Translations under genes and position numbers: made by a program
Shown: positions 1 through 57,376 of the stretch, piece by piece
Layout of the letters: the number at the start of each line of letters is the position of its first letter
How positions within the stretch are numbered: the first letter of the stretch is position 1
Origin: a virus
Virus record (IMG/VR): IMGVR_UViG_3300035698_002427
Coordinates: 1 to 57,376 of that record
Strand: one strand, 5' to 3'
DNA: 57,376 bases
Notes under the pieces: generated by a model
Seen by the model: the letters and a program-made list of their open reading frames with translations, nothing else
What the model was told of the DNA's origin: nothing
The model's database searches: none

Positions 1-128
1 CATCGACAACCACAACCAACCCTTTAACGGGGACCACTTCATCCCCAACCACATCGACATCGACAACCACAACCAACCCTTTAACGGGGACCACTTCATC
101 CCCAACCACATCGACATCGACAACCACC
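1..128 (+). repeat. 57-bp in-frame tandem repeat, two copies plus a partial third
   Basis: The unit starting CATCGACAACCAC recurs at 1, 58 and 115. Copies one and two are essentially identical, and the third diverges after 13-14 bases. Because 57 is a multiple of three, the repeat keeps frame in the Thr-rich protein (19 residues per unit). More copies may lie to the left of the window. Confidence 0.85.
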
Positions 129-401
129 CCAAATCCTCTAACAACTACGTGTATTCCGTGTTATTTTCCAATACCAACGACACCAAACGCCCCACCCCCA
201 TATACTCTCCCCACGACAATCCCCGGATCTAATTTATCATATATATCAACACCCCCTCCACCAATAGATCCTCTAACACCATCTATCACCACGACTACCA
301 CGACTACCACTACCACGACTACCACGACAACAACTACTACCCCAGTCCCAACTACACCCCCCATTATCTGTCAACCCGCTTGCAAAGCGTTGAATTACTG
401 A
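3..401 (+). CDS. C-terminal part of a Thr/Pro-rich repetitive surface protein (5' end outside window)
   Basis: One open frame enters from the left edge and ends at TGA 399-401. It encodes about 132 residues made largely of Thr, Pro and Ser, with 19-residue tandem repeats first, a Pro-rich middle and a run of about 17 Thr (residues near 100-116), then a Cys-containing tail. Such mucin-like stretches are typical linkers or glycan-bearing stalks of virion surface proteins. The next gene downstream is a glycosyltransferase. That neighbour makes O-glycosylation of these Thr residues a possibility, but this is inference. The start and the main domain lie outside the window. Confidence 0.6.
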   Translation, partial: STTTTNPLTGTTSSPTTSTSTTTTNPLTGTTSSPTTSTSTTTPNPLTTTCIPCYFPIPTTPNAPPPYTLPTTIPGSNLSYISTPPPPIDPLTPSITTTTTTTTTTTTTTTTTTPVPTTPPIICQPACKALNY

Positions 402-414
402 TAAATCGTAGTAT

Positions 415-1251
415 ATGAGAAAATTAACAATCGGAATGACAACATTCGACGATTATGATGGCGTATACTTCACAATTCAAGGAATTAGAATGTTCCATCC
501 AGAAGTATTGGATGATATTGAGTTTGTAATCATTGACAATAACCCATCTGGCGCACATTCTACGGGCATCAGAGCCTTGACAAGTTGGGTAAAAGAGCCT
601 TTGCAATATTTTCCATTTACTAATCACCAATCCACCACGGTGAAGGACAAAGTTTTCAGTCTAGCGGATACCCCCTATGTCTTATGTATTGATTGTCATG
701 TCTTATTGGCCCCCGGATCTCTCAAAAAGCTAATAGATTACTACGACTCCAAAAAGGACAAGGGAAATCTACTCCAAGGACCATTAATATATGACGATCT
801 GACAAATATCAGCACCCATTTTAACATGGATACATGGGGATCTCATATGTGGGGGCAATGGGCGACCGATATCCGAGGAACGGACACCAAGAATGCGCCA
901 TTTGAAATTCCAGCACAGGGAATGGGCCTTTTCTCATCTAGAAAAAAAGATTGGCTTGGTTTCAATCCCTTATTTCGAGGCTTTGGAGGCGAAGAGGGAT
1001 ATATCCACGAAAAATATAGGCAGCACGGTAAAAAAACCATGTGCCTTCCATTTTTAAGGTGGTTACATCGATTCGAACGCCCAAATGGCGTCCCATATCC
1101 AAATAATTTAGAAGACAGGTTCAGAAACTACTACATTGGACACGAAGAACTCAATTTAGATACCGCTGACCTGTTTTGCCAATTTCCTCAATTCGCGAAT
1201 TGCGAACGTCTCAATAGAATTGACGAAGAAATCAAAGAAGCCCAAGCCTGA
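415..1251 (+). CDS. GT-A fold glycosyltransferase (family 2-like)
   Basis: This 278-residue protein has a GT-A N-terminus (residues 4-45, with beta-strand then EFVIIDNN, as in nucleotide-sugar binding). A region near residue 90 (LCIDCHV) sits where the DxD metal motif is expected. A C-terminal FRGFGGEEGYIHEKYR segment resembles the acceptor-side motif of galactosyl/GalNAc-transferase C-terminal domains. The donor and acceptor are unknown. A TAAATC box, a variant of the window's late motif, lies at 402-407, 7 nt before the ATG and next to the previous stop codon. It is convergent with the next gene, overlapping by 20 bp. Confidence 0.7.
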   Translation: MRKLTIGMTTFDDYDGVYFTIQGIRMFHPEVLDDIEFVIIDNNPSGAHSTGIRALTSWVKEPLQYFPFTNHQSTTVKDKVFSLADTPYVLCIDCHVLLAPGSLKKLIDYYDSKKDKGNLLQGPLIYDDLTNISTHFNMDTWGSHMWGQWATDIRGTDTKNAPFEIPAQGMGLFSSRKKDWLGFNPLFRGFGGEEGYIHEKYRQHGKKTMCLPFLRWLHRFERPNGVPYPNNLEDRFRNYYIGHEELNLDTADLFCQFPQFANCERLNRIDEEIKEAQA

Positions 1252-1465
1252 CTTCCGTTCGCATGTCTTCGATCAATGATACGTATCGTTCTTTGATATA
1301 GTCGTCTATTGCTAGAGGTTTTATCAATTTCGATAAATCAACCCCTAAAGTGGCAGCTTTTTCTTCAATAAAATGGAAAGCTTCTACTAAACATGCCCAC
1401 CTCGTATACTCCTCAACTGTCATTGTCTCAACAGTTCCGTCGTCCCTCATTATGTTCACTATCAT
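1232..1465 (-). CDS. small hypothetical protein
   Basis: A 77-residue acidic, mostly helical protein that I do not recognise. Its 3' end overlaps the end of the convergent glycosyltransferase gene by 20 bp. No clear promoter motif is visible. It is kept because it fills the space between two well-supported genes and lies in the same direction as the next one. A second in-frame Met at residue 6 could be the true start. Confidence 0.45.
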   Translation of the reverse strand: MIVNIMRDDGTVETMTVEEYTRWACLVEAFHFIEEKAATLGVDLSKLIKPLAIDDYIKERYVSLIEDMRTEVRLGLL

Positions 1466-1491
1466 AAGATGATATTATATTTCGGTTTTAA

Positions 1492-1980
1492 TTAAATGTC
1501 TTTTCCAACCGGAATGTCGAATGGCTGCTCCAAATTCATAGGTTCGCTTATTAGCACCATATCATATTGATTAGTGACCCGATATTTGTTCTTACAGTTT
1601 TCACACACTACTTCATTGTCTGAATCCGGGGGAAATAATCCCTCAAATGTGTTGCCCCCACAAATACAGGGCAATTTAACCAACATAGAGTCAAAAATTC
1701 CCTCGTATTCTTGAATGACTTCATTTTGTTGGTTTAAAATCTCTTCGTGTTCTGCTATGACCTTGTCATATTCCTCAACAATCTCGGTGGTTTGATCCAC
1801 GACTACAGGTTCTACGTCAGGCTTCAATATTGTTGCAACATACCAACCCACGCCCCATAGTCCAAGTAAGACTGATAAACTTTGCCATATTGCTATGGCT
1901 GGATATAGCCCAAGAGACAGTCCAAAAAGTGCGATGATGGGAATTATTACTAATTTATGTTTTTCGATGAATCTTATCAT
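1492..1980 (-). CDS. membrane-anchored protein with a zinc-ribbon-like domain
   Basis: 162 residues. Residues about 10-50 form two hydrophobic segments, a likely helical hairpin in the membrane. Residues 65-100 look like a coiled coil. A CIC...CENC arrangement (residues about 106-132) resembles a zinc ribbon. Function is unknown. The start ATG at 1980 lies 7 nt after a -10 box with a strong -35 (see promoter at 1988-2015), so the mRNA would have almost no leader. This points to host-polymerase (early) expression. Confidence 0.55.
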   Translation of the reverse strand: MIRFIEKHKLVIIPIIALFGLSLGLYPAIAIWQSLSVLLGLWGVGWYVATILKPDVEPVVVDQTTEIVEEYDKVIAEHEEILNQQNEVIQEYEGIFDSMLVKLPCICGGNTFEGLFPPDSDNEVVCENCKNKYRVTNQYDMVLISEPMNLEQPFDIPVGKDI

Positions 1981-1987
1981 ACAAGCT

Positions 1988-2015
1988 ATTGTAACGCGGT
2001 TTTAACCAATGTCAA
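1988..2015 (-). promoter_or_regulatory. sigma70-like promoter, leaderless geometry
   Basis: On the minus strand: TTGACA (2015-2010), 16 bp, TACAAT (1993-1988), 7 nt, then ATG at 1980. This is a near-consensus host-type promoter. It places the predicted start site at the start codon. Confidence 0.75.
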
Positions 2016-2018
2016 GTC

Positions 2019-2411
2019 TTATTGATAGATTTCGTCTTCGTAATCTTTCCTGTCGTCGCCCATGTGGCTAGTCCCAATTGAGTATTGCTCTAAAGTAGAA
2101 TCGACAGTTTGAAGTAAATATATCACAATCTTCTCTGTGTTCTTCATCAACTTATACAAGGATTCTTTATTTTTCACATCCTTAGTTTTTAAAATTGCTT
2201 CGATGGTCTTAGAAGCTTGAAACGCATTATCGATCACACTAGCATAGTATTCCGGTAGATTCGCCATTTCGAATGGTAAGGTGTTGGGGGCTTGATGTGT
2301 TTCCCTCTCCTCTTTTTTCCATTCCCTCATCTGTGTAGACGGATCTAGATCATAATCAATCTGTCCAGATACAAATTTTGTAGAATAAGGTGATTGTCCG
2401 TTGTTAGGCAT
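2019..2411 (-). CDS. hypothetical protein
   Basis: 130 residues. The N-terminal third is polar (SPYSTKF...). The rest is predicted helical, with a KNKES..KLMKNTEKIVIYLLQTVD segment. I do not recognise the family. The start is supported by TAAATA (2422-2417) exactly 5 nt before ATG 2411, the same arrangement as many virion genes here, so late expression is likely. Confidence 0.55.
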   Translation of the reverse strand: MPNNGQSPYSTKFVSGQIDYDLDPSTQMREWKKEERETHQAPNTLPFEMANLPEYYASVIDNAFQASKTIEAILKTKDVKNKESLYKLMKNTEKIVIYLLQTVDSTLEQYSIGTSHMGDDRKDYEDEIYQ

Positions 2412-2416
2412 GAATA

Positions 2417-2422
2417 TATTTA
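2417..2422 (-). promoter_or_regulatory. late-type promoter box TAAATA, 5 nt before ATG 2411
   Basis: The minus strand reads TTAAATA, 5 nt, ATG. It forms a divergent pair with the plus-strand box at 2433-2439. Confidence 0.6.
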
Positions 2423-2432
2423 ACCATTCACA

Positions 2433-2439
2433 CTAAATA
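2433..2439 (+). promoter_or_regulatory. late-type promoter box CTAAATA, 5 nt before ATG 2445
   Basis: CTAAATA followed by 5 nt and ATG. No -35 box is needed for the T4 gp55-type late promoter. A gp55-like factor is encoded at 28155-28607. Confidence 0.65.
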
Positions 2440-2444
2440 ATGTC

Positions 2445-2885
2445 ATGAGCAAGTTTGCCAATAATTTCCTAAAAGTGTTACAAGAGGCCCCAATGGATGA
2501 ATATGATGAAAGAAGTGCTATGGAAGGTTCCCTAGACGATGGAACGAATGCTTCTGAGTTTGACACTAATATGGAACCATCTCCGGAGGAACAAGGAGAA
2601 TCCGATGAAGTTGCAGATGCGATGTCGCGCAGAAATGAGCAAATTGTCGGTGAACTTCAAAGTTGGATCGACGAAATTCAAGGATTCCTTGAGTTTCTTA
2701 ATTCTGAGGACCCTAATAGTGTTCAATCAAAACTTGCTGCTGCTGTTCCTGATACCATCATGGATAAGATGAAACAAAGTCAACAAACCAAGATTTCTCG
2801 GGTTGCTGCGGACTTGGCGTCTCTCCATCAGAACTTTTTGGGATTTATGAGTCAGTCAAATAATGCAAAATTTAAATTTGTGTGA
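2445..2885 (+). CDS. putative internal head protein with capsid-targeting-like N-terminus
   Basis: 146 residues. The first residues, MSKFANNFLKVLQE|A, look like a T4 capsid-targeting sequence: short, amphipathic and ending in L-x-E, the T4 gp21 prohead protease site. A strongly acidic stretch (residues 17-60) follows, then a helical C-terminal half. The gene has its own late-type box and is followed by a clear terminator. Packaging into the head and cleavage after LQE are inferred. No function can be given for the mature part. Confidence 0.6.
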   Translation: MSKFANNFLKVLQEAPMDEYDERSAMEGSLDDGTNASEFDTNMEPSPEEQGESDEVADAMSRRNEQIVGELQSWIDEIQGFLEFLNSEDPNSVQSKLAAAVPDTIMDKMKQSQQTKISRVAADLASLHQNFLGFMSQSNNAKFKFV

Positions 2886-2918
2886 TTTATAAATCACCCT
2901 ATACAATTTATAATCTTC

Positions 2919-2949
2919 AAAAATCCACTATTTTTTAGTGGATTTTTTG
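2919..2949 (+). terminator. Rho-independent terminator
   Basis: A 12-bp stem, AAAAATCCACTA paired with TAGTGGATTTTT, with a 5-nt T loop, is followed by a T-rich tail. It lies 34 nt after the TGA of the preceding gene, confirming TGA as a real stop there. Confidence 0.85.
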
Positions 2950-2959
2950 TATCTATGGA

Positions 2960-2966
2960 CTAAATA
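2960..2966 (+). promoter_or_regulatory. late-type promoter box CTAAATA, 5 nt before ATG 2972
   Basis: CTAAATA, 5 nt (GAAAC), ATG. It lies just after the terminator, so the nuclease gene is an independent late unit. Confidence 0.65.
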
Positions 2967-2971
2967 GAAAC

Positions 2972-3976
2972 ATGAAGTTAAAATACGACGTAATATGGAA
3001 AACCAAAAACCCTAATCTCTTTGGAAGAGAAGAGGAAGTCCTATCTCTACATCTAAATGATAAGATATCTGTTTCAGAATTATCAAGAGTTTACAAATGC
3101 GATAGAAAACCAATCCAAAATCTCATAAAAAAGAATGGGTATAGCCCTAGACCAACAACATGCCCAAAGTTGGAAGGAAGAGAAGAAGAAATATTAAAAA
3201 TGTATATCACGGATCTCCTCACAGTTCAAACCATTCGAAAAAAGGTTAGTTGTTCGTATACTGTAATCAAAAACTTTTTAAAAAGAAATAATATTCAACT
3301 AAGAACTGCGGAAGAGAGTAGAAACACTGAAGATGGTAGAGTTAAAGGGACCGCCCAACGATTAAAACACCTAGACGATTTAAATACAGCGATTCAAATG
3401 TATAATAATGGGTCACCACTCCCAGATATAGCCCAGATGTACAACATGTCTGCGGTGGGATTACGTATAAAATTATTAAAAAATGGTGTAATATTAAGAA
3501 CGCCATCCGAATCGGCAACCCTTCAAACCACATATGATCGCAAAAAGGCAACCAATATGCTACATCGCGGTGTTGAAAACCCCATGCAAGATCCTGAAAT
3601 CTATGAAAAAAGTAATATAAATCGCTACAAGTTCAAATCATATATCATAAATGGTAAAACATTTAGCCATTTACAAGGATATGAACCACAGGCTATTGAA
3701 TATTTGATAAAACAACATAAAATCAATGTAAATGACATTCAAACTGGAAGACAGGTTCCAAAAATTAGATATTCCTTTGGAAGTAAACGTAAAATGTATT
3801 ATCCGGACATTTACATCAAAAAAGACAACCTCTTAGTGGAAGTCAAATGTCAATATACATACGACAACATGTTGGAATTAAACAAAACAAAACGTGCCGC
3901 GTCCCTCTCCAAAGGATATAACTATATAACTTTAATTTTTGATAATTTTGGTAAAACTTTAGTGGGGGAATTTTAA
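2972..3976 (+). CDS. free-standing homing endonuclease, PD-(D/E)XK type with three HTH repeats
   Basis: 334 residues. Three helix-turn-helix repeats of about 43 residues occupy the N-terminal half; the first two begin GREEE and all end in a G/N-x-x-x-R stretch, suiting recognition of a long DNA site. The C-terminal domain has YYPDIYI then LLVEVK (residues about 275-295), the D and E-x-K of the PD-(D/E)XK nuclease fold seen in some phage homing and Vsr-like enzymes. It is a single-gene unit with its own terminator upstream and late-type promoter, as expected of a mobile gene. It converges with the next gene, overlapping by 4 bp. Confidence 0.7.
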   Translation: MKLKYDVIWKTKNPNLFGREEEVLSLHLNDKISVSELSRVYKCDRKPIQNLIKKNGYSPRPTTCPKLEGREEEILKMYITDLLTVQTIRKKVSCSYTVIKNFLKRNNIQLRTAEESRNTEDGRVKGTAQRLKHLDDLNTAIQMYNNGSPLPDIAQMYNMSAVGLRIKLLKNGVILRTPSESATLQTTYDRKKATNMLHRGVENPMQDPEIYEKSNINRYKFKSYIINGKTFSHLQGYEPQAIEYLIKQHKINVNDIQTGRQVPKIRYSFGSKRKMYYPDIYIKKDNLLVEVKCQYTYDNMLELNKTKRAASLSKGYNYITLIFDNFGKTLVGEF

Positions 3977-4593
3977 TCTTCACCCAATTCACCCACAGGG
4001 GTCTCAACTTTAAATAGTTCTACTGTCAAATCGGGAAGCAATTCCCGCAAGGATCGACGATCCTTAGTATTTTTACATACCAAATCAAAGTAAACTTCTC
4101 CCAAATTATCATATCCACATGTGAAATAACAATCGAGTGATGATGTCGGAAAAACTGCTTCTGCTTCTGGGGTTGCCCGCCGAACTTCTGTCAATGCCTC
4201 GTTATAAAGATTAGGGAGATCTAATTGTGCTGCTTCTGCTCCAACTTGGGGGAGGTCTTTCCAAGGAATGCCACCAATAGTAGTAACTACAATATCATCC
4301 AACGCAAATTTCCATCTTCTGGTGCCATCTTCCGACGCAGATGGAAGTATTAGAGATCCACTTCGTTGATAATCGCAATCATTGATTAAACAATACCCTA
4401 AAGATCGAATATTATATGACATGCCATCATATCTTGTAATCCCCGATACATTATCACATATTCCCTTCGAGTAAACTACATTTTTATTGAACCTATTGAC
4501 AATGCCCCATCCATTTAGGTCACTATATAGCCGAAAGATTTTGGACATATCCTTATATGTATTCACCTTCACTTTTTCTTTTTTTGTATTCAT
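3973..4593 (-). CDS. hypothetical protein
   Basis: 206 residues that I do not recognise. It has several Cys and aromatic residues in the middle (NDCDYQRSG, CYFTCGYDNLGE) and no obvious membrane segment. The promoter at 4608-4635 supports ATG 4593. It is probably an early gene transcribed divergently from the small gene at 4690. Confidence 0.55.
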   Translation of the reverse strand: MNTKKEKVKVNTYKDMSKIFRLYSDLNGWGIVNRFNKNVVYSKGICDNVSGITRYDGMSYNIRSLGYCLINDCDYQRSGSLILPSASEDGTRRWKFALDDIVVTTIGGIPWKDLPQVGAEAAQLDLPNLYNEALTEVRRATPEAEAVFPTSSLDCYFTCGYDNLGEVYFDLVCKNTKDRRSLRELLPDLTVELFKVETPVGELGED

Positions 4594-4607
4594 AACTTGT
4601 AAATCGG

Positions 4608-4635
4608 ATTATAACGCCCAAAATCAAAAAATCAA
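4608..4635 (-). promoter_or_regulatory. sigma70-like promoter for the gene at 3973-4593
   Basis: Minus strand: TTGATT (4635-4630), 16 bp, TATAAT (4613-4608), 14 nt, ATG 4593. The predicted leader is about 8 nt. Confidence 0.65.
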
Positions 4636-4653
4636 GAGCAAAAATCCAATTTC

Positions 4654-4681
4654 TTGACTTTTTTTCCCTGATCTTTAAATA
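4654..4681 (+). promoter_or_regulatory. promoter with TTGACT and TAAATA
   Basis: TTGACT (4654-4659), 16 bp, TAAATA (4676-4681), 8 nt, ATG 4690. It has both a host-type -35 and the late-type box, so it could serve both RNA polymerase forms. Confidence 0.6.
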
Positions 4682-4689
4682 CTGTCACC

Positions 4690-4941
4690 ATGACAGACAC
4701 AGAATTAGCAGACAGGAAATTGAGAGCAGTTGAACTAGCAATTATCGCCGCCGAGCAGGCCGGGAACGGCACACTTGACGCTATCTCAAAAACTTACCTT
4801 TGGATTATAGCTGCCTGTGACTTGGGGTGCAAAAAACCTGTTACTCTTTATACTCCCGACCTTCATCTAACACAGGATTGCAGTAGCTCTAAGCCAATAC
4901 CGCCCCCAGATATCACAACCACGTCTAGTCTTACCACCTAA
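4690..4941 (+). CDS. small hypothetical protein
   Basis: 83 residues. An N-terminal helical region (ELADRKLRAVELAII) is followed by a Cys-containing middle and a Ser/Thr/Pro-rich tail. I do not recognise it. The start is supported by the promoter at 4654-4681. It is the only plus-strand gene between 4.6 and 14 kb. Confidence 0.45.
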   Translation: MTDTELADRKLRAVELAIIAAEQAGNGTLDAISKTYLWIIAACDLGCKKPVTLYTPDLHLTQDCSSSKPIPPPDITTTSSLTT

Positions 4942-4942
4942 T

Positions 4943-6037
4943 TTATAATTTTCCAAACAAAATCTTAAACTTGAGAATAGCCGATGGTCCACATTGGCTA
5001 TTTTCTTTTACAAACTTAGGTGATATACCATTTATACCAGTTTTTACGCAAATTTCATTAAAATCCTTATAATTTCCCCACTTTTTAGGCCAAATGAAGA
5101 CACATTCTCCTTGTTCAAGGAGTTTTTCTGTCTTTTCCCTTGAAGTTTTATCAATCCATTGACTATCTAAGACCCAAATCTTGTTAAAGAACTTTAATTC
5201 TTCTAATTGTTCTTGTTGGAGTCTCGTATATCTGTGATATCCCGCATTAATACCTCCCAGACCAATACCATTCTTAACGAAGAAGGAATCTATGGGACCC
5301 TCGAATAAAAATACATAATCTAATGATGCATCCACTCTTTCCATACCTGATATTGACTTGTCTGCGTTATATTTGGATATATATGAAGGTTTTTCGTCAG
5401 ATTCTAAAATCTTTCTGGACTGATAGAAGACAATTTTTCCACTAGTGTCCTTGAATGGTATAACTAACCGATTTTTGTGTGTATAGTCCCTCAGAGACAC
5501 GTATAAGGCGTCTGGCGCATTTATGGCACTATGTAACCTACGAGTCTCCACGACGCTCAGAGCAGTCTTCACAAGCCCGTTATCCCTATAGTAATCCATT
5601 TGGATGGGGTCGAATAAGTTGATTGAGTCATCTGGAAGAGTGGGATATTCCCGTTTCGGACCTTTGGCATCAAAGAGAGAAACATCCAAGGCGGTATCAG
5701 CATCTTGGACATCTTGGAATATTTCATCTTCTGTCATTTCCCCCACAGACTTGATCCATTCAAATGGACCCATACTTGCCCCACAATTATGACAAAATAT
5801 ATTGTTATTATCTGGGATATAGTAACACCGCTTCTTCTTACCCCAACTTTTCCCCTCTCGACATATAGGACAACACGACCTATATACTTTATCGTATTGG
5901 TTATACGATACCTTATACCCTAACTCATAAAACTTGGAAATAACATAATCCAGAGGTAGATCATAATTTTTGGGTGCGGTTTTCCGCAAACTTTTTTTCA
6001 GACGTTCTTCGAACAATCTTTGGAACTCTGTTGACAT
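4943..6037 (-). CDS. 61: DNA primase (T4 gp61-like)
   Basis: 364 residues, close to T4 gp61. An N-terminal zinc-binding domain (residues 55-87) shows CCPIC and CHNCG. A TOPRIM-type catalytic core follows, with FEGPIDSFF (residue about 245, catalytic Glu) and WVLDSQ (about 290, acidic motif). It makes RNA primers for the lagging strand and works with the gp41 helicase encoded at 12071-13381. It overlaps the end of the next upstream gene, so the two are translationally coupled. Confidence 0.88.
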   Translation of the reverse strand: MSTEFQRLFEERLKKSLRKTAPKNYDLPLDYVISKFYELGYKVSYNQYDKVYRSCCPICREGKSWGKKKRCYYIPDNNNIFCHNCGASMGPFEWIKSVGEMTEDEIFQDVQDADTALDVSLFDAKGPKREYPTLPDDSINLFDPIQMDYYRDNGLVKTALSVVETRRLHSAINAPDALYVSLRDYTHKNRLVIPFKDTSGKIVFYQSRKILESDEKPSYISKYNADKSISGMERVDASLDYVFLFEGPIDSFFVKNGIGLGGINAGYHRYTRLQQEQLEELKFFNKIWVLDSQWIDKTSREKTEKLLEQGECVFIWPKKWGNYKDFNEICVKTGINGISPKFVKENSQCGPSAILKFKILFGKL

Positions 6038-6230
6038 ACTTAATTATACCCTCATCTAATCCTAAATCAAACTTTTCTTCATCCATCCAGAGGTTTTTCA
6101 TATCTGGAACTGTCAAAAATCCACACTTCTCTTCGTCTTTTTCAATGAAAATTAAAAACTGACCCGCATAATCTCCTGTATAACACGCATACATCCTACC
6201 AAACTTAAACTTTTTTCTCTTGAACCACAT
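5961..6230 (-). CDS. small hypothetical protein
   Basis: 89 residues. It has a Lys-rich start (MWFKRKKFKFG), an aromatic beta-rich middle and a basic C-terminus. I do not recognise it. Its 3' end overlaps the start of the primase gene by 77 bp. It starts 2 nt after the stop of the gene upstream, so it is part of the same minus-strand replication operon. Confidence 0.5.
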   Translation of the reverse strand: MWFKRKKFKFGRMYACYTGDYAGQFLIFIEKDEEKCGFLTVPDMKNLWMDEEKFDLGLDEGIIKYVNRVPKIVRRTSEKKFAENRTQKL

Positions 6231-6232
6231 AA

Positions 6233-6529
6233 TTACGACTTTTTATTGACCATGAAGTTTCCGAACTCTTCCATAAATTGGCTATCCAGAGCATTCTTCT
6301 CCATTTTATTATTAAAGACCATAAGACTCACGGGATTTCCATCCACATCATATCCCATAACCCGATAACAATCTAAAAATTGACATAGGGTATCGGTAAG
6401 GGCTAAGTTGAGCCTATTCTTCTTGGGCCGTTCTCTACGTTCTGTTATTTTCACCTTCAGGGCGTCCCGAAGAATGTTTTTTACTTCCTCATCAGAAAAC
6501 TCATCTAACGCATGGTCATCATTATCCAT
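6233..6529 (-). CDS. small hypothetical protein in the replication operon
   Basis: 98 residues. It has an acidic N-terminus (DNDDHALDEFSDEEV), a basic stretch (ERRERPKKNR) and a helical C-terminus ending F-M-E-E-F-G-N-F. Its place beside the clamp suggests a replication or transcription accessory factor, but no T4 gene can be assigned. The start is supported by TAAATA 5 nt upstream. Confidence 0.5.
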   Translation of the reverse strand: MDNDDHALDEFSDEEVKNILRDALKVKITERRERPKKNRLNLALTDTLCQFLDCYRVMGYDVDGNPVSLMVFNNKMEKNALDSQFMEEFGNFMVNKKS

Positions 6530-6534
6530 ACATC

Positions 6535-6540
6535 TATTTA
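6535..6540 (-). promoter_or_regulatory. late-type box TAAATA overlapping the upstream stop codon
   Basis: Minus strand: TTAAATA, 5 nt, ATG 6529. The TAA stop of the upstream gene (6540-6538) is the first half of the box. Confidence 0.55.
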
Positions 6541-6876
6541 AGGCCCTTTTACAAAATCTCCACCAGTTTCTCTCTGGGGGATTCCCTTTTCGAGCAATGT
6601 TGTGACAATAACCTCCATAGATTGCGTCTGTAATCTGTATTTTGAAGAAAATACAACACCGCCGTCATCAAATTCAAAACTTACATCCCCCCGAAACTCT
6701 CGATTCTGGTAACATGTAATGTTAACAGATGCTCCCCCCGGATCTACCATCATTGTCCATTTGCGAGGATCGTGTTCTCCAAACTTTGCGAAAATTCGAA
6801 TGGCAACAAAACCACTCTCTTTCAATCTGCGAAGAAAATATCCATTCGTTGTGACTTTATTCTTAATTGGTTTCAT
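6538..6876 (-). CDS. hypothetical protein between the clamp gene and 6233-6529
   Basis: 112 residues from ATG 6876, which directly follows the gp45 stop (6878). A longer start at 6900 would lie inside gp45 and is less likely. The sequence is beta-rich (WTMMVDPGGASVNITCY, FEFDDGGVVFSSKY). I do not recognise the family. Confidence 0.5.
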   Translation of the reverse strand: MKPIKNKVTTNGYFLRRLKESGFVAIRIFAKFGEHDPRKWTMMVDPGGASVNITCYQNREFRGDVSFEFDDGGVVFSSKYRLQTQSMEVIVTTLLEKGIPQRETGGDFVKGP

Positions 6877-6877
6877 A

Positions 6878-7591
6878 TTATTTTGAAAGGCTTGATACAA
6901 TATAATTTAGTTCAACTTTTCCATTTTGCAACTTAATGTTACCGACACCCATGTCATTTATTTGGAATCGCGCAGTTGTGGCCTTTCCAAAATCAATGAG
7001 TCTCACATTATCAAGATTCAAAATAAATTCATCCATTTCAAAATCGACATCATCTCCGATCACAGACATGACATCGGTATTCATCATCGTTTTGTCTGCC
7101 AAGGACCAAACCATATGATCGTCGGCAGTATAAAGATATAGTTTGTTGGTGTCTTTGAAGATCGAACTGTTTTTGAGGAGTTGTTTTAGAAAATCCTTCC
7201 CAACATCAAAATTATAATCGTAAGTGAAACTTTGGATCTTGGTTAGAGATAATCGGGGCTCAATTAAGATACCATCAGCATATAGATGATATTTAAAACG
7301 AACTTGGGGGCCTCGATATTCAAAATTATTTGAATTGATAATAAATTCAACATCATCAGTTGGAATAAGTTTCAAAGACTTTGATAATTTTTGAACAGAT
7401 GGTAAATTAAACTTACCGGTCCCCTCAAAGTCTCCGTCCATGGAGTTCCAAAGAAACATGCTCCGATCATCAGATGATGCCAGTGCAAACATCTTATCTT
7501 CTTCAACATGAAGAATTATCGAATCACTTACCTTCCCCAGACTATCTAAAAATATTTGAAACTCCGCTTTGGGAATTTTTAAATTTGGCAT
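6878..7591 (-). CDS. 45: DNA polymerase sliding clamp (T4 gp45-like)
   Basis: 237 residues, against 228 in T4. Two similar halves of the processivity-clamp fold can be followed: residues 1-110, with LHVEEDKMFALASSDD, and 115-237, with LYLYTADDHMVWSLADKT, each carrying the usual beta-alpha-beta pattern. It tethers gp43 to DNA. In T4 it also activates late transcription with gp55, which fits the many late-type boxes here. The gene sits between two unknown small genes, 1-2 nt apart. Confidence 0.85.
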   Translation of the reverse strand: MPNLKIPKAEFQIFLDSLGKVSDSIILHVEEDKMFALASSDDRSMFLWNSMDGDFEGTGKFNLPSVQKLSKSLKLIPTDDVEFIINSNNFEYRGPQVRFKYHLYADGILIEPRLSLTKIQSFTYDYNFDVGKDFLKQLLKNSSIFKDTNKLYLYTADDHMVWSLADKTMMNTDVMSVIGDDVDFEMDEFILNLDNVRLIDFGKATTARFQINDMGVGNIKLQNGKVELNYIVSSLSK

Positions 7592-7592
7592 A

Positions 7593-8069
7593 TTATGTTA
7601 CTTTCAATTTTCCCAATGCCGTAAGAATTTTCGTCATCTTGGTTAAAATCTGTTTTAATAAGTCGTTTGTGATGTCTTGCTTTTTTGGATCGAATGAAAA
7701 TTCCAGTTGTCCATCGTCCACCACAGGTGTTGGCATTGGAGCTAGGATCGGGGGACTTTGAATAGGTGTATCTATTCTTGGAATGCCCGAAAATGGGGGT
7801 ATTGGAGCAGGGTTCAACAGTTGATGTTCCCGTTGCCTTTGAAGAAATTCCTCGCGGGCAGAATCATTAACAATCCTCTCCGCCTGCTCCAATGCCTTTC
7901 GTATTTTCAAGCTCCCATCGTCCATTTGAGAATTAGCCAAGGGGTTTTCACCCGCCTTTACCGTTTGTTCTAGAGTCTTGGACTCTTGATATAGGGGACC
8001 TGCAAATGCCATAATAGCATCTAGGTCATCCTGCGATAAATGTTGGTCTTCCTCTGGGTGATAACTCAT
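7593..8069 (-). CDS. Pro-rich hypothetical protein with a possible clamp-binding motif
   Basis: 158 residues. It has a helical N-terminal half, a Pro-rich linker (residues 85-115) and a C-terminal helix. GQLEFSF, just after the linker, resembles the QLxLF-type peptides that dock on sliding clamps. The gene lies immediately upstream of the clamp gene and downstream of gp32, so a replisome or late-transcription adaptor is plausible but unproven. The start is supported by TAAATA 5 nt upstream. Confidence 0.5.
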   Translation of the reverse strand: MSYHPEEDQHLSQDDLDAIMAFAGPLYQESKTLEQTVKAGENPLANSQMDDGSLKIRKALEQAERIVNDSAREEFLQRQREHQLLNPAPIPPFSGIPRIDTPIQSPPILAPMPTPVVDDGQLEFSFDPKKQDITNDLLKQILTKMTKILTALGKLKVT

Positions 8070-8074
8070 ATGGA

Positions 8075-8080
8075 TATTTA
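8075..8080 (-). promoter_or_regulatory. late-type box TAAATA made from the gp32 stop codon
   Basis: Minus strand: CTAAATA, 5 nt, ATG 8069. TAA at 8080-8078 is the gp32 stop. Confidence 0.55.
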
Positions 8081-8944
8081 GGATGGGAGGTCGAGCCCGT
8101 CAAGTAAATCTTCTACATCAAGGGCATCCCCATCGTGGACCATTGGAATTTCATCCACCAGGTCCGCTTCTTTTTTAGCTTTCGTCACCTCTTTCTTATC
8201 TCCTGCTGCTTTTTCTTCGCAGAAGAAGTGGTCGTCTAACAGAGTGACCAACTCGTCGTGTGTTTTCACAGTATACACTGCCTCAAGATCGTGTAGATCT
8301 TCATAAATCTTATCCACATCATCTTCACTCAACTTCGTCTTGGACGAGGTTGTGAAAAACGAATTCTTATAAGTAGTGAATACGCTTTTATCTCCATTTT
8401 TTTCTGCAACAATTTTGAAATCGTGACCAGCCGTTGGATCGAAAATACTCCATCCGAGTTCTTCGGATTTCGGACCAGTCGTGGAGCTATCGATAATCTC
8501 CTTCAATTGTGGACCCATTCTAAGAATCTTAACGGTTCCATTATTTTCCGGGTTATTTCCATCATCCACAACATAAACATTAATCAACCACTGTTCCTTT
8601 TCGGACAGTTCGTTTTCATAATCCTTATTTTCCGCTTTCGGGTTGGCATCTTTCCATGCTTTGAAAAGCTTCCATCTAAGATCCGTAATTGGATCTCGTT
8701 CTCCGAAAGTTTTCAGGGCAAGCGTACTAGTATAAGTCCCAGTTGCCCGACTCGTCCACGAATTAATCCAATGGTGGAACAAAGACGCTTTGCCTTCCTC
8801 CATCGTTGGGAGTAAACGAAGAACATAAGTATGGCCCGCTGGGAACTTCATGATATTTTCGAATTGGCCACCTGAAGTGGAGGCCGATTTATTGAGGGCA
8901 TCTTTGATGCGATCAAACATTGTTGCATTGAATTTCTTTGACAT
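8078..8944 (-). CDS. 32: single-stranded DNA-binding protein (T4 gp32-like)
   Basis: 288 residues, against 301 in T4. It has a basic N-terminal self-interaction region, an OB-fold core with FHHWINSWTSRATG and LKTFGERDPITD (residues 58-95, the cyanophage form of the T4 core), and an acidic tail (VEDLLDGLDLPS). The His/Cys zinc ligands of T4 gp32 are not visible in the core. It coats ssDNA in replication, recombination and repair. The upstream leader is A/U-rich and hairpin-bearing, as expected for translational self-regulation. Confidence 0.88.
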   Translation of the reverse strand: MSKKFNATMFDRIKDALNKSASTSGGQFENIMKFPAGHTYVLRLLPTMEEGKASLFHHWINSWTSRATGTYTSTLALKTFGERDPITDLRWKLFKAWKDANPKAENKDYENELSEKEQWLINVYVVDDGNNPENNGTVKILRMGPQLKEIIDSSTTGPKSEELGWSIFDPTAGHDFKIVAEKNGDKSVFTTYKNSFFTTSSKTKLSEDDVDKIYEDLHDLEAVYTVKTHDELVTLLDDHFFCEEKAAGDKKEVTKAKKEADLVDEIPMVHDGDALDVEDLLDGLDLPS

Positions 8945-9009
8945 ATTTTAATTTATTTTATTTTAGTTTATTTTAGTTTTTGTATATAAAACACTCGCTC
9001 TATATACAA
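8945..9009 (-). promoter_or_regulatory. putative gp32 autoregulatory leader: hairpin plus A/U-rich operator
   Basis: Reading the minus strand, a 9-bp stem (TTGTATATA, 9009-9001, with TATATACAA, 8988-8980; 12-nt loop) is followed by about 35 nt of nearly pure A/T with CTAAAATAAA-like repeats up to the gp32 ATG. T4 gp32 represses its own mRNA by binding an unstructured A/U-rich leader next to a pseudoknot. The same layout is seen here, but repression itself is inferred. Confidence 0.5.
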
Positions 9010-9011
9010 GA

Positions 9012-9260
9012 TTATTTACCCATGGCGGCAGCAATTGCAACCCCAATCAGGCCAATCAGGCCAATGACACCGATCACAAGGAGAACCCCAAGAACGATGC
9101 ACAAGGGCAACCAAAGAGGTGCAAGAACCCACCACCATGACCATGATCATGATCATGATGCGACTGCTGTTACATTTGCCAATTTAAGGCCGATAAAGAG
9201 AATGGCGAGAAATCCGAAAAAACTAATGCCCCCACCGTTTGTCTGTACTGTATTACTCAT
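9012..9260 (-). CDS. small membrane protein interrupted by two in-frame TGA codons at Trp positions
   Basis: ATG 9260 overlaps the TGA of the upstream gene (ATGA). The frame gives 82 codons ending at TAA 9014-9012. Codons 36 (9155-9153) and 38 (9149-9147) are TGA inside a Ser-Trp repeat, where TCA alternates with TGA and then TGG. The frame continues WWWVLAPLWLPL and a Gly/Ile/Val-rich membrane helix. Small phage membrane proteins with WSWWWVL-type segments are common, so both TGAs sit where Trp is expected. Options are a nonsense-decayed gene, UGA readthrough or repeat-linked sequence error. Confidence 0.6.
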
Positions 9261-9931
9261 TTTAATTTATGTTCTATTTTCCTTTTTGCTTTTTTACCAA
9301 AGTCTTTCATCGTCTTCGACATATAATAATTACTTCGGGTTTTCCGAAAGGTCCCATAAAAGTCCGCGAAGATGAAATCCAATATTCTGGAGTCTACCAC
9401 GGGATTTGAGAATGTCAATGCGTGGAGGACGTAAAAGTTGATTTTGTGAGTTTTGAGATGATCTAAAAAACAGGGGATGGCGTCCGTTTGGAATTTAGCA
9501 TACTCAGATAATTGTAGATCGTTTTCATTACAAAATCCAAAGACGAACTTAAGCCCTTGTTGAAGTCGTTTCAAAGCATCTGGAGAATCGGGATCTTGAA
9601 CATCCAACATTCTTCGATATTGTGTGTAACACTTAATAGCTTTTTGAGTTTGAAAAAACTCAAGATCATAATGATCTACATCCAAATACAATTTATATGG
9701 AGCGTCAAAAAACTCTCGCATATCCACAGTTGGATTATTTGAAAAGAATCTTGATATATTGTTGAGAATTATTTCCGTCTCCTCATCCAAATTAGAAAAG
9801 TTTTTCCTGAGTGTATAAGGCTTTCCTCTTGATTGTCTCGACACTTGTAAGTGTGTATTGTAGATACACTCTTCAACTTTTCTCACTCTAGCTACTTCTA
9901 ACATCTTCCGTCCCAAATTAACCTGTCTCAA
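9257..9931 (-). CDS. hypothetical replication-region protein, possible helicase-loader (gp59) counterpart
   Basis: 224 residues, mostly helical, with a basic C-terminus (GKKAKRKIEHKLK). I cannot identify it directly. In T4 the all-helical helicase loader gp59 (217 residues) lies just upstream of gene 32, and this gene has similar size, position and predicted secondary structure. That is a positional argument only. It overlaps both neighbours by ATGA junctions, so it is translationally coupled. Confidence 0.5.
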   Translation of the reverse strand: MRQVNLGRKMLEVARVRKVEECIYNTHLQVSRQSRGKPYTLRKNFSNLDEETEIILNNISRFFSNNPTVDMREFFDAPYKLYLDVDHYDLEFFQTQKAIKCYTQYRRMLDVQDPDSPDALKRLQQGLKFVFGFCNENDLQLSEYAKFQTDAIPCFLDHLKTHKINFYVLHALTFSNPVVDSRILDFIFADFYGTFRKTRSNYYMSKTMKDFGKKAKRKIEHKLK

Positions 9932-10254
9932 TTTTTCTTTAACTTCCGCTGTATGTTTTTTCCCGATTGGGATTTACCCTTTTTAGATTTACCAATTCGA
10001 ATCCATTTCGTAACATACTTTGATTTCGCAATCGAAGGATCAAATTCTAAAAATGTCCGAACCAATTCAAAATCTGTGTCAAGATTTAAAACATCTTTAA
10101 AAATGGTTTTCAATTTTTCACTTTGAAGAACTTGAACGAATACATTCTGGGTTGATAATTTCTTACCTTTCAGGTTCATTACAAATGTGCAGAAGCACAG
10201 GAAAAGATGATTTGATTCATCTTCTATCATGTTGGTGGATGGGTCGCTGTTCAT
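9928..10254 (-). CDS. hypothetical protein
   Basis: 108 residues with an acidic N-terminus, a hydrophobic helix (LFLCFCTFVMNLKG) and a strongly basic tail (GKSKKGKSQSGKN). I do not recognise it. ATG 10254 overlaps the stop of the upstream gene, and its own stop overlaps the next start, so it is inside the coupled minus-strand operon. Confidence 0.45.
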   Translation of the reverse strand: MNSDPSTNMIEDESNHLFLCFCTFVMNLKGKKLSTQNVFVQVLQSEKLKTIFKDVLNLDTDFELVRTFLEFDPSIAKSKYVTKWIRIGKSKKGKSQSGKNIQRKLKKN

Positions 10255-10448
10255 ATTCTTTTTCTTAGGAAATTGACTACTTGATCAGGCCAACGACGAT
10301 ACCAAGGAGGGGATGGAGATGGGGATGAGTGTAAATGAATAATCTCAGGATCTATTATCACCTTCCACTTCTCCAATAATTTTCTCTTCCCTACCTCTAT
10401 ATGGACGGTCTCCATTGCCATTTGAATCTCGGGAGTGATCTTGTTCAT
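10251..10448 (-). CDS. small hypothetical protein
   Basis: 65 residues from ATG 10448, chosen because it overlaps the TGA of the upstream gene (ATGA). An earlier in-frame start (10469) would lie inside that gene. It has a Pro/Ser-rich stretch in the middle and a basic C-terminus. Not recognised. Confidence 0.4.
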   Translation of the reverse strand: MNKITPEIQMAMETVHIEVGKRKLLEKWKVIIDPEIIHLHSSPSPSPPWYRRWPDQVVNFLRKRI

Positions 10449-10825
10449 GATTGGTATTTCGTTACACACAATGACACAAGAGCGTAATCTTCCACCTTAC
10501 CATCTATAATGGTGCCAAATCCTTTTGGTCGAAGGAAAAGTTCTCCGCTCGATAATCCAAGTTTTATTTCCGGGCCACATAAATCATCTAAAAGTTCTAC
10601 ATCGCCAACTAATTTATTTTCATCTATTTTTAAAGATACCACAATACCACACACATTTCCCAACGACACATCGGGGGACATAGTCGCACTCCGCTCAACT
10701 AAAAATCTCCGCGTGTCTATCTTTTTTTGGATATTTGTAATCGCCTTTTCCATACACTCGGTCGAATATATATTACCATTTTTAGTCGGCGTGTTTAATG
10801 TTAAAAACGTTCCAGATATATTCAT
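10445..10825 (-). CDS. small protein resembling the S78/gp21 prohead-protease fold, apparently without catalytic residues
   Basis: 126 residues. The pattern NGNIYSTECMEKA, then a V-x-G-I-V-V-S-L-x-I strand, KLVGDVELLD, and GELFLRPKGFGTIIDGKVEDY resembles the core of T4-type prohead proteases. These run: start of processing domain, 'G-x-V/I' strands, then 'L-x-x-G-x-x-x-R' with 'G-x-V-x-D-Y'. The His and Ser expected for catalysis are not evident (VERSAT and LFLRPKG occupy the places). A non-catalytic relative is likely. It lies in the replication operon, not near head genes. Confidence 0.45.
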   Translation of the reverse strand: MNISGTFLTLNTPTKNGNIYSTECMEKAITNIQKKIDTRRFLVERSATMSPDVSLGNVCGIVVSLKIDENKLVGDVELLDDLCGPEIKLGLSSGELFLRPKGFGTIIDGKVEDYALVSLCVTKYQS

Positions 10826-11694
10826 ATTAATTCTAATTTTGTGGTGAAGTCTAAGAACTTTTTACTTAAGATTCCCCCAGCGGTCCATTCACCACCCCCA
10901 CCACCACAAAGGTTTTCTGCCATATATGCAATGTCTGCCTCCGATCCAACGGGTTTTCTAAAAGACGCGAATTTGGTGGCTTGGTTGACCACGATTATAA
11001 CATCGCTCGGGTGATTGTCAATCAACAATTTCGAAATTTCGTTGACGCTGCAAGAGGAGAAAGTTGCGATCACAGACCAGTCCTTAAACACGCCCGTGTA
11101 TAACTCCAATTTTTTATATTCGTCCGCAATAGATTTGAAAAATATATCTACGCTCTCGAATTCATCATCAGTCAACCCATCATAACCATCCCAGAATCTA
11201 TTGACAAAAGTTTGGAATCTGTTGTATCTAATAGATCGATACACGGCATTTAAATACTTCGACTCATCAAACTTTAGAGCATATGAATTATAATCGTCCA
11301 CATATAGTATGAGTCTCTTGAGTTGTTTTGTGAACTGGACCTTCTCTTTAAATTTTTGGTATATCAATTTACAACACGATGATGTCTCTTCGGAGATCAA
11401 TGTCGAATCATACATGTTCAACTTCTCCCCTCGATCCGAAATGAATACAACTTTCTTGTCGTCCAATTTATTCACCATTGACTGATCCAGAACCATCCCA
11501 ACGATGAACACTTTGTCGTATCCCTCTAGAGAATGCTGGGACCACTTTTCAAATTGCTCTTGGAACGTTCCAAAGAATGCATATTTGTATTCGATATTTG
11601 AAAATATATTTCCCAGAAGGATGGTAGACACTACTCCATCCATATCTGAATTCGCCCATACAAAAACTTTTGCCATCCTGTCATAATTAATCAT
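10822..11694 (-). CDS. DHH/DHHA1-like phosphoesterase with a degenerate DHH motif
   Basis: 290 residues. WANSDMDGVVSTILL (residues 13-27) matches the D-x-D-G motif I of DHH phosphoesterases. VFISDRGE sits where the D-H-H signature is expected, so only the first Asp is kept. LYVDDYN (about 130) fits the fourth acidic motif. A C-terminal GGGGGEWTAGG matches the DHHA1 G-G-G-H-x-x-A-A-G substrate loop with His changed to Glu. It was probably derived from a NrnA/NrnB-type oligonucleotide phosphodiesterase, and activity is doubtful. The alternative start at residue 7 (M-A-K-V-F) is equally plausible. Confidence 0.6.
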   Translation of the reverse strand: MINYDRMAKVFVWANSDMDGVVSTILLGNIFSNIEYKYAFFGTFQEQFEKWSQHSLEGYDKVFIVGMVLDQSMVNKLDDKKVVFISDRGEKLNMYDSTLISEETSSCCKLIYQKFKEKVQFTKQLKRLILYVDDYNSYALKFDESKYLNAVYRSIRYNRFQTFVNRFWDGYDGLTDDEFESVDIFFKSIADEYKKLELYTGVFKDWSVIATFSSCSVNEISKLLIDNHPSDVIIVVNQATKFASFRKPVGSEADIAYMAENLCGGGGGEWTAGGILSKKFLDFTTKLELI

Positions 11695-11697
11695 AAT

Positions 11698-12066
11698 CTA
11701 TGAAATGTCAATACTTTTTACCACTCTATCTTCAAACCCCACAGTCCACCCAAACTTACAATCCCCCATGACTATAAAATTGTAATCGTGGTGCCCCAAT
11801 CCCGTAGACGTATTGGAAAATATAAAGTTTTCGTTACCATCATGGTAATTTATACACTCCCCACATTCGTCCCGGTCTAAATAGCTTGGAAATGGATCAT
11901 TATATACTTTTTCATACCATTCCCGAAACCATTCACATACGTCTCTATAATTTTCACAGGTAATTAATGATGAGCCGTCCCCACCCGAGTCTCTAATATG
12001 ACCTAAAAACCATCTAAATAAATCTTCTGCCCATATGTTATCGACTAATACTTCTGATGTCTTCAT
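11698..12066 (-). CDS. hypothetical protein
   Basis: 122 residues, acidic and rich in Trp, Cys, His and Asp (DRDECGECINYHDG, LGHHDYNFIVMGDCKFGW). A metal-binding fold is possible but not assignable. It starts 5 nt downstream of the gp41 stop, in the same operon. Confidence 0.45.
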   Translation of the reverse strand: MKTSEVLVDNIWAEDLFRWFLGHIRDSGGDGSSLITCENYRDVCEWFREWYEKVYNDPFPSYLDRDECGECINYHDGNENFIFSNTSTGLGHHDYNFIVMGDCKFGWTVGFEDRVVKSIDIS

Positions 12067-12070
12067 AATT

Positions 12071-13381
12071 TTATTGGTTTGCTAATCTTTCCAGAACGCT
12101 CATGTCGCCGTCCCCCAAAACTTCTTCTTCCTCGTCTGATTGAAAAATCGAGAGGGTGTTATATTCGATTCTCATTGCTTGGACCATTCCACGGGGACCA
12201 AATCTATTTTTCATCATTCCTAATTTGATTAAGCCGAGTTCCATGTCTTCTTCTGATTGGAAGATCGAAAGAATGACATCGGCAGTGGCCGCGACCGCAA
12301 TACTCTCTGCGAGTCCTTCCATTCCGGGGTTGTCCTTTCCATAAACCGCACGATTTAATTGAATGGCAGAGATGAGAGGACACTTAAATATGTATGACAT
12401 GGCTCTCACCTGCTCACACACATATTTTCCTCTTTCATATGAATTAGTTCCAACGGGGGAATGTAATAATCCAATATAGTCAATAACAACTGCGTCCAAC
12501 GTCTCCCCAGAGTCAATCAATTTCTTAACAAATGCTGTTAATTGCTTTGGTGTTATAGTGGATGGGGGAAATTCCTTAATATAAATCTTACCCTTTGTCC
12601 GCTTCTGTTCTTCCGAGAGGGCAAATCTTAAGTTGTGGGGGTCTTCTTTAAAGTCTTTCAGTGGAATCTTAGTGACATGGGACGCAATTCTCTTCGCATA
12701 GAGCATTTCGGACATCTCTAAGGTAATAACCAGCACATTCTTACCCTGCTCTGCTATATTTGCTGCTATGTTACCCAAAAAGATACTTTTACCTATATTT
12801 GCTTGCCCTGCAAACATGTATAGAGCCTTTCCATCTTCTCTTAGACCCCCTCCGAGATTAAAGTCCAACCATTCCCATTTTGTGGATATACATGCATCCT
12901 CATTAAGAATATCATCGATAATCTTGTCGGCATCTCTATATAATTCAATCCCCCGATCAATATCAAGACATATTTTACATATATCCTCAAATGCCGTGAG
13001 AACTTCGAGAGGATTCTTAACTTTTTGGTCAGAGTTCTCGGCAATTTCCAGAATATTACACCACGTTGCCCGTTCTTTTAGGAAGTTTTCAGTATTGTTG
13101 TATAGTTCTGTCTGATCAAAGATCTTATCCAATATTTTGAAGGAGTCTATGAGCTTCTTGAAGCTATTTTTTAATATGTCAGTCGTTAAATACGGCTTGA
13201 TCTCTGTTATTGTCGGCAACTTCTGCCTCTTATCATAAAAATCTCGAACAATCTCAAAATATTTTGCAATATTCTGGTTCTCGAAGTATTCAGGCTTAAC
13301 ATAATCTGCAATTGCAGTTAGATATGTCGCATCGGTCATAGCATTATATGCCACAATCGTCTCATATTCGGTCCAATCCAT
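12071..13381 (-). CDS. 41: replicative DNA helicase (T4 gp41-like, DnaB family)
   Basis: 436 residues from ATG 13381, where TAATG joins it to the upstream gene's stop; T4 gp41 has 475. An N-terminal helical domain precedes the RecA-like motor with Walker A GQANIGKS (about 190), VLVITLEMSEM, Walker B DAVVIDYIGLL (about 300), LISAIQLNRAV and an arginine-finger region near the C-terminus (MMKNRFGPRG). It forms the hexamer that unwinds DNA at the fork with primase gp61. An extended start at 13426 is unlikely because it would run into the upstream gene. Confidence 0.9.
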   Translation of the reverse strand: MDWTEYETIVAYNAMTDATYLTAIADYVKPEYFENQNIAKYFEIVRDFYDKRQKLPTITEIKPYLTTDILKNSFKKLIDSFKILDKIFDQTELYNNTENFLKERATWCNILEIAENSDQKVKNPLEVLTAFEDICKICLDIDRGIELYRDADKIIDDILNEDACISTKWEWLDFNLGGGLREDGKALYMFAGQANIGKSIFLGNIAANIAEQGKNVLVITLEMSEMLYAKRIASHVTKIPLKDFKEDPHNLRFALSEEQKRTKGKIYIKEFPPSTITPKQLTAFVKKLIDSGETLDAVVIDYIGLLHSPVGTNSYERGKYVCEQVRAMSYIFKCPLISAIQLNRAVYGKDNPGMEGLAESIAVAATADVILSIFQSEEDMELGLIKLGMMKNRFGPRGMVQAMRIEYNTLSIFQSDEEEEVLGDGDMSVLERLANQ

Positions 13382-14040
13382 TATTTTCCGTATTTGTTTA
13401 AGAAATAAGCATCTCCCGCATCCCACTCTGGGGTATATGATGACAGTCCCGGAGACTCATGCGTCACATAAATATCCCCAACTCCAACCTTATATCCTTG
13501 AATATGACAAGAATAGGAGTAATTTAGGTCATAATGATGGAATGGTGATGGACAATCCTCATCAAATCTCACATTCTCCATCACTTTTCTGGAGAGTGCC
13601 ATAAAAACACCATCAATCATCACAACTCGATGTGGATATGGTCCAAATGATGTCATTCTTTGGTTAGTGGGAGTTCCATGTGCTACAGCCCCATGTAAAT
13701 CTTTACCACCCATAAGATGCCAAAGTGTGGGAGTCTTAATTTCGGCCCGAGAACATCCCGCAACACCCACCAAATCATAAATCTTGAATAGTCTCGTCAA
13801 ATTTGGCTTTGGGTCATGAGCAAGCCACAAATCATCGTGGAGCAGCACAAGGCAATCATACCCAGCATCCAGAGCTTTATCAATCGCCCGATTGTAAACT
13901 TTTGCCAGAGGCTCTTTATTATTAAGTGCAAAGGCTACATAGAAGTCACCCCCCAAATTATTCATACTCTGGAGTATTGAGGTGGCTGTCGGGTCTTCTT
14001 TTTGCGTGGCGGAAAAATATCCAATTCGTAGTTCGTCCAT
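13381..14040 (-). CDS. glycosyltransferase (GT2-like, PF13712-type)
   Basis: 219 residues from ATG 14040. It contains LLHDDLWL (DxD-like metal motif, about residue 75), MIDGVFMALSR (about 150) and an FHHYDLNYSYSCHIQGYKVGV segment, typical of a glycosyltransferase family found in T4-like cyanophages. The start is fixed by the promoter at 14048-14075. Upstream in-frame Met codons are inside or beyond the promoter and were rejected. The substrate is unknown. Confidence 0.7.
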   Translation of the reverse strand: MDELRIGYFSATQKEDPTATSILQSMNNLGGDFYVAFALNNKEPLAKVYNRAIDKALDAGYDCLVLLHDDLWLAHDPKPNLTRLFKIYDLVGVAGCSRAEIKTPTLWHLMGGKDLHGAVAHGTPTNQRMTSFGPYPHRVVMIDGVFMALSRKVMENVRFDEDCPSPFHHYDLNYSYSCHIQGYKVGVGDIYVTHESPGLSSYTPEWDAGDAYFLNKYGK

Positions 14041-14047
14041 ATTTAGG

Positions 14048-14075
14048 ATAATAGCACACAAAAACGCGAAGTCAA
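14048..14075 (-). promoter_or_regulatory. sigma70-like promoter of the gp41 operon, leaderless geometry
   Basis: Minus strand: TTGACT (14075-14070), 16 bp, TATTAT (14053-14048), 7 nt, ATG 14040. Its -35 lies within a 29-bp direct repeat that recurs at 14864-14892. Confidence 0.7.
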
Positions 14076-14088
14076 GTGTTAAATATTG
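14060..14088 (+). repeat. 29-bp perfect direct repeat, copy 1
   Basis: Identical to 14864-14892 and containing GTGTTAAATATTG. In-frame similarity continues past the repeat (GENNPPFDFSQ here, AENKFSFDYFT after copy 2). It marks a duplication of the promoter and 5' end of the gene at 14895. Confidence 0.85.
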
Positions 14089-14163
14089 GTAGAACTCGCG
14101 GCGAGAATAATCCCCCATTTGATTTTTCGCAAAAAGATGGACTCTCACACCTGAGCAGATCAA

Positions 14164-14169
14164 TAAATA
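14164..14169 (+). promoter_or_regulatory. late-type box TAAATA, 5 nt before ATG 14175
   Basis: TAAATA, 5 nt (ACAAT), ATG. It supports ATG 14175 over the upstream in-frame GTG at 14076. Confidence 0.6.
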
Positions 14170-14174
14170 ACAAT

Positions 14175-14837
14175 ATGAAAACATTTGAACAATTTTTCCT
14201 TGAGATGGCAAGACCTAATAGGGTAATCCCGGCCCTAATTGGACAGGAACCAACCGCCAGATATGAAAACCTATTCGAAAGACTTGGAAAATCCTTGAGA
14301 AGTGGCAACTCCACAACGGGAGAACCCCTAATGGACACAACCGGAGATCCCGCATATGGGTTGGGCGACGATAGAATCCAAGAGAGAAAACTCAAATGGT
14401 TTTTCTATGTATTGACGTTACCAAAACTCACAGGGTCCGTAGTAATCCCACACAACTTGAAACCCGAGATCGAGAGATCACGTAAATATGTTCGTAATAT
14501 AATCTCAACCAACGATATAAAAAATATACCCCCAACACACAAGGGTAGACATATTTTGGCCATTGCATTGGCAATAAAAGCAAATCCATCCTACTTTAAC
14601 GATGAATTATTTGAAAAAACGCTGTTCAATCCAACAGCCCTTGGAGATTATCTCAACCAAATGAGAACAACAGACAACCCAACATCACAGACCAGAGGCA
14701 AAGAAAAAGAAGCCCAACATAATATACCTCTCCGAAATATTGACAAAGTCAACTCGGCCAATCGACCATATGAAACGACCCTCAATAAAATGAAGGGACA
14801 TCATTCTATAATGAAGCCAACCCATAATGAAGTTTGA
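14175..14837 (+). CDS. putative internal head protein, T4 IPIII-like leader
   Basis: 220 residues. MKTFEQFFLE|M closely resembles the capsid-targeting leader of T4 internal protein III (MKTYQEFIAE). The body (LFERLGKSLRSG, then GLGDDRIQERKLKWFFYVLTLPKL) is paralogous to residues 20-90 of the next gene. The rest is basic and polar. Predicted fate: co-assembly into the prohead core, cleavage after the Glu and ejection with DNA. The P3 residue is Phe, not the Leu/Ile of T4. It is a plus-strand late gene embedded between early minus-strand operons. Confidence 0.6.
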   Translation: MKTFEQFFLEMARPNRVIPALIGQEPTARYENLFERLGKSLRSGNSTTGEPLMDTTGDPAYGLGDDRIQERKLKWFFYVLTLPKLTGSVVIPHNLKPEIERSRKYVRNIISTNDIKNIPPTHKGRHILAIALAIKANPSYFNDELFEKTLFNPTALGDYLNQMRTTDNPTSQTRGKEKEAQHNIPLRNIDKVNSANRPYETTLNKMKGHHSIMKPTHNEV

Positions 14838-14863
14838 TGTAATTGTAGGCACTCCCAATACCC

Positions 14864-14892
14864 AAAAACGCGAAGTCAAGTGTTAAATATTG
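14864..14892 (+). repeat. 29-bp perfect direct repeat, copy 2
   Basis: Matches 14060-14088 base for base. It contains the late-type box of the gene at 14895. Confidence 0.85.
14883..14889 (+). promoter_or_regulatory. late-type box TTAAATA, 5 nt before ATG 14895
   Basis: TTAAATA, 5 nt (TTGTC), ATG. It lies in copy 2 of the 29-bp repeat. Confidence 0.65.
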
Positions 14893-14894
14893 TC

Positions 14895-16466
14895 ATGACC
14901 AGCGCCGAGAATAAGTTTTCATTTGATTATTTTACAAAAAGACAAGAACTTTTAGAGATGGCGGGGGGTAGAACAAATCCCCTCGTCCACCTTGGGGAAC
15001 ACGGCAAACAAGCTAATGACCTATTTGCCTCAGTTGGAAGCACCATGAAATATGGTGGCACTAAATCAGATGGACAAAAAGTCCCCGGGCTGGGAGGACT
15101 TAGACATGTAAATCGACAATTGAGATTCTTCATCTTTGCGATGACAAAAATGGACGAGACTCCCGAAGGGACCGACATCCTATCCGACAAAGAGTCTAGT
15201 AAAAGTATACAATCTACTGCCGCAAGCATTCTGGGAATCCCATACGAAGGATGGACAAAGAAATACATAAATTCAGATAAATTATATAGAGCCGCCATAT
15301 TGAAAGGAGTGGACGGAGAATATAAAGACTATATAATGTCTCCAGAATTCAACAAGAAAGTTAGGGACACAGACAATGTCCTAGATTTTGCCGAGCAAAA
15401 TAGATTCACAGACCATCAATCATATCGAGGTCGTCAAAATAGAGAAGATAAATATGGAATGTCGGGAAAAGACATCGACTCAGCCGAAACGAAGTTTGGA
15501 CTCACAGACGCCATTACAGCTATAAACAAAGCCCAAGGCTATCGGAATTTGAAAAAAACTCTCAAATCTAAAAAAGAAACACCAACCGCAACAAACCATA
15601 ACAATTACATAGACAACCTAAATCTAATATTAGATTCTTTGGAGATCCTACAACACAATTCAAAAACGATAAAAAAATTCGTTAATGCTCGTTTGAACTC
15701 CTACCCCAACCCCGATGTCCGGGAAGTCACTAAAAATGCAATCAAAGATTTACATGATGAATATCCACAGATGGATATTCAAACTATCGTAGACTTATAT
15801 GGATCAGATACAAGTATCTATAATATGCTGCATAAATCATATTCTTCCCTCGAATCTCAAGGTATAGATTTGAATATATTCAATAAAAGAATAGAAAAAT
15901 TTAAACAAGCAAACGCATCCAATAAAACATATGTAAAATTAATCGACTATTTCTTACAAGAAATGAAAGATCTACAATCATCTTATAATGAGGTTCCAGA
16001 GCAATATGATGCAGATATAGATCCCTTATCTGGATATGATAAAGATCTCATTGAGCAACATATTCCAGACCCGGAGAGCCTTGAACAATTCAAACGATAC
16101 GCAGACATAAAAAGAATTAGAAATAATAACACGCAAGAAGGAAAAGAAGAACGGCTATATAGCAAAGAACTACAAAATGCCGCAGATACATTTTTAATTC
16201 CGAGAATGGAAAAACAAATACAGGAAATGGAACAAATTGCCCAAGAGTTAAGATCTGAAATTGGTAAACATCCCACAGATCAACCAAAAGAACCTGAACA
16301 AGCTCCACCATCTGATCCATTTGCAGACATTGAAGAGTCGTACACTCTATCATATATGAGCGAACAGGTCGAAAAAGACAGATTAAACAAACCTCTGGGC
16401 GATTTCGTGGATCGAGGCTTTAAAAAAGTTACAAATTATGCCCAATGGATGTGGTTAAACCGCTAA
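14895..16466 (+). CDS. large putative internal head protein with capsid-targeting-like leader
   Basis: 523 residues from ATG 14895. The leader runs to RQELLE|MAGGR, giving an L-x-E site at residue 21. Residues 22-90 are paralogous to the preceding gene. The remainder is long, helical and highly charged (coiled-coil-like around 360-460), with a Pro-rich stretch near 465. The size is unusual for an internal protein, so an ejected effector or structural core protein is possible. The last 12 bp overlap the convergent methyltransferase gene. Confidence 0.6.
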   Translation: MTSAENKFSFDYFTKRQELLEMAGGRTNPLVHLGEHGKQANDLFASVGSTMKYGGTKSDGQKVPGLGGLRHVNRQLRFFIFAMTKMDETPEGTDILSDKESSKSIQSTAASILGIPYEGWTKKYINSDKLYRAAILKGVDGEYKDYIMSPEFNKKVRDTDNVLDFAEQNRFTDHQSYRGRQNREDKYGMSGKDIDSAETKFGLTDAITAINKAQGYRNLKKTLKSKKETPTATNHNNYIDNLNLILDSLEILQHNSKTIKKFVNARLNSYPNPDVREVTKNAIKDLHDEYPQMDIQTIVDLYGSDTSIYNMLHKSYSSLESQGIDLNIFNKRIEKFKQANASNKTYVKLIDYFLQEMKDLQSSYNEVPEQYDADIDPLSGYDKDLIEQHIPDPESLEQFKRYADIKRIRNNNTQEGKEERLYSKELQNAADTFLIPRMEKQIQEMEQIAQELRSEIGKHPTDQPKEPEQAPPSDPFADIEESYTLSYMSEQVEKDRLNKPLGDFVDRGFKKVTNYAQWMWLNR

Positions 16467-17198
16467 CACACGCTGTTTTCCAATTGCATAATACTCTGGG
16501 TCCTTTTCGATCCCAATGAAGAGTCTTTTTGTGTTTTTACATGCTACTCCGCATGACGCAGAGCCATAACAAACATCTAACACGGTGTCTCCCTCCAAAG
16601 TATAAGTTTTGATCAAGTATTCCATCAAACCTACGGGCTTTTGGGTAGGATGATATCGAATATTGCCTTTATTTGCCTCGAAGAACCCCTCTATGATGCT
16701 CACTGGGTTTTTTTCAGTGTATGTGAACACTTTGGAGTCGTTATCGACATAATTTCCAGTCCCACCCTTAGAATTCTTAACAACATTCCAACTTTTAACA
16801 GGTTTATCTCGGGGCGTCATGATAGGATAATAATTATGCTTGTAATTTTTAGCAAATATTATGATATTTTCATGTCTTCGCATCGGTTGTTGCTTTGCAC
16901 GATGCATTCCCTTTGGAATCCGTTTATCCCAGATCCATTCGTATCTAAACCAGTCCACATTCGATAGAACCAGTTCGGAAGTGAACGGATGTTGTCCTGT
17001 CATTGCGACAACACCGTCCTCTTTTAACACTCTCTCCAATTCTGGCCAAAGTTTAGATAAATCTATGTTTTTATCCCAATCGTATCGATAATTTTGATCA
17101 TATGGTAGATCAGTGCAGATAAAATCTACAGAATCCGTTGGAATATTGGGCAATTCCACTAAACAATCGCCCAATATAAACTGATGATCAGAATCCAT
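16455..17198 (-). CDS. DNA methyltransferase (amino-type, N6-adenine/N4-cytosine)
   Basis: 247 residues. The catalytic motif TDLPYDQN (residues 31-38, D-L-P-Y in place of D-P-P-Y) comes before the SAM-binding motif VLDVCYGSASCGVAC (about 212-226). This order is that of beta-class amino methyltransferases. HPTQKPVGLMEYLI is the usual preceding segment. No restriction enzyme is adjacent, so it is probably an orphan enzyme protecting or marking phage DNA. ATG 17198 overlaps the UvsX stop (TAATG). The target sequence is unknown. Confidence 0.85.
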   Translation of the reverse strand: MDSDHQFILGDCLVELPNIPTDSVDFICTDLPYDQNYRYDWDKNIDLSKLWPELERVLKEDGVVAMTGQHPFTSELVLSNVDWFRYEWIWDKRIPKGMHRAKQQPMRRHENIIIFAKNYKHNYYPIMTPRDKPVKSWNVVKNSKGGTGNYVDNDSKVFTYTEKNPVSIIEGFFEANKGNIRYHPTQKPVGLMEYLIKTYTLEGDTVLDVCYGSASCGVACKNTKRLFIGIEKDPEYYAIGKQRVLAV

Positions 17199-18391
17199 TA
17201 GTCCTCTTTAGTTTCTTCTTCCTCCATACCATCCAACGTGTCTGAAACTTTTTGCTTCAAAGCCTTGAGTTTATCCAATGGCGTTTCGACATCCATCGCT
17301 TCGTCTAAATCGTCATCAGCTTCCTCCTCGCTGGAGTAGGGCCATTCTTTTTGGATTCGTGCTTCCAATTGTGGAAGCAACTTCGCCCAGACCGCCTCGT
17401 CTTTTCGCCAATTCTTATAATATCCAAGAGAATTACCATCAGAATCTTTATAGGTCCTGCCGTCCAATACGACGATATCAAATCCTCGCATGAATAACAA
17501 GAGCCCATAATATTTGTCAAGCCCCGTGGAGAATGACAAATACAATTCAGCTTCCAGAAATTGTTTGATGAATCGATTTTTAACTGTCAAACATCGAAGA
17601 ACAACACCAGAGAAGTTCTTCTGTCCAACGGTCAGCGTATTATCCACGGTCTTGCCCTCGTCATCTTTCATTGGCTTCCTTGCCAATTGAACAGTGAGGG
17701 ATGGTTTAAAGACTGCTCCTTCGCCTCCCGGCATGTTCTTAACTAGTGATGGATACATTGCCGAAGGATCGCTATAAACCTCATTTGTCACAACCACAGT
17801 TGTTTTTGATAGCTTACACCAATTAACACAAGTCTTCAGAAAGTTCTTGATTGATTTCGCAAAAGTTCCCATGTCGGCAGCAGAAGACCCTTTGGACATT
17901 CTCGATTCCCCGAGTTCTGTTTCCATATTTGCAATGGAGTCTACCAAAATAACGAACTTCCCCATCTTGGACGGGTCTTTAGCAACAGCTTCAAGGAATG
18001 TTTTGATCGCATTTCGAGTATTCTCAACCGTTGTGGTCGTGATATACTTGACTTTAGTTGGATCAATTCCAAATCCCCTTGCACCCTCCGCATCAATGGC
18101 ATTCTCCGAGTCAAAAACTACTACAAACTTTCCAGATTTCTGAGCATTCGCAATGATCTTTTGAACGAAAAAGGTCTTTCCCGTTCCACTCGGTCCTGCA
18201 AATTGCGTCACTCTTCCAACGGGAATACCCTTATACAAAGAACCCGAAACAATCGCATTCAGAGCAAGAGAGCCCGTATCGATCCAATCGTCCACATTTG
18301 ATAGAGTGGAGTCGCTTAGATATGAAGAGTATGGATTGACATCATCAATCACATCCATCAATTTGAAATAACTTTTATCGTCGTTTGCCAT
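17198..18391 (-). CDS. uvsX: RecA-like recombinase UvsX
   Basis: 397 residues (T4 UvsX 391). Walker A is GPSGTGKT (about 66-73). VVVFDSENAID, the Walker B-like FVILVDSIANM and VVVTNEVYSD follow in RecA order. The C-terminus is acidic. It forms filaments on ssDNA and, with UvsY (30028-30426) and gp32, drives strand invasion and recombination-dependent replication. TAAATC (18403-18398), a late-box variant, lies 6 nt before the ATG. Confidence 0.92.
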   Translation of the reverse strand: MANDDKSYFKLMDVIDDVNPYSSYLSDSTLSNVDDWIDTGSLALNAIVSGSLYKGIPVGRVTQFAGPSGTGKTFFVQKIIANAQKSGKFVVVFDSENAIDAEGARGFGIDPTKVKYITTTTVENTRNAIKTFLEAVAKDPSKMGKFVILVDSIANMETELGESRMSKGSSAADMGTFAKSIKNFLKTCVNWCKLSKTTVVVTNEVYSDPSAMYPSLVKNMPGGEGAVFKPSLTVQLARKPMKDDEGKTVDNTLTVGQKNFSGVVLRCLTVKNRFIKQFLEAELYLSFSTGLDKYYGLLLFMRGFDIVVLDGRTYKDSDGNSLGYYKNWRKDEAVWAKLLPQLEARIQKEWPYSSEEEADDDLDEAMDVETPLDKLKALKQKVSDTLDGMEEEETKED

Positions 18392-18454
18392 ATTATAGAT
18401 TTATATGTTCGTTTATCTCTTCGCTATTGACAATCAGACCCGCCAGACTGGTAA

Positions 18455-18721
18455 TCACATCGTGTAATCTTCGACCCAATTCAGTTGTACCGATGGGATT
18501 TTTTTATCCTCACTATTAGAGTTACTAGGCATCTGGCTGAGAATAGGCTTCAATCGCAAATTGCGTCTCCGTTGACTCTCACCCAACTCTAATACTAGAG
18601 ATTGAAGGACTGACACACACTCGAATATTTCACCCTCGGGCACAGCCTCGCACGGTCTATCAAAATCATTCGGGTTACCACACCCACAATCATCACGACA
18701 ACTACTCTTATTATGTCCCAT
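18455..18721 (-). CDS. small Cys-rich hypothetical protein
   Basis: 88 residues. A Cys cluster at the N-terminus (CRDDCGCGNPNDFDRPC) could bind metal. The rest is polar, with an RRRNLR stretch. Not recognised. It starts 5 nt after the stop of the gene upstream. About 60 nt of spacer with no clear feature separate it from UvsX. Confidence 0.45.
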   Translation of the reverse strand: MGHNKSSCRDDCGCGNPNDFDRPCEAVPEGEIFECVSVLQSLVLELGESQRRRNLRLKPILSQMPSNSNSEDKKIPSVQLNWVEDYTM

Positions 18722-18726
18722 ATAAC

Positions 18727-19077
18727 TTAGAGGTCGTTGATCGAAACTACCTTCGGATTTGAGGGGACCTCTTCTTTGGCAGGAGGGGGAGTATTAAGAC
18801 CTTCATACTGCTTGATAACATTGGCATCAAGCGTCACATTCGACGTAGTGATCGCGCTCTTACAATAAGTCCACGCATTCGCATCCCGAGTTTCCTTGTC
18901 GAGAAACTCAAAGAAGAAAAGAGGATATGTGTTGACTGAGAACTGACCACCCTCCGTAACTTGAACATGGACAATAACTGGATTGTCCAGGGTTAGATGG
19001 GTGTCAGTTTCTTCTTGCTTAACTCCGATAATGGTCCGACCGATCTGATCGATAATTGCTGTGTATTCTTTATTCAT
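18727..19077 (-). CDS. hypothetical protein, small beta-rich N-terminal domain
   Basis: 116 residues. GRTIIGVKQEETDTHLTLDNPVIVHVQ followed by TYPLFFFEFLD suggests a compact beta-barrel of the Sm-like type, with a helical and Pro-rich tail. Similar small proteins occur in T4-like cyanophages without known function. The Sm-like suggestion is from pattern only. Confidence 0.5.
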   Translation of the reverse strand: MNKEYTAIIDQIGRTIIGVKQEETDTHLTLDNPVIVHVQVTEGGQFSVNTYPLFFFEFLDKETRDANAWTYCKSAITTSNVTLDANVIKQYEGLNTPPPAKEEVPSNPKVVSINDL

Positions 19078-19083
19078 GTCCCT

Positions 19084-19524
19084 TTAATTTACCACAACTT
19101 CTCCAGAAGTCAAGGTCTCTTTGATATCATTTACGAGTTTAGTGTAATTTCTTGCACCATGATTGGCGGGCTTGGCTTTCAGATAAATGAAATCCATTGT
19201 GTTTTTCAATGCTGCCATAACTCTCGCCTGGTCTGGATCATAAGCTTCCGTTGGGATCTCGGGAGTTCCCATAAGAAAAGACTTGACAGTTGACAACTCT
19301 AATGTTTTTACCGTGACCTTTGGATTGGTGTCTTCTGGTTCCGCTTCGGCCTTCTTTTCCATCTCGGCCCTAAGTCCGAAAATGTCTTGTCGAAGTTCTT
19401 CCATCTTCGGGTTGGCGAATGGTCCATTGTCCCATCCGGCAAATGCCGTGCGAAACTTGTCTATTGCCATATCTTCGGCGTCATTTAGTCCACTATTGTA
19501 TGCTGTTTGTATTTGTTCGTTCAT
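19084..19524 (-). CDS. hypothetical protein
   Basis: 146 residues from ATG 19524, just after the stop of the upstream frame-disrupted gene. An upstream in-frame extension to 19578 would overlap that gene and is not needed. It is helical and charged, with a KAEAEPEDTNPK linker near residue 65. Not recognised. In the same minus-strand operon. Confidence 0.45.
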   Translation of the reverse strand: MNEQIQTAYNSGLNDAEDMAIDKFRTAFAGWDNGPFANPKMEELRQDIFGLRAEMEKKAEAEPEDTNPKVTVKTLELSTVKSFLMGTPEIPTEAYDPDQARVMAALKNTMDFIYLKAKPANHGARNYTKLVNDIKETLTSGEVVVN

Positions 19525-19526
19525 AA

Positions 19527-19822
19527 CTAATTTTTCTTTACTATGGTTACTACCATTAAATCTGCGGGAATATCCCAATCCGTGACCTGGGTAAACATCA
19601 AATCACACATTGGAACAATAAGATATCGTTCCATGTTCAATCCAGTGACAATTTCAACGTGTGATGGCCTTTGACCGTACAGTTTCTGCCATTTTGCCAG
19701 ATGGGTCTTTATGGTATATGATATAGCATTCAGGCGTTCTTGCCACCCCCCCCACCCCCCTTATACCTTCGACCTTCGACCTCTTCTTGGTCTAAGACGA
19801 AACACATATTTTGTTTATTCAT
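19527..19822 (-). pseudogene. hypothetical gene with a frame change at a G6-T-G8 tract
   Basis: From ATG 19822 the frame gives MNKQNMCFVLDQEEVEGRR..., then a Gly run, and stops after about 30 codons. From the G-tract at about 19746-19760 another frame stays open to TAG 19527-19529 with a convincing protein (WQERLNAISYTIKTHLAKWQ ... YLIVPMCDLMFTQVTDW). A -1 shift, or one more G, would give one 98-residue protein with a Gly5-Trp joint. It could be a sequencing error in the homopolymer, slippage or a contingency tract. It lies 7 nt after the polymerase stop. Confidence 0.6.
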
Positions 19823-19828
19823 AATTTT

Positions 19829-22405
19829 TTAACTGAAAAAGTCCTCCAGTTCAATCTTCACATTCTCGTTTGGTTTACGCAATTTCCAATTTACAGAATT
19901 GTAGAATACGTCCATTGCGTTATATAGTAATTTACCAAACATCTTCTCATAGTCAACCTCAAAAACCTCAGAAAATTCAATTGGAAACTTATTTTTATAT
20001 CCGATGACATCAATCCCATACTTATTGGGGGCGACCACATAGACCTTCTTCACTTTATCCCCACCTTTAAGGTATTCATACTTATGAGAAAGTTTCAATT
20101 CATCCAACATCATATTGTGTAAATACGCGGCCTTGACATGATTTGGAACTGCGGGTCGTCCTCTTGGCACTTCAAATCCAGAACATCTCTTTGCGTGTTT
20201 ATCATAGTCCGTCATTGTGCAATTTTGATAAATGGACTCGACGCCAAGACCTTTGAAGATATCATATGCCAACATGAACTTCTCATTTGTCTCGGCCATC
20301 GACTTTGACATGACCATAGTTTCAATAATGTCCTTCACATAAGGTTTCAAAACTTTGGGCATCGTTGTCTTACGAACGGCCACGCCCTTATATTTAAATT
20401 CGTCCTTTGGAATCCCCTCATCGTCTAAAATATGAACGACATAATTCTTACCACTGACAAAAACAACACTATCACAGATCGCCTCTCGCTTAAATACAAA
20501 TCTTGGATCACTACTGAGTAATGATTTCCTCGCCCATGTATTCATGTTGTCATTAAGATAATTTTCGAATACATCACAGAGGTTGAAGAACCCATCCGAT
20601 ATTTTTTTACCGTCCATTAGTTCAATTCCAACATCGTCGAAAAGCTTCAAATCCAAATAAATACTGTCCGTATCGTTATATATCAAAGCATTCTGACACT
20701 TAGAAATCAAGACGGGATATTTTTCCTCAATGAACTTCTTAAAGATCTCATTACTCTTTTTAATAACCGCTTGGCCAGTAAGGGTAACAGAACTGCCAAT
20801 GTCATCATCCCCAAGCGGAGCATATTTATTCGCAGTGTATCCATAGGTCGAGTTCAATGTAATCTTATATGCATTTTGAATGATGTCATACTTCTTGGCT
20901 TCTGCATTGAGACTTGCGATCTCACCCGCTGTCATAACATCCACATTTATTGCCCTCTTTGCCTTTAACATAAGATTTTTCATCTCTTTGCGTTTAGCAT
21001 AAAGGAAGTCCAGAAACTCTGGAAAGATGCCCATCTTCTTCTGGGAAAATAAGAACTGTGCCTTCGTCAAACATGCCTGTTCTTCTTTCAGGAATTTTGC
21101 ATAGTTTTCCGGCGTTAGAGAATACATTCTTCCAGAAACATGATAAATGTTATACATATCCCCAACTTTCTCAAGTCTACCAATTTTTGTCTCCGGAGAA
21201 AGATTTAGGGATATCATAACACTCGGATACAGGGAATTGGCGTCAAAGCTGACAACATTTTCAGAGAATCCCAATTTGGGCTCTGCAACATATCCGCCGG
21301 GAATCTTATCATGATTCACGGGTCGAATAAATGTTGGAATCTTTTCGTTCCGATATCTCGCTCTAATTGCAACTGCGCCATTCACCACAGGAAGCGTATT
21401 GACCGCATGTTCCAGGTCACACAGCCCAAGATATGCAAGGAATCTTAGAAGATCAATATACTTAAGTTTCTCGTCCAAGTGTACAATCAAGGCAACGTCT
21501 TGTAAATTATATGCAACATAAGAATCCCAATCGTCTCGGGCCAGATCCCAAAGAGATCCGTCATAAGATAATTTGCGATCTCCTAATTCTACGTCGGCTA
21601 TATAATCCAACTTATAGGATTCTTGGGGGTCGAGAGAAAACTTCTTATAGAGAACCAAATAATCTAATGATGCAATACCTTGAATCACATATTCTTTTGA
21701 AGGCATTCCAAATTTTCCGGTCTTATTGACCTTCTCATAAATCCTACCCATCGGAGACAATTCATCGGCCCATTCTTTTCCAAGCTGGAATGTGATACGA
21801 TTTATAATATAAGGAATATCAAATCCCGCACTATTCCACCCCACTAAACAGTCCGGGTAATCAGAAGAGAAATGCTTAATAAATTTCTTCAATAGATCTT
21901 CTTCAGATTTACAATGATAATATCTCACATTCTCCGCATCTGGTAGGTATGCCTTCAAACCAAATACCGTGTAAATTTTATCCAAGGAATCGTAACAGGT
22001 CAAAAGATTGATAACGTTCTCCGGAAACTCGGGATCTGGAAATTTTGCTTCGGGTCCAGCGGGACATTCAATATCAACCACCATAATTTTCAGAGGATGT
22101 TGTGCGAAATCCTCATCCCCACAAGAATGATAATAATTATCGACCAAAAATTGTTGATATGGTGGGATATTTTCAAAGATCCTCTTGACTCCGCTCTCCT
22201 TGACAAACTTATTCCGATCCCAGAGAGTATTAAACTCCCGAATTTTCAACTTGGTCCCATAAATGGAAGTGTCTGTTCCAGCCTTATTCTCCAAATAGAG
22301 ATAAGGTTTAAAAGGCAATTCCTGAAAAACCCTATCACCATCGGCGTCCCAGGTCCACAAGTGAATTGCTCTATCCTTATTCGAGTATACGCAATTTCTA
22401 TACAT
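19829..22405 (-). CDS. 43: family B DNA polymerase with proofreading exonuclease (T4 gp43-like)
   Basis: 858 residues (T4 898). Exonuclease motifs: VVDIECPAG (about 110), VGWNSAGFDIPYI (about 186) and YNLQDVALI. Polymerase motifs: DANSLYPSVM (A, about 387), KITLNSTYGY (B, about 515) and YNDTDSIYLD (C, about 575). All catalytic acids are present, and the C-terminus ends in a hydrophobic clamp-binding-like LEDFFS. The start now lies 2 nt after a GIY-YIG nuclease gene; an older 5' end of the same gene survives at 23202-23246. Confidence 0.95.
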   Translation of the reverse strand: MYRNCVYSNKDRAIHLWTWDADGDRVFQELPFKPYLYLENKAGTDTSIYGTKLKIREFNTLWDRNKFVKESGVKRIFENIPPYQQFLVDNYYHSCGDEDFAQHPLKIMVVDIECPAGPEAKFPDPEFPENVINLLTCYDSLDKIYTVFGLKAYLPDAENVRYYHCKSEEDLLKKFIKHFSSDYPDCLVGWNSAGFDIPYIINRITFQLGKEWADELSPMGRIYEKVNKTGKFGMPSKEYVIQGIASLDYLVLYKKFSLDPQESYKLDYIADVELGDRKLSYDGSLWDLARDDWDSYVAYNLQDVALIVHLDEKLKYIDLLRFLAYLGLCDLEHAVNTLPVVNGAVAIRARYRNEKIPTFIRPVNHDKIPGGYVAEPKLGFSENVVSFDANSLYPSVMISLNLSPETKIGRLEKVGDMYNIYHVSGRMYSLTPENYAKFLKEEQACLTKAQFLFSQKKMGIFPEFLDFLYAKRKEMKNLMLKAKRAINVDVMTAGEIASLNAEAKKYDIIQNAYKITLNSTYGYTANKYAPLGDDDIGSSVTLTGQAVIKKSNEIFKKFIEEKYPVLISKCQNALIYNDTDSIYLDLKLFDDVGIELMDGKKISDGFFNLCDVFENYLNDNMNTWARKSLLSSDPRFVFKREAICDSVVFVSGKNYVVHILDDEGIPKDEFKYKGVAVRKTTMPKVLKPYVKDIIETMVMSKSMAETNEKFMLAYDIFKGLGVESIYQNCTMTDYDKHAKRCSGFEVPRGRPAVPNHVKAAYLHNMMLDELKLSHKYEYLKGGDKVKKVYVVAPNKYGIDVIGYKNKFPIEFSEVFEVDYEKMFGKLLYNAMDVFYNSVNWKLRKPNENVKIELEDFFS

Positions 22406-22407
22406 AA

Positions 22408-23190
22408 TTATTTACTTTTGTTTTCTAAAAGCTGTTTTTTTATTAAATTGGTCTGCTTTATCTTTTGTTTTGTCTCCTCAGACATTGGTTTTCTTTTTTT
22501 CCCTAATTTAGCCTGTCTCATTTTTTCTATTGTTTCTTTTGTAAATGGCCTTCTGGCGATCCCCAATTTAGCCAAGCTCAAGTTTTTTTTATGTTCTTCT
22601 GAAAATGATATACCTAATTTACATTGTCTCATTTTATCTTTTGTTTCGTCTGTATGCTTCAAATGCAACTGTCTCCGTTTTTCTTTATATTTCTCAGACC
22701 TCGGGGTTCTCATTTTAATTTTTGTAGCTTCCGAATGCGATCTCCCAAGTTGGGAGATGCTCATCTTTTTTCTAGTTTCTTCTGTTGGGTGCTTCCCCAA
22801 TCTAGATAAACTCATTTTTCTTTTCGTGTCATCGGAGTGCTTCGATCCAGTCCTATCCGTAGAATATCCACACCCATTGTATCCTTTAAGTTTGTTGGTT
22901 GAATCGAACATTTTTATATAAAATGCTTCTCTTTCAAGAAGAGTATTATTATCTTTAGTCTTATCAAAATCTTTAACCATTTCTAATATTTCAACACTAA
23001 AAGCGTTCCACCCATACTTTATTATAGCGTTTTCAAAATAACATCTACCTATAGTATTTTTCTCACAATTTCTGTGCCGATTTAATCGAACATGAATATT
23101 AATCGCTTTCCCGATATACACTTTGTCACTATAAATACAAGTCAATTTATAGATTCCCGCAGCTTTCGGATATTTGTCTTCTGTCTTCAT
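22408..23190 (-). CDS. GIY-YIG homing endonuclease with NUMOD3 repeats, inserted at the polymerase 5' end
   Basis: 260 residues. The GIY-YIG domain is GIYKLTCIYSDKVYIGKA (residues 12-29), R at about 35 and E at about 96. It is followed by about seven NUMOD3-type DNA-binding repeats (S-x-E-T-K-x-K-M-x-x-x-x-L-G). It sits between the polymerase gene and that gene's former promoter and start. It has its own late-type box. It is a typical free-standing homing gene of the seg class. Confidence 0.88.
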   Translation of the reverse strand: MKTEDKYPKAAGIYKLTCIYSDKVYIGKAINIHVRLNRHRNCEKNTIGRCYFENAIIKYGWNAFSVEILEMVKDFDKTKDNNTLLEREAFYIKMFDSTNKLKGYNGCGYSTDRTGSKHSDDTKRKMSLSRLGKHPTEETRKKMSISQLGRSHSEATKIKMRTPRSEKYKEKRRQLHLKHTDETKDKMRQCKLGISFSEEHKKNLSLAKLGIARRPFTKETIEKMRQAKLGKKRKPMSEETKQKIKQTNLIKKQLLENKSK

Positions 23191-23195
23191 TCATA

Positions 23196-23201
23196 TATTT
23201 A
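23196..23201 (-). promoter_or_regulatory. late-type box TAAATA, 5 nt before ATG 23190
   Basis: Minus strand: TTAAATA, 5 nt, ATG of the GIY-YIG gene. Its TAA is also the stop that ends the polymerase remnant. Confidence 0.6.
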
Positions 23202-23246
23202 ATGGATGGACTTTGTCTTGTTGTTATAAACACAATTTCTATACAC
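23202..23246 (-). pseudogene. remnant of the original DNA polymerase 5' end
   Basis: From GTG 23246 the minus strand reads VYRNCVYNNKTKSIH then TAA. The intact polymerase starts MYRNCVYSNKDRAIH. Ten of 15 residues agree, yet many codons differ at silent positions. So the two are diverged copies, not a recent exact duplication. A good promoter with the usual spacing precedes the GTG. Confidence 0.75.
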
Positions 23247-23252
23247 GCCCCA

Positions 23253-23280
23253 ACCTTACCACAGAAGCCCCGATTGTCAA
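23253..23280 (-). promoter_or_regulatory. ancestral polymerase promoter, leaderless geometry
   Basis: Minus strand: TTGACA (23280-23275), 16 bp, TAAGGT (23258-23253), 6 nt, GTG 23246. It is now separated from the intact polymerase gene by the GIY-YIG insertion. Confidence 0.65.
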
Positions 23281-23281
23281 G

Positions 23282-24487
23282 TTAATTCCAACGCTTCAGA
23301 AAAACGCGATCCGTCGATCCATACGGGGTATTAAATGCCTCGATGAACGATCCAATATTTCCCGGATGCTCCAAAAATCTCGTTTCGCCCAATTTTCTCA
23401 GTTCTGGCACGATTTGATAATATCTGGACCTGTTTTTCCAAGACAATAATCTGTCAAGGATTGATTCCAATTCATCTACAGTGTCAAACTTCATTGCATC
23501 AGGTGCGGACTCATATGTGATTAAGTTTTGGCAAATACATGGGACTCCCAACATCGCAGCTTCAATAAACTTGATGTCGGATTTAGCCCTATTGAAATTA
23601 TTGGCCTGAAGCGGGGCAATAAATGCTTGCGCTCCGAGAGATGCTAAGAAGTTTGGAAAATCGATTAGTGATTTCCAAGGATGATATTCGATCTGCCCGG
23701 TCTTTATATACTGAGCCAGAGGAGGCGGACAAGCACCCACGAAAATAAATTGATATTTTGCTAAATTATCAACCACAAACTTAATAACATGAGTGAAATC
23801 GTCCTGTTGACCAGTCTTATTTTTCATGTCGAAGTGTGCGCCCGAACCCGCGTAGACAATTCGGGGTCTTTTCTTGTTCTTGTCAAAGGCATTAATAACC
23901 TTATTGTAGTTATATTGATGACCCATCCACCAATGAGGCATAAAGTTTGGAATGACCGTGATCTTTTTCTGACCTGTCTTATCAATATACATATCCCGAA
24001 GGAACTTATTTGTAACGGTGACTTCATCGACCATTCGAATCATATCGATACAGTTTTGTCGAATCTCATCGGAATCAAATCCATGTTTTGATGCATTGTA
24101 ATCGGGGATCTCCTCCCGGAAGACAACGTCATCGGATTCATAAATCATTTTAAATCCCATTTCTGGTTGAATCGACTTCAAATACTCCATGAATTGCTTT
24201 TGGTGGGGGGCAGCCTGTCTCTGGAGAGTAATGCATCTCACATCTCCATAGAATCCCTTCTCATATACCATCTTAGTAAGTTCTGTTACATCCCCAATGC
24301 CACTGTATCTGATATGATTGGCTGCAAATCCTCTCCGATACATCATACATCCATCATTACCGGCATTAAAATTGACATAACGATTACCCAGATCCGTTTT
24401 AGGCCCCGGATTCTTAGTTTTTACTGCGAATGGAGCTTGCCCGAAAGGGGCCGATGGATATGGAGTCGCGAAAGAAGTTGCCAGCAT
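23282..24487 (-). CDS. glycosyltransferase (GT4-like, cyanophage type)
   Basis: 401 residues. A two-domain GT-B protein: MIYESDDVV in the N-terminal half, a linker near 200 (TVIPNFMPHWW), RIVYAGSGAHFDM at the start of the nucleotide-sugar domain, and KSDIKFIEAAMLGVPCICQN (about 330), the Glu-containing donor-binding motif. Homologues beginning MLATSF are common in T4-like cyanophages. The acceptor is unknown. The start codon lies in the 3' arm of a perfect 9-bp hairpin. Confidence 0.8.
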   Translation of the reverse strand: MLATSFATPYPSAPFGQAPFAVKTKNPGPKTDLGNRYVNFNAGNDGCMMYRRGFAANHIRYSGIGDVTELTKMVYEKGFYGDVRCITLQRQAAPHQKQFMEYLKSIQPEMGFKMIYESDDVVFREEIPDYNASKHGFDSDEIRQNCIDMIRMVDEVTVTNKFLRDMYIDKTGQKKITVIPNFMPHWWMGHQYNYNKVINAFDKNKKRPRIVYAGSGAHFDMKNKTGQQDDFTHVIKFVVDNLAKYQFIFVGACPPPLAQYIKTGQIEYHPWKSLIDFPNFLASLGAQAFIAPLQANNFNRAKSDIKFIEAAMLGVPCICQNLITYESAPDAMKFDTVDELESILDRLLSWKNRSRYYQIVPELRKLGETRFLEHPGNIGSFIEAFNTPYGSTDRVFLKRWN

Positions 24488-24504
24488 AGTATAATTATGC
24501 TGGC
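24480..24504 (-). promoter_or_regulatory. hairpin overlapping the start codon of the glycosyltransferase
   Basis: GCCAGCATA (minus 24504-24496) pairs with TATGCTGGC (24488-24480) across a 7-nt loop. ATG 24487-24485 is inside the 3' arm. RNA started far upstream would bury the AUG. RNA started at the nearby promoter would lack the 5' arm. Confidence 0.5.
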
Positions 24505-24520
24505 ATATTTAGATTGTCAA
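24493..24520 (-). promoter_or_regulatory. sigma70-like promoter for the glycosyltransferase
   Basis: Minus strand: TTGACA (24520-24515). At 15-17 bp downstream the possible -10 boxes are CATAAT, ATAATT or TAATTA, 4-6 nt before ATG 24487. The TGA stop of gp46 lies inside the TTGACA. Confidence 0.55.
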
Positions 24521-26319
24521 GAGATTACCCGTCGTGTTGTGTCGTTTTCTTTCTTTAACTCTACCGTCTCCCCGTCCACATGCCGCAATATCTCTTTTCT
24601 ATGAGAAATCACGTAAACACTCAAATTATTTTTATCTATTCTTTCTTTTAAAACGTCAATGAGAAGCTCTAATCCACGGTCGTCAAACGATAGGTCGAAA
24701 ACTTCGTCCATAAACTCCACATTAGAGGAAACCCCGGATATTTTTCTCTTGATATCCTTGAAGGCCCACGCACAAGCGATATCAATAGTTCTACGTTCAC
24801 CCCCAGAGAAGTTCCAGTAAGACATGACCTTTCCCTTACGATTAGTGATCTGTTCGTCGAAATACTCATCAAATTTACAGTGCATTGTCATACCCAAACG
24901 AGTGATATAGCTCTGAATTGAGGCATTTAACATGGCCAAAAGACGCTTAATGATGAAGGATTTGACTCCTTCTTCCCCAAGAATGAACTTGCAGGTGTCC
25001 AAATCGTCCATTTTTTCAACTAAAAGAGCATATTCTACGTCTTCCGATTCTTTTCTAAGTTCGATTTCCTGTATATCGGTTTCAAATGATGTCAAAGATG
25101 TGATCGTATCGTCTTCTTTCAGATTTTCCAACATTTCGTTCAAATTCAAAATCCTATCATCTATGATCCTACAATCTGTTTCAGATTTTTTATGTTTGTT
25201 GAACATTTCTGCGACGGAATCGATTTTTGACTGCACTAGAACTATCTTTGCTTCGATTTTTACGAGCACACTCTCTCGAACCATCAGATCTATTTCAACC
25301 TGACTTATATCTACCCCGCAATTCAGTTTTTCTTGGTCCAATAATTCCAAATGGGTCGCGGGAATATCTTGATAGCATTTATCACATTTCACGATGTCCC
25401 CAATCTCAAGTTTTTGTAGATCGATCTTGAGTAATTTTAATTTTAACTTTAAACCTCCAATTTCAACCATGACATCCGAACGTTTTCCTTTCAACTGCAA
25501 TGACACTTTTTGATATTTCGGCAATTCTACATCAAGCCCATCAATTATAATAATGGGAACTATTTTACGATTGTCTTGCTCGACTGTAATCTTCTTCTGT
25601 AATTCTTCTCTTTTGATCCGCAGATTTTCTTCCCGGTCTTCTATCTGTTTTTTCTGTAATTCCAACTGTTTTCTCAGGACCGAAATACTATTTTCAATTT
25701 CTCCAATCTTGGTTTTAGATATAGATGTTTCCGATTTTGTCTCTTTAATTCTGTCTTTTAAATCCTTCAACATTTTTCCAAAGATTTCCAATGCAAAAAT
25801 ATCCTCAATAAACTTACGTTTTTCTTCGGGCGTCTTTGCCATAAATGACGATTTTTCACTCAGAGACAAAATATCACAGCTTTTAGAAATAGCGGGATTT
25901 GATCCAATCAATTCATGGATATATTTGTTAGTATTTGCAATCGAATCTTTGGAAATGTCCTCCTCAACATCACCAAGTCTGTATAGTTCAACTGAAGATG
26001 GCTTAATTTGGCGAATGATCTTATAGGAGGTCGCAGAACTGTCCGTTTGGATGTCAAATAATAAGGAGATTCGACCCTTTCCCTTTGTCACATTATTGAC
26101 GACAAACTCTTTCTTGATCTCCCGAATAGTAGTTCCAAAAAGGGCATAATAATATGCCTCGATTAAGGCCGATTTTCCCGCCCCATTTTTTCTTTCTGGA
26201 TTATCAACATCAATACCTGTAATCAAATTGAGGGAATCCCCAAAATCAATTGTGATTGCGTCATTTCCAATACTCAGAAAGTTCTGAACTGTAAGCTGTT
26301 TATAAATTACTTTTCGCAT
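24517..26319 (-). CDS. 46: recombination nuclease subunit gp46 (SbcC/Rad50-like)
   Basis: 600 residues from ATG 26319 (T4 560). It has Walker A ERKNGAGKS (about 46-54), a long coiled coil with a KCDKCYQ zinc-hook-like turn near residue 310, ABC signature FSGGERRTID (about 505) and Walker B VEFMDEVFD (about 540). With gp47 it makes the ssDNA ends used in recombination-dependent replication. Its 5' end, ATGCGAAAAGTAATTTATAA, is duplicated 217 bp upstream around a small inserted gene. Confidence 0.9.
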   Translation of the reverse strand: MRKVIYKQLTVQNFLSIGNDAITIDFGDSLNLITGIDVDNPERKNGAGKSALIEAYYYALFGTTIREIKKEFVVNNVTKGKGRISLLFDIQTDSSATSYKIIRQIKPSSVELYRLGDVEEDISKDSIANTNKYIHELIGSNPAISKSCDILSLSEKSSFMAKTPEEKRKFIEDIFALEIFGKMLKDLKDRIKETKSETSISKTKIGEIENSISVLRKQLELQKKQIEDREENLRIKREELQKKITVEQDNRKIVPIIIIDGLDVELPKYQKVSLQLKGKRSDVMVEIGGLKLKLKLLKIDLQKLEIGDIVKCDKCYQDIPATHLELLDQEKLNCGVDISQVEIDLMVRESVLVKIEAKIVLVQSKIDSVAEMFNKHKKSETDCRIIDDRILNLNEMLENLKEDDTITSLTSFETDIQEIELRKESEDVEYALLVEKMDDLDTCKFILGEEGVKSFIIKRLLAMLNASIQSYITRLGMTMHCKFDEYFDEQITNRKGKVMSYWNFSGGERRTIDIACAWAFKDIKRKISGVSSNVEFMDEVFDLSFDDRGLELLIDVLKERIDKNNLSVYVISHRKEILRHVDGETVELKKENDTTRRVIS

Positions 26320-26323
26320 AATA
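26300..26323. repeat. 24-bp direct repeat, copy 1 (gp46 start)
   Basis: A perfect match to 26517-26540. It includes the gp46 start codon and first codons. Confidence 0.9.
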
Positions 26324-26512
26324 ATTGTCACATTTCGGTTGAATACATCCCAAAACTTCTCGACGCCAGATCCACCACCCCCGTCGCTTCAAACTACTCC
26401 CACATATATCACACCTTGTGGACATGTCATCGTAACCCCAACTATTATACACTAGAGAGTTTGGCGGGAATTTTGGTAAATCTCTATCATTCTCGTAATC
26501 GTTATTCTCCAT
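26300..26512 (-). CDS. small zinc-ribbon-like protein in a cassette inserted at the gp46 start
   Basis: 70 residues from ATG 26512 (MENNDYEND). The frame is open further upstream to 26536, but those residues (MRKVIYNQ) are the old gp46 start. RCDICGSSLKRRG...GCIQPKC gives a four-Cys zinc-ribbon pattern. The last codons (NYYAKSNL) are written in the same 24 bp that begin gp46. The cassette is bounded by perfect 24-bp repeats. Function is unknown. Confidence 0.55.
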   Translation of the reverse strand: MENNDYENDRDLPKFPPNSLVYNSWGYDDMSTRCDICGSSLKRRGWWIWRREVLGCIQPKCDNYYAKSNL

Positions 26513-26516
26513 TTGA

Positions 26517-26540
26517 TTATAAATTACTTTTCGCATAATA
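26517..26540. repeat. 24-bp direct repeat, copy 2 (old gp46 start, end of the upstream gene)
   Basis: A perfect copy of 26300-26323. Here it encodes both the last residues of the gene at 26524-26886 and a relic MRKVIYNQ. Confidence 0.9.
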
Positions 26541-26886
26541 CATATTTCTCTAAAATATACTCTTTCGTAAGAACCAAATCCCGCATCCTTGACACATCTG
26601 CTCGATCTACTACAACTTGAACTTGATTATTTTCCAATATTTCTTTAATATAAAGATCCCCCCATCCTACCGGTGGATAAGATTTGTCGTTCCAGACTTG
26701 CCCCACTTTGATTACATCAGCCTTCTTCTCTTCCTCCCTATTTGATTGTATATATCCCGCCACAAGCTTTTCAAGTTTGCCCAAATACTGTAAGGCGTGC
26801 ATGGAATAGTCCTTTTTAACTGACTCTACTATCATAGCAATGTATGAATCAATGACAACTAATTGCCTATTATCCGTGTTTTTCAT
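26524..26886 (-). CDS. hypothetical protein between gp47 and gp46
   Basis: 120 residues. A helical N-terminal half (SVKKDYSMHALQYLGKLEKLV) is followed by a beta-rich part (VGQVWNDKSYPPVGWGDLYIKEI). Not recognised. It overlaps the end of gp47 by 17 bp. Its own end once overlapped the gp46 start directly, which shows where the small cassette inserted. Confidence 0.5.
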   Translation of the reverse strand: MKNTDNRQLVVIDSYIAMIVESVKKDYSMHALQYLGKLEKLVAGYIQSNREEEKKADVIKVGQVWNDKSYPPVGWGDLYIKEILENNQVQVVVDRADVSRMRDLVLTKEYILEKYVLCEK

Positions 26887-27889
26887 ATAGTTCTTTTATT
26901 ATTTTGTCCACTCTCTCTTGTTTTTCTTCTTCTAATTTTAGAAGTTCAATATATTCCTCAAATTGTTCAATCAAATTGACGGAATCTATTTCCTCCATAT
27001 CGTCGATGGTTGTGGTGGTGGTATTATACTCAGTATTGAACTGCCATGGTTTAAACTTTGAAATGTATGCCTGAAACTTTTCAACCTGCTTCTCTGTCAT
27101 CTCTAGATCGATGATCAATTTGACAATATTGTTTTCGAAATCCTCCTTTTTATAAGTCTTGATTTTTGAGGCTATGATTTTCATAAATCTGGGAGAGACT
27201 GTATTCTCCACAAATTCCAGATCCCGAGTGTCAATATCAAGAATATGATACCCCTTGACATTGTTTACGTCGGCAAAGTCCATTGGGAAGGTATTTCCAA
27301 TGTAATTGATCGAACCCTCGTTATAATTCTTCGTATTACGATGATGAAAGTGTCCAGAGAAAACTGCATCCGTTCTTGATGCCAATAGGTCCATAGCTGA
27401 CAATCCCCTATCACAGAGTTTGTAATTATTCATCTTAAAATTCTGGATTTCAAAATGACCGAAAATGTAATCACTTTTTGCGTCATCCAGATCATTATTC
27501 CAAGGAACAAATGAGAGCTTTTTGCCAAAAGCACTTAATGTTAAGTTTTTATCAACAATCGTTAAGTTTTTATGAGCATTCATCAGACCTAAACTATGAA
27601 CATCTGAACGATTCTTATAATATGCATCATGGTTGCCCACTAGCATAATCATATTGAATTTTTCAAACTTCGCAAGAATCTGGGTTGCAACTGTCATTGT
27701 TTGGACAGAAATCTCCGAACGATTATGAAAGAAGTCCCCGAGAAAGAAAATATCCTTAATCTTTTTCGATGTCAAATCCTTCACAATCCAATCGGCCCAA
27801 TCCAGAGCAATTCCATGCCATGCTTCCGAATTTCCATATATTCCCAGATGTAAATCTGAAAACAGTGCTACTTTAGGTTTTGTCAACAT
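26870..27889 (-). CDS. 47: recombination nuclease subunit gp47 (SbcD/Mre11-like)
   Basis: 339 residues, the size of T4 gp47. Metallophosphoesterase motifs in order: FSDLHLG (9-15), FLGDFFHNRSE (about 48), LVGNHDAYY (about 83) and FSGHFHHRN (about 175). It is the nuclease partner of gp46. Its ATG overlaps the end of the next upstream gene. Confidence 0.9.
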   Translation of the reverse strand: MLTKPKVALFSDLHLGIYGNSEAWHGIALDWADWIVKDLTSKKIKDIFFLGDFFHNRSEISVQTMTVATQILAKFEKFNMIMLVGNHDAYYKNRSDVHSLGLMNAHKNLTIVDKNLTLSAFGKKLSFVPWNNDLDDAKSDYIFGHFEIQNFKMNNYKLCDRGLSAMDLLASRTDAVFSGHFHHRNTKNYNEGSINYIGNTFPMDFADVNNVKGYHILDIDTRDLEFVENTVSPRFMKIIASKIKTYKKEDFENNIVKLIIDLEMTEKQVEKFQAYISKFKPWQFNTEYNTTTTTIDDMEEIDSVNLIEQFEEYIELLKLEEEKQERVDKIIKELYEKHG

Positions 27890-28152
27890 GGGTCATCTAC
27901 TATTTCTACTTCAAATTCATTACATCCACAACATTCTCCGTCCCATCTCTCTGCTCCTTCTGGAAAGAGTTTCATTTCATATAGGGTAGAAGAGATTCTA
28001 ATTCCCGACACAACACAAACAAAATTATTACATTCTTCCCATTCTTCCAAAGTCACTCTGACCGTATTGTCGGCCTCACTACCATATGTATATACTTCAG
28101 TTCCTTCTTTGAACCATGTATCAGCTTTAGCTGTTAATTTTACGTATTTCAT
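27883..28152 (-). CDS. small hypothetical protein
   Basis: 89 residues from ATG 28152 (MKYVKLTAKADTWF), 2 nt after the gp55 stop. The C-terminus has a Cys/Trp-rich stretch (WDGECCGCNEFEVEIVDDPC). Similar 'treble' small proteins occur in phage operons. Function is unknown. A longer start at 28170 would lie inside gp55. Confidence 0.5.
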   Translation of the reverse strand: MKYVKLTAKADTWFKEGTEVYTYGSEADNTVRVTLEEWEECNNFVCVVSGIRISSTLYEMKLFPEGAERWDGECCGCNEFEVEIVDDPC

Positions 28153-28154
28153 AA

Positions 28155-28607
28155 TTAATCTTCGTAACAATCACCATCATCACAATCCATCATTGGTTTA
28201 ACATAAACTAAACCACCAGACGAATCTGCCATTTCATTCTCATACATTAATTGTTTATATTCCTCCAGACCATCATGTTGTTTCTTTTCTTTTTTGATTC
28301 GATTTGAAAAAGCATTCCACGCAATCCGATTAAAATATGAAAATGGTTTAAACACAGCCTCCAACTTAAATTTTTTAGATTCTAATGCGGCATACATTTT
28401 GTTAATTGCGTCTCCCACCATCTCATCTTTCCAGGATTTTGTATAATTGAGAAATCGCCAATTATAAGATAACCCTTCCGCAATCTTCATTATATTCTCG
28501 CCCAACTGGTTTGTCATTACATCTGATTCATAATATTCCGCTAATTGTGCTCGAAACTCGTTATCATTAATATAGTACTTGTTTTTTACTTTAGGATTCG
28601 CCTTCAT
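28155..28607 (-). CDS. 55: late-transcription sigma factor (T4 gp55-like)
   Basis: 150 residues from ATG 28607, which overlaps the UvsW stop (TAATG). T4 gp55 has 185. KPFSYFNRIAWNAFSNRIKKEKK (about residues 88-110) is the diagnostic gp55 motif, corresponding to sigma region 2. In T4 it directs host RNA polymerase to TATAAATA late promoters, coupled to the gp45 clamp. This agrees with the many TAAATA boxes in the window. The acidic tail (MDCDDGDCYED) may be the polymerase-binding or regulatory end. Confidence 0.85.
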   Translation of the reverse strand: MKANPKVKNKYYINDNEFRAQLAEYYESDVMTNQLGENIMKIAEGLSYNWRFLNYTKSWKDEMVGDAINKMYAALESKKFKLEAVFKPFSYFNRIAWNAFSNRIKKEKKQHDGLEEYKQLMYENEMADSSGGLVYVKPMMDCDDGDCYED

Positions 28608-30028
28608 TATAATTGTATTTCCACTCTGGAACATTCAATCTGTTCCTCTCTATAAAATGCTATGCGTTCTTCCACATGTCTCTCTGAATATTTCAGATTG
28701 TCATATATGTCAAAAATGATTAACTTCTTTTTGTTTTCATGTAGTCGCAATCCTCGACCCACAGATTGAATGGTGCGGATAAAACTTTTGCCCCCATTTA
28801 CGAATATAACATGGTGGAGGTTCTTGATATTAATTCCAATCGAAAATATAGATGACATGGCAACACAAACAACATTGTCATCTTTCTCCATTTGATCTAT
28901 GATTTGTTGTCTCTCTTCTACGGGCATATCCCCTGATACGAAGTATCCTACCTTAGAGGGCGCATACTCTTGTATTATTCGTAATAATTCTTCTCCATGT
29001 GCAATTCTATTAACAAGTATAAGCGTATTTTTTGGTAATTTACTCGCCACATTGACCATCATCATGTTTCTTTCCAAAGAGTCAAAAACATATTCAATTT
29101 CATCTTTATATGGCATCTTTTTTACATTATGCTTACATTTGATCATTCGAACTATGACATTTGAGAGAAATCCCTCATCTCGGAGTTCTTTTGAGTTCTT
29201 TTCATAAATGACAGGGCCGAATGTGCCTATGATTTTCCACTCGTCTATTTTATCTTTTGGAAGTGTTCCCGTGAAACCAAACTTGTGATTTGTCTTAATT
29301 TTTGAGAGAAGTTTTGTGAGAACATTAACACTGCGAATTTTATGACACTCATCTGCCAAAACAACATCGACTTCGGGAATCCATTTAAAGTTCCCAAATT
29401 GGGAACAAAAATTTTCAGAATTGACAATAACAACTTGAGTATCTTGTAATTCATCTGTTCCCGTCCACCCAGAATATGAAAATGTCACGTCATAATTTTT
29501 AAAGTCATTGACAAGTTGATTTACAAGACCTAAACCGGGAACGACCACGACACATTTAAAATCTGGATTGAATGCGTTCCAATTTTCTAAAAGAGAAGCT
29601 TGCAGAAGACTCTTGCCCGAACCAGTTGCCATCACAATCGTCCCACAGCCCATCTCGAAGGCGCTTGAAAGGGCGTCTGCTTGGTAAGGACGCAAAGACA
29701 GGGAAAGGTCGTCAAAAAGGTCCACAGTTGCCAATCCTGATTCCAATCTATTTGTAAATTCATTGCTATAGGTGATTTCTGTGATCTGTTCTTCGAGAAG
29801 AAATTTTACAATTTCCTTCCACATCCCAAAATCAAATAATCCATTTTCTCCAATAACATATAACCGGGTGGGAACTCTTTTATTAGATCCCATTGCTTTT
29901 AGTTTTCTATTAGCATGAACCGCATCATCATTATACACAGAAAAATGATTACGAACCATCCGGAAAATTGATTCCTCGCATGTCAATTTTCCTTTTCTAT
30001 AAGTTGAAGTGTAATCAAAAAAGACCAT
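28607..30028 (-). CDS. uvsW: recombination helicase UvsW
   Basis: 473 residues (T4 587). An N-terminal substrate-binding domain comes first. Superfamily 2 motor motifs follow: RPYQADALS (Q-type), MATGSGKSLL (Walker A, about 135), VLADECHKI (DECH, about 228), FGFTGTLPK and QSVGRGLRLHE (motif VI, about 427). It resolves recombination intermediates and R-loops and drives the switch from origin-dependent to recombination-dependent replication. ATG 30028 abuts the UvsY stop. Confidence 0.88.
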   Translation of the reverse strand: MVFFDYTSTYRKGKLTCEESIFRMVRNHFSVYNDDAVHANRKLKAMGSNKRVPTRLYVIGENGLFDFGMWKEIVKFLLEEQITEITYSNEFTNRLESGLATVDLFDDLSLSLRPYQADALSSAFEMGCGTIVMATGSGKSLLQASLLENWNAFNPDFKCVVVVPGLGLVNQLVNDFKNYDVTFSYSGWTGTDELQDTQVVIVNSENFCSQFGNFKWIPEVDVVLADECHKIRSVNVLTKLLSKIKTNHKFGFTGTLPKDKIDEWKIIGTFGPVIYEKNSKELRDEGFLSNVIVRMIKCKHNVKKMPYKDEIEYVFDSLERNMMMVNVASKLPKNTLILVNRIAHGEELLRIIQEYAPSKVGYFVSGDMPVEERQQIIDQMEKDDNVVCVAMSSIFSIGINIKNLHHVIFVNGGKSFIRTIQSVGRGLRLHENKKKLIIFDIYDNLKYSERHVEERIAFYREEQIECSRVEIQL

Positions 30029-30426
30029 TAAAGTTCCCTCATTTCTTTAAGAAGAATGATATTCTTAATATCTTGAGCAATAAACATGATTGCTTTAATT
30101 GTGAGTTCCAAATATTCAATCAGAAAGTCATAATCTTGAATTTTTTCATTAATGTCTGTAAGATTAGTTGAATTGTCAATATCATCGAGTATTTTCTTGT
30201 TGATGACAATCGCTACAGGAGATTCTTTGATTAATTTCGATATTGCATCATTACGAAGACTTCTCTTTTTCTTAAAGAGTTTCATTCTAACAATTTTAGC
30301 ATCCGTCATCCGAGAAATCCAAATATGTTTTTCATATGGGATTCTCTTGGCCCGATCATCCAAATTCATATCGGTGATTGTCACTAATTCTGAATATTCT
30401 CTTTTATATTGTTCGTATAGTTCCAT
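30028..30426 (-). CDS. uvsY: recombination mediator UvsY
   Basis: 132 residues (T4 137). The pattern KHIWISRMTDAKIVRMKLFKKKR...DINEKIQDYDFLIEYLELTIKAIMFIAQDIKNII matches the UvsY layout, with a basic DNA-binding first half and a C-terminal oligomerisation helix. Its position next to uvsW is as in T4. It loads UvsX on gp32-coated ssDNA. The promoter at 30442-30469 gives a leader of about 8 nt. Confidence 0.75.
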   Translation of the reverse strand: MELYEQYKREYSELVTITDMNLDDRAKRIPYEKHIWISRMTDAKIVRMKLFKKKRSLRNDAISKLIKESPVAIVINKKILDDIDNSTNLTDINEKIQDYDFLIEYLELTIKAIMFIAQDIKNIILLKEMREL

Positions 30427-30441
30427 GTACTTGATAGGTCT

Positions 30442-30469
30442 ATTATAAATAATAATATGGGAATGTCAA
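30442..30469 (-). promoter_or_regulatory. sigma70-like promoter of the uvsY-uvsW-55 operon
   Basis: Minus strand: TTGACA (30469-30464), 16 bp, TATAAT (30447-30442), 15 nt, ATG 30426. The -35 lies inside the first codons of the plus-strand gene at 30457. The -10 overlaps a plus-strand late promoter. Confidence 0.75.
30444..30451 (+). promoter_or_regulatory. perfect T4 late promoter TATAAATA, 5 nt before ATG 30457
   Basis: TATAAATA is the exact T4 late consensus. It is followed by 5 nt (ATAAT) and ATG. It overlaps the early minus-strand -10 box. Confidence 0.75.
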
Positions 30470-30708
30470 TAGCAGATCGAGAAATACTTGAAAAAATATA
30501 TTTAGAGAAAATATTAATTGAAATGGATGTCAATAGTATTATGGGAGGAGACCCCACACACGGAGGCGATTTCGACAATGAAGATGATTATGCTACTGGG
30601 GATAATCGTATCCCAAAAATCTTGGGTAAAGTTCAAACCCGAAAAGGGACGGCGAAAAAGAAGAAAAAACGCTCAAAAAAATCAAGTACGTACAATGGTA
30701 AGAAGTAG
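30457..30708 (+). CDS. small basic-tailed protein, possible packaged protein
   Basis: 83 residues. The N-terminal helix, to about residue 22 (EKIYLEKILIE|MD), ends in an L-x-E-like site. An acidic Gly/Asp region follows, then a very basic Lys tail (KKKKKRSKKSS) suited to DNA binding. It could be a packaged internal protein. The assignment rests on composition, leader and the perfect late promoter. Confidence 0.5.
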   Translation: MGMSIADREILEKIYLEKILIEMDVNSIMGGDPTHGGDFDNEDDYATGDNRIPKILGKVQTRKGTAKKKKKRSKKSSTYNGKK

Positions 30709-30825
30709 TACATCAAAGTATGTATAATGTAAATACATAGTAAATAATTGTACGTACAATATTACATTATGGAAACCATTCTTTTCTTTTTTCTTAAGCC
30801 TTAAGGGAGCCCCCCTACCCCCCAT
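30682..30825 (-). CDS. possible 47-residue leaderless ORF or small RNA
   Basis: From ATG 30825 the minus strand encodes 47 residues, with a basic middle (LRLKKKEKNG) and a hydrophobic C-terminal part, to TGA 30684-30682. The promoter upstream is excellent (30831-30859). The composition is not convincingly protein-like, and the region has inverted repeats, so a small RNA is equally possible. Confidence 0.25.
   Translation of the reverse strand: MGGRGAPLRLKKKEKNGFHNVILYVQLFTMYLHYTYFDVLLLTIVRT
30686..30772. repeat. GTACGTACAAT direct repeat and ATAATGTA inverted repeat
   Basis: GTACGTACAAT, itself containing the palindrome GTACGTAC, occurs at 30686-30696 and 30750-30760. ATAATGTA near 30724 can pair with TACATTAT near 30763. 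It lies just before a SegE-like nuclease gene. Confidence 0.5.
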
Positions 30826-30830
30826 AGATT

Positions 30831-30859
30831 TATTTAAACACAGAAAATAGAATTGTCAA
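30831..30859 (-). promoter_or_regulatory. promoter with TTGACA and TAAATA in the 30.7-30.9 kb spacer
   Basis: Minus strand: TTGACA (30859-30854), 17 bp, TAAATA (30836-30831), 5 nt, ATG 30825. It points leftward into a short ORF. Confidence 0.5.
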
Positions 30860-30885
30860 CCCCTTGAAATGAAATAAATTAATAA

Positions 30886-30891
30886 TAAATA
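30886..30891 (+). promoter_or_regulatory. late-type box TAAATA, 5 nt before ATG 30897
   Basis: TAAATA, 5 nt (AAAGA), ATG of the SegE-like gene. Confidence 0.55.
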
Positions 30892-30896
30892 AAAGA

Positions 30897-31328
30897 ATGA
30901 CAGAATGGATCAATTTTCCGGAAAATCCTGAAGATTATGTTGGAATTATATATTGTATAGTTAATAATATCAATAACAAAAAATATCTCGGAAAGAAACA
31001 ATTACTTAAGAAAATACGGTTAAAAAAGAATAAAACACGAAAAAGGGATAAAATTGTATGGAAAGATAACGATGTTGAAAATTACTGGGGGTCATCTAAA
31101 GAATTATTACAAGATATTGAAGAATATGGTAAAAATAACTTTAAAAGAATAGTAATAGAGAATTGTACATCAAAATGGCACATGTCTTACGCTGAACTTA
31201 TGTGGCAACTAGAATTTAATGCTCTAATGAGTGATAATTTTTATAATTCCATAATTAATGTAAGATTGAACAAGGCTCCAAAAAATTACATTGACATTGA
31301 GAGAAAGCGTGATAACATTCAATTATGA
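30897..31328 (+). CDS. SegE-like GIY-YIG endonuclease
   Basis: 143 residues. GIIYCIVNNINNKKYLGKKQ (residues 17-36) is the SegE form of GIY-YIG. WKDNDVENYWGSSKELLQDI and YGKNNFKRIVIENC, then a conserved SYAELMWQLE containing the catalytic Glu, follow as in the phage SegE family. It is probably a free-standing homing nuclease. It is late-type promoted and overlaps the next gene's start region. Confidence 0.75.
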   Translation: MTEWINFPENPEDYVGIIYCIVNNINNKKYLGKKQLLKKIRLKKNKTRKRDKIVWKDNDVENYWGSSKELLQDIEEYGKNNFKRIVIENCTSKWHMSYAELMWQLEFNALMSDNFYNSIINVRLNKAPKNYIDIERKRDNIQL

Positions 31329-31822
31329 TAATGATTACCCCATATGATGAATATATTGAAGACATAGACATTGTATTTAAACGTACAAATAACAATATAG
31401 GAGAATTTGTTTCAAATCATGGTGAAGGTATTTCGTTTGATTTTACAGATAAAAATAATAAGCGTCTATACACTCACTATTTTTTATATAATATATGTGA
31501 ACAAATAAAAATTATTGAGCATAAGCTGATATATTATAACAATACAGTGTCCAAAGATCCATTTCGCAATGCTCTAATAAGTAAAACAAGAAGAATATTC
31601 GGACTTAAGATATTTGATGGCGTTTGGGACTTTCGAAAATTTGTAGACTTACTCAGTTATCAATATATTGGAGTTGTTGACAGGTTTGAATTATTTGTGG
31701 ATTGTGATTGCAAGCCAAAAAACATGAAGCATATCAAGAAATACTTAGAAAAAGAAGGACTCTCCCAATTAGGAGATACATACTTCAAGGACATTGCCAA
31801 TAAGATGCTTATTATGTGTTAA
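31325..31822 (+). CDS. hypothetical protein
   Basis: 165 residues, aromatic and charged. It is mixed alpha/beta with a D-C-D-C-K-P stretch near residue 135. Not recognised. It overlaps the end of the SegE-like gene by 4 bp. A second ATG at residue 3 is possible. The TAA stop is the first half of the next late-type box. Confidence 0.5.
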   Translation: MIMITPYDEYIEDIDIVFKRTNNNIGEFVSNHGEGISFDFTDKNNKRLYTHYFLYNICEQIKIIEHKLIYYNNTVSKDPFRNALISKTRRIFGLKIFDGVWDFRKFVDLLSYQYIGVVDRFELFVDCDCKPKNMKHIKKYLEKEGLSQLGDTYFKDIANKMLIMC

Positions 31823-31825
31823 ATA
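31820..31825 (+). promoter_or_regulatory. late-type box TAAATA formed by the upstream stop codon, 5 nt before ATG 31831
   Basis: TAA (31820-31822) ends the previous gene. TAAATA, 5 nt (GCAGT), ATG. Confidence 0.65.
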
Positions 31826-31830
31826 GCAGT

Positions 31831-32202
31831 ATGAGTAGATTTCTCGAATTGCTAGAAGCTTCTGATCCACATAATACAGGAGATCCCAAATGGTTACTTG
31901 TAGATTTTCTTAAATCTAAGGGTATTAATGTATCGATGGTCAGGGATACCGACATGTTGTATATTGATACAGGGAATAGCACTATTGCAGTTACAATTTC
32001 CAATCAAGAAGAAGACTCTCAACAAGAAAATGACATGGTGACGGATATTTCTAAAGATGGGACTGACCCTCTAAACCCCCAAGCCGCACAAGTTAAAAAG
32101 CAACGTGCTGCTCTTGCTCCAAAAGTAATCAAAAAGGCCCAAACAGGTATTAAGCAATTACAAAAAGATATGCAAAAACCCATAGCTAACAAAGTAGTAT
32201 GA
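31831..32202 (+). CDS. putative internal head protein with leader ending LLE
   Basis: 123 residues from ATG 31831. MSRFLELLE|ASDP is a short leader with an L-x-E site. A small alpha/beta domain follows (WLLVDFLKSKGINVSM, MLYIDTGNSTIAVTIS), then an acidic linker and a basic Lys/Gln-rich tail (VKKQRAALAPKVIKKAQ). First of five consecutive genes with such leaders. The function of the mature protein is unknown. Confidence 0.6.
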   Translation: MSRFLELLEASDPHNTGDPKWLLVDFLKSKGINVSMVRDTDMLYIDTGNSTIAVTISNQEEDSQQENDMVTDISKDGTDPLNPQAAQVKKQRAALAPKVIKKAQTGIKQLQKDMQKPIANKVV

Positions 32203-32585
32203 AATCAAAAACCTTACGATTAATAGAACACCGCTTAAATCTGATTACAGAGCAGGGTGAAGACCCGCAAATGCAACCGATGGCACCAGACCAAGGAGGA
32301 CAGCAGATGGACGTTCAGGACGTTACAGAGGAACCTCCGGGTGGTGCGGACGAGACAATGCCCTTAACATCTGAAGGAGAAGACAAATACATTAAAGATC
32401 TCGTCGATGCTGCCTTGTTTCAACCAAGCGCAGAAGAGGCAAATAGTCTTTTGAATCTTCAGAGTGTGATGGAATTGAAAAAATTCACGAACGCAAGGGA
32501 AGAGGTTCTTCCAATTGTTTTGGGCATTATCTCAAAAGAAACGCAAGCTAATGACATGAGAGCAAATCTCGATGCATTAGATTGA
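32199..32585 (+). CDS. putative internal head protein with leader ending ITE
   Basis: 128 residues. MKSKTLRLIEHRLNLITE|Q has a basic amphipathic leader with an I-x-E site. A Gln/Pro/acidic disordered region follows (residues 19-65), then a helical domain. ATG overlaps the previous TGA (ATGA), so it is expressed by coupling from the late box at 31820. Confidence 0.55.
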   Translation: MKSKTLRLIEHRLNLITEQGEDPQMQPMAPDQGGQQMDVQDVTEEPPGGADETMPLTSEGEDKYIKDLVDAALFQPSAEEANSLLNLQSVMELKKFTNAREEVLPIVLGIISKETQANDMRANLDALD

Positions 32586-32591
32586 TAAATA
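32586..32591 (+). promoter_or_regulatory. late-type box TAAATA, 5 nt before ATG 32597
   Basis: The previous gene's TGA (32583-32585) is followed directly by TAAATA, 5 nt (CTTAT), ATG. Confidence 0.6.
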
Positions 32592-32596
32592 CTTAT

Positions 32597-32968
32597 ATGA
32601 AATTTAAATCAGATGAATTAATTTGGGAAGCCTATATTGCAGAGAATATGGAGATGGGGGGAGGAATGGAAATGCCCGAGAATGATGGGGCCGCAATGGT
32701 CATGGAATTTGAACCCGCAATAGGCGAAGTCGAAGAAACCGAAGGCCCTGAAGAAATTGACATTGCTGTCTACGTAGAAATTAAGAAATTGGCAGAATAT
32801 TCCGACAGGATATTTAAAATGTGTCAAGAAACTGAATTGGAGCCTTGGATGCTTGCTCAACTAGTCAAAGCGTCAAGCTGGGTTTCGGATGTTTGGCACC
32901 AACTTGACGCAAGCGCGGATTTTGCAAACTCAGGATTCGAACAATCGGACAATATTGACATTCAATGA
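32597..32968 (+). CDS. putative internal head protein with leader ending IAE
   Basis: 123 residues from ATG 32597. MKFKSDELIWEAYIAE|N ends in IAE, the same cleavage tripeptide as the T4 IPIII leader. A Met/Glu-rich acidic region follows, then a helical domain with Trp residues (WMLAQLVKASSWVSDVWHQL). The mature function is unknown. Confidence 0.6.
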   Translation: MKFKSDELIWEAYIAENMEMGGGMEMPENDGAAMVMEFEPAIGEVEETEGPEEIDIAVYVEIKKLAEYSDRIFKMCQETELEPWMLAQLVKASSWVSDVWHQLDASADFANSGFEQSDNIDIQ

Positions 32969-33405
32969 TCCCATTCAATGAATACTTTCTGGAAAAAACT
33001 ATACTTGGTCTGGAAGAGACCATTTATATAGATGGTATTGGGCAAATTAGAGCTAAGTTAGATACGGGAAATGGCGCATTTAATGTTATTCATGGAACTG
33101 ACATTAAATCTGATGGATCGATGGTTCGTTTTACTACAGAAAATGGGGTAGTCCTTGAAAAACCCGTTTCAGATACAATTTCAATCAATGTTGGAGCAGG
33201 ACACAAGGAAGAACGTCCCGTGATTCTCCTCAATGTCAAAGTTGGCGGAAAAATATTCCGGGAGGTCCCATTTTCAGTGTCAGATCGGACAGAGAACACC
33301 CACAAAATTTTAATTGGTAAGACGTTTATTCAAGATGAACTAGACGCCTTAATCGATGTGAGTCTTATGGACGTTGCGGGGAAGAACATGGAGGTAAAGG
33401 TATGA
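32965..33405 (+). CDS. RimB/retropepsin-like putative protease domain with capsid-targeting-like leader
   Basis: 146 residues. The leader MIPFNEYFLE|K is followed by a compact beta domain: IRAKLDTGNGAFNVIH (residues 27-42) with the D-T-G of the retropepsin-like 'ATP-dependent zinc protease' (RimB, PF05618) family, then VRFTTENG, RPVILLNVKVGG, DRTENTHKILIGKTFI and LIDVSL, in the order of that family. This family is linked to RimK-type modification in bacteria. Protease activity here is inferred. ATG overlaps the previous TGA. Confidence 0.6.
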   Translation: MIPFNEYFLEKTILGLEETIYIDGIGQIRAKLDTGNGAFNVIHGTDIKSDGSMVRFTTENGVVLEKPVSDTISINVGAGHKEERPVILLNVKVGGKIFREVPFSVSDRTENTHKILIGKTFIQDELDALIDVSLMDVAGKNMEVKV

Positions 33406-33959
33406 GAACGTATTCACAAGCAGAATTATTGGAAGAGGGATTTTGGGACAAGTTTAAAGGGGCCGCAAAAGGCGCGGCTAAAACTGTGAGAGGAGCAACA
33501 CGGGCAGGTGCAACCATTGCACGGGCAATAGCACCAGAAATCACAGACCCATTAGACGAGATACAAACGGGATTTAGAAATGTAAAGAACTCGTTTAGGC
33601 AAGGTAAGGCAGGAGTGGAGGACCCAAAACTCGCGGTCAAAAACATGACATCAGACGAGATTGACCGGGAAAAAGAGACACAGGAAGACCGTAAACTTGG
33701 AATAACCACTCGCCCCCAATATAATAGACCTCAAAATCAACAAGTGAAAGCGTCTCCAATCACTCAGAATATCAAAGATGGGATCACAATAGGATTAAGA
33801 CAACGACAATTTCAAATTGTGCCTGGGTATCCAATCCAACAAGTGGGAGTCGGCAAACAAAACGCGGTATTTTACAAAGTCTTAGTTCAGAATCCACAGG
33901 CTCAGAAAGAATGGGTTGTCGTTGACGCGAATGGGCGAGACTCTCCGAATCAAGCTTGA
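33402..33959 (+). CDS. putative internal head protein, Ala/Lys-rich, leader ending LLE
   Basis: 185 residues. MRTYSQAELLE|E is the leader. An Ala/Gly/basic amphipathic stretch (FKGAAKGAAKTVRGATRAGA) follows, suited to membrane or DNA contact, then a Gln/Pro linker and a small beta domain. ATG overlaps the previous TGA. GGAGG 7 nt upstream could act as a ribosome site, one of few seen. The TGA stop lies inside the next gene's -35 box. Confidence 0.6.
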   Translation: MRTYSQAELLEEGFWDKFKGAAKGAAKTVRGATRAGATIARAIAPEITDPLDEIQTGFRNVKNSFRQGKAGVEDPKLAVKNMTSDEIDREKETQEDRKLGITTRPQYNRPQNQQVKASPITQNIKDGITIGLRQRQFQIVPGYPIQQVGVGKQNAVFYKVLVQNPQAQKEWVVVDANGRDSPNQA

Positions 33960-33983
33960 CAATTCGAATCTTGGAGTTATACT
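33956..33983 (+). promoter_or_regulatory. sigma70-like promoter, near-leaderless
   Basis: TTGACA (33956-33961), 16 bp, TATACT (33978-33983), 9 nt, ATG 33993. Confidence 0.75.
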
Positions 33984-33992
33984 GAAATCGAT

Positions 33993-34256
33993 ATGAAAAT
34001 TGAAATTGTCGCCAACAATGATGAGTTGTTCAAAATGGACACGGATACTCCTTTGCTTCTCCCAGAAGATATACGTTCTATGCAATACACAGAAGACGTA
34101 GAGATTGTGGACCCGGCCCGAACAGAACCCGCTGTCGTGCATACCCCAAAAGTAAAAGCACCGCAAGGTGTTCCTTTTGAGAATCACAAGTTTAATGGTC
34201 CCGGTTTTTTCGAAGGAACTTCTTGGGAAGGTAAAATGCAGCGACCCAATAGCTAA
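33993..34256 (+). CDS. small hypothetical protein
   Basis: 87 residues, acidic at the start (ANNDELFKMDTDTP), with no recognised domain. Its own sigma70-like promoter suggests early expression, unlike the late-type genes before it. The stop overlaps the convergent phoH gene by 4 bp. Confidence 0.5.
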   Translation: MKIEIVANNDELFKMDTDTPLLLPEDIRSMQYTEDVEIVDPARTEPAVVHTPKVKAPQGVPFENHKFNGPGFFEGTSWEGKMQRPNS

Positions 34257-34984
34257 ACTCTCAGGACTTGAGTGATGTGTTTTAGTATTTGAGAGCGAAC
34301 GATATCAGTCGTATCCAATTTCATGCAGAATATATTATTCTTCACCGAATGCTCGGTGTCAAAGGCGTCAAAAATCGGTCTGAATCCAGACTCCCGAATG
34401 TCTGTTTGATTTGAATCTCCACATACAAAATATTTGGAATGTCTACCAAATCTGGTAAGAATTGTTACGATTTCACCTCTGGTCATATTTTGAGTTTCAT
34501 CTAAGATGACAGCGGATCTGTTGAAGGTTAAACCTCGAACAAAGTTCACGGGTATGGCTTTAATACATCCATATTCCATTAGAGATTTTGTTGTGTGGCT
34601 ATCGACAATTTCGCCAAGTTTGTCCATCAGGGGCATTGCATATGGTCCAAATTTCTCCTCAACCTCTCCCGGCAAAGCCCCAATAGACTTTGAAGAACTT
34701 TCAACAACCGTTCTAATATAAATGATGTGATCCACATGCCGGTCCTTCAACAACTCAAGTGCTGAATATACTGCCATATAAGTTTTCATTGATCCGGCGG
34801 GTCCATTCACGAAAACCATATTTGTATTTGGGTTTTGAGACGCGAAATAGAAATCCGAATGGTGGGCATTAAGAGGAAACTGTTTTTTTAATTCTATGTG
34901 TGAACAGTTGAAGTTTTTATCGAACGCATCTGTAAATTCTTCAGATGTTTCTTTCCGTTTTCGAGAGACTCTTTTTGTAGGCAT
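34253..34984 (-). CDS. phoH: PhoH-like P-loop protein
   Basis: 243 residues. VFVNGPAGSMKTYMAV holds the Walker A loop, with Met where a Gly is usual before Lys. IIYIRTVVESS, AIPVNFVRGLTFNRSAVILDETQNMT (Walker B) and FVCGDSNQTD are the typical PhoH segments. PhoH is common in aquatic phages and probably acts as an RNA/DNA helicase-like or nuclease-associated ATPase; its role in infection is not settled. TAAATA lies 7 nt before the ATG. Confidence 0.85.
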   Translation of the reverse strand: MPTKRVSRKRKETSEEFTDAFDKNFNCSHIELKKQFPLNAHHSDFYFASQNPNTNMVFVNGPAGSMKTYMAVYSALELLKDRHVDHIIYIRTVVESSSKSIGALPGEVEEKFGPYAMPLMDKLGEIVDSHTTKSLMEYGCIKAIPVNFVRGLTFNRSAVILDETQNMTRGEIVTILTRFGRHSKYFVCGDSNQTDIRESGFRPIFDAFDTEHSVKNNIFCMKLDTTDIVRSQILKHITQVLRV

Positions 34985-34991
34985 CTACAAC

Positions 34992-34997
34992 TATTTA
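34992..34997 (-). promoter_or_regulatory. TAAATA box, 7 nt before the phoH ATG
   Basis: Minus strand: TTAAATA, 7 nt, ATG 34984. A weak -35 (TTGCTT) lies 15 bp upstream. Confidence 0.5.
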
Positions 34998-35044
34998 ATC
35001 CAGAGATAAAAAAAGCAAGACCGGAAAAAAAGATAGATTTCCCA

Positions 35045-35072
35045 TTGACAATTAGAGATTGTGTGGTAAATT
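35045..35072 (+). promoter_or_regulatory. sigma70-like promoter of the glycan operon
   Basis: TTGACA (35045-35050), 16 bp, TAAATT (35067-35072), 9 nt, ATG 35082. No other good promoter is seen until 43.6 kb. Confidence 0.65.
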
Positions 35073-35081
35073 TAAAGGTAT

Positions 35082-35813
35082 ATGAGACTTGCAATTTCTG
35101 GAACCGCAAATACAGGCAAAACCACATTGGTCAATGCGTTCAAGCATAGATGGCCAATGTATACATCACCCACAAAAACTTATAGAGATATCCTAAAAGA
35201 GAAAAACCTGAGCCATTCCTCGGAAACGAGTGCCGAGACTCAATTGGCAATTCTTGATTGGATGATGTCTGAGCAAAAAAATTATCCCAAGGATTCCTAT
35301 GTGATCTATGATCGCTGTCCTTGGGATAATTTAGCATATACTCTTCAGGGGAATGCAGATGGCTTGATTTCGGATGAAGTTACAGCCGCTTCAATCTCCT
35401 TTGTTAAAAAATCCATGAAAGAATTGGATATTATCTTCTGGTTGAAGTATAATCCCACAATTAAAATTGTAGATGATGGTGTGCGAGACACCACAGATGG
35501 ATTTATTGAAGAAACGGATAAGATTTTTGGCGATCTGTTCGATCAATACATGGACAATCTCGATCAAGATATTTTTTATCCAAAAGAAGACTGCCCTGCT
35601 ATCATCGCTCTGGATGATGCATTTCCAACTGTTGATGATCGCATGATGTTTATTGGAGAGTTCCTAAACAAAGAGGGAGATCTAATTGAAACGGACGAGT
35701 CGATCTTGAGTATGGACAATCTGAAAATCTACGAGGATATTCTGGGAGATCAGAAAAAACAAATAGAGGCAGATGCCAGATTGAACAAAATCATTGGAGA
35801 ATTGAAAAAATGA
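35082..35813 (+). CDS. P-loop kinase-like ATPase (NadR/AAA_28-type)
   Basis: 243 residues. SGTANTGKTTLVNAF (Walker A, residues 6-20), SYVIYDRCPWDNLAY (about 78, resembling the D-R motif of deoxynucleoside or NadR-type kinases) and IFWLKYNPTIK. A small-molecule kinase of nucleotide, sugar or cofactor type is likely. It is the first gene of the glycan operon and is coupled to the next by ATGA, so a role in sugar metabolism is possible. Confidence 0.6.
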   Translation: MRLAISGTANTGKTTLVNAFKHRWPMYTSPTKTYRDILKEKNLSHSSETSAETQLAILDWMMSEQKNYPKDSYVIYDRCPWDNLAYTLQGNADGLISDEVTAASISFVKKSMKELDIIFWLKYNPTIKIVDDGVRDTTDGFIEETDKIFGDLFDQYMDNLDQDIFYPKEDCPAIIALDDAFPTVDDRMMFIGEFLNKEGDLIETDESILSMDNLKIYEDILGDQKKQIEADARLNKIIGELKK

Positions 35814-36667
35814 AAAGTCCAGGGAAAATTGGGGTAGGCATTATCACCTGTAATCGGCCAGAAATGTTAAAAAAATGTTGTCTGTCGCTTAAAGATAATG
35901 CCACCATTGACGAAATAATTATCATAGATGATGGAACTGAAAGAGTGTCTCCTAATTGGTTTCTCGAAAATCGGATTTTTCACACGGAAAATGGAGAGTT
36001 AGAGATTAACAATAGGGTAAGTCACAATTATACCAATTTGGGTGTAGGGGAATCCAAAAATAAAGCTCTTAATCATCTATTGGATACGAGATGTGATCAC
36101 ATATTTTTAATTGAGGATGATATCTTTATTAAAGACCCAACTGTTTTCCTAAAGTATATAGAAGCATCTTTAGTCTCTGGAATCCAACATTTCAATTTCT
36201 CCCAACATGGTTTGATGAATAAGACTTTTGATGGAAGAAAAACACCCAACCCCCGATTGATTGTAGATTATGGTGGGGTGAAAATTCCATTATACCCACA
36301 TTGTGTGGGGGCATTTTCATATTACTCGAAATACTGTCTCGATTTTGTGGGATTATTGGATGAAAGATATGTCAATGCTTGCGAGCATGTGGATCATACG
36401 TATCAAATCATTAAAAAGGAAATGCATCCCCCGTTTTGGTATTTCGCAGATATTGAAAACTCTTGGGAATATTTGGGAGATGAGGAATGGTCCTTGGCGA
36501 ACTCCACGATCTCTTCTAAGCCTAACCATCAGCAGATGATGCGGGACGCAGATAAAATCTTCGTTGAGACGCACGGGCATCTCCCGGTCGAAACTCCGCA
36601 GGTTGGAGAAGAAGATGTAATAAAAACTTTAAAAGAAATTAAAAAGACATGGACCTTACAATTGTAA
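35810..36667 (+). CDS. glycosyltransferase family 2-like
   Basis: 285 residues. GVGIITCNRPEMLKKCCLSL (GT-A start), EIIIIDDGT, NLGVGESKNKAL and HIFLIEDDIFI (D-D metal motif, about 100) are standard GT2 features. YPHCVGAFSYYSKYCLDFVG and ERYVNACEHVDHTYQI form the acceptor half. The sugar is unknown. It overlaps both neighbours. Confidence 0.82.
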   Translation: MKSPGKIGVGIITCNRPEMLKKCCLSLKDNATIDEIIIIDDGTERVSPNWFLENRIFHTENGELEINNRVSHNYTNLGVGESKNKALNHLLDTRCDHIFLIEDDIFIKDPTVFLKYIEASLVSGIQHFNFSQHGLMNKTFDGRKTPNPRLIVDYGGVKIPLYPHCVGAFSYYSKYCLDFVGLLDERYVNACEHVDHTYQIIKKEMHPPFWYFADIENSWEYLGDEEWSLANSTISSKPNHQQMMRDADKIFVETHGHLPVETPQVGEEDVIKTLKEIKKTWTLQL

Positions 36668-37359
36668 CGTGTAATCATAATACCCCAAAATTAATTCGAA
36701 ATTTGGTGAAGTCGGTCAATAATACTTGTGAAAGTGTTCCTAAAATATTGGTGGTTGATACGGGCCACCACCCAACACCATACCAAGAAATGGCTATTGG
36801 TGCGTCTTATTGGTGGCACCCTGACAGGTCACATGGGGATGCTGTTAATGGTGCTATGTCTAAAAAATCAATTAAGACTCGATACATGCTATTAGTGGAT
36901 TCTGATGTTTTGTTCCTCAAAGATATTAAAAAACCCTTCGAAAAATTTAAAGAGTCCGGTGTAGCGTTGATGGGCGAAGTGGTCGGAGATCGAGGAGGAA
37001 AATCATTATACCCTAGAGTCAATCCATGGTTCTGTTTTATAGATTTGGACACCATCAAGGCTAACGACATCGAGTTTTATGACCAGTATAGAACAAAAGA
37101 AATTAAATCTGAGAAGATTTATGATATAGGCTCAACATTCTATGAGGATATTTTAGGAAAAGGATTAGAAATTGGAGATGCTAAAATGGAGGGAAAGTAT
37201 TTTAAACATTATGAAGGAATGTCTTGGAGAGTTCAGAAATATGATCCCTCTAATGGAGACACTGACATCGATGTTGGAGGAACTCATGATAACAAAGCAT
37301 TATATGAGTATGGTTTAATGGTGGCAAAGCAATACGAGATAGACATTAAGGAATTATGA
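36649..37359 (+). CDS. glycosyltransferase family 2-like
   Basis: 236 residues. LTIVTCNHNTPKLIRNLV, KILVVDTGHHP, HGDAVNGAM and YMLLVDSDVLFLKDI (D-S-D metal motif, about 85) show the GT-A fold. GSTFYEDILGKGLEI and FKHYEGMSW make up the C-terminal part. It overlaps the previous gene by 19 bp and the next by ATGA. Confidence 0.78.
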   Translation: MDLTIVTCNHNTPKLIRNLVKSVNNTCESVPKILVVDTGHHPTPYQEMAIGASYWWHPDRSHGDAVNGAMSKKSIKTRYMLLVDSDVLFLKDIKKPFEKFKESGVALMGEVVGDRGGKSLYPRVNPWFCFIDLDTIKANDIEFYDQYRTKEIKSEKIYDIGSTFYEDILGKGLEIGDAKMEGKYFKHYEGMSWRVQKYDPSNGDTDIDVGGTHDNKALYEYGLMVAKQYEIDIKEL

Positions 37360-37970
37360 AAACATTAAATGATTATTTTGAAAAAATATATTGTTTGAAT
37401 TTGGATCGGAGAACTGACAGATGGGAGAAATGTCAGGAGAATTTCAAAAAACTTCATCTAAATGTTGAAAGAGTCTCGGCAATAGACAAACATACCCTAA
37501 CATCCAATACTTCAATATCTGAAGGACAATTGGCTTGCTCGAAAAGCCATCTATCAATGATACAAAAGGCTAAGGATGATCAATTATCCCCCATATTAAT
37601 ATTAGAAGATGATGTGATATTATCCGATAATATCAATGAGGTGTTCGAAAAAAATGTGAATAATATTCCCAGGGATTGGGGCATGTTATATTTTGGGGGA
37701 AATCATTTAAATGGGACGGTTCATGTGGTGGAAGATATTCACCGGATGCGCTCATCTTTAACCACTCACGCATATTCTTTAAATGCTAGATTATATGATG
37801 GGATTCTTTCTGGGGTTGGTCGTAATTGGCCCATTGATGTATATTATGCCAGTATACACAGACAAGTTCCTTGTTATGTAATGCAAGAAGGGGCCAAACA
37901 ATTAGCATGGCAGGATGATGGATATAGTGACATTGACGAAGCTGAATGTCACTATACATGGTTGAAGTAA
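37356..37970 (+). CDS. glycosyltransferase family 25 (LPS-type galactosyl/glucosyltransferase-like)
   Basis: 204 residues. IYCLNLDRRTDRWEKCQ, VERVSAIDK, GQLACSKSHLSMIQKA (the GT25 G-x-x-x-C-x-x-S-H motif) and PILILEDDVIL (acidic motif) place it in family 25, known from lipooligosaccharide synthesis. HAYSLNARLYDGIL and PIDVYYASIHR follow in the usual order. Confidence 0.85.
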   Translation: MKTLNDYFEKIYCLNLDRRTDRWEKCQENFKKLHLNVERVSAIDKHTLTSNTSISEGQLACSKSHLSMIQKAKDDQLSPILILEDDVILSDNINEVFEKNVNNIPRDWGMLYFGGNHLNGTVHVVEDIHRMRSSLTTHAYSLNARLYDGILSGVGRNWPIDVYYASIHRQVPCYVMQEGAKQLAWQDDGYSDIDEAECHYTWLK

Positions 37971-37980
37971 CACAGTAGGT

Positions 37981-38688
37981 ATGAATAATTTTACACTATC
38001 TATAATAATTCCATGCTATGAAATGAGTGGAAAAGGATCAATATTCTTGAAAAAGTCTCTTGATATTTTAAGAAATCAAGATATAGAAACTTTGAAGTTT
38101 GAAATTGTAATTTCCGATCATTCGATTGACGATGAAATTCAAAAATGTTGTGAATTATATACAGATCTCAATATAGGATATATTAAAAATGATCAAAATC
38201 GAGGATCTATGTCGGCAAATGCCAATAATTGTATTCGACATTGTTCTGGAAAATATATAAAACCATTATTTCAAGATGATTATTTATTCTCTAACAATTC
38301 TTTACGATTAATGGTGGACAACATCCAAGATAACTGGATCTCTCATGAATACATTCATTTTGATTACGCTGATAATAAGTATTATAACCAGCGAACGCCC
38401 TATTATAATGCGAATATGAGGTCGGGTGTGAATACTATAGGACCACCAACTGCTACAATTTTTTTAAATGACGATAATTTTTTTGATGAAGAGTTGTCCT
38501 GGTTTATGGATACAGATTTTTTTCACAGAATGTTCTTAAAATACGGCCCAATGACAGTATTAAAATGTAATACGCCATTGAGCGTTGTCACAACTTGGTC
38601 GGGGCAGACCACCAACACCACAATCACTCAAGAATTAATTCAAAACGAATCACAATATATAAAACGCAAATATGAAAACATACACTGA
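37981..38688 (+). CDS. glycosyltransferase family 2
   Basis: 235 residues. LSIIIPCYEMSGKGSIFLKKSL, KFEIVISDHS, NRGSMSANANNCI and YIKPLFQDDYL (D-D motif about 97) are classic GT2 elements. WFMDTDFFHRMFLKYG is the later acidic motif. The 3' end overlaps the next gene by 17 bp. Confidence 0.85.
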   Translation: MNNFTLSIIIPCYEMSGKGSIFLKKSLDILRNQDIETLKFEIVISDHSIDDEIQKCCELYTDLNIGYIKNDQNRGSMSANANNCIRHCSGKYIKPLFQDDYLFSNNSLRLMVDNIQDNWISHEYIHFDYADNKYYNQRTPYYNANMRSGVNTIGPPTATIFLNDDNFFDEELSWFMDTDFFHRMFLKYGPMTVLKCNTPLSVVTTWSGQTTNTTITQELIQNESQYIKRKYENIH

Positions 38689-39355
38689 CGATCTATTACC
38701 AAAACTGAGATATAAATTTGAATCTTGCGAATTAATTAAAACTAATTACTCTCAAGTTTATCAAGACATGTTTGTATTAACTATGTTAGATGGTAAACGC
38801 GATGGCATTTTTGTAGAGATTGGCGCGAGTCATCCTATATCTATCAACAACACGTTCTTACTAGAATCTCAATTTAATTGGGACGGAATTTCTATTGACA
38901 TTGCGGATTTTTATTCCTTTAAAAATACAAGGAGATCCAAATTTTTATGTCAAGATGCGTTGACCATTGATTATAAAAAATTATTTGAAGATCATAAGTT
39001 ACCATTTCAAATCGATTATCTTCAAGTGGACATCGACCCCAATTATAATACATTATCATGTTTGAAACGATTACCACTTGAAGATTATAGATTTTCAGTT
39101 ATAACATATGAAACTGATGTGTATGATCCCAATATGCCTAGAGACCAGGCATTAAAAAATAGGCAAGAATCAAGAGATATTTTATTATCCCATGGATATG
39201 AAATGCTAGTCGGAAATATATGTAATTTGTCTACATCTGACCCATTTGAAGATTGGTACGTTGATCCGAATATTATATCAAAAGAAATTATAGATAAAAT
39301 GCGAGAATCATCTGAATATAACAATACAGCAGAAAGTTACATGTTTGATTTATGA
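38672..39355 (+). CDS. FkbM-type SAM methyltransferase
   Basis: 227 residues. SQVYQDMFVL, GIFVEIGASHPISINNTFLLE (SAM-binding loop, about 47-67), WDGISIDI and QIDYLQVDIDP match FkbM-family methyltransferases, which O-methylate sugars in surface glycans. It probably modifies the glycan made by its neighbours. The stop overlaps the start of the next, frame-disrupted gene. Confidence 0.75.
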   Translation: MKTYTDDLLPKLRYKFESCELIKTNYSQVYQDMFVLTMLDGKRDGIFVEIGASHPISINNTFLLESQFNWDGISIDIADFYSFKNTRRSKFLCQDALTIDYKKLFEDHKLPFQIDYLQVDIDPNYNTLSCLKRLPLEDYRFSVITYETDVYDPNMPRDQALKNRQESRDILLSHGYEMLVGNICNLSTSDPFEDWYVDPNIISKEIIDKMRESSEYNNTAESYMFDL

Positions 39356-39666
39356 TAATTACGGAACTCTACAATGGCCAGGGGCTAGGAAACCATTTCA
39401 TGGTTTTTATAACGAAGATGGGTTTATCTGCGTTAATTATAGGCATGTTTACAAAGAGAATGGAATGAAATTTGCGGGCATTGATACGGCTAAATATTTT
39501 TCACATGAAACTCCAATCCCTGAAATTGAAGGTATTGTCCCGTTTGCATTTCACGGAAGAAAGGGGATTTTTGATTAATTATACTAAATCTTATCCCAGA
39601 CTATTGACTTGTTGTGAGGATATGATATGCTTCTTAACAGAAGACGAAGAAATTTCAATTCAATAA
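39352..39666 (+). pseudogene. frame-disrupted glycan gene, GQGLGN N-terminus
   Basis: ATG 39352 overlaps the previous TGA (ATGA) and encodes MIITELYNGQGLGN, the start of a family found in phage and bacterial glycan clusters and related to GT11-type folds. That frame closes at about residue 39. A second frame carries KPFHGFYNEDGFICVNY ... FAFHGRKGIF to 39578, then the first frame resumes with INYTKSYPRLLTCCEDMICF to TAA 39664-39666. Two compensating single-base changes, near 39390 and 39570, would give one roughly 105-residue protein. The full family is longer, so it is probably a decayed remnant. Confidence 0.5.
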
Positions 39667-39667
39667 T

Positions 39668-40957
39668 ATGATATTAAAAGAAAACATTAAAACTTTAGTG
39701 GGGAATCACGTATCTCCATACATCTACAATGCGAAAGAGTTTAATCCCGGAATAACTCCGATTTATTATTCTGGTCCGTATTGGAACAGTGAAGAAACGG
39801 AGGCGGCATTAGACTCGTTTCTAAATGGAAAATGGATAACCGCCGGGGAGAAAGTTTTCAAATTTGAAAAAGAATTCAGCAAAAAGTTTCATTGTAAGTA
39901 TTCTCATATGGTAAACTCTGGAAGTTCCGCGAACCTAATTTTGATTACAGCCCTGAAAAAACGATTTGGGTGGGACGATGGAGATGAAATAATTGTGTCT
40001 CCCGTAGGATTCCCAACCACAATTTCAGTAATATATCAAAACAGATTAGTTCCCACATTTGTTGATATTGAATGGGACACTTTAAATTTTGACATCAATA
40101 AAATTGAAGAAAAGATAACGCAAAAGACAAGAGCTATTTTTGTTTCGCCCGTATTGGGAAATCCCCCAGACATTGACAAACTATTAGAATTGTGTAAAAA
40201 ATATAATCTGCTATTGGTTGGCGACAACTGTGATAGTTTGGGTAGTAAATGGGACGGCAAATATTTGAATGAATATTATGTCGCTTTTTCCAATTCCTTT
40301 TATCTCGCCCACCACATCAGCACAGGCGAGGGCGGGATGGTCTGCACCGATGATGTGGAATTGAAGAAACTGTTCGTGAGCCTATGCTGGTGGGGACGAG
40401 ATTGCTATTGTGTGGGATCTGCTAACCTCTTGCCGTGTGGCTCATGTGGAAAACGTTTCGATAAATGGTTGGACGATTTTGATGGAGTGATAGATCATAA
40501 ATACGTGTTTTCTGAAATGGGATATAATTTAAAACCTTTAGATTTACAAGGAGCAATTGGGTTAGTTCAATTATCTAAATTGGATGAAATAGAAGAACGG
40601 AGACAAACATCCAAGACCACAATTACAGACATATTTCTACGTAACTTGGATGGTATTCACACTCCCACAACCTTAGAAAAGGCAAATCCCTGTTGGTTCG
40701 GAACACCATTTATATGCGAAGATCCAATTTTGAAACATAAATTGGTAAAACATTTAGAAGAAAATAAGATTCAAACTCGAAATTATTTTGCTGGGAATAT
40801 CCTCATCCATCCCGGCTATAAATTTCTTGGCAATTATAAAGATTATCCAGAATCAAATAAAGTGTTAGACAGAGTATTTTTCATTGGGGCCGCACCACAT
40901 TATACGGAAGAGGTGTTTGAATATATTGAAGAAACCGTAAAACAATTTAAATTATGA
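39668..40957 (+). CDS. rfbH: RfbH-type CDP-4-keto-6-deoxyglucose 3-dehydrase (PMP and [2Fe-2S] dependent)
   Basis: 429 residues, as in RfbH/AscC (E1). A DegT/DnrJ-type fold-type I enzyme in which the PLP lysine is replaced by His: SFYLAHHISTGEGG (about 212-225). CWWGRDCYCV...CGSCGKRF (about 240-265) matches the cysteine cluster holding the iron-sulfur centre in E1. It removes the 3-OH on the way to 3,6-dideoxyhexoses (paratose, abequose, tyvelose, ascarylose). The reductase partner E3 is not in the window. Confidence 0.88.
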   Translation: MILKENIKTLVGNHVSPYIYNAKEFNPGITPIYYSGPYWNSEETEAALDSFLNGKWITAGEKVFKFEKEFSKKFHCKYSHMVNSGSSANLILITALKKRFGWDDGDEIIVSPVGFPTTISVIYQNRLVPTFVDIEWDTLNFDINKIEEKITQKTRAIFVSPVLGNPPDIDKLLELCKKYNLLLVGDNCDSLGSKWDGKYLNEYYVAFSNSFYLAHHISTGEGGMVCTDDVELKKLFVSLCWWGRDCYCVGSANLLPCGSCGKRFDKWLDDFDGVIDHKYVFSEMGYNLKPLDLQGAIGLVQLSKLDEIEERRQTSKTTITDIFLRNLDGIHTPTTLEKANPCWFGTPFICEDPILKHKLVKHLEENKIQTRNYFAGNILIHPGYKFLGNYKDYPESNKVLDRVFFIGAAPHYTEEVFEYIEETVKQFKL

Positions 40958-41766
40958 TATCAGTATTTGGGGCAAAAGGATTTATTGGTTCGGCATTTTG
41001 TCGAAAATATAAAGAGCAAGTTATAGAAATCGAAAGAGATAGTGTTATACCATTGTCCAATGAGGTGTTGTATCTCATAAGTACTGTAGACAATTATAAT
41101 ATTTTCAATGACTCAAAAATAGATATTCAAACCAATCTAATTCATTTGATGTCGGTCTTAGATAATTGCAAGGACAGAGATATAACCTTCACATTTATTA
41201 GTTCTTGGTTTGTGTATGGTAATGATTACCTTCCCGCTTTCGAAACTGATGTTTGTAATCCCAAAGGATTCTATTCTATAACTAAACACGCCGCAGAATT
41301 AATGTTGGAATCTTATTGTAAGACTTTCAACATCAAATATAAAATAATTCGTATGGCGAACGTCATTGGGAAGAATGATAGTAAGGTGTCGAAGAAAAAA
41401 AACGCCTTTCAATATTTGATTGGGGAACTAAAAGAAAATAGACCCATTGCATTATACAATGATGGCCTATTTTATAGGGATTATATACACATCCAAGATG
41501 CAATTGAGGGAATTAAACTAGTTGTGGGTGAAGGTGAATCTGGAGAGATTTATAATTTAGGATCTGGGTGTCCAAATTTATTCAAAAATATAATTTCATA
41601 TGCCCACACCAAACTAAACTCTAAAAGTGAAATTGGGACGATGGCTCCTACCGATTTTCACAAATTGGTGCAAGTAAAATCTATATACTTAGATATAACA
41701 AAGATCGAAGAACTTGGATATTTTCCAAAAATAGACCTCATAACTGCTATAGACGATATATTATAA
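40954..41766 (+). CDS. NAD(P)-dependent sugar reductase/epimerase (extended SDR), possible CDP-dideoxyhexose synthase
   Basis: 270 residues. GAKGFIG (4-10) is the G-x-x-G-x-x-G dinucleotide motif. FISSWFVYG holds the catalytic Ser, and FYSITKHAAELM the Y-x-x-x-K. It directly follows rfbH by an ATGA overlap. In Salmonella and Yersinia the corresponding neighbours (RfbJ, RfbS) reduce the RfbH product to CDP-abequose or CDP-paratose, so that role is likely. Confidence 0.75.
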   Translation: MISVFGAKGFIGSAFCRKYKEQVIEIERDSVIPLSNEVLYLISTVDNYNIFNDSKIDIQTNLIHLMSVLDNCKDRDITFTFISSWFVYGNDYLPAFETDVCNPKGFYSITKHAAELMLESYCKTFNIKYKIIRMANVIGKNDSKVSKKKNAFQYLIGELKENRPIALYNDGLFYRDYIHIQDAIEGIKLVVGEGESGEIYNLGSGCPNLFKNIISYAHTKLNSKSEIGTMAPTDFHKLVQVKSIYLDITKIEELGYFPKIDLITAIDDIL

Positions 41767-42575
41767 TGAAACCTACTTTAACTGGAAGCGTAACCGACAA
41801 CACCCATTTAGATCATATTGATTTTAAATGCATGGTTTTATTTGAACCATGTCCCCAATTTTTATATTCTAATTGGCGAGAGGCACTGCGAGATTATGAT
41901 AAAATCATTATGATCAATGGATGTGAGCCGCCACCAATAAACAATATAAGATCGATACTGGAGTCTCAAGATCTTGATTCTATGGATGTCTACACTTTCG
42001 ATGAAGAATTACTCAACAATTTTCCGAAATTTAAGAAATTCATATTTGGAACCTGTTGGGTGCTGACAAATGAGAATGGCAACATGGTCAACACGCGAGC
42101 GGAATATTTCGATTTCTTCAAACCTGAAAATAAGAACTTTAAAGTGTCGTATATCCGCTCCGATAAAAATTGCTTAGAGGGGCATAGACTCAGACACCAA
42201 ATATCATTTGATGATTGTGCATGTGAGATTTTATATCCTAAGTATAGAATCGACACAAAGATACCATTGTTTGTAGATTCTATGTTTCATATCTCCATTG
42301 AAAATTCCAAATATGCTAATTATTTCACAGAAAAAATTATAGATTGTTTCATGAGTAAAACGATTCCTATATATTGGGGGTGTCCAAACATATCAGAATA
42401 TTTTAATCCGGATGGTATTATAACATTTGAAACTCCCGAAGAACTAACCACAATATTACGCACCATAAGTCCAACGTGGTATCAGGATAGACTTCCGGTA
42501 ATTTTAGAAAACTATGAAAGGTCCAAAGAATACGCATTCATATGGGATCGGTTGAACAACATGGTGCTATCGTGA
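41766..42575 (+). CDS. GT10 fucosyltransferase-like (alpha-1,3/4 type)
   Basis: 269 residues. FHISIENSKYANYFTEKIID (about 175-194) and PIYWGCPNISEYFNPDGII are the diagnostic donor-binding block of family 10 alpha-1,3/4-fucosyltransferases. CWVLTNENG... makes up the N-terminal domain. The donor may be GDP-fucose or another deoxysugar nucleotide. ATG overlaps the reductase stop (TAATG). Confidence 0.82.
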   Translation: MKPTLTGSVTDNTHLDHIDFKCMVLFEPCPQFLYSNWREALRDYDKIIMINGCEPPPINNIRSILESQDLDSMDVYTFDEELLNNFPKFKKFIFGTCWVLTNENGNMVNTRAEYFDFFKPENKNFKVSYIRSDKNCLEGHRLRHQISFDDCACEILYPKYRIDTKIPLFVDSMFHISIENSKYANYFTEKIIDCFMSKTIPIYWGCPNISEYFNPDGIITFETPEELTTILRTISPTWYQDRLPVILENYERSKEYAFIWDRLNNMVLS

Positions 42576-43321
42576 CAAAATGTTATGCCAGATTGGCGGG
42601 TGGTGTAGGTAATCAATTGTTTATCACTGCGGCAGCGTATGCGTATTCTAAAAAATATAATAAAGAATTATGCTTAGATGGGGATAATTGGGTCGGCCAT
42701 CAAGGCAAACCGGCAAATGAATATAGAGATACAATTTTCAAGAATTTTATATATGATAGTTCATACCTATCGGGCACCACTCCGATTTTAGAAAAACGAT
42801 GTAATTATGATGACCCCCCAGAAATCGATGGAAGTGTTGCATTTTGCGGATACTTCCAATCACTAAAATATTTTGAAGAATATAAGGATGATTTTATAAA
42901 AGAATTGAACCTCCCGGAAGTTGATGTATCGATCCTCAATAAAAAGAATGTAGCGTTTCACATCAGAAGAGGTGATTATCTGACATTTAAAGACATCTAT
43001 GGAATCTGTGGAACCAAATATTTCGAAGATCACTTTAAAAAGTTTGAGGATTATCAGATCAATGTATTCACAGATTCTCCAGAGCATGTTTTAGACGAGT
43101 TTGAGAAATATGATTTCAATTTAATTCAAACCTCATCAGAATTAAATGACTTGACTTTGATGTCGAAGCATGATAGTATGGTGTGTAGCAACTCTACCTT
43201 TTCATGGTGGGCGTCCCTGATCGGAAATACGAAAACTGTGATAGTTCCCGATAAATGGTTCTTAGACGGGAGAGAACACGAAGACATTTATAGACCCGAT
43301 ATGATAAAATATGAGCTTTAA
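42572..43321 (+). CDS. GT11 fucosyltransferase-like (alpha-1,2 type)
   Basis: 249 residues from GTG 42572, chosen for its GTGA overlap with the GT10 stop; an ATG at 42542 would lie inside that gene. ARLAGGVGNQLFITAAAYAY (motif at the start), VAFHIRRGDYLTF (the HxRRxDY motif, about 130) and SNSTFSWWASLIG are the three GT11 motifs. It probably adds a deoxysugar to the surface glycan. Confidence 0.85.
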   Translation: MTKCYARLAGGVGNQLFITAAAYAYSKKYNKELCLDGDNWVGHQGKPANEYRDTIFKNFIYDSSYLSGTTPILEKRCNYDDPPEIDGSVAFCGYFQSLKYFEEYKDDFIKELNLPEVDVSILNKKNVAFHIRRGDYLTFKDIYGICGTKYFEDHFKKFEDYQINVFTDSPEHVLDEFEKYDFNLIQTSSELNDLTLMSKHDSMVCSNSTFSWWASLIGNTKTVIVPDKWFLDGREHEDIYRPDMIKYEL

Positions 43322-43652
43322 GACAACAAATCATCTGCTCTTTGAGAAAAAGAAGCCATTGGATATAGATCGTCTCGCGGAGTTCAATCCATATCTCGCG
43401 GCCCGATCATTTTCTTTTCTGAACAATGGCACGTTCATAGAATATATTAACGAAACTCTGAATATGTATTCAAACTTATTTGCATCGCCAGAAGATAAGT
43501 TTAAATTTTTTGAAAATGTGATCGTCAAGAGTAAAAAAAGACCATATAAATATATCAAAAGAGCCCAAAAAGACAGGAAAATTGAATCAGAACCAACTCC
43601 AGAATTTTACTCCACAAGAGAACTTGCTTTTCTAAAAGAACAACTTAAATAA
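43311..43652 (+). CDS. 62: clamp-loader small subunit (T4 gp62-like)
   Basis: 113 residues, shorter than T4 gp62 (187). EFNPYLAARSFSFLNNGTFIEYINETLN and KSKKRPYKYIKRAQ match the conserved core of the phage clamp-loader A family (NP-F-x-x-N-R-x-L-S-F then KRRFxKWxK). With gp44, which is not in the window, it loads the gp45 clamp. It overlaps the end of the glycan operon by 11 bp. Confidence 0.65.
   Translation: MSFKTTNHLLFEKKKPLDIDRLAEFNPYLAARSFSFLNNGTFIEYINETLNMYSNLFASPEDKFKFFENVIVKSKKRPYKYIKRAQKDRKIESEPTPEFYSTRELAFLKEQLK
43646..43651 (+). promoter_or_regulatory. late-type box TAAATA at the gp62 stop, 8 nt before ATG 43660
   Basis: The gp62 stop TAA (43650-43652) overlaps the box. Then 8 nt, ATG. 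Confidence 0.5.
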
Positions 43653-43659
43653 AAATACA

Positions 43660-44076
43660 ATGAATGACACACCCGCCGCATCAATCGACATCCTCACTCC
43701 CCTCAGAAGCCACATCGATCTTACTGATAATGCCCTTCCATCAGATTTTGGAATGGATGAGTATACTCTCTCAAAATTATTTGATGATGTTATGCTTTTA
43801 GAGTATTGCGACCTCCAAGGCTCCGATGATGGATCAGAATTCGTTATGCGGGGTAGAATCGCTATTCCAGTTGCCCAAATCCATAATGCATGGAGAAAAG
43901 GTAAAGTCATTCTAAAAGGTCCAAATGTCAAATATACGGACGTTGGAGACATTGTAATCTTCCCGAGTAATATGGGAATCCCAATTTCAAATCTTGAAGT
44001 TGATGGCTATGGGGAAGTCAATAAAGGCTTATTCCTAAACGAACAGAGGATGTTCGGCATTTGCAAGGCTAAATAA
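43660..44076 (+). CDS. 31: GroES/gp31-like co-chaperonin
   Basis: 138 residues. The C-terminal two thirds follow the GroES order: DVMLLEYC, RGRIAIPVAQIHNAWRKGKVI, VKYTDVGDIVIFPSNMGIPI and LFLNEQRMFGICKA, corresponding to the GroES strands and 'V-G-D-x-V-x-F' turn. T4 gp31 replaces host GroES so that the head protein gp23 can fold. The N-terminal 35 residues are extra. Late-type promoter fits head assembly. Confidence 0.65.
   Translation: MNDTPAASIDILTPLRSHIDLTDNALPSDFGMDEYTLSKLFDDVMLLEYCDLQGSDDGSEFVMRGRIAIPVAQIHNAWRKGKVILKGPNVKYTDVGDIVIFPSNMGIPISNLEVDGYGEVNKGLFLNEQRMFGICKAK
44070..44075 (+). promoter_or_regulatory. late-type box TAAATA at the upstream stop, 6 nt before GTG 44082
   Basis: GCTAAATAA contains the upstream TAA stop. 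6 nt follow, then GTG. Confidence 0.55.
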
Positions 44077-44081
44077 TATTA

Positions 44082-44642
44082 GTGGCCAATGCGAGAGAAA
44101 GATTTGCGAGAATAGCAATAGATACCAAAGGACAACTTCGGGACGCATGGAGGAGATTTGTCTCGGGGTGGAAAGATGTGGAAGCATATCAGACCAATAT
44201 TAAGCAATCTGATCGACTCATCTCCATGAGTGAATTGAAGGGTCTTCTTCAAAACAATGTATGTGAAATCGTTTTTGTAAGGAGAAGACCCGAAAGAGCC
44301 CGCCAAAGACCTCTAGTGAGGCGGATGCTTTGCACTAATTCATTCACCCTTCTGACCTCCTATAATGCTCAATATTCCTTCGATTTCAGACTTCCAAAAA
44401 GCGGAAGAAGAATGGACGAATACAAACATGACATTGTGGTGGCGTGGGATATTATGATGCAAGACTATCGAAATATATCAATATCAACCCCGGAGTCTCC
44501 CAATATAAAACAACCATCTTCGAGAACTTGTTATCTTCGTCAGACAATCCCACATGATGATACATTTTGGAAATATTATAATGATGTTCTTCTTAAAATG
44601 ACACCAGAACAAAAAATGCAGTTCATGGACTCTGTTGGTTGA
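44082..44642 (+). CDS. hypothetical protein, DUF2693-like domain
   Basis: 186 residues with a GTG start supported by the late-type box. ISMSELKGLLQNNVCEIVFVRRRP...RRMLCTNSFTLL and KHDIVVAWDIMMQDYRNISI resemble the DUF2693-like domain found in T4-like phages. The basic N-terminal helix (RERFARIAIDTKGQLRDAWRRF) is unusual. Function is unknown. Confidence 0.55.
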   Translation: MANARERFARIAIDTKGQLRDAWRRFVSGWKDVEAYQTNIKQSDRLISMSELKGLLQNNVCEIVFVRRRPERARQRPLVRRMLCTNSFTLLTSYNAQYSFDFRLPKSGRRMDEYKHDIVVAWDIMMQDYRNISISTPESPNIKQPSSRTCYLRQTIPHDDTFWKYYNDVLLKMTPEQKMQFMDSVG

Positions 44643-44660
44643 TTTTGCAATATGTCTTTG

Positions 44661-44666
44661 TAAATA
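44661..44666 (+). promoter_or_regulatory. late-type box TAAATA, 5 nt before ATG 44672
   Basis: TAAATA, 5 nt (TTGGT), ATG. It decides the start of the following gene. Confidence 0.6.
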
Positions 44667-44671
44667 TTGGT

Positions 44672-45013
44672 ATGTATAGACTGGAAGAGAATTTGAAACC
44701 TTTAATGCTACAAAATGTCGATTTTAGGATCGATGGAAAAAATGTGAGATCGGGAAAGATCAAAGTTTTTAATACAAAACAATTTTTTATTAAGTTTAAA
44801 ATAGAAACGGCGACAGGATCAAAAGATTATGAACTTCCATACCCATTTAAAGTTGTGAAAATACCCGAAGGTTATTTGTTCGATTATGCGTTGTCCGCAT
44901 TCGTCCCGAAGACCGAGGACACTTTTTGGAAAATAAAGGTTATGAACCATGAGGGAGCGTCGAGACTATACGATAATTATCTTTATATCATCACGCGACC
45001 CCTTGACAATTAA
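44672..45013 (+). CDS. small beta-rich hypothetical protein
   Basis: 113 residues from ATG 44672. An in-frame TTG at 44639 is possible but would lie inside the preceding gene. The protein is beta-rich (IKVFNTKQFFIKFKIETATGSKDYELPYPFKVVKI). Not recognised. Its last codons contain the TTGACA of the next promoter. Confidence 0.5.
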   Translation: MYRLEENLKPLMLQNVDFRIDGKNVRSGKIKVFNTKQFFIKFKIETATGSKDYELPYPFKVVKIPEGYLFDYALSAFVPKTEDTFWKIKVMNHEGASRLYDNYLYIITRPLDN

Positions 45014-45030
45014 CGCTTCGGCGCTATACT
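45003..45030 (+). promoter_or_regulatory. sigma70-like promoter of the helicase, leaderless geometry
   Basis: TTGACA (45003-45008), 16 bp, TATACT (45025-45030), 6 nt, ATG 45037. Confidence 0.75.
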
Positions 45031-45036
45031 CGGGGG

Positions 45037-47553
45037 ATGACGAACCTACTTTTAAACTTCCCCGAGGGTTACACGCCAAATAAATCTCAGAAAGAGATCC
45101 TTCCCAAGATTGAGGCGGCATTTGCAAAAGATAAAAAGTTTATCATTATAAATGCTGCCACCGGATGTTTGACTGGTGATACCATTGTTATTTTAAACTC
45201 CAAGAAAAAAAGCAAACGGTTCAAATTGCGGGATGTTTATACTCATTTTCATGGAAGATCGCCACATGAAATACTTCCCGGTTATTGTGGGTGTGGGTGT
45301 GGAGAATTGTTAAAAGGAACTAGATCTAAACATTTAAAACATCACAGTTGCCAATTATATAAATGGGAGACAATTCCAAATATTCGATCTTATATTGGCG
45401 ATAAATTAGGGTTACAATCAATGTTAAATGTTGTTTATTCTGGGAAAAAGGAAGTATATAGCTTGACATTATCTAACGGTTTTCAATTAAAGGGCACCGC
45501 GTGCCACCCAATTTTAACTAAAACTGGGTTTAAGCCATTGGGCGAATTGACGAATCTTGATAATATTGCGGTTGACCCAGTTTGGGATCGGAAAAATAAC
45601 CCTAAGACTCCCACAATATATAAAAAAATGTATGATACGCATGTATGTGAAGTACCTCATCACCCATTTTCCAAATCGGTAAAAACCAACAAGTACTCCG
45701 CCGGGTTTACCTATAGAGTCGCAATTCATCGATTTGTAGTAGAGGCGAAATTAAACAATTGTACAGTAGCCGAACTAAAAGAAAAATGTCGAGTTAATGA
45801 TATCGAAGGATTGATTTTTATAGACCCAACTACACATGTGGTTCATCATATAGATCACGATCACTATAATAATAGGGAGGATAATTTAATGGCTATGACA
45901 ATTTCAGAACATTTAAAACATCATGGTAAGATCAACGTTGTCAATCTTGGGCGTTTTACGCCGAATTACACAACAGTTGAAAGTGTAAAATATATTGGAG
46001 TCGAAGATACGTATGACATTCAATGTCCCGACCCCCATCATAATTTCGTGGCCAATGGAATTGTTGTTCACAACTCGGGCAAGACTCATATAGTGAAAAC
46101 TCTGGGTAATATGGTGCGACCCCCTAGTCTAGCCTTCAAAGAATCTGTAGATGATTATAGCATCTTCAAAGAAGGGGCAGAAGACTCGATGTTCGACGAT
46201 TCATTTGGACTATATGCCCTGACGATTACAAAAGCACTCCAAGATCAATACAAGAACACATTCGAGGATACTGGAATCCTGAAAGGGCAATCGAATTATC
46301 AATGCGATCTGGATGATGCGATGTCCGTGGATATTGCGCCATGCATTTATATTCCGGGACAAAAACAAGAGTGCTGGAAATCTAATAGATGTCCCTACTA
46401 TAATAGTCGAAACGAGATGTTGAAGTCTCAATTTTCAGCCTTGAATTACAGTATGTTCTTTTCTCTACCTGAGCATTTAAAGAAAAGACAGATTATTGTG
46501 TGTGATGAAGGATCAGAATTGGAAGACCAATTAGTGGCACAATTTACTTGCGAAATTGATATTTCCTTCTTGGTGAAACTTGGAGTTTATGTTTCATCAT
46601 TTCCTGTTCAAGAGACACCAACTAAAATTATTAAGTGGCTGGGGAGCACTGTTCAAGCTGTTTTGGATTCCATTGACAATCATAAAGAGCAGATCAAAAA
46701 TGCTAAAATATCGGAGATTTCGAAACTTCGATATGATTATACGAAACTTTTAAATCTTCAAAAAAGCATTGAAATCTTGTTAAGCACATATCACAGTTCC
46801 CAATATTTGATTGAACGAGCCAATAAGAAAATTAAGTTTATTCCTCTGAAAGTTGATAAATTGTCGTCATTTATATTTGACAATGCGGATACTGTTGTTA
46901 TAATGTCTGCGACGATCATCGACCCAAAAAACTTTTGCAAGAATCTTGGGATCGAAGATTATGAATATATTGAGGCTGATAGTGCCTTTGATCCCGCGAA
47001 AGCGCCAATCTATATTCTGGCGAAACAGAAATTAAACTTCAAAAATCTCAAAGAAATGCTACCAGAATTAGCATCTCAGGTACAAGAACTCTTGGATGAA
47101 CATCCAAATGAAAAAGGGATAGTTCACACCCACACACAATATATCGCAGACTATATAAGAGAAAATGTAAAAGACTCCCGATTATTATGTAGAGAGGTTG
47201 GGGTGAGAAATGAGGAATTATTAAACCAACATGAAATTAGTAAAGACCCAACGGTCTTAGTTTCTCCAAGTATGGCCTATGGGGTTGACCTCAAGGGAGA
47301 CTTGGCGAACTTTCAGATTCTATTGAAAGCCCCATGGCTTCCGACCAAAGAGATTAGAATCGAACAAATGATGAAATTGGATAAACATTGGTATGCTAAT
47401 AAAATGCTCTGCACTCTTGTTCAAGCGTGTGGTAGAGGCATTAGATCTGAGGAAGACGAATGTATTACATATATTTTAGACGGGTCAATATTTGATGCCA
47501 TTATAAGAAACAAGGGGAAACTACCAATCTTTTTCTTAGATAGAATTGAATAA
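45037..47553 (+). CDS. DinG/XPD-like superfamily 2 helicase interrupted by an intein in its P-loop
   Basis: 838 residues as translated; 535 after removal of a 303-residue intein. The exteins join as INAATG|SGKTHIVKT, restoring Walker A. Four Cys (CDLD...CIYI...CWKSNRCPYY, about 422-453) suit the Fe-S cluster of XPD/DinG helicases. IIVCDEGSELED is the DEAH-box place. MSATIIDPKNF and ACGRGIRSEED (motif VI) follow. It unwinds DNA 5' to 3' by family analogy. It has its own strong host-type promoter and is coupled (TAATG) to the next ATPase. Confidence 0.85.
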   Translation: MTNLLLNFPEGYTPNKSQKEILPKIEAAFAKDKKFIIINAATGCLTGDTIVILNSKKKSKRFKLRDVYTHFHGRSPHEILPGYCGCGCGELLKGTRSKHLKHHSCQLYKWETIPNIRSYIGDKLGLQSMLNVVYSGKKEVYSLTLSNGFQLKGTACHPILTKTGFKPLGELTNLDNIAVDPVWDRKNNPKTPTIYKKMYDTHVCEVPHHPFSKSVKTNKYSAGFTYRVAIHRFVVEAKLNNCTVAELKEKCRVNDIEGLIFIDPTTHVVHHIDHDHYNNREDNLMAMTISEHLKHHGKINVVNLGRFTPNYTTVESVKYIGVEDTYDIQCPDPHHNFVANGIVVHNSGKTHIVKTLGNMVRPPSLAFKESVDDYSIFKEGAEDSMFDDSFGLYALTITKALQDQYKNTFEDTGILKGQSNYQCDLDDAMSVDIAPCIYIPGQKQECWKSNRCPYYNSRNEMLKSQFSALNYSMFFSLPEHLKKRQIIVCDEGSELEDQLVAQFTCEIDISFLVKLGVYVSSFPVQETPTKIIKWLGSTVQAVLDSIDNHKEQIKNAKISEISKLRYDYTKLLNLQKSIEILLSTYHSSQYLIERANKKIKFIPLKVDKLSSFIFDNADTVVIMSATIIDPKNFCKNLGIEDYEYIEADSAFDPAKAPIYILAKQKLNFKNLKEMLPELASQVQELLDEHPNEKGIVHTHTQYIADYIRENVKDSRLLCREVGVRNEELLNQHEISKDPTVLVSPSMAYGVDLKGDLANFQILLKAPWLPTKEIRIEQMMKLDKHWYANKMLCTLVQACGRGIRSEEDECITYILDGSIFDAIIRNKGKLPIFFLDRIE
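45166..46074 (+). mobile_element. intein with HNH endonuclease domain
   Basis: 303 residues from Cys 44 to Asn 346 of the precursor. Block A is CLTGDTIVIL. Block B is GTACHPILT (T-x-x-H). Blocks F/G are YDIQCPDPHHNFVANGIVVHN, followed by Ser as the +1 residue. All residues needed for splicing are present. The centre has a CGCGCG...C zinc knuckle and VVHHIDHDHYNNREDNL, an HNH homing endonuclease motif. Insertion is exactly in the Walker A loop, a favoured intein site. Confidence 0.93.
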
Positions 47554-48785
47554 TGCTAACGAGTCAAGATTTAATAAAATCGTTTAAAGAAGACAAGAAA
47601 ATGAGCCGAGGACTAAGAAGAAAAACAAACATGTCAAAAAATAAATTAAACATCAAAAAAATCCTAGATAATATCCATTGGATCGACCAAATCGATGAGA
47701 ATATTTTACCCTCTCAATTTGAGGTGGCTCCAGAATATCCAAACGATTTTCGAGCACTATTTGGAACGACTTCAGTATATTACTTATATATGGACAACCT
47801 TTGTATGTATAGAAAAAATTACAAAAAGCTCCTTGAATTTTTAATGTGTAATGGGTTCACATCATATTCTCAAGGACGAGGAACATACACGTTCGTCAAT
47901 CCTGAAAGAAAAATTTGTATGTCTGGAGATTTTGGAGATACCCCTCCAGTATTAGAAGACTTGATGAAGCTCGATGTAAATGGCGAGCCAGAGGAGCCCG
48001 TGGGGCCAGATGATGGAGCCAGAGTCCATTTTTATAACCATATAAATAATAAAGACTTCGTGGAAACGTTGTTGAAATTGTTGAATACTTTGTTGGTCGA
48101 ACCTATTAGAGTCTCTACAAACTTCTATATGATTGCCCAAAACCAAAATGGACTATTCAATCATCAAACTAGATTTAAAAGCATTCCCATCAAAGATGAT
48201 AGATATGACTTATTCTATGGTGCCGAGTTTCCCCATGAGAAATTGAAGAAGTTCATAACAGGAGAGACTAAAAATCTCATGCTTCTCCATGGAGATCCGG
48301 GGACAGGTAAGAGTAACTATATCAAACACATCATCACAAACTCCCCTAGAAAGGTGATTTACGTCCCACCATCAATGCTTTCAGTATTGGCTACGCCGGG
48401 GTTTGTGTCCTATATAATGGAAAACCAAAATAGCATCCTTTTGATCGAAGATGCGGAAGAAGTTCTTTCGATTGATCGTAATTCCGCTACGAATAATCTC
48501 CTTGGTCTGACAGATGGGTTCCTAAAAGATGCCCTGAACCTTAAGATCATTTGCACCTTCAACTGTGATATTGGGCAAATCGATCCGGCACTCTTACGGA
48601 AAGGTCGTATGTATTTTGAATATAAGTTCTCGGACCTTTCCATTGTTGATGGTCAAAAGTTATCAGATTTTATGGAACTTGGGGTTGATGTAACAGAAGA
48701 GATGACATTGGCCGATCTCTTCAATAGAGACGCAAATATCACGGAATCATCATTGGACACGAAGTTTATGGGCTTTGCAACATAG
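47553..48785 (+). CDS. AAA family ATPase
   Basis: 410 residues. The N-terminal ~230 residues are unassigned. The AAA module has MLLHGDPGTGKSNYIKH (Walker A, about 245), SILLIEDAEEVL (Walker B, about 292), a sensor 1 region LKIICTFNCD and arginine finger LLRKGRM. It resembles the proteasome/spastin-type single-AAA phage proteins rather than clamp loader gp44, since it lacks the RFC-type layout. The role is unknown. Confidence 0.75.
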   Translation: MLTSQDLIKSFKEDKKMSRGLRRKTNMSKNKLNIKKILDNIHWIDQIDENILPSQFEVAPEYPNDFRALFGTTSVYYLYMDNLCMYRKNYKKLLEFLMCNGFTSYSQGRGTYTFVNPERKICMSGDFGDTPPVLEDLMKLDVNGEPEEPVGPDDGARVHFYNHINNKDFVETLLKLLNTLLVEPIRVSTNFYMIAQNQNGLFNHQTRFKSIPIKDDRYDLFYGAEFPHEKLKKFITGETKNLMLLHGDPGTGKSNYIKHIITNSPRKVIYVPPSMLSVLATPGFVSYIMENQNSILLIEDAEEVLSIDRNSATNNLLGLTDGFLKDALNLKIICTFNCDIGQIDPALLRKGRMYFEYKFSDLSIVDGQKLSDFMELGVDVTEEMTLADLFNRDANITESSLDTKFMGFAT

Positions 48786-48792
48786 CGCATGG

Positions 48793-48798
48793 TAAATA
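48793..48798 (+). promoter_or_regulatory. late-type box TAAATA, 6 nt before GTG 48805
   Basis: GGTAAATA, 6 nt, GTG of the gp15-like gene, the first of the virion block. Confidence 0.6.
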
Positions 48799-48804
48799 TG
48801 AATA

Positions 48805-50625
48805 GTGAATAAATATTCGTATTTTAGGGAGAACATCAACATGCTGACACAATTCGTGGCGGCATTTGATGATTGTTTTGTTTATCGATATACCAAAAAT
48901 GAGGTTCCCAAGGAAAAGATCAATGTTCGATATGTTCTGGGGCCAAAACAAAGGGTCCTCTATGATATTGTAGATCAGGCGAAGAATATTACTCTTCCTG
49001 TGATTTCGATGGAACAGAAGAATATCCAAAGAGATCCTACAAGAATTCAATTTAAAGATCAGAAGATGACACGCCCAAATAAGGGCAATACTCTGGTGTC
49101 AAGAGTCCCGTCTCCGATTCCTGTAATAATGGATATCGACGTGTCAATCGTCGCCAATTATAAAGAAGATATAGATCAGATTGCATCTAACTTTATTCCA
49201 TGGTGTAATCCTTATTTCATTTTGTCTTGGAAGATACCAGAAGATTTTGGAATGGATTTCATAGATGAACTGAGAACTGAAGTTTCTTGGTCCGGGTCCA
49301 TTGACTATGAGAACCCTATGAACATCGAACATACCGAGAAATATAAAATTGTCGGTAATACATCCTTCAAGTTGAAGGGGTGGTTGTTTCCTGCATTGGA
49401 AACCCCCCAAGCGCCGATCTATGTGGTGAATACTAATTTTATTGCTGTGTCATCAGGAGCAAATCTTTATAATTATGATACATTGGTTTCTGGTAATACC
49501 ACCACCGATAGTATATTAATTTCGGCATATCCAGAGTTCACCAATGTATTTTATAAGGGAATGCCCGTTTATGATAACTTAACTCTGAGTCCAGATTGGG
49601 ATCATACTTTCACATTCTTTGGAAAACGTTTTGATTTTAATAATACTTGGTATTTGAGTGGGTCATATTTCTCCAATCTACAATTGGTCGAAATTAATAC
49701 TGCCAAATTTCCAACAATCTCCGCATATAGTATACCATCAGGGATGGTAACAACTATAAATGATAATATTGCATCTATTTCTTTGAGTTCTGGATATCTA
49801 TCTGCGGGCAAGTTCACTGTTGTAACTGCAAATAGTGCTGGGTGGGTTGCGTGGGATAATACCGCCACAGTGGTTAGACTATCTGCGGCAACTCCCCCAG
49901 AAGATCCAGTTGATGCGTATGCTACTGAAATTCTTGCGGATTCTCCAATTGGATACTGGCGACTTGGAGAGTCCAGTGGAACAATTGCGGCAAATGATAT
50001 GGGACCATATCCTGGTACCTATATTGGAAGTCCTATATTGGGTGTAGATGGCGCACTTATTGGTAATCCTAATACTGCCGCAACATTTGATGGAGCGACC
50101 CAGTATATTACGGTAGAGGATGATGATGCGGTCGCGCCTGTAGATATGACTATCGAATTTTGGGTAAAACTTGCATCCCTACCTCCTGAATCGTCATCAC
50201 AGAGAATGTGGCTGATAACAAAAAGTGCGTATTTGCAACAAGAGTATGAGATCTCAATTAATAGTTATAGTAGCGATTACGGAAAGTTTGTCGCGACTCG
50301 ATACACCTCATTGGATGGGGCAACGGGATTTCGTCGAGGTTCATCGTCTAGCGCCCAGATAGGAGTCTGGACACATGTGGTGTTCGTATTCGAGAACAAA
50401 TACCCATTTGCATCCAGACCGGAATGTTATATAAACGGTGTATTGGATAATGGATCTTCATTTGCGGATTCTGGCGCTCCCACAACAACCGGATCGGTAC
50501 AATTACGATTTGGGTGGAAGGACAATGAGAATAACGTAGATGGAACATTAGATGAAATAGCCATATACGATACAGTTCTCACATCAGACCGCATCGCAGC
50601 ACACTATGCGGCATCTGGACGATGA
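48805..50625 (+). CDS. 15: tail sheath stabiliser/completion protein gp15-like, fused to a C-terminal LamG domain
   Basis: 606 residues. Residues 1-205 follow T4 gp15: KEKINVRYVLGPKQR, then VPSPIPVIMDIDVSIVANYKEDIDQIASNFIPWCNPYF and YKIVGNTSFKLKGWLFP, as in T4 (SPIKMIYELSIFTRYEDD..., EVNGWMYP). T4 gp15 has 272 residues. Residues about 375-606 are a concanavalin/LamG jelly-roll: SPIGYWRLGESSG, AATFDGATQYITV, MTIEFWVKL, GVWTHVVFVFE and LDEIAIYDTVL. The extra domain would project from the tail end near the neck and may bind glycans. Confidence 0.75.
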   Translation: MNKYSYFRENINMLTQFVAAFDDCFVYRYTKNEVPKEKINVRYVLGPKQRVLYDIVDQAKNITLPVISMEQKNIQRDPTRIQFKDQKMTRPNKGNTLVSRVPSPIPVIMDIDVSIVANYKEDIDQIASNFIPWCNPYFILSWKIPEDFGMDFIDELRTEVSWSGSIDYENPMNIEHTEKYKIVGNTSFKLKGWLFPALETPQAPIYVVNTNFIAVSSGANLYNYDTLVSGNTTTDSILISAYPEFTNVFYKGMPVYDNLTLSPDWDHTFTFFGKRFDFNNTWYLSGSYFSNLQLVEINTAKFPTISAYSIPSGMVTTINDNIASISLSSGYLSAGKFTVVTANSAGWVAWDNTATVVRLSAATPPEDPVDAYATEILADSPIGYWRLGESSGTIAANDMGPYPGTYIGSPILGVDGALIGNPNTAATFDGATQYITVEDDDAVAPVDMTIEFWVKLASLPPESSSQRMWLITKSAYLQQEYEISINSYSSDYGKFVATRYTSLDGATGFRRGSSSSAQIGVWTHVVFVFENKYPFASRPECYINGVLDNGSSFADSGAPTTTGSVQLRFGWKDNENNVDGTLDEIAIYDTVLTSDRIAAHYAASGR

Positions 50626-50698
50626 CATTAAAATATTAAACCCACCTTTAGAAAATAACGTTATAATAATTTGAGCCTTGTTATTTACCTTTTTTGGC

Positions 50699-50704
50699 TA
50701 AATA
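50699..50704 (+). promoter_or_regulatory. late-type box CTAAATA, 8 nt before the portal ATG
   Basis: CTAAATA then 8 nt then ATG 50713. The 70-nt spacer before it also has a weak AAATAAC/GTTATTT inverted repeat followed by a T run. Confidence 0.55.
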
Positions 50705-50712
50705 TATGATAT

Positions 50713-52527
50713 ATGGCGAATATCATTAATAGACCGAATAATCGGGCAAATACTCGATCTGATGGGAAATCTCAGATGTATGATCGGAGTATGACCAACC
50801 ATCTGAAGAACAGGACGCCATACAGTTATCAAGCTTTAGATATTGAGGAACTAAAAAATACCAAATATCGTTACTTCCAAAAAGTTGGAATGCGTAGACC
50901 CGAGGCAATTGCCAAGAACTCGGTTGTCTTAAATAACGACTTTAATACCACGGCATTCTCTCTGATAGACAAGGATAAGTCTTTTTCGGAAGTAATGTAT
51001 GCTGCCGCTTCCGAGGAAAAACCCGGAAGAATGCGAGATTATCGCACCATGGCGGCATTCTCTGAGATCTCTGATGCTCTCAATGAAATGTGCGACGATA
51101 CAATTGTTGCCGATGAAAATGATGAGATTGTTCTTTTGATGTTAAAAGACACGGAATTAGAATCCGTCAAAAAACAAGAGGTCCACGAAGAGTGGAGAAG
51201 GTATGTGAATTATTTTGACCTTCACAACCACGGGTGGAATTATTTTCGTCAATTTTTAATTGAAGGCGAATTATATTTTGAACAGATCATCCATACCGAT
51301 TATACGAATGAGGGCGTTCTTGGAATTGTCAATGTTCCAGCTGACTTAATTGACCCGGTTTATTCAAACATTCAAAATATGTTGGTTAAGGGCTTCCTTT
51401 ACCAGAAACCGATTTTCGATGTAAATGACCCGAAGAAAGTTGAAAAATATGAGCCCATTCCTTTTGAGGAGAATCAAATTGTTTATATAAACAATGGTCA
51501 TTATAATGAAACTAAGGACTTTGTAGTCCCATATATTGAAAATGCGCGGAGAGCATATAGGCAATTAAGCATGATCGAAGATGCTATCGTCATCAAGAGA
51601 TTGGTTCATGCCCCTCTTCGTTTTGTGTTCAATATTGATGTTGGAAGATTACCGGTACCGCAAGCAGAAGCATATTTGAAGAAGGTCCAGTCTCAGTATT
51701 GGTCAACTAAAACTTTTGACTCGGACGAGGGTGATATTGTCAAGAAATACTCTCCCCAGTCAACTCTGGACTCATTTTGGTTCGCGAAGAGACAGGGACA
51801 AGAACCCACCACAGTTCAAGAAATTGGGGGACAGGACAATATGGGCGACATGCCCGACCTGATGTTCTTCATCAAAAAACTTTATAGATCGCTGGGAGTT
51901 CCGACATCGAGATTGGACCCAGACGATTCATTTAGAGATGGCACAGATATCCTAAGAGAAGAACTTAAGTTTGCTAATACGGTCATAAGACAACAGAAAA
52001 AATTCGCCGCTGGTCTTAAGAGAGGATTTATAACACATCTCAAACTTCGTAAGATGTTTGACGAATATGATTTAATTGAAGAACAAGTTACCGTTCTATT
52101 CAATCCCCCATCTAATTTTCATGATCTTCGTAATAATCAAAAATTAGAATTAAAGGTCAATACATTTAACAGTTTGATTGGAACTGGGAAAATCTCAACT
52201 ACTATGGCCCTTAAGAAAGTCATGGCATGGAAAGACAAGGATATTCTCGCTAATCGGGAATTACTTAGGTCCGATGCGGGTCTTCAGTGGGAACTGAATA
52301 TGATCGAATCTATGGGACCAAATTATAAGGAACAATTATTGGCCCAAGCTAACGCCGGAGAACCCCAAGAAGCGGGGGTTGGTGTTGGGGGTGGTGATAT
52401 GGGTGGAATGGCACCACCCGCCTTTGGTGGCGGTCCCGCTGGTCTTGGAATGGATGATGTAGAGGAACCTCCTAACGCTGGTAATCCCCCAGATCAAAAC
52501 ATTATCCCAGAGCCCGCAGAGATCTAA
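50713..52527 (+). CDS. 20: portal protein (T4 gp20-like)
   Basis: 604 residues (T4 524). YFRQFLIEGELYFEQIIH, APLRFVFNIDVGRLPVPQAEAYLKKV and GVPTSRLDPDDSFRDGTDILREELKF are hallmark gp20 segments. The C-terminal 60 residues are Gly/Pro-rich and longer than in T4. It forms the dodecameric DNA gate at the head vertex and binds the terminase and neck. The end overlaps the convergent HNH gene by 26 bp. Confidence 0.9.
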   Translation: MANIINRPNNRANTRSDGKSQMYDRSMTNHLKNRTPYSYQALDIEELKNTKYRYFQKVGMRRPEAIAKNSVVLNNDFNTTAFSLIDKDKSFSEVMYAAASEEKPGRMRDYRTMAAFSEISDALNEMCDDTIVADENDEIVLLMLKDTELESVKKQEVHEEWRRYVNYFDLHNHGWNYFRQFLIEGELYFEQIIHTDYTNEGVLGIVNVPADLIDPVYSNIQNMLVKGFLYQKPIFDVNDPKKVEKYEPIPFEENQIVYINNGHYNETKDFVVPYIENARRAYRQLSMIEDAIVIKRLVHAPLRFVFNIDVGRLPVPQAEAYLKKVQSQYWSTKTFDSDEGDIVKKYSPQSTLDSFWFAKRQGQEPTTVQEIGGQDNMGDMPDLMFFIKKLYRSLGVPTSRLDPDDSFRDGTDILREELKFANTVIRQQKKFAAGLKRGFITHLKLRKMFDEYDLIEEQVTVLFNPPSNFHDLRNNQKLELKVNTFNSLIGTGKISTTMALKKVMAWKDKDILANRELLRSDAGLQWELNMIESMGPNYKEQLLAQANAGEPQEAGVGVGGGDMGGMAPPAFGGGPAGLGMDDVEEPPNAGNPPDQNIIPEPAEI

Positions 52528-53059
52528 CATTCACTAATAAAAACTCAGGCAATTCTGACCAATGTATACCACACGGAGATCTATAATCTAATTTGTCGCC
52601 CTTACTTTCATTTATAGTTGCGGGTATAATTTGAAGATTTAGGTGATGGTGAAAGCCCCCCTGATTTAATGGCAATATATGATCAACGTGGTGTAATATC
52701 CCAAGACATTTTGAGATTCGGATAGAGGAATCTTGTAAAGTTTTTTCTATTAAAATATTGTGATCTGGATGTAATAGATCTCTTAACTTCGCCCGTCTAT
52801 TTTGGCAGTGGGTGTTACAAAGGGCTTTGTGCTCTTTTCGATATACTTTGGCCTGTTCTTTTCGATGTTCTTTATTATTATCTCGCCATAATTTTCCTCT
52901 ATTATTTGAAATTTTCCGATTGTCGTAATAATAATTCCGCGCTCTTTTTCGAACACTTTCAGAGTTCTTTATATTATACTCTTTAGCGTATATGCTCATC
53001 TGCGCTTTAACTTCTGGAGAAGATCTATACGCCCGCATCAGGATCAATCTCATACACAC
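52502..53059 (-). CDS. HNH endonuclease, probably a homing gene
   Basis: 185 residues with a GTG start at 53059; ATG 53053 is equally possible. A long basic N-terminal helical region is followed by the HNH core: CNTHCQNRRAKLRDLL, ILHHVDHILPLNQGGFHHHLNLQII (H-x-D-H...N-L) and a closing His/Asn segment. It lies on the minus strand between portal and neck genes, where T4-like phages often carry free-standing nucleases. Confidence 0.82.
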   Translation of the reverse strand: MCMRLILMRAYRSSPEVKAQMSIYAKEYNIKNSESVRKRARNYYYDNRKISNNRGKLWRDNNKEHRKEQAKVYRKEHKALCNTHCQNRRAKLRDLLHPDHNILIEKTLQDSSIRISKCLGILHHVDHILPLNQGGFHHHLNLQIIPATINESKGDKLDYRSPCGIHWSELPEFLLVNVRSLRALG

Positions 53060-53069
53060 CGTCGGTCAA

Positions 53070-53396
53070 CTAGAGATCCCAGAATGGGAGATTGGCGTCC
53101 GTCATACAGAAGCTCACACAATTAAATGCGGAACTATAATAATAATATGTTCCAGTATTTGATTCTATATCAATACCAGATTCCGATAGGACGCCACATT
53201 GATAAAAATAATATTCTGTGCCAACGTTTGTTTGAGGGTGTTCGTATGCCGATTCTTGGCCCCACAAAATATAATCATTTGGCTCCTTGTAAAAGTAAAA
53301 TGCATCTGCATTACTTTCAAGGTTGAGACCCGGAAGAGACTCAACTCCGCAAGTAAGAGGAACATAATAAGTTCCAGCATTTGAGTCATACGCCAT
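53070..53396 (-). CDS. short repeat-containing protein
   Basis: 108 residues, Tyr/Asn/Ser-rich with two related segments: the CGVESLPGLNLESNADAFYFY type (about 16-36) and the CGVLSESGIDIESNTGTYYYY type (about 67-87). No lysine- or arginine-rich parts. The composition resembles short adhesin or decoration domains. Late-type box 6 nt upstream. It is followed 10 bp later by the HNH gene on the same strand. Not recognised. Confidence 0.5.
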   Translation of the reverse strand: MAYDSNAGTYYVPLTCGVESLPGLNLESNADAFYFYKEPNDYILWGQESAYEHPQTNVGTEYYFYQCGVLSESGIDIESNTGTYYYYSSAFNCVSFCMTDANLPFWDL

Positions 53397-53402
53397 ATAA
53401 TC

Positions 53403-53408
53403 TATTTA
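53403..53408 (-). promoter_or_regulatory. late-type box TAAATA, 6 nt before ATG 53396
   Basis: Minus strand: TTAAATA, 6 nt, ATG. It is divergent from the box at 53415. Confidence 0.6.
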
Positions 53409-53414
53409 ACACGC

Positions 53415-53420
53415 TAAATA
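53415..53420 (+). promoter_or_regulatory. late-type box CTAAATA, 7 nt before ATG 53428
   Basis: CTAAATA, 7 nt (CATTTAT), ATG. It forms a divergent late-promoter pair. Confidence 0.6.
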
Positions 53421-53427
53421 CATTTAT

Positions 53428-54570
53428 ATGTCGGAACTCTGCACAATCACCCCAATTTCTGCATTTATGAGCACAAATCTTTCTTCTAAGATTGCGTGTT
53501 ATCAAGAATTGGGAGAAAGAATCTTGAGAATGTTGGGACACCCAATGATCAATGTAGAACTACATCCAGATCAATTGTATGATTCGATTTCAATGGCGTG
53601 TGAGTTCTTCACAAAATATGCGGGCCACACGAAAGAATATATCATCTTTGATTCCCGATTATATGAGGATAATAAGGGAGTAAGGTTAGATCATTTATTC
53701 ACAGTTGCGAATACAAATTATACAGTGTCCCAAAAATTGGCAGAGGGGTCTCGACCAAATCCAGATTATGAGGCGAGTTTAAGAGGTAGTTTATATGTTT
53801 GCGTGTCTGCGGTATCCGCAACATACTTCACATCGTCCTCCGCATTATCTGGTATTATGCCCTCAGACGGCCTAACAATATTACAAGTTCTCGATTCAGA
53901 ATCTTACTTGACTATTATAGATGCGCTCCCAGAACTCGCAACTGTTTTTAAGGTTTCCCCTCAAAAAACCATTAGTATTCAATGCGTTGCCACAGAGTCC
54001 ACTACATTTCAAAATATGTTTGACTATGATGCTATGGACTATCGGAAGGTGATTAGTGTTACTGATTTTGAAGAAGGAAGTAGCAGTGGCGTTAATACAT
54101 TGTTCTCGATGGAATCCACAATGGCACAACAAACATTTTATAGTTATGCTATGGGCAACTTTGGGTTCGATTTACTTTCTTGGCATGTCGTGAAAGATTG
54201 GATGAAGACCAGAGAGAAGGTTCTGGCCATTCGTAGAGAAATTCATTTCGACAACAGAACACAATACATGAGGATGTATCCTCAACCACGGAATACTACA
54301 AACTTCGTAGGTGTCTTGGAATGCTACGTAGAACGTCCAATTCGTGATATAATCAAGGAAAAATGGATCTTGGATTACTCCGTGGCTCTTTCAAAGATTA
54401 TGTGGGGCCGTATCTTAACTCATATAACTGGCGTGACAATTCTTGGGGGTGGTTCTCTCAACGGTGAGAGCGTTCTTCAAGAAGGTATTACGGACAAGAA
54501 AGAATTAGAAGAAATGTTAGTCGGCGGCGGCTTCGGGGATTTCGAGCCTATCGGAATGTTCACCGAGTGA
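53428..54570 (+). CDS. 13: neck protein (T4 gp13-like)
   Basis: 380 residues (T4 gp13 309). QELGERILRMLGHPMINVEL followed by HPDQLYDSISMACEFFTKYAGHTKEYIIF matches the N-terminal helix pair of T4-like and cyanophage gp13 (L-G-x-P-x-x-x-x-x-x-x-x-D-Q-x-x-D-x-I-x-x-A). The C-terminal half has RDIIKEKWILDYSVALSKIMWGRIL, typical of this family. A beta insert lies around 95-190. It closes the head after packaging and joins the tail. Confidence 0.75.
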   Translation: MSELCTITPISAFMSTNLSSKIACYQELGERILRMLGHPMINVELHPDQLYDSISMACEFFTKYAGHTKEYIIFDSRLYEDNKGVRLDHLFTVANTNYTVSQKLAEGSRPNPDYEASLRGSLYVCVSAVSATYFTSSSALSGIMPSDGLTILQVLDSESYLTIIDALPELATVFKVSPQKTISIQCVATESTTFQNMFDYDAMDYRKVISVTDFEEGSSSGVNTLFSMESTMAQQTFYSYAMGNFGFDLLSWHVVKDWMKTREKVLAIRREIHFDNRTQYMRMYPQPRNTTNFVGVLECYVERPIRDIIKEKWILDYSVALSKIMWGRILTHITGVTILGGGSLNGESVLQEGITDKKELEEMLVGGGFGDFEPIGMFTE

Positions 54571-54620
54571 TCTGGTATACGCAATTCAAATTATTATCCT
54601 TGAAAATCTCATATTCAGAC

Positions 54621-54626
54621 TAAATA
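54621..54626 (+). promoter_or_regulatory. late-type box CTAAATA, 9 nt before ATG 54636
   Basis: CTAAATA followed by CATTTGAAT and ATG, close in sequence to the gp13 promoter region. Confidence 0.5.
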
Positions 54627-54635
54627 CATTTGAAT

Positions 54636-56537
54636 ATGAGATTGTTTAGCGAGTCGGTGAAGCACACCAACACTAACTCAACCCAAAATATTTTACAGGT
54701 TAAAGAATTCGAAGAAGTCTTTTTCAATATATTTGACGTTGAGATAAACAAGAAGAAATACCAAGTGGAAAAACTTTGTGAACACAAAGGACAACCGGTG
54801 GTATCTGTTCCTGTGGTAGTGGATGGGGAGGAGCAGTTATTTCCCTTTATTTTAACAAAGGGAAAACAGGAAATATTGTTCAATGAAAACAATATAGAGT
54901 TTATTTTCGAGGAAGAGGAACTTTTAGAGCCAGAAGATGTAGAGAATACGAGCCTTATACGGGAAGAAACTAAGAAACAAATCTCACAACAAATCTTAAG
55001 GGCCAAAAAAGAAGCAACAAGTCATGCGGAAAATATAAAGATCCAAAAAATCAATGAGGCAAATCTCGAAATCGAAGAGAGAGAAAATGCGCTCAACACA
55101 ATGGTGGAATCTGCGCGGGACTCTCTTGTTGATGAGTTCGTAAGTATTACATCTAAGATTCGAAAAGAATTGGAAGGCTCAAATACCAACAATCTCTCAG
55201 ATCTAAAGGAGACGATTGACAATAAATTGAAAATGCTGACAGAGGATTTATCCTTGTCGCTCAAAAAAGACTTCTCAAAGTTCTCCTCTAAGTTTGATAA
55301 GAAAGTACAAGAGTCCCTTCGGACAATGTACTCCACAATTCTGGAGAAGAAAGTCGATAAAGAATTAACCTCGATTGCTACTGATATCGTCGAGAAGGTA
55401 GACATCATAGACAAAGCCTTAGATCTTAAGTTAAGGAGAAAGGCCGATTTAGTTGTCATAGAAACTGTCGAAAAGCAATTGGACGCAGTTAGAGATGACA
55501 ACATAGAGCTTAACAACCTTCTGAATAAGGGTGTCAATAAAGCATTGTCCCGTGTTGGTCAAGTCAATACCAAATTGGATGACCTCACAATTGCAGTTTC
55601 CGACGCAGTTGAAGATAAGATCAACGAAGCAACCCTAGAAATCAGTGGTCGCTATGATGAGAAATTAAAGATTCTGGAAGAAAAAACTTTCGATTGGTCC
55701 GATGATCTTCGAAAGCACATCATTGCGCTTGCCCAAGAGTCCAAGAGTAATCTCTTAACTGAGATTCGAGAACTTAAAAATGAAAAACCAATCGAGTACA
55801 TTATCGAAAAAAATGGCAAACCAGAGGTCAAAGACTGGGACACAATCCAAAAAGATTGGGATAAAAAGATTTCCGACAAGTTTTCAAATGAACTTGTAAG
55901 ACTTAAAAAGCATATAATATATGGTGGTGGGGGTGGTTCTGTGGCAATGCAATTTGCAGACGGAGGAACCATGGGGGGAAATCTAACCGTGGATGGAAAT
56001 CTTCTGGTCACCGGATCTATATCGGCCAATGAATATCTTGGAATCCCGAGCAGTTCCGCATCTACTGAATTGGTAACAACCACCACATTAGAATTATCAT
56101 CCTCCACTTTCACGGACTATATAAGTCAAACGGTCTTCAAAGATTCTCTCTCAGCTGGAAGTAACACAACTCAAACATTCGCCCTATCAACAGATCTAGA
56201 ATTATCATCTGTAAAACTATTCATAACATTCGATAGTATTCTCAACCGTTCGGTTGTCGAAGCATTCACAATGCAGTATGACAATACTTGCATGACGAAT
56301 GTATATTCGATCATAAACTCTGGAATTCAAGTATTTGACACATTGGACTGTTCAATAAGTGATAATTCTTTATATGTGAATACAAGTGTCCCAAGCCAAT
56401 GTAATATGATCATACATGGTATGGCAACATACATAGATAGATTCGTTTCAGACGATACATTCATGATAACCGAAGATGCTCTCTTTATCTTCGAAACGGA
56501 AGATGGCACGGAAATCCTCTTCATTATAGAGTCCTAA
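54636..56537 (+). CDS. long coiled-coil fibre or whisker protein
   Basis: 633 residues. The N-terminal ~100 residues are globular. Residues about 105-420 form an almost unbroken charged heptad region (EETKKQISQQILRAKKEA ... KLDDLTIAVSDAVEDKI), a trimeric coiled coil. A Gly hinge (GGGGG) leads to GGTMGGNLTVDGNLLVTGSI, the beta-repeat motif of tail fibres, and a C-terminal beta domain. Its location beside gp13 recalls the T4 neck whisker (fibritin, wac), but a fibre is equally possible. Confidence 0.65.
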   Translation: MRLFSESVKHTNTNSTQNILQVKEFEEVFFNIFDVEINKKKYQVEKLCEHKGQPVVSVPVVVDGEEQLFPFILTKGKQEILFNENNIEFIFEEEELLEPEDVENTSLIREETKKQISQQILRAKKEATSHAENIKIQKINEANLEIEERENALNTMVESARDSLVDEFVSITSKIRKELEGSNTNNLSDLKETIDNKLKMLTEDLSLSLKKDFSKFSSKFDKKVQESLRTMYSTILEKKVDKELTSIATDIVEKVDIIDKALDLKLRRKADLVVIETVEKQLDAVRDDNIELNNLLNKGVNKALSRVGQVNTKLDDLTIAVSDAVEDKINEATLEISGRYDEKLKILEEKTFDWSDDLRKHIIALAQESKSNLLTEIRELKNEKPIEYIIEKNGKPEVKDWDTIQKDWDKKISDKFSNELVRLKKHIIYGGGGGSVAMQFADGGTMGGNLTVDGNLLVTGSISANEYLGIPSSSASTELVTTTTLELSSSTFTDYISQTVFKDSLSAGSNTTQTFALSTDLELSSVKLFITFDSILNRSVVEAFTMQYDNTCMTNVYSIINSGIQVFDTLDCSISDNSLYVNTSVPSQCNMIIHGMATYIDRFVSDDTFMITEDALFIFETEDGTEILFIIES

Positions 56538-56541
56538 CGAT

Positions 56542-56547
56542 TAAATA
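56542..56547 (+). promoter_or_regulatory. late-type box TTAAATA, 10 nt before ATG 56558
   Basis: TTAAATA, 10 nt, ATG. It lies 5 nt after the previous TAA. Confidence 0.45.
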
Positions 56548-56557
56548 GAATAAGAAC

Positions 56558-57079
56558 ATGACAACAAAAAAGTTTTCAGAATTAACACGCCTAAGCGCAG
56601 TAGCATTAAGTGCTGTCGTGCCAGTGGTACAATCAGGTACTAACTACTCCGCAACCATACAAGTCATCAAGGATGCTGTGGGGGGTGGTGACTACCTACC
56701 ACTGTCTGGTGGTGACATCACAGGCAATGTGAATGTATCTGGCACCGTATCAACGGCAACCCTTTCTGCAACATCTGATATCATAATTACAGATGGGGTA
56801 TATACATCATTCACTTCGTCCCGCGATATAGCCAACTCGGATAATGGCAAGATACTGTTATTCACTGGTGCCCTTTCGGCGACTTTGAATGGAGATCTCA
56901 ATCCCGGATTCCAATGTGGATTTGCTCAGACGGATAGTAATCAAACGACATTCTTATCCGCTGGTGGATCTACTGTTGGAAATTATGATGGGTCTACGAA
57001 GACTCAAGGTCAATATGCGATGGGAACAATCATAAGGATTGCTCCATCAATTTATATCACAGCTGGACAACTTTCTTAA
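56558..57079 (+). CDS. short fibre protein with beta-repeat (fibre tip or adaptor)
   Basis: 173 residues. KKFSELTRLSAVALSAVVPVVQSG at the N-terminus is a common phage fibre start. YLPLSGGDITGNVNVSGTVS is the shaft repeat. A Ser/Thr/Gly beta domain ends the protein. It lies in a run of fibre-type genes and is probably part of the host-contact structure. Confidence 0.65.
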   Translation: MTTKKFSELTRLSAVALSAVVPVVQSGTNYSATIQVIKDAVGGGDYLPLSGGDITGNVNVSGTVSTATLSATSDIIITDGVYTSFTSSRDIANSDNGKILLFTGALSATLNGDLNPGFQCGFAQTDSNQTTFLSAGGSTVGNYDGSTKTQGQYAMGTIIRIAPSIYITAGQLS

Positions 57080-57080
57080 T

Positions 57081-57376
57081 ATGTTTTCTTTACCAACATT
57101 ACGGGCAGGATTAGTAGGTGGATCTCCATATCCACGCAATGATCTCTTGGCTCAATACAACGCGATCACATCCTCCGAGTTGGTGAGTAGTCTTGGTAAT
57201 GCGCGAGACGTTCAGCAGGGGTGGGCTTATGAACTGGACGGCATATCAAAATACGTCACGATTCCAGACAATGCCAATTTGGACATCACAGATAAACTGT
57301 CTGTGGTAGTGAGAGTGAAAGGTGCTTGTTCTGCTATAACGCAAATCAACACACTGATAGGCAAATACGATACGGA
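57081..57376 (+). CDS. LamG-like fibre or adhesin, 3' end outside window
   Basis: 98 residues visible from ATG 57081, just after the previous stop. FSLPTLRAGLVGGSPYP is followed by YELDGISKYVTIPDNANLDITDKLSVVVRVKG, the start of a concanavalin-like LamG jelly-roll as in the C-terminal domain of the gp15-like protein. The gene runs off the right edge. Confidence 0.6.
   Translation, partial: MFSLPTLRAGLVGGSPYPRNDLLAQYNAITSSELVSSLGNARDVQQGWAYELDGISKYVTIPDNANLDITDKLSVVVRVKGACSAITQINTLIGKYDT

Follow-up and report, generated by a model that had tools for sequence, protein, structure and literature searches.

The interrupted gene and its surroundings

The window, that is the whole stretch of 57,376 bases analysed here (virus record IMGVR_UViG_3300035698_002427 of IMG/VR, positions 1 to 57,376), carries on its minus strand a small gene whose frame is interrupted by two TGA codons. 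The 82-codon frame runs from the start ATG (9260-9258) to a TAA (9014-9012), with TGA at codon 36 (9155-9153) and codon 38 (9149-9147). The features of the locus are as follows:

9257..9931, minus strand: upstream gene, protein in the gp59 position; its TGA overlaps the ATG of the interrupted gene as ATGA
9012..9260, minus strand: phrog_1374-family small membrane-protein gene, 82-codon frame with two in-frame TGA codons
9153..9260, minus strand: standard-code product, 35 codons, with the N-terminal tail and the first hydrophobic segment, ending at the TGA of codon 36
9135..9158, minus strand: hexanucleotide array TCATGA-TCATGA-TCATGG-TCATGG (minus-strand letters)
9144..9155, minus strand: 12-bp extra segment TGA TCA TGA TCA, codons 36-39, absent from all relatives
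9012..9143, minus strand: downstream family part, open and conserved, with WSWWWVLAPLW and the second hydrophobic segment
9043..9065, minus strand: second in-frame tandem repeat of the same gene, 9-bp unit, 2.6 copies, encoding VIGLIGLIG
8078..8944, minus strand: downstream (3') gene, gp32-like ssDNA-binding protein (phrog_224, 3e-28)

When the frame was read across both TGAs, the protein matched phrog_1374, a PHROGs v4 family of unknown function, with an E value of 2.3e-13 over profile positions 6-68 of 89, so that the match spans both stops. The continuation 3' of the stops reads SWSWWWVLAPLWLPL and is followed by a hydrophobic segment; two membrane helices are predicted for the read-through protein from sequence alone. 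The window gene carries the family motif F-I-x-LKL ... WSWWWVLAPLW, the latter part of which lies just past the first hydrophobic segment and is the most conserved stretch of the family. Since the downstream half holds the most conserved family residues, the interrupted frame is more than chance, and we regard the gene, by sequence similarity, as a homologous but interrupted member of phrog_1374. The first-pass annotation, which had described a conserved-type membrane protein next to gp32, open past its TGAs, and had given the codon run TCA TGA TCA TGA TCA TGG TCA TGG TGG TGG, was borne out in each of these respects, the run being exact to the letter.

Relatives of the protein are encoded at 80 loci in viral contigs. 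All 31 aligned family proteins match phrog_1374, and 28 of them also match PF10269 (Tmemb_185A, Transmembrane Fragile-X-F protein) at E<=1, weakly to moderately (best 7.5e-8), whereas a Pfam search with the window's read-through protein gave no match at E<=1, PF10269 included. No function was found in this analysis for phage members of PF10269. In phage GenBank records there was no direct DNA relative, and the read-through protein had no tblastn match, while the orthologous protein of locus L005 gave 163 tblastn matches there, mostly weak. A role in lysis was considered and set aside: genes flanking family members belong mostly to DNA/nucleotide metabolism or the HNH type, none of the families listed there containing a lysis gene, and weak matches of family proteins to holin profiles were taken as shared hydrophobicity.

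The protein encoded upstream (9257..9931) has no PHROG match, and we take it to be gp59 from its position and the gene order of T4. The ATGA start was also seen at locus L270. The neighbourhood further includes a sliding clamp, a DnaB-like helicase and DNA polymerase, which mark it as the replication region of a T4-like phage. Of about 70 related gp59-gp32 loci, most have too little room between the two genes to hold a phrog_1374 gene, and in relative G002 (206 kb, DNA polymerase 71% identical) no phrog_1374 match was found anywhere in the genome. The absence of the gene from these relatives indicates that its loss is tolerated and that it is dispensable; it is an accessory gene, and the place that it takes between gp32 and the gp59-position gene is a slot for variable cargo. 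At two loci near the same clade, L273 and L282, the slot is occupied instead by ORFs that look GIY-YIG-like from their sequence (3910-4668 and 1149-1829, respectively), with repeated C-terminal motifs. A similar, putatively GIY-YIG-like ORF lies at 22408-23190 (minus strand) of the window, directly upstream of the DNA polymerase gene.

Several other features of the window were recorded. A helicase gene (45037-47553, plus strand; phrog_2488) apparently has an intein breaking up its Walker A region, and there are HNH endonuclease matches at about residues 260-310. Two adjacent plus-strand ORFs in one frame (14076-14837 and 14880-16466), separated by a TGA and an open 14-codon spacer, have similar starts, which suggests tandem paralogues. 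At 11692-11700 (minus strand), the TAG of the gene 12066-11698 is followed within one codon by the in-frame ATG of the next gene (11694-10822); this link is probably due to chance, because relatives G001 and G002 lack the upstream gene between the helicase and its neighbour. The run of genes at 35810-43321 (plus strand) resembles glycosyltransferases and sugar-metabolism enzymes (aminotransferase-like, epimerase-like), as judged by sequence. The record opens (1-127) with 2.2 copies of a 57-bp unit without mismatch, perhaps the reason why the contig ends there.

Orthologues and the hexamer array

Syntenic orthologues at four loci (L005, L006, L270 and L281) lie between the same two genes, and all are uninterrupted. 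The closest, L005 and L006, read ...LTAVAS-WSWIWVLCPLW, and L270 reads ...LTAVAT-WSWLWVLSPLW, whereas the window reads ...VTAVAS-*S*S-WSWWWVLAPLW; L281 has the ordinary WSWWW. The proteins flanking the L005 orthologue are about 48-83% identical to those of the window. Four extra codons thus sit between ...TAVAS and WSWWW, where relatives pass directly into WSWWW, WSWIW or WSWLW. At the DNA level, the alignment shows a single clean 12-bp difference, with the gap set by the program at the equivalent repeat position, the exact placement inside the repeat being arbitrary.

In the window gene, every Trp codon of the hallmark motif WSWWW is an intact TGG. The TGAs had been placed "at Trp positions", but relatives have no codon there, which rules out TGG-to-TGA decay of family Trp codons. 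The proposal of a sequence error in a repeat held as far as the repeat goes, which is the seat of the event and has both TGAs in its extra codons; the error itself is weighed below. No extra WSWS or internal stop was found at any of the 80 family loci in public viral contigs, so that the frame kept in 80 relatives is broken in the window copy. A scan of viral contigs with the degenerate pattern [W/*]S[W/*]SWWWV, which is blind to the WSWIW/WSWLW subtype, gave 118 stretches with no family member among them.

The array (TCATGA)2(TCATGG)2 is the sole perfect hexamer array with at least three copies in the 57-kb window. The extra TCATGA units (TGATCATGATCA) might be an assembly or amplification artefact that is not in the phage population, where the gene would be intact. 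No second record of the same phage was found in viral_contigs or genome_contigs, collections that may omit near-identical records, and the stops could consequently be a minority variant or have arisen in assembly. The record is a single contig, no other record of this phage backs the extra units, and a self-complementary array with a 12-bp hairpin is the type of sequence where polymerases slip. Nevertheless, we consider an artefact unlikely, given that the array of just 24 bp lies well inside a short read, the frame is kept, and no other obvious break was seen among the neighbouring genes.

The array might also act as a reversible switch, in which TGA units are gained and lost via slippage, the gene being off here and on in sister genomes. 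Four hexamer copies, the frame maintained on both sides of them and the second in-frame tandem repeat of the gene, whose VIGLIGLIG residues are extra with respect to the orthologues and partly missing from them, would fit such a switch. Yet the expansion occurs in no relative and slippage from four short copies is expected to be rare, so that we regard a switch as quite improbable.

Downstream of the stops, the window is identical to L005 at 19 of 27 residues and to L270 at 17 of 27; upstream, the corresponding values are 19 of 33 and 18 of 33. As similarity to the orthologues is no lower downstream than upstream, the downstream part shows no decay. This would fit a recent break, and equally readthrough or bypass of the stops.

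Possible translation through the stops

The statement that the genome is not simply recoded is correct: TGA is an ordinary stop that terminates about 26 of 72 window genes (crude codon-score gene calls), including the immediate upstream gene 9931-9257, which rules out genome-wide use of UGA for Trp. The internal TGAs could still be taken for Trp codons, through a suppressor tRNA or near-cognate decoding, which would give an 82-residue protein with an SWSWSWSWWW run (junction ...VASWSWSWSWWW). Here the open and conserved downstream frame speaks for readthrough, and so does the extent of the record: with relatives of 197-212 kb, the window is probably about one quarter of the genome, and a suppressor tRNA may be encoded in the other three quarters or so, the likely home of tRNA clusters. 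The Trp suppressor tRNA with a UCA anticodon that had been suggested was, however, found neither in the window, which has no tRNA gene, nor in four large relatives, each of which has 9-25 tRNA matches; two of the four carry a tRNA-Trp with anticodon CCA, and the other two no tRNA-Trp. No internal stops were seen in the DNA polymerase of the large relatives. Given also that no family member contains TGA and that two UGAs would have to be passed in series, the suggested readthrough gained no positive support, and we consider it extremely improbable. Separately, putative amber suppressor tRNAs with a CUA anticodon (ARAGORN "tRNA-Pyl") were observed in three relatives of 196-212 kb, at L324 8160-8233 (minus strand), L326 2942-3014 (plus strand) and L328 637-711 (plus strand), and are 68-74% identical to one another.

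The intact downstream half would also be expected if ribosomes hopped over the stops in frame, with the peptidyl-tRNA-Ser moving from the UCA before the first UGA to another UCA that lies 6 or 12 nt further on. In that case the insert would be skipped, the 12-nt repeat insertion neutralised and the ancestral ...AS-WSWWW protein still made (junction ...VAS-WSWWW). The UCA-UGA-UCA-UGA-UCA geometry fits synthetic stop-hop sites with matched codons around the stop, and the insert gives rise to an RNA hairpin of 12 bp, which does not form without it. In-frame stop hops have been shown with synthetic constructs, no natural case being known according to a 2016 review (PMC5009743). But matched codons and hairpin come with any two copies of this repeat, because its sequence is close to self-complementary; compared with shuffled sequences, the fold is not significant (z -0.4 to -1.5). 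The insert is conserved in no relative and no stimulatory peptide is known; we give a stop hop hardly any credence.

Renewed initiation downstream of the stops was rejected. The only in-frame ATG in 9012..9143 is the third-last codon (codon 80), the other candidates are TTG/GTG codons without a clear Shine-Dalgarno sequence, and the overlapping ATG at 9156 opens another frame of 46 aa (MIMIMVMVVG...) unrelated to phrog_1374. The 35-aa truncated protein might instead function in its own right, as it retains its first hydrophobic segment, conserved KL included, along with the ATGA start for translational coupling; since this short form is without the motif that the family conserves best and no relative is equally short, we find this very improbable.

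A probable truncated allele and its comparison with known systems

We therefore favour, as the probable explanation, a recent tandem-repeat slippage that produced a truncated, probably inactive allele of an optional membrane-protein gene. By slippage during replication, a tract of TCATGG hexamers would have gained two units, which with G-to-A changes became TCATGA TCATGA, leaving the frame intact yet bringing in two UGA stops. Under the standard code, the product would be 35 residues long with one hydrophobic segment, and as it would be without WSWWWVLAPLW, the allele has most likely lost its function. The mutational route was most likely slippage combined with point change, and the lack of decay downstream makes a recent break most likely as well. 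What speaks against slippage with loss of function is the fully preserved downstream half, which readthrough or bypass would also give.

The locus is thus most likely a recent loss-of-function allele rather than a novel mode of decoding. It is a clear, if small, illustration that an optional gene of a phage can be broken by a short repeat within a Trp/Ser-rich motif while the frame is kept, and a caution that an in-frame TGA need not signal recoding; the case would matter more only if expression showed the stops to be skipped.

In common with the bypass of T4 gene 60 and synthetic stop hops (PMC5009743), the window has matched codons flanking the stops and a hairpin at the site; it differs in its in-frame gap of 6-12 nt and its lack of conserved stimulators, and is known from sequence alone. 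Phages that recode UGA as Trp (code 4-like) or carry suppressor tRNAs likewise have TGA within an otherwise open coding frame, but the window differs from them in its frequent TGA stops, in that no UCA tRNA was found and in the single gene seen to be affected. With phrog_1374, the window copy shares length, the N-terminal tail, F-I-x-LKL, WSWWWVLAPLW and two hydrophobic segments, and the window alone has four extra codons, two of them TGA, before WSWWW.

Follow-up and report, generated by a model that had tools for sequence, protein, structure and literature searches.

A glycan island of fixed site and variable content in a predicted early transcription unit of uncultured T4-like phages

Glycan gene clusters of T4-like phages have long been read, without a test, as a means of changing the LPS of the host. 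Among the T4-like cyanophages, P-SSM2 (24 genes in two clusters) and Synechococcus phage RB11-B (L080) carry such LPS-type clusters, with long runs of GT2, GT11, GT25, FkbM, RfbH and SDR genes that lie near tRNA and host-derived genes; the RB11-B run encodes no multi-span membrane protein. Phage-borne glycosyltransferases are also found in the Gtr cassettes of temperate phages, and serotype conversion by Gtr requires both a membrane flippase and a membrane transferase. The pelagimyophages possess a hypervariable host recognition cluster with many glycosyltransferases, located at a fixed place between VrlC and gp14 amid tail-fibre genes and having a mean length of 44.6 kb (PMC7029224). The eukaryotic virus PBCV-1 encodes its own glycosylation enzymes, including a methyltransferase domain, from scattered genes rather than from an operon; its glycosyltransferases are mostly soluble and early, several have been tied to capsid glycosylation, and the acceptor is known (PMC5408694). 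Finally, the flagellin glycosylation islands of Geobacillus are cellular loci that adjoin their own acceptor gene and combine fixed borders with highly variable content that includes FkbM genes; their acceptor is a protein (PMC5109656).

The window analyzed here, a stretch of 57,376 nucleotides, was assigned to a T4-like phage in agreement with the original prediction, as evidenced by PHROGs matches for the portal, a late sigma factor and PhoH; the portal is only about 26–29% identical to that of any catalogued phage, and no tRNA was found in the window. The unit at 35082–43321 on the plus strand consists of 10 intact, tightly packed ORFs and one broken stretch, in the order kinase, GT2, GT2, GT25, GT2, FkbM-like methyltransferase, the broken stretch, RfbH, SDR, GT10 and GT11. 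Neighboring ORFs overlap by 1–34 nt or are separated by at most 10 nt, the exception being a 312-nt gap that houses the broken stretch. All ten ORFs of the predicted glycan operon were recovered and their Pfam domains agree, with matches over the curated cut-offs to PF00535 (three GT2), PF01755 (GT25), PF01041 (DegT/RfbH), PF01370 (SDR), PF00852 (GT10) and PF01531 (GT11). The operon thus holds several glycosyltransferases together with nucleotide-sugar enzymes in one T4-like run, as do the LPS-type clusters, and its RfbH is 55% identical to that of the cyanophage clusters. Three additional glycosyltransferases that had been predicted at 415 (PF00535), 13381 (PF13712) and 23282 (phrog_7162, E 8e-21) also found Pfam or PHROGs support.

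At the left border of the island, a divergent PhoH-like gene (34253..34984, minus strand; phrog_170, E 1e-58) precedes the kinase; on the right, the unit is not closed by GT11 and continues into a gp62-like clamp-loader small subunit gene (43311..43652, plus strand) that overlaps GT11 by 11 nt, followed by a GroES-like (gp31-like) co-chaperonin gene (43660..44076, plus strand). Searches with PDB profiles and tblastn yielded nothing for the last two genes, and only their homologues in PHROGs settled both: 15 of 24 aligned gp62 homologues matched phrog_225 "clamp loader" (best 7e-10), which the window protein itself does not, and 8 of 9 gp31 homologues matched phrog_3188 (best 9e-5).

Comparison with relatives showed constant borders (phoH, kinase, gp62-like and gp31-like), a first GT2 retained almost throughout, and middle genes that differ. 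Among the 51 phoH-anchored contigs whose flank reaches 3 kb or more, 50 (including L157 and L196) have the kinase next to phoH and 50 have the first GT2 gene there; from the gp31-like anchor 48 of 49 contigs have at least three island-type genes upstream. Within 28 non-redundant islands there are 121 gene families, 77 of which occur in one island only; FkbM, GT2, epimerase and methyltransferase families dominate the content. The kinase is present in 28/28 because the set was selected for it, and the first GT2 is the conserved glycosyltransferase of the islands (26/28). The disappearance of the operon from close relatives had been named beforehand as contrary evidence but did not turn up: the slot persists and its contents change. 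The island differs from the cyanophage runs in lying between the kinase and clamp-loader genes, and for those runs this analysis showed no variable slot of constant position behind a conserved promoter. It differs from the pelagimyophage cluster in being about 5.5–10 kb or more, in following phoH and, according to a Pfam tally, in containing no tail-fibre gene. The known kind to which the island belongs is that of the LPS-type clusters in T4-like cyanophages and pelagimyophages; what is new is its fixed early slot.

The kinase (35082..35813), which opens the unit in relatives as well, matched AAA_28 (6e-11) and dNK (8e-7), both over the cut-off, and its profile matched a PDB deoxyguanosine kinase at 5e-5. 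A role as a sugar kinase was considered and rejected, as there was no sugar-kinase match. The predicted P-loop kinase is thus deoxynucleoside-kinase-like and, by sequence, no sugar enzyme. GT2a (35810..36667; PF00535, phrog_2456) is followed by GT2b (36649..37359; PF00535 at the cut-off, family in 10/28 islands), the GT25 enzyme (37356..37970; PF01755, 1e-18) and GT2c (37981..38688; PF00535, 7e-11), and the right end is formed by the fucosyltransferase-family GT10 (41766..42575; PF00852, 6e-8) and GT11 (42542..43321; PF01531, 6e-15, family in 14/28 islands). GT2a was modeled with a GT-A fold (pLDDT 88.5) and is the candidate initiating transferase. A structure search aligned it with many GT-A enzymes at TM about 0.5 (chondroitin polymerase, polypeptide GalNAc transferases and WrtF) and with viral ones up to 0.69; these matches do not reveal the acceptor. 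For the SAM-dependent methyltransferase (38672..39355), the model displayed a SAM-methyltransferase fold (pLDDT 76), as had been anticipated, but no match was obtained in Pfam (including PF05050), NCBIfam or PHROGs, and a PDB profile search yielded nothing useful; its FkbM identity is plausible, not proven.

RfbH (39668..40957) is of the CDP-6-deoxy-xylo-4-hexulose-3-dehydrase type (PDB 3bcx/3bb8, E 8e-78). In alignment with 3bcx, a His replaces the PLP lysine of ordinary family members and the [2Fe-2S] cluster cysteines align; the protein scores 374 bits with the RfbH model, under the model's cut-off of 423, and is 68% shared with a 642-kb phage. The SDR-type nucleotide-sugar reductase/epimerase (40954..41766; PF01370, 1e-29) mostly sits directly 3' of RfbH in relatives too. 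The original prediction of nucleotide-sugar preparation fits RfbH and SDR, but these only: the RfbF and RfbG step toward CDP-4-keto-6-deoxyglucose is absent from the window, and no CDP-glucose 4,6-dehydratase scored over the cut-off in 12 relatives, including RfbH carriers. The CDP-4-keto-6-deoxyglucose could come from the host. A scan of bacterial genomes for RfbH returned only three Nitrospirae contigs; with 50–52% identity, 59–66% G+C and bacterial-looking neighbors, no host was inferred from them.

The broken stretch (39352..39578, plus strand) had been described as a decayed gene. A single pseudogene was ruled out: the stretch opens with the start of a GT11-type gene (about 14 codons) and passes at GGAAACC, a short sequence common to both partners, into the C-terminal third of a DUF5672 gene in another reading frame. 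By blastx, the stretch is 78% identical over 69 aa to residues 150–214 of L005:3606-4250, and both genes whose ends form this fusion scar are intact in relatives. The sequence hence reads as a cassette loss caught in the act.

The sole good promoter for the operon is the predicted sigma70-like one at 35045..35072 (plus strand), composed of TTGACA and TAAATT spaced by 16 nt with an extended -10 TG, 9 nt before the ATG of the kinase. Its -10 recurs in 22 of 35 sequences with unchanged spacing to the first gene, compared with 1.9 in shuffles, and this conservation extends to divergent relatives. The window holds other promoters of the sigma70-like class as well. The motif YTAAATA is enriched in the window (15 sites vs 0.85 expected), whereas the T4-type late box TATAAATA is not, and the clade uses YTAAATA as its late motif. 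It precedes the portal, neck and divergent phoH genes (TTAAATA at 34992–34998, 7 nt before the phoH ATG) and the gp31-like gene (TTAAATA, 43645–43651), and is absent before the operon; only 2 of 35 relatives have it at the operon start. The gp62-like gene has no promoter motif of its own. A single glycan operon behind an early-type promoter, as had been proposed, is supported at the sequence level by the conserved promoter, the absent late motif and the clamp-loader gene in the unit, and the operon is predicted to be an early-type transcription unit.

The step from early expression to host envelope glycans (serotype conversion or superinfection exclusion) rather than virions did not survive: that inference fails because the chlorovirus enzymes that glycosylate the capsid are early too (PMC5408694), and the islands have none of the membrane components on which known O-antigen conversion or export relies. 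None of the 286 proteins of the 28 islands had more than one membrane segment, while the control detected 9 segments in Wzx and 6 in Wzy. The operon proteins of the window have no predicted membrane segment, neither Wzx flippase nor Wzy polymerase was found in the islands, nor Wzx in the 12 large relatives, and the operon encodes no multi-span protein of the Gtr type (GtrA, GtrB or GtrC), although one GT2 has a weak GtrB PHROG match. All island enzymes look soluble.

We favor virion-protein glycosylation, with alteration of host glycans second. By analogy with PBCV-1, whose enzymes are likewise virus-encoded, early and mostly soluble, and with the Geobacillus islands, which likewise have fixed borders, variable content and FkbM genes, the acceptor is most likely a virion protein on the tail, neck or head surface. 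The host RNA polymerase would transcribe the island early, along with the kinase and clamp-loader genes, so that the enzymes would be in the cytoplasm ahead of virion protein synthesis. GT2a may then place the first sugar on a conserved acceptor and the variable transferases may lengthen the glycan, with RfbH and SDR providing a 3,6-dideoxysugar from host CDP-4-keto-6-deoxyhexose and the methyltransferase capping or modifying the product. Island content would turn over as cassettes are gained and lost, driven by diversifying selection that we propose acts on the outer glycan. Counted against this reading are the like clusters of cyanophages, taken in the literature as LPS genes, and the dehydratase missing over the cut-off from RfbH-carrying relatives.

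A lesser, though real, chance attaches to early enzymes that alter host O-antigen or capsule, working on lipid-linked glycans at the cytoplasmic side with a host flippase and ligase, such that infected cells exclude competitors or stop binding released virions. RfbH, SDR, GT25 and GT2 are typical O-antigen genes, and the promoter is of the early type. Peripheral soluble transferases can build lipid-linked host glycans with a host flippase and ligase, so islands that lack membrane genes are still compatible with an envelope target. Still, 28 islands without any flippase, polymerase, Gtr-type or other multi-span membrane protein argue against it, and early timing does not discriminate (PMC5408694). 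Such a reading was proposed for P-SSM2 (PMC2984593) and the pelagimyophages (PMC7029224).

A passive landing site, through which glycan genes of hosts and other phages would drift without shared function, is a very improbable reading of the island: the single-island families, the broken cassette and the RfbH shared with the 642-kb phage would suit it, but nearly every relative retains the slot, the promoter, the first GT2 and the coupling of the operon, and nearly all genes are intact. Sugar modification of phage DNA with the kinase taking part, as suggested by the glucosylated DNA of T4-like phages and the nucleoside-kinase-like protein encoded first, is just as improbable, given that no thymidylate synthase/dCMP hydroxymethylase family member (PF00303; positive in 9 control genomes) was found in 12 relatives of 144–212 kb, the window being a fragment, and that a long variable transferase series with sugar methyltransferases does not fit base modification.

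Returning to virion-protein glycosylation, we regard it as an even call that this locus, in an early-type unit of an uncultured T4-like clade, is a glycan island whose site is fixed and whose content varies, and that its acceptor is a virion protein. More tentatively, the island might be a virion serotype locus, the first such fixed-slot system in phages. Early enzymes would then build, in the cytoplasm, methyl-capped glycans that vary across the clade and decorate the phage's own particles; a single conserved transferase would initiate the glycan, and the cassettes for its outer part would be exchangeable. With its constant position, dozens of natural variants, conserved promoter and first transferase, and no membrane parts, the slot poses a sharp question, that of a virion-protein versus a host-lipid acceptor. 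That a set of sugar enzymes keeps its place in nearly all relatives while most of its genes change suggests that these viruses swap sugar coats much as bacteria swap surface antigens. If virions bear variable glycans, phage serotype, receptor matching and the avoidance of recognition by hosts or grazers would gain a genetic locus that is readable from metagenomes.

On comparative sequence grounds, the locus at 35082–43321 (plus strand) is a fixed slot holding changing glycan genes. The window covers 57.4 kb of an uncultured phage, as a fragment of its genome. Assignment of the phage to the T4-like group was based on PHROGs matches of its portal (phrog_213), late sigma factor (phrog_234) and PhoH (phrog_170); the portal was at most ~29% identical to those of 50,697 catalogued phage records, so the lineage is distant from cultured phages. 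The locus comprises ten intact genes in the same direction, overlapping or separated by no more than 10 nt, with one 312-nt exception that holds a broken stretch. The gene families named in the original prediction were recovered as stated, two of them with a qualification: the kinase proved to be of the deoxynucleoside-kinase/AAA_28 type, and the methyltransferase, with a SAM-methyltransferase fold in its structure model, may be called FkbM-like only by resemblance. The unit had been taken to end at GT11 (42542–43321), but the GT11 stop overlaps a gene (43311–43652) for which 15 of 24 homologues match the T4 clamp-loader family (best 7e-10), so the unit continues; the GroES-like gene that comes next (43660–44076) carries its own late motif. 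The three further glycosyltransferases expected outside the operon were all found, two over Pfam cut-offs (415–1251 and 13381–14211) and the third by a PHROG match (23282–24487).

Other genes of the window were also noted. An intein bearing an HNH endonuclease (PF14890, PF13392) splits a DinG/Rad3-like helicase (45037–47553) at the P-loop; the helicase homologues in relatives are ~541 aa and look intein-free. A T4 gp15-like tail sheath stabiliser (PF16724; 48805–50625) has a C-terminal laminin-G/ConA-lectin-like domain (PF13385); its homologues vary in length (359–646 aa), so that the lectin-like portion may be optional. A GIY-YIG/NUMOD3 homing-endonuclease-like gene (22408–23190) adjoins the DNA polymerase, and a 42% relative of it adjoins phoH in another contig, L028.

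Scanning IMG/VR by a phoH anchor, independent of the glycan genes, yielded 80 loci. Of these, 51 had 3 kb or more of sequence towards the operon, and the kinase was present in 50 of the 51 (contigs L157 and L196 included), as was the first GT2 (35810–36667 in the window); with the GroES-like gene as anchor, at least three island-type genes lay upstream in 48 of 49. Single-linkage clustering at 30% identity and 60% coverage sorted the 286 proteins of 28 non-redundant islands into 121 families, 77 of them confined to one island, although many islands were covered to 10 kb and family sharing is therefore somewhat underestimated. The commonest shared genes were the first GT2 (26/28) and the final GT11 (14/28), all others being rarer. 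Among 94 family representatives without window members, Pfam models were mostly FkbM, GT2, epimerase/GDP-mannose-dehydratase and other methyltransferases, and also GT47, GT7, GT10, GT6 and UDP-galactopyranose mutase. It is these kept borders and changing families that define the slot.

Some relatives carry genes of other kinds. A DNA adenine/cytosine methylase (PF01555, E 3e-44; contig L009, 10474–11256) sits at the right end of the island, just before gp62, in several relatives. Between kinase and first GT2, contig L044 (1158–4089) has PRPP-synthetase-like (PF13793) and NAMPT/NAPRTase-like (PF04095, PF18127) genes, a pair resembling NARP1, which reconstitutes NAD+ and counters NAD-depleting defences; the genes of L188 are spaced alike, and a similar gap occurs in other relatives.

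The decayed gene of the original prediction is a real broken stretch (39352–39578), but it consists of two joined gene ends. In several relatives GT2c is followed by GT11, GT17, DUF5672, DUF3431, RfbH and SDR; at the corresponding place in the window, a GT11-type start is fused out of frame, at GGAAACC, with the C-terminal third of DUF5672 (78% over 69 aa versus the intact gene in a relative). This looks like a short-repeat deletion of ~2 kb. Such a joint could also stem from a chimeric assembly, but the 7 nt common to both sides fits a real event. The RfbH, GT11, GT17 and DUF5672 genes co-occur in the 642-kb uncultured phage LR756502 (RfbH 68%), and RfbH is found in T4-like cyanophages (55%), a distribution suggesting that cassettes pass from one unrelated phage to another. 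The long glycan cluster of LR756502.1 also has a GT2c-like gene in common with the T4-like clade.

In the window phage, the late-type motif YTAAATA ends 3–10 nt upstream of many start codons (15 sites within 40 nt of a start versus 0.85 expected under uniform placement), marking structural genes, portal and neck among them, as well as divergent phoH (34253–34984, minus strand). The motif is absent before the operon, where TTGACA-16-TAAATT (35045–35072) ends 9 nt ahead of the first ATG and is kept at the same position in relatives with only 60–75% protein identity. Across 35 sequences (the window and 34 kinase clusters at 95%), TAA(A/G)(A/T)T stood 5–11 nt before the kinase ATG in 22, versus 1.9 in shuffles (largest 8), and the late motif in only 2; this conserved -10 supports the sigma70-like early-type promoter originally proposed.

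Among 2,282 ORFs of the viral contigs analysed, the late motif ended 5, 6 or 7 nt before the start in 128, 41 and 35 cases, respectively, with a background of 0–6 per position beyond 12 nt. The corresponding distance in T4 is 14–28 nt; with T4 promoter spacing, transcription would start at the ATG. Shine-Dalgarno-like words preceded 3 of 21 promoter-proximal and 7 of 45 other starts in the window, and together these features make it possible that the clade's messages are largely leaderless and SD-free.

T4-like cyanophages and pelagimyophages have variable glycosyltransferase-rich clusters, read as changing host LPS (PMC2984593, PMC7029224), and the window locus is of the same kind. What may be new here is the fixed early-type slot between nucleoside-kinase-like and clamp-loader genes, kept across a large clade, of which searches confined to an open-access library gave no description.

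No protein with two or more predicted membrane segments was found in the 28 islands (the same method gave 9 for Wzx and 6 for Wzy of E. coli K-12), and neither a Wzx-family nor a thymidylate-synthase/dCMP-hydroxymethylase-family protein in 12 relatives of 144–212 kb. Without a multi-segment membrane protein or Wzx, the island appears to provide soluble enzymes only, which could act in the cytoplasm on a virion protein as acceptor or, with host helpers, on lipid-linked host glycans. RfbH and SDR would produce a 3,6-dideoxysugar; as no CDP-glucose 4,6-dehydratase scored over cut-off, even in RfbH-carrying relatives, their substrate should be host-derived or another nucleotide sugar. Early expression had been taken to favour the host envelope over virions, an argument that fails because most transferases of chlorovirus PBCV-1 are likewise soluble and early, and would be on hand to glycosylate the capsid (PMC5408694). 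We rank virion glycosylation first, at an even chance, and host glycan alteration second, as a tentative alternative. The conserved first GT2 and the changing later transferases would fit a constant acceptor bearing a variable outer glycan.
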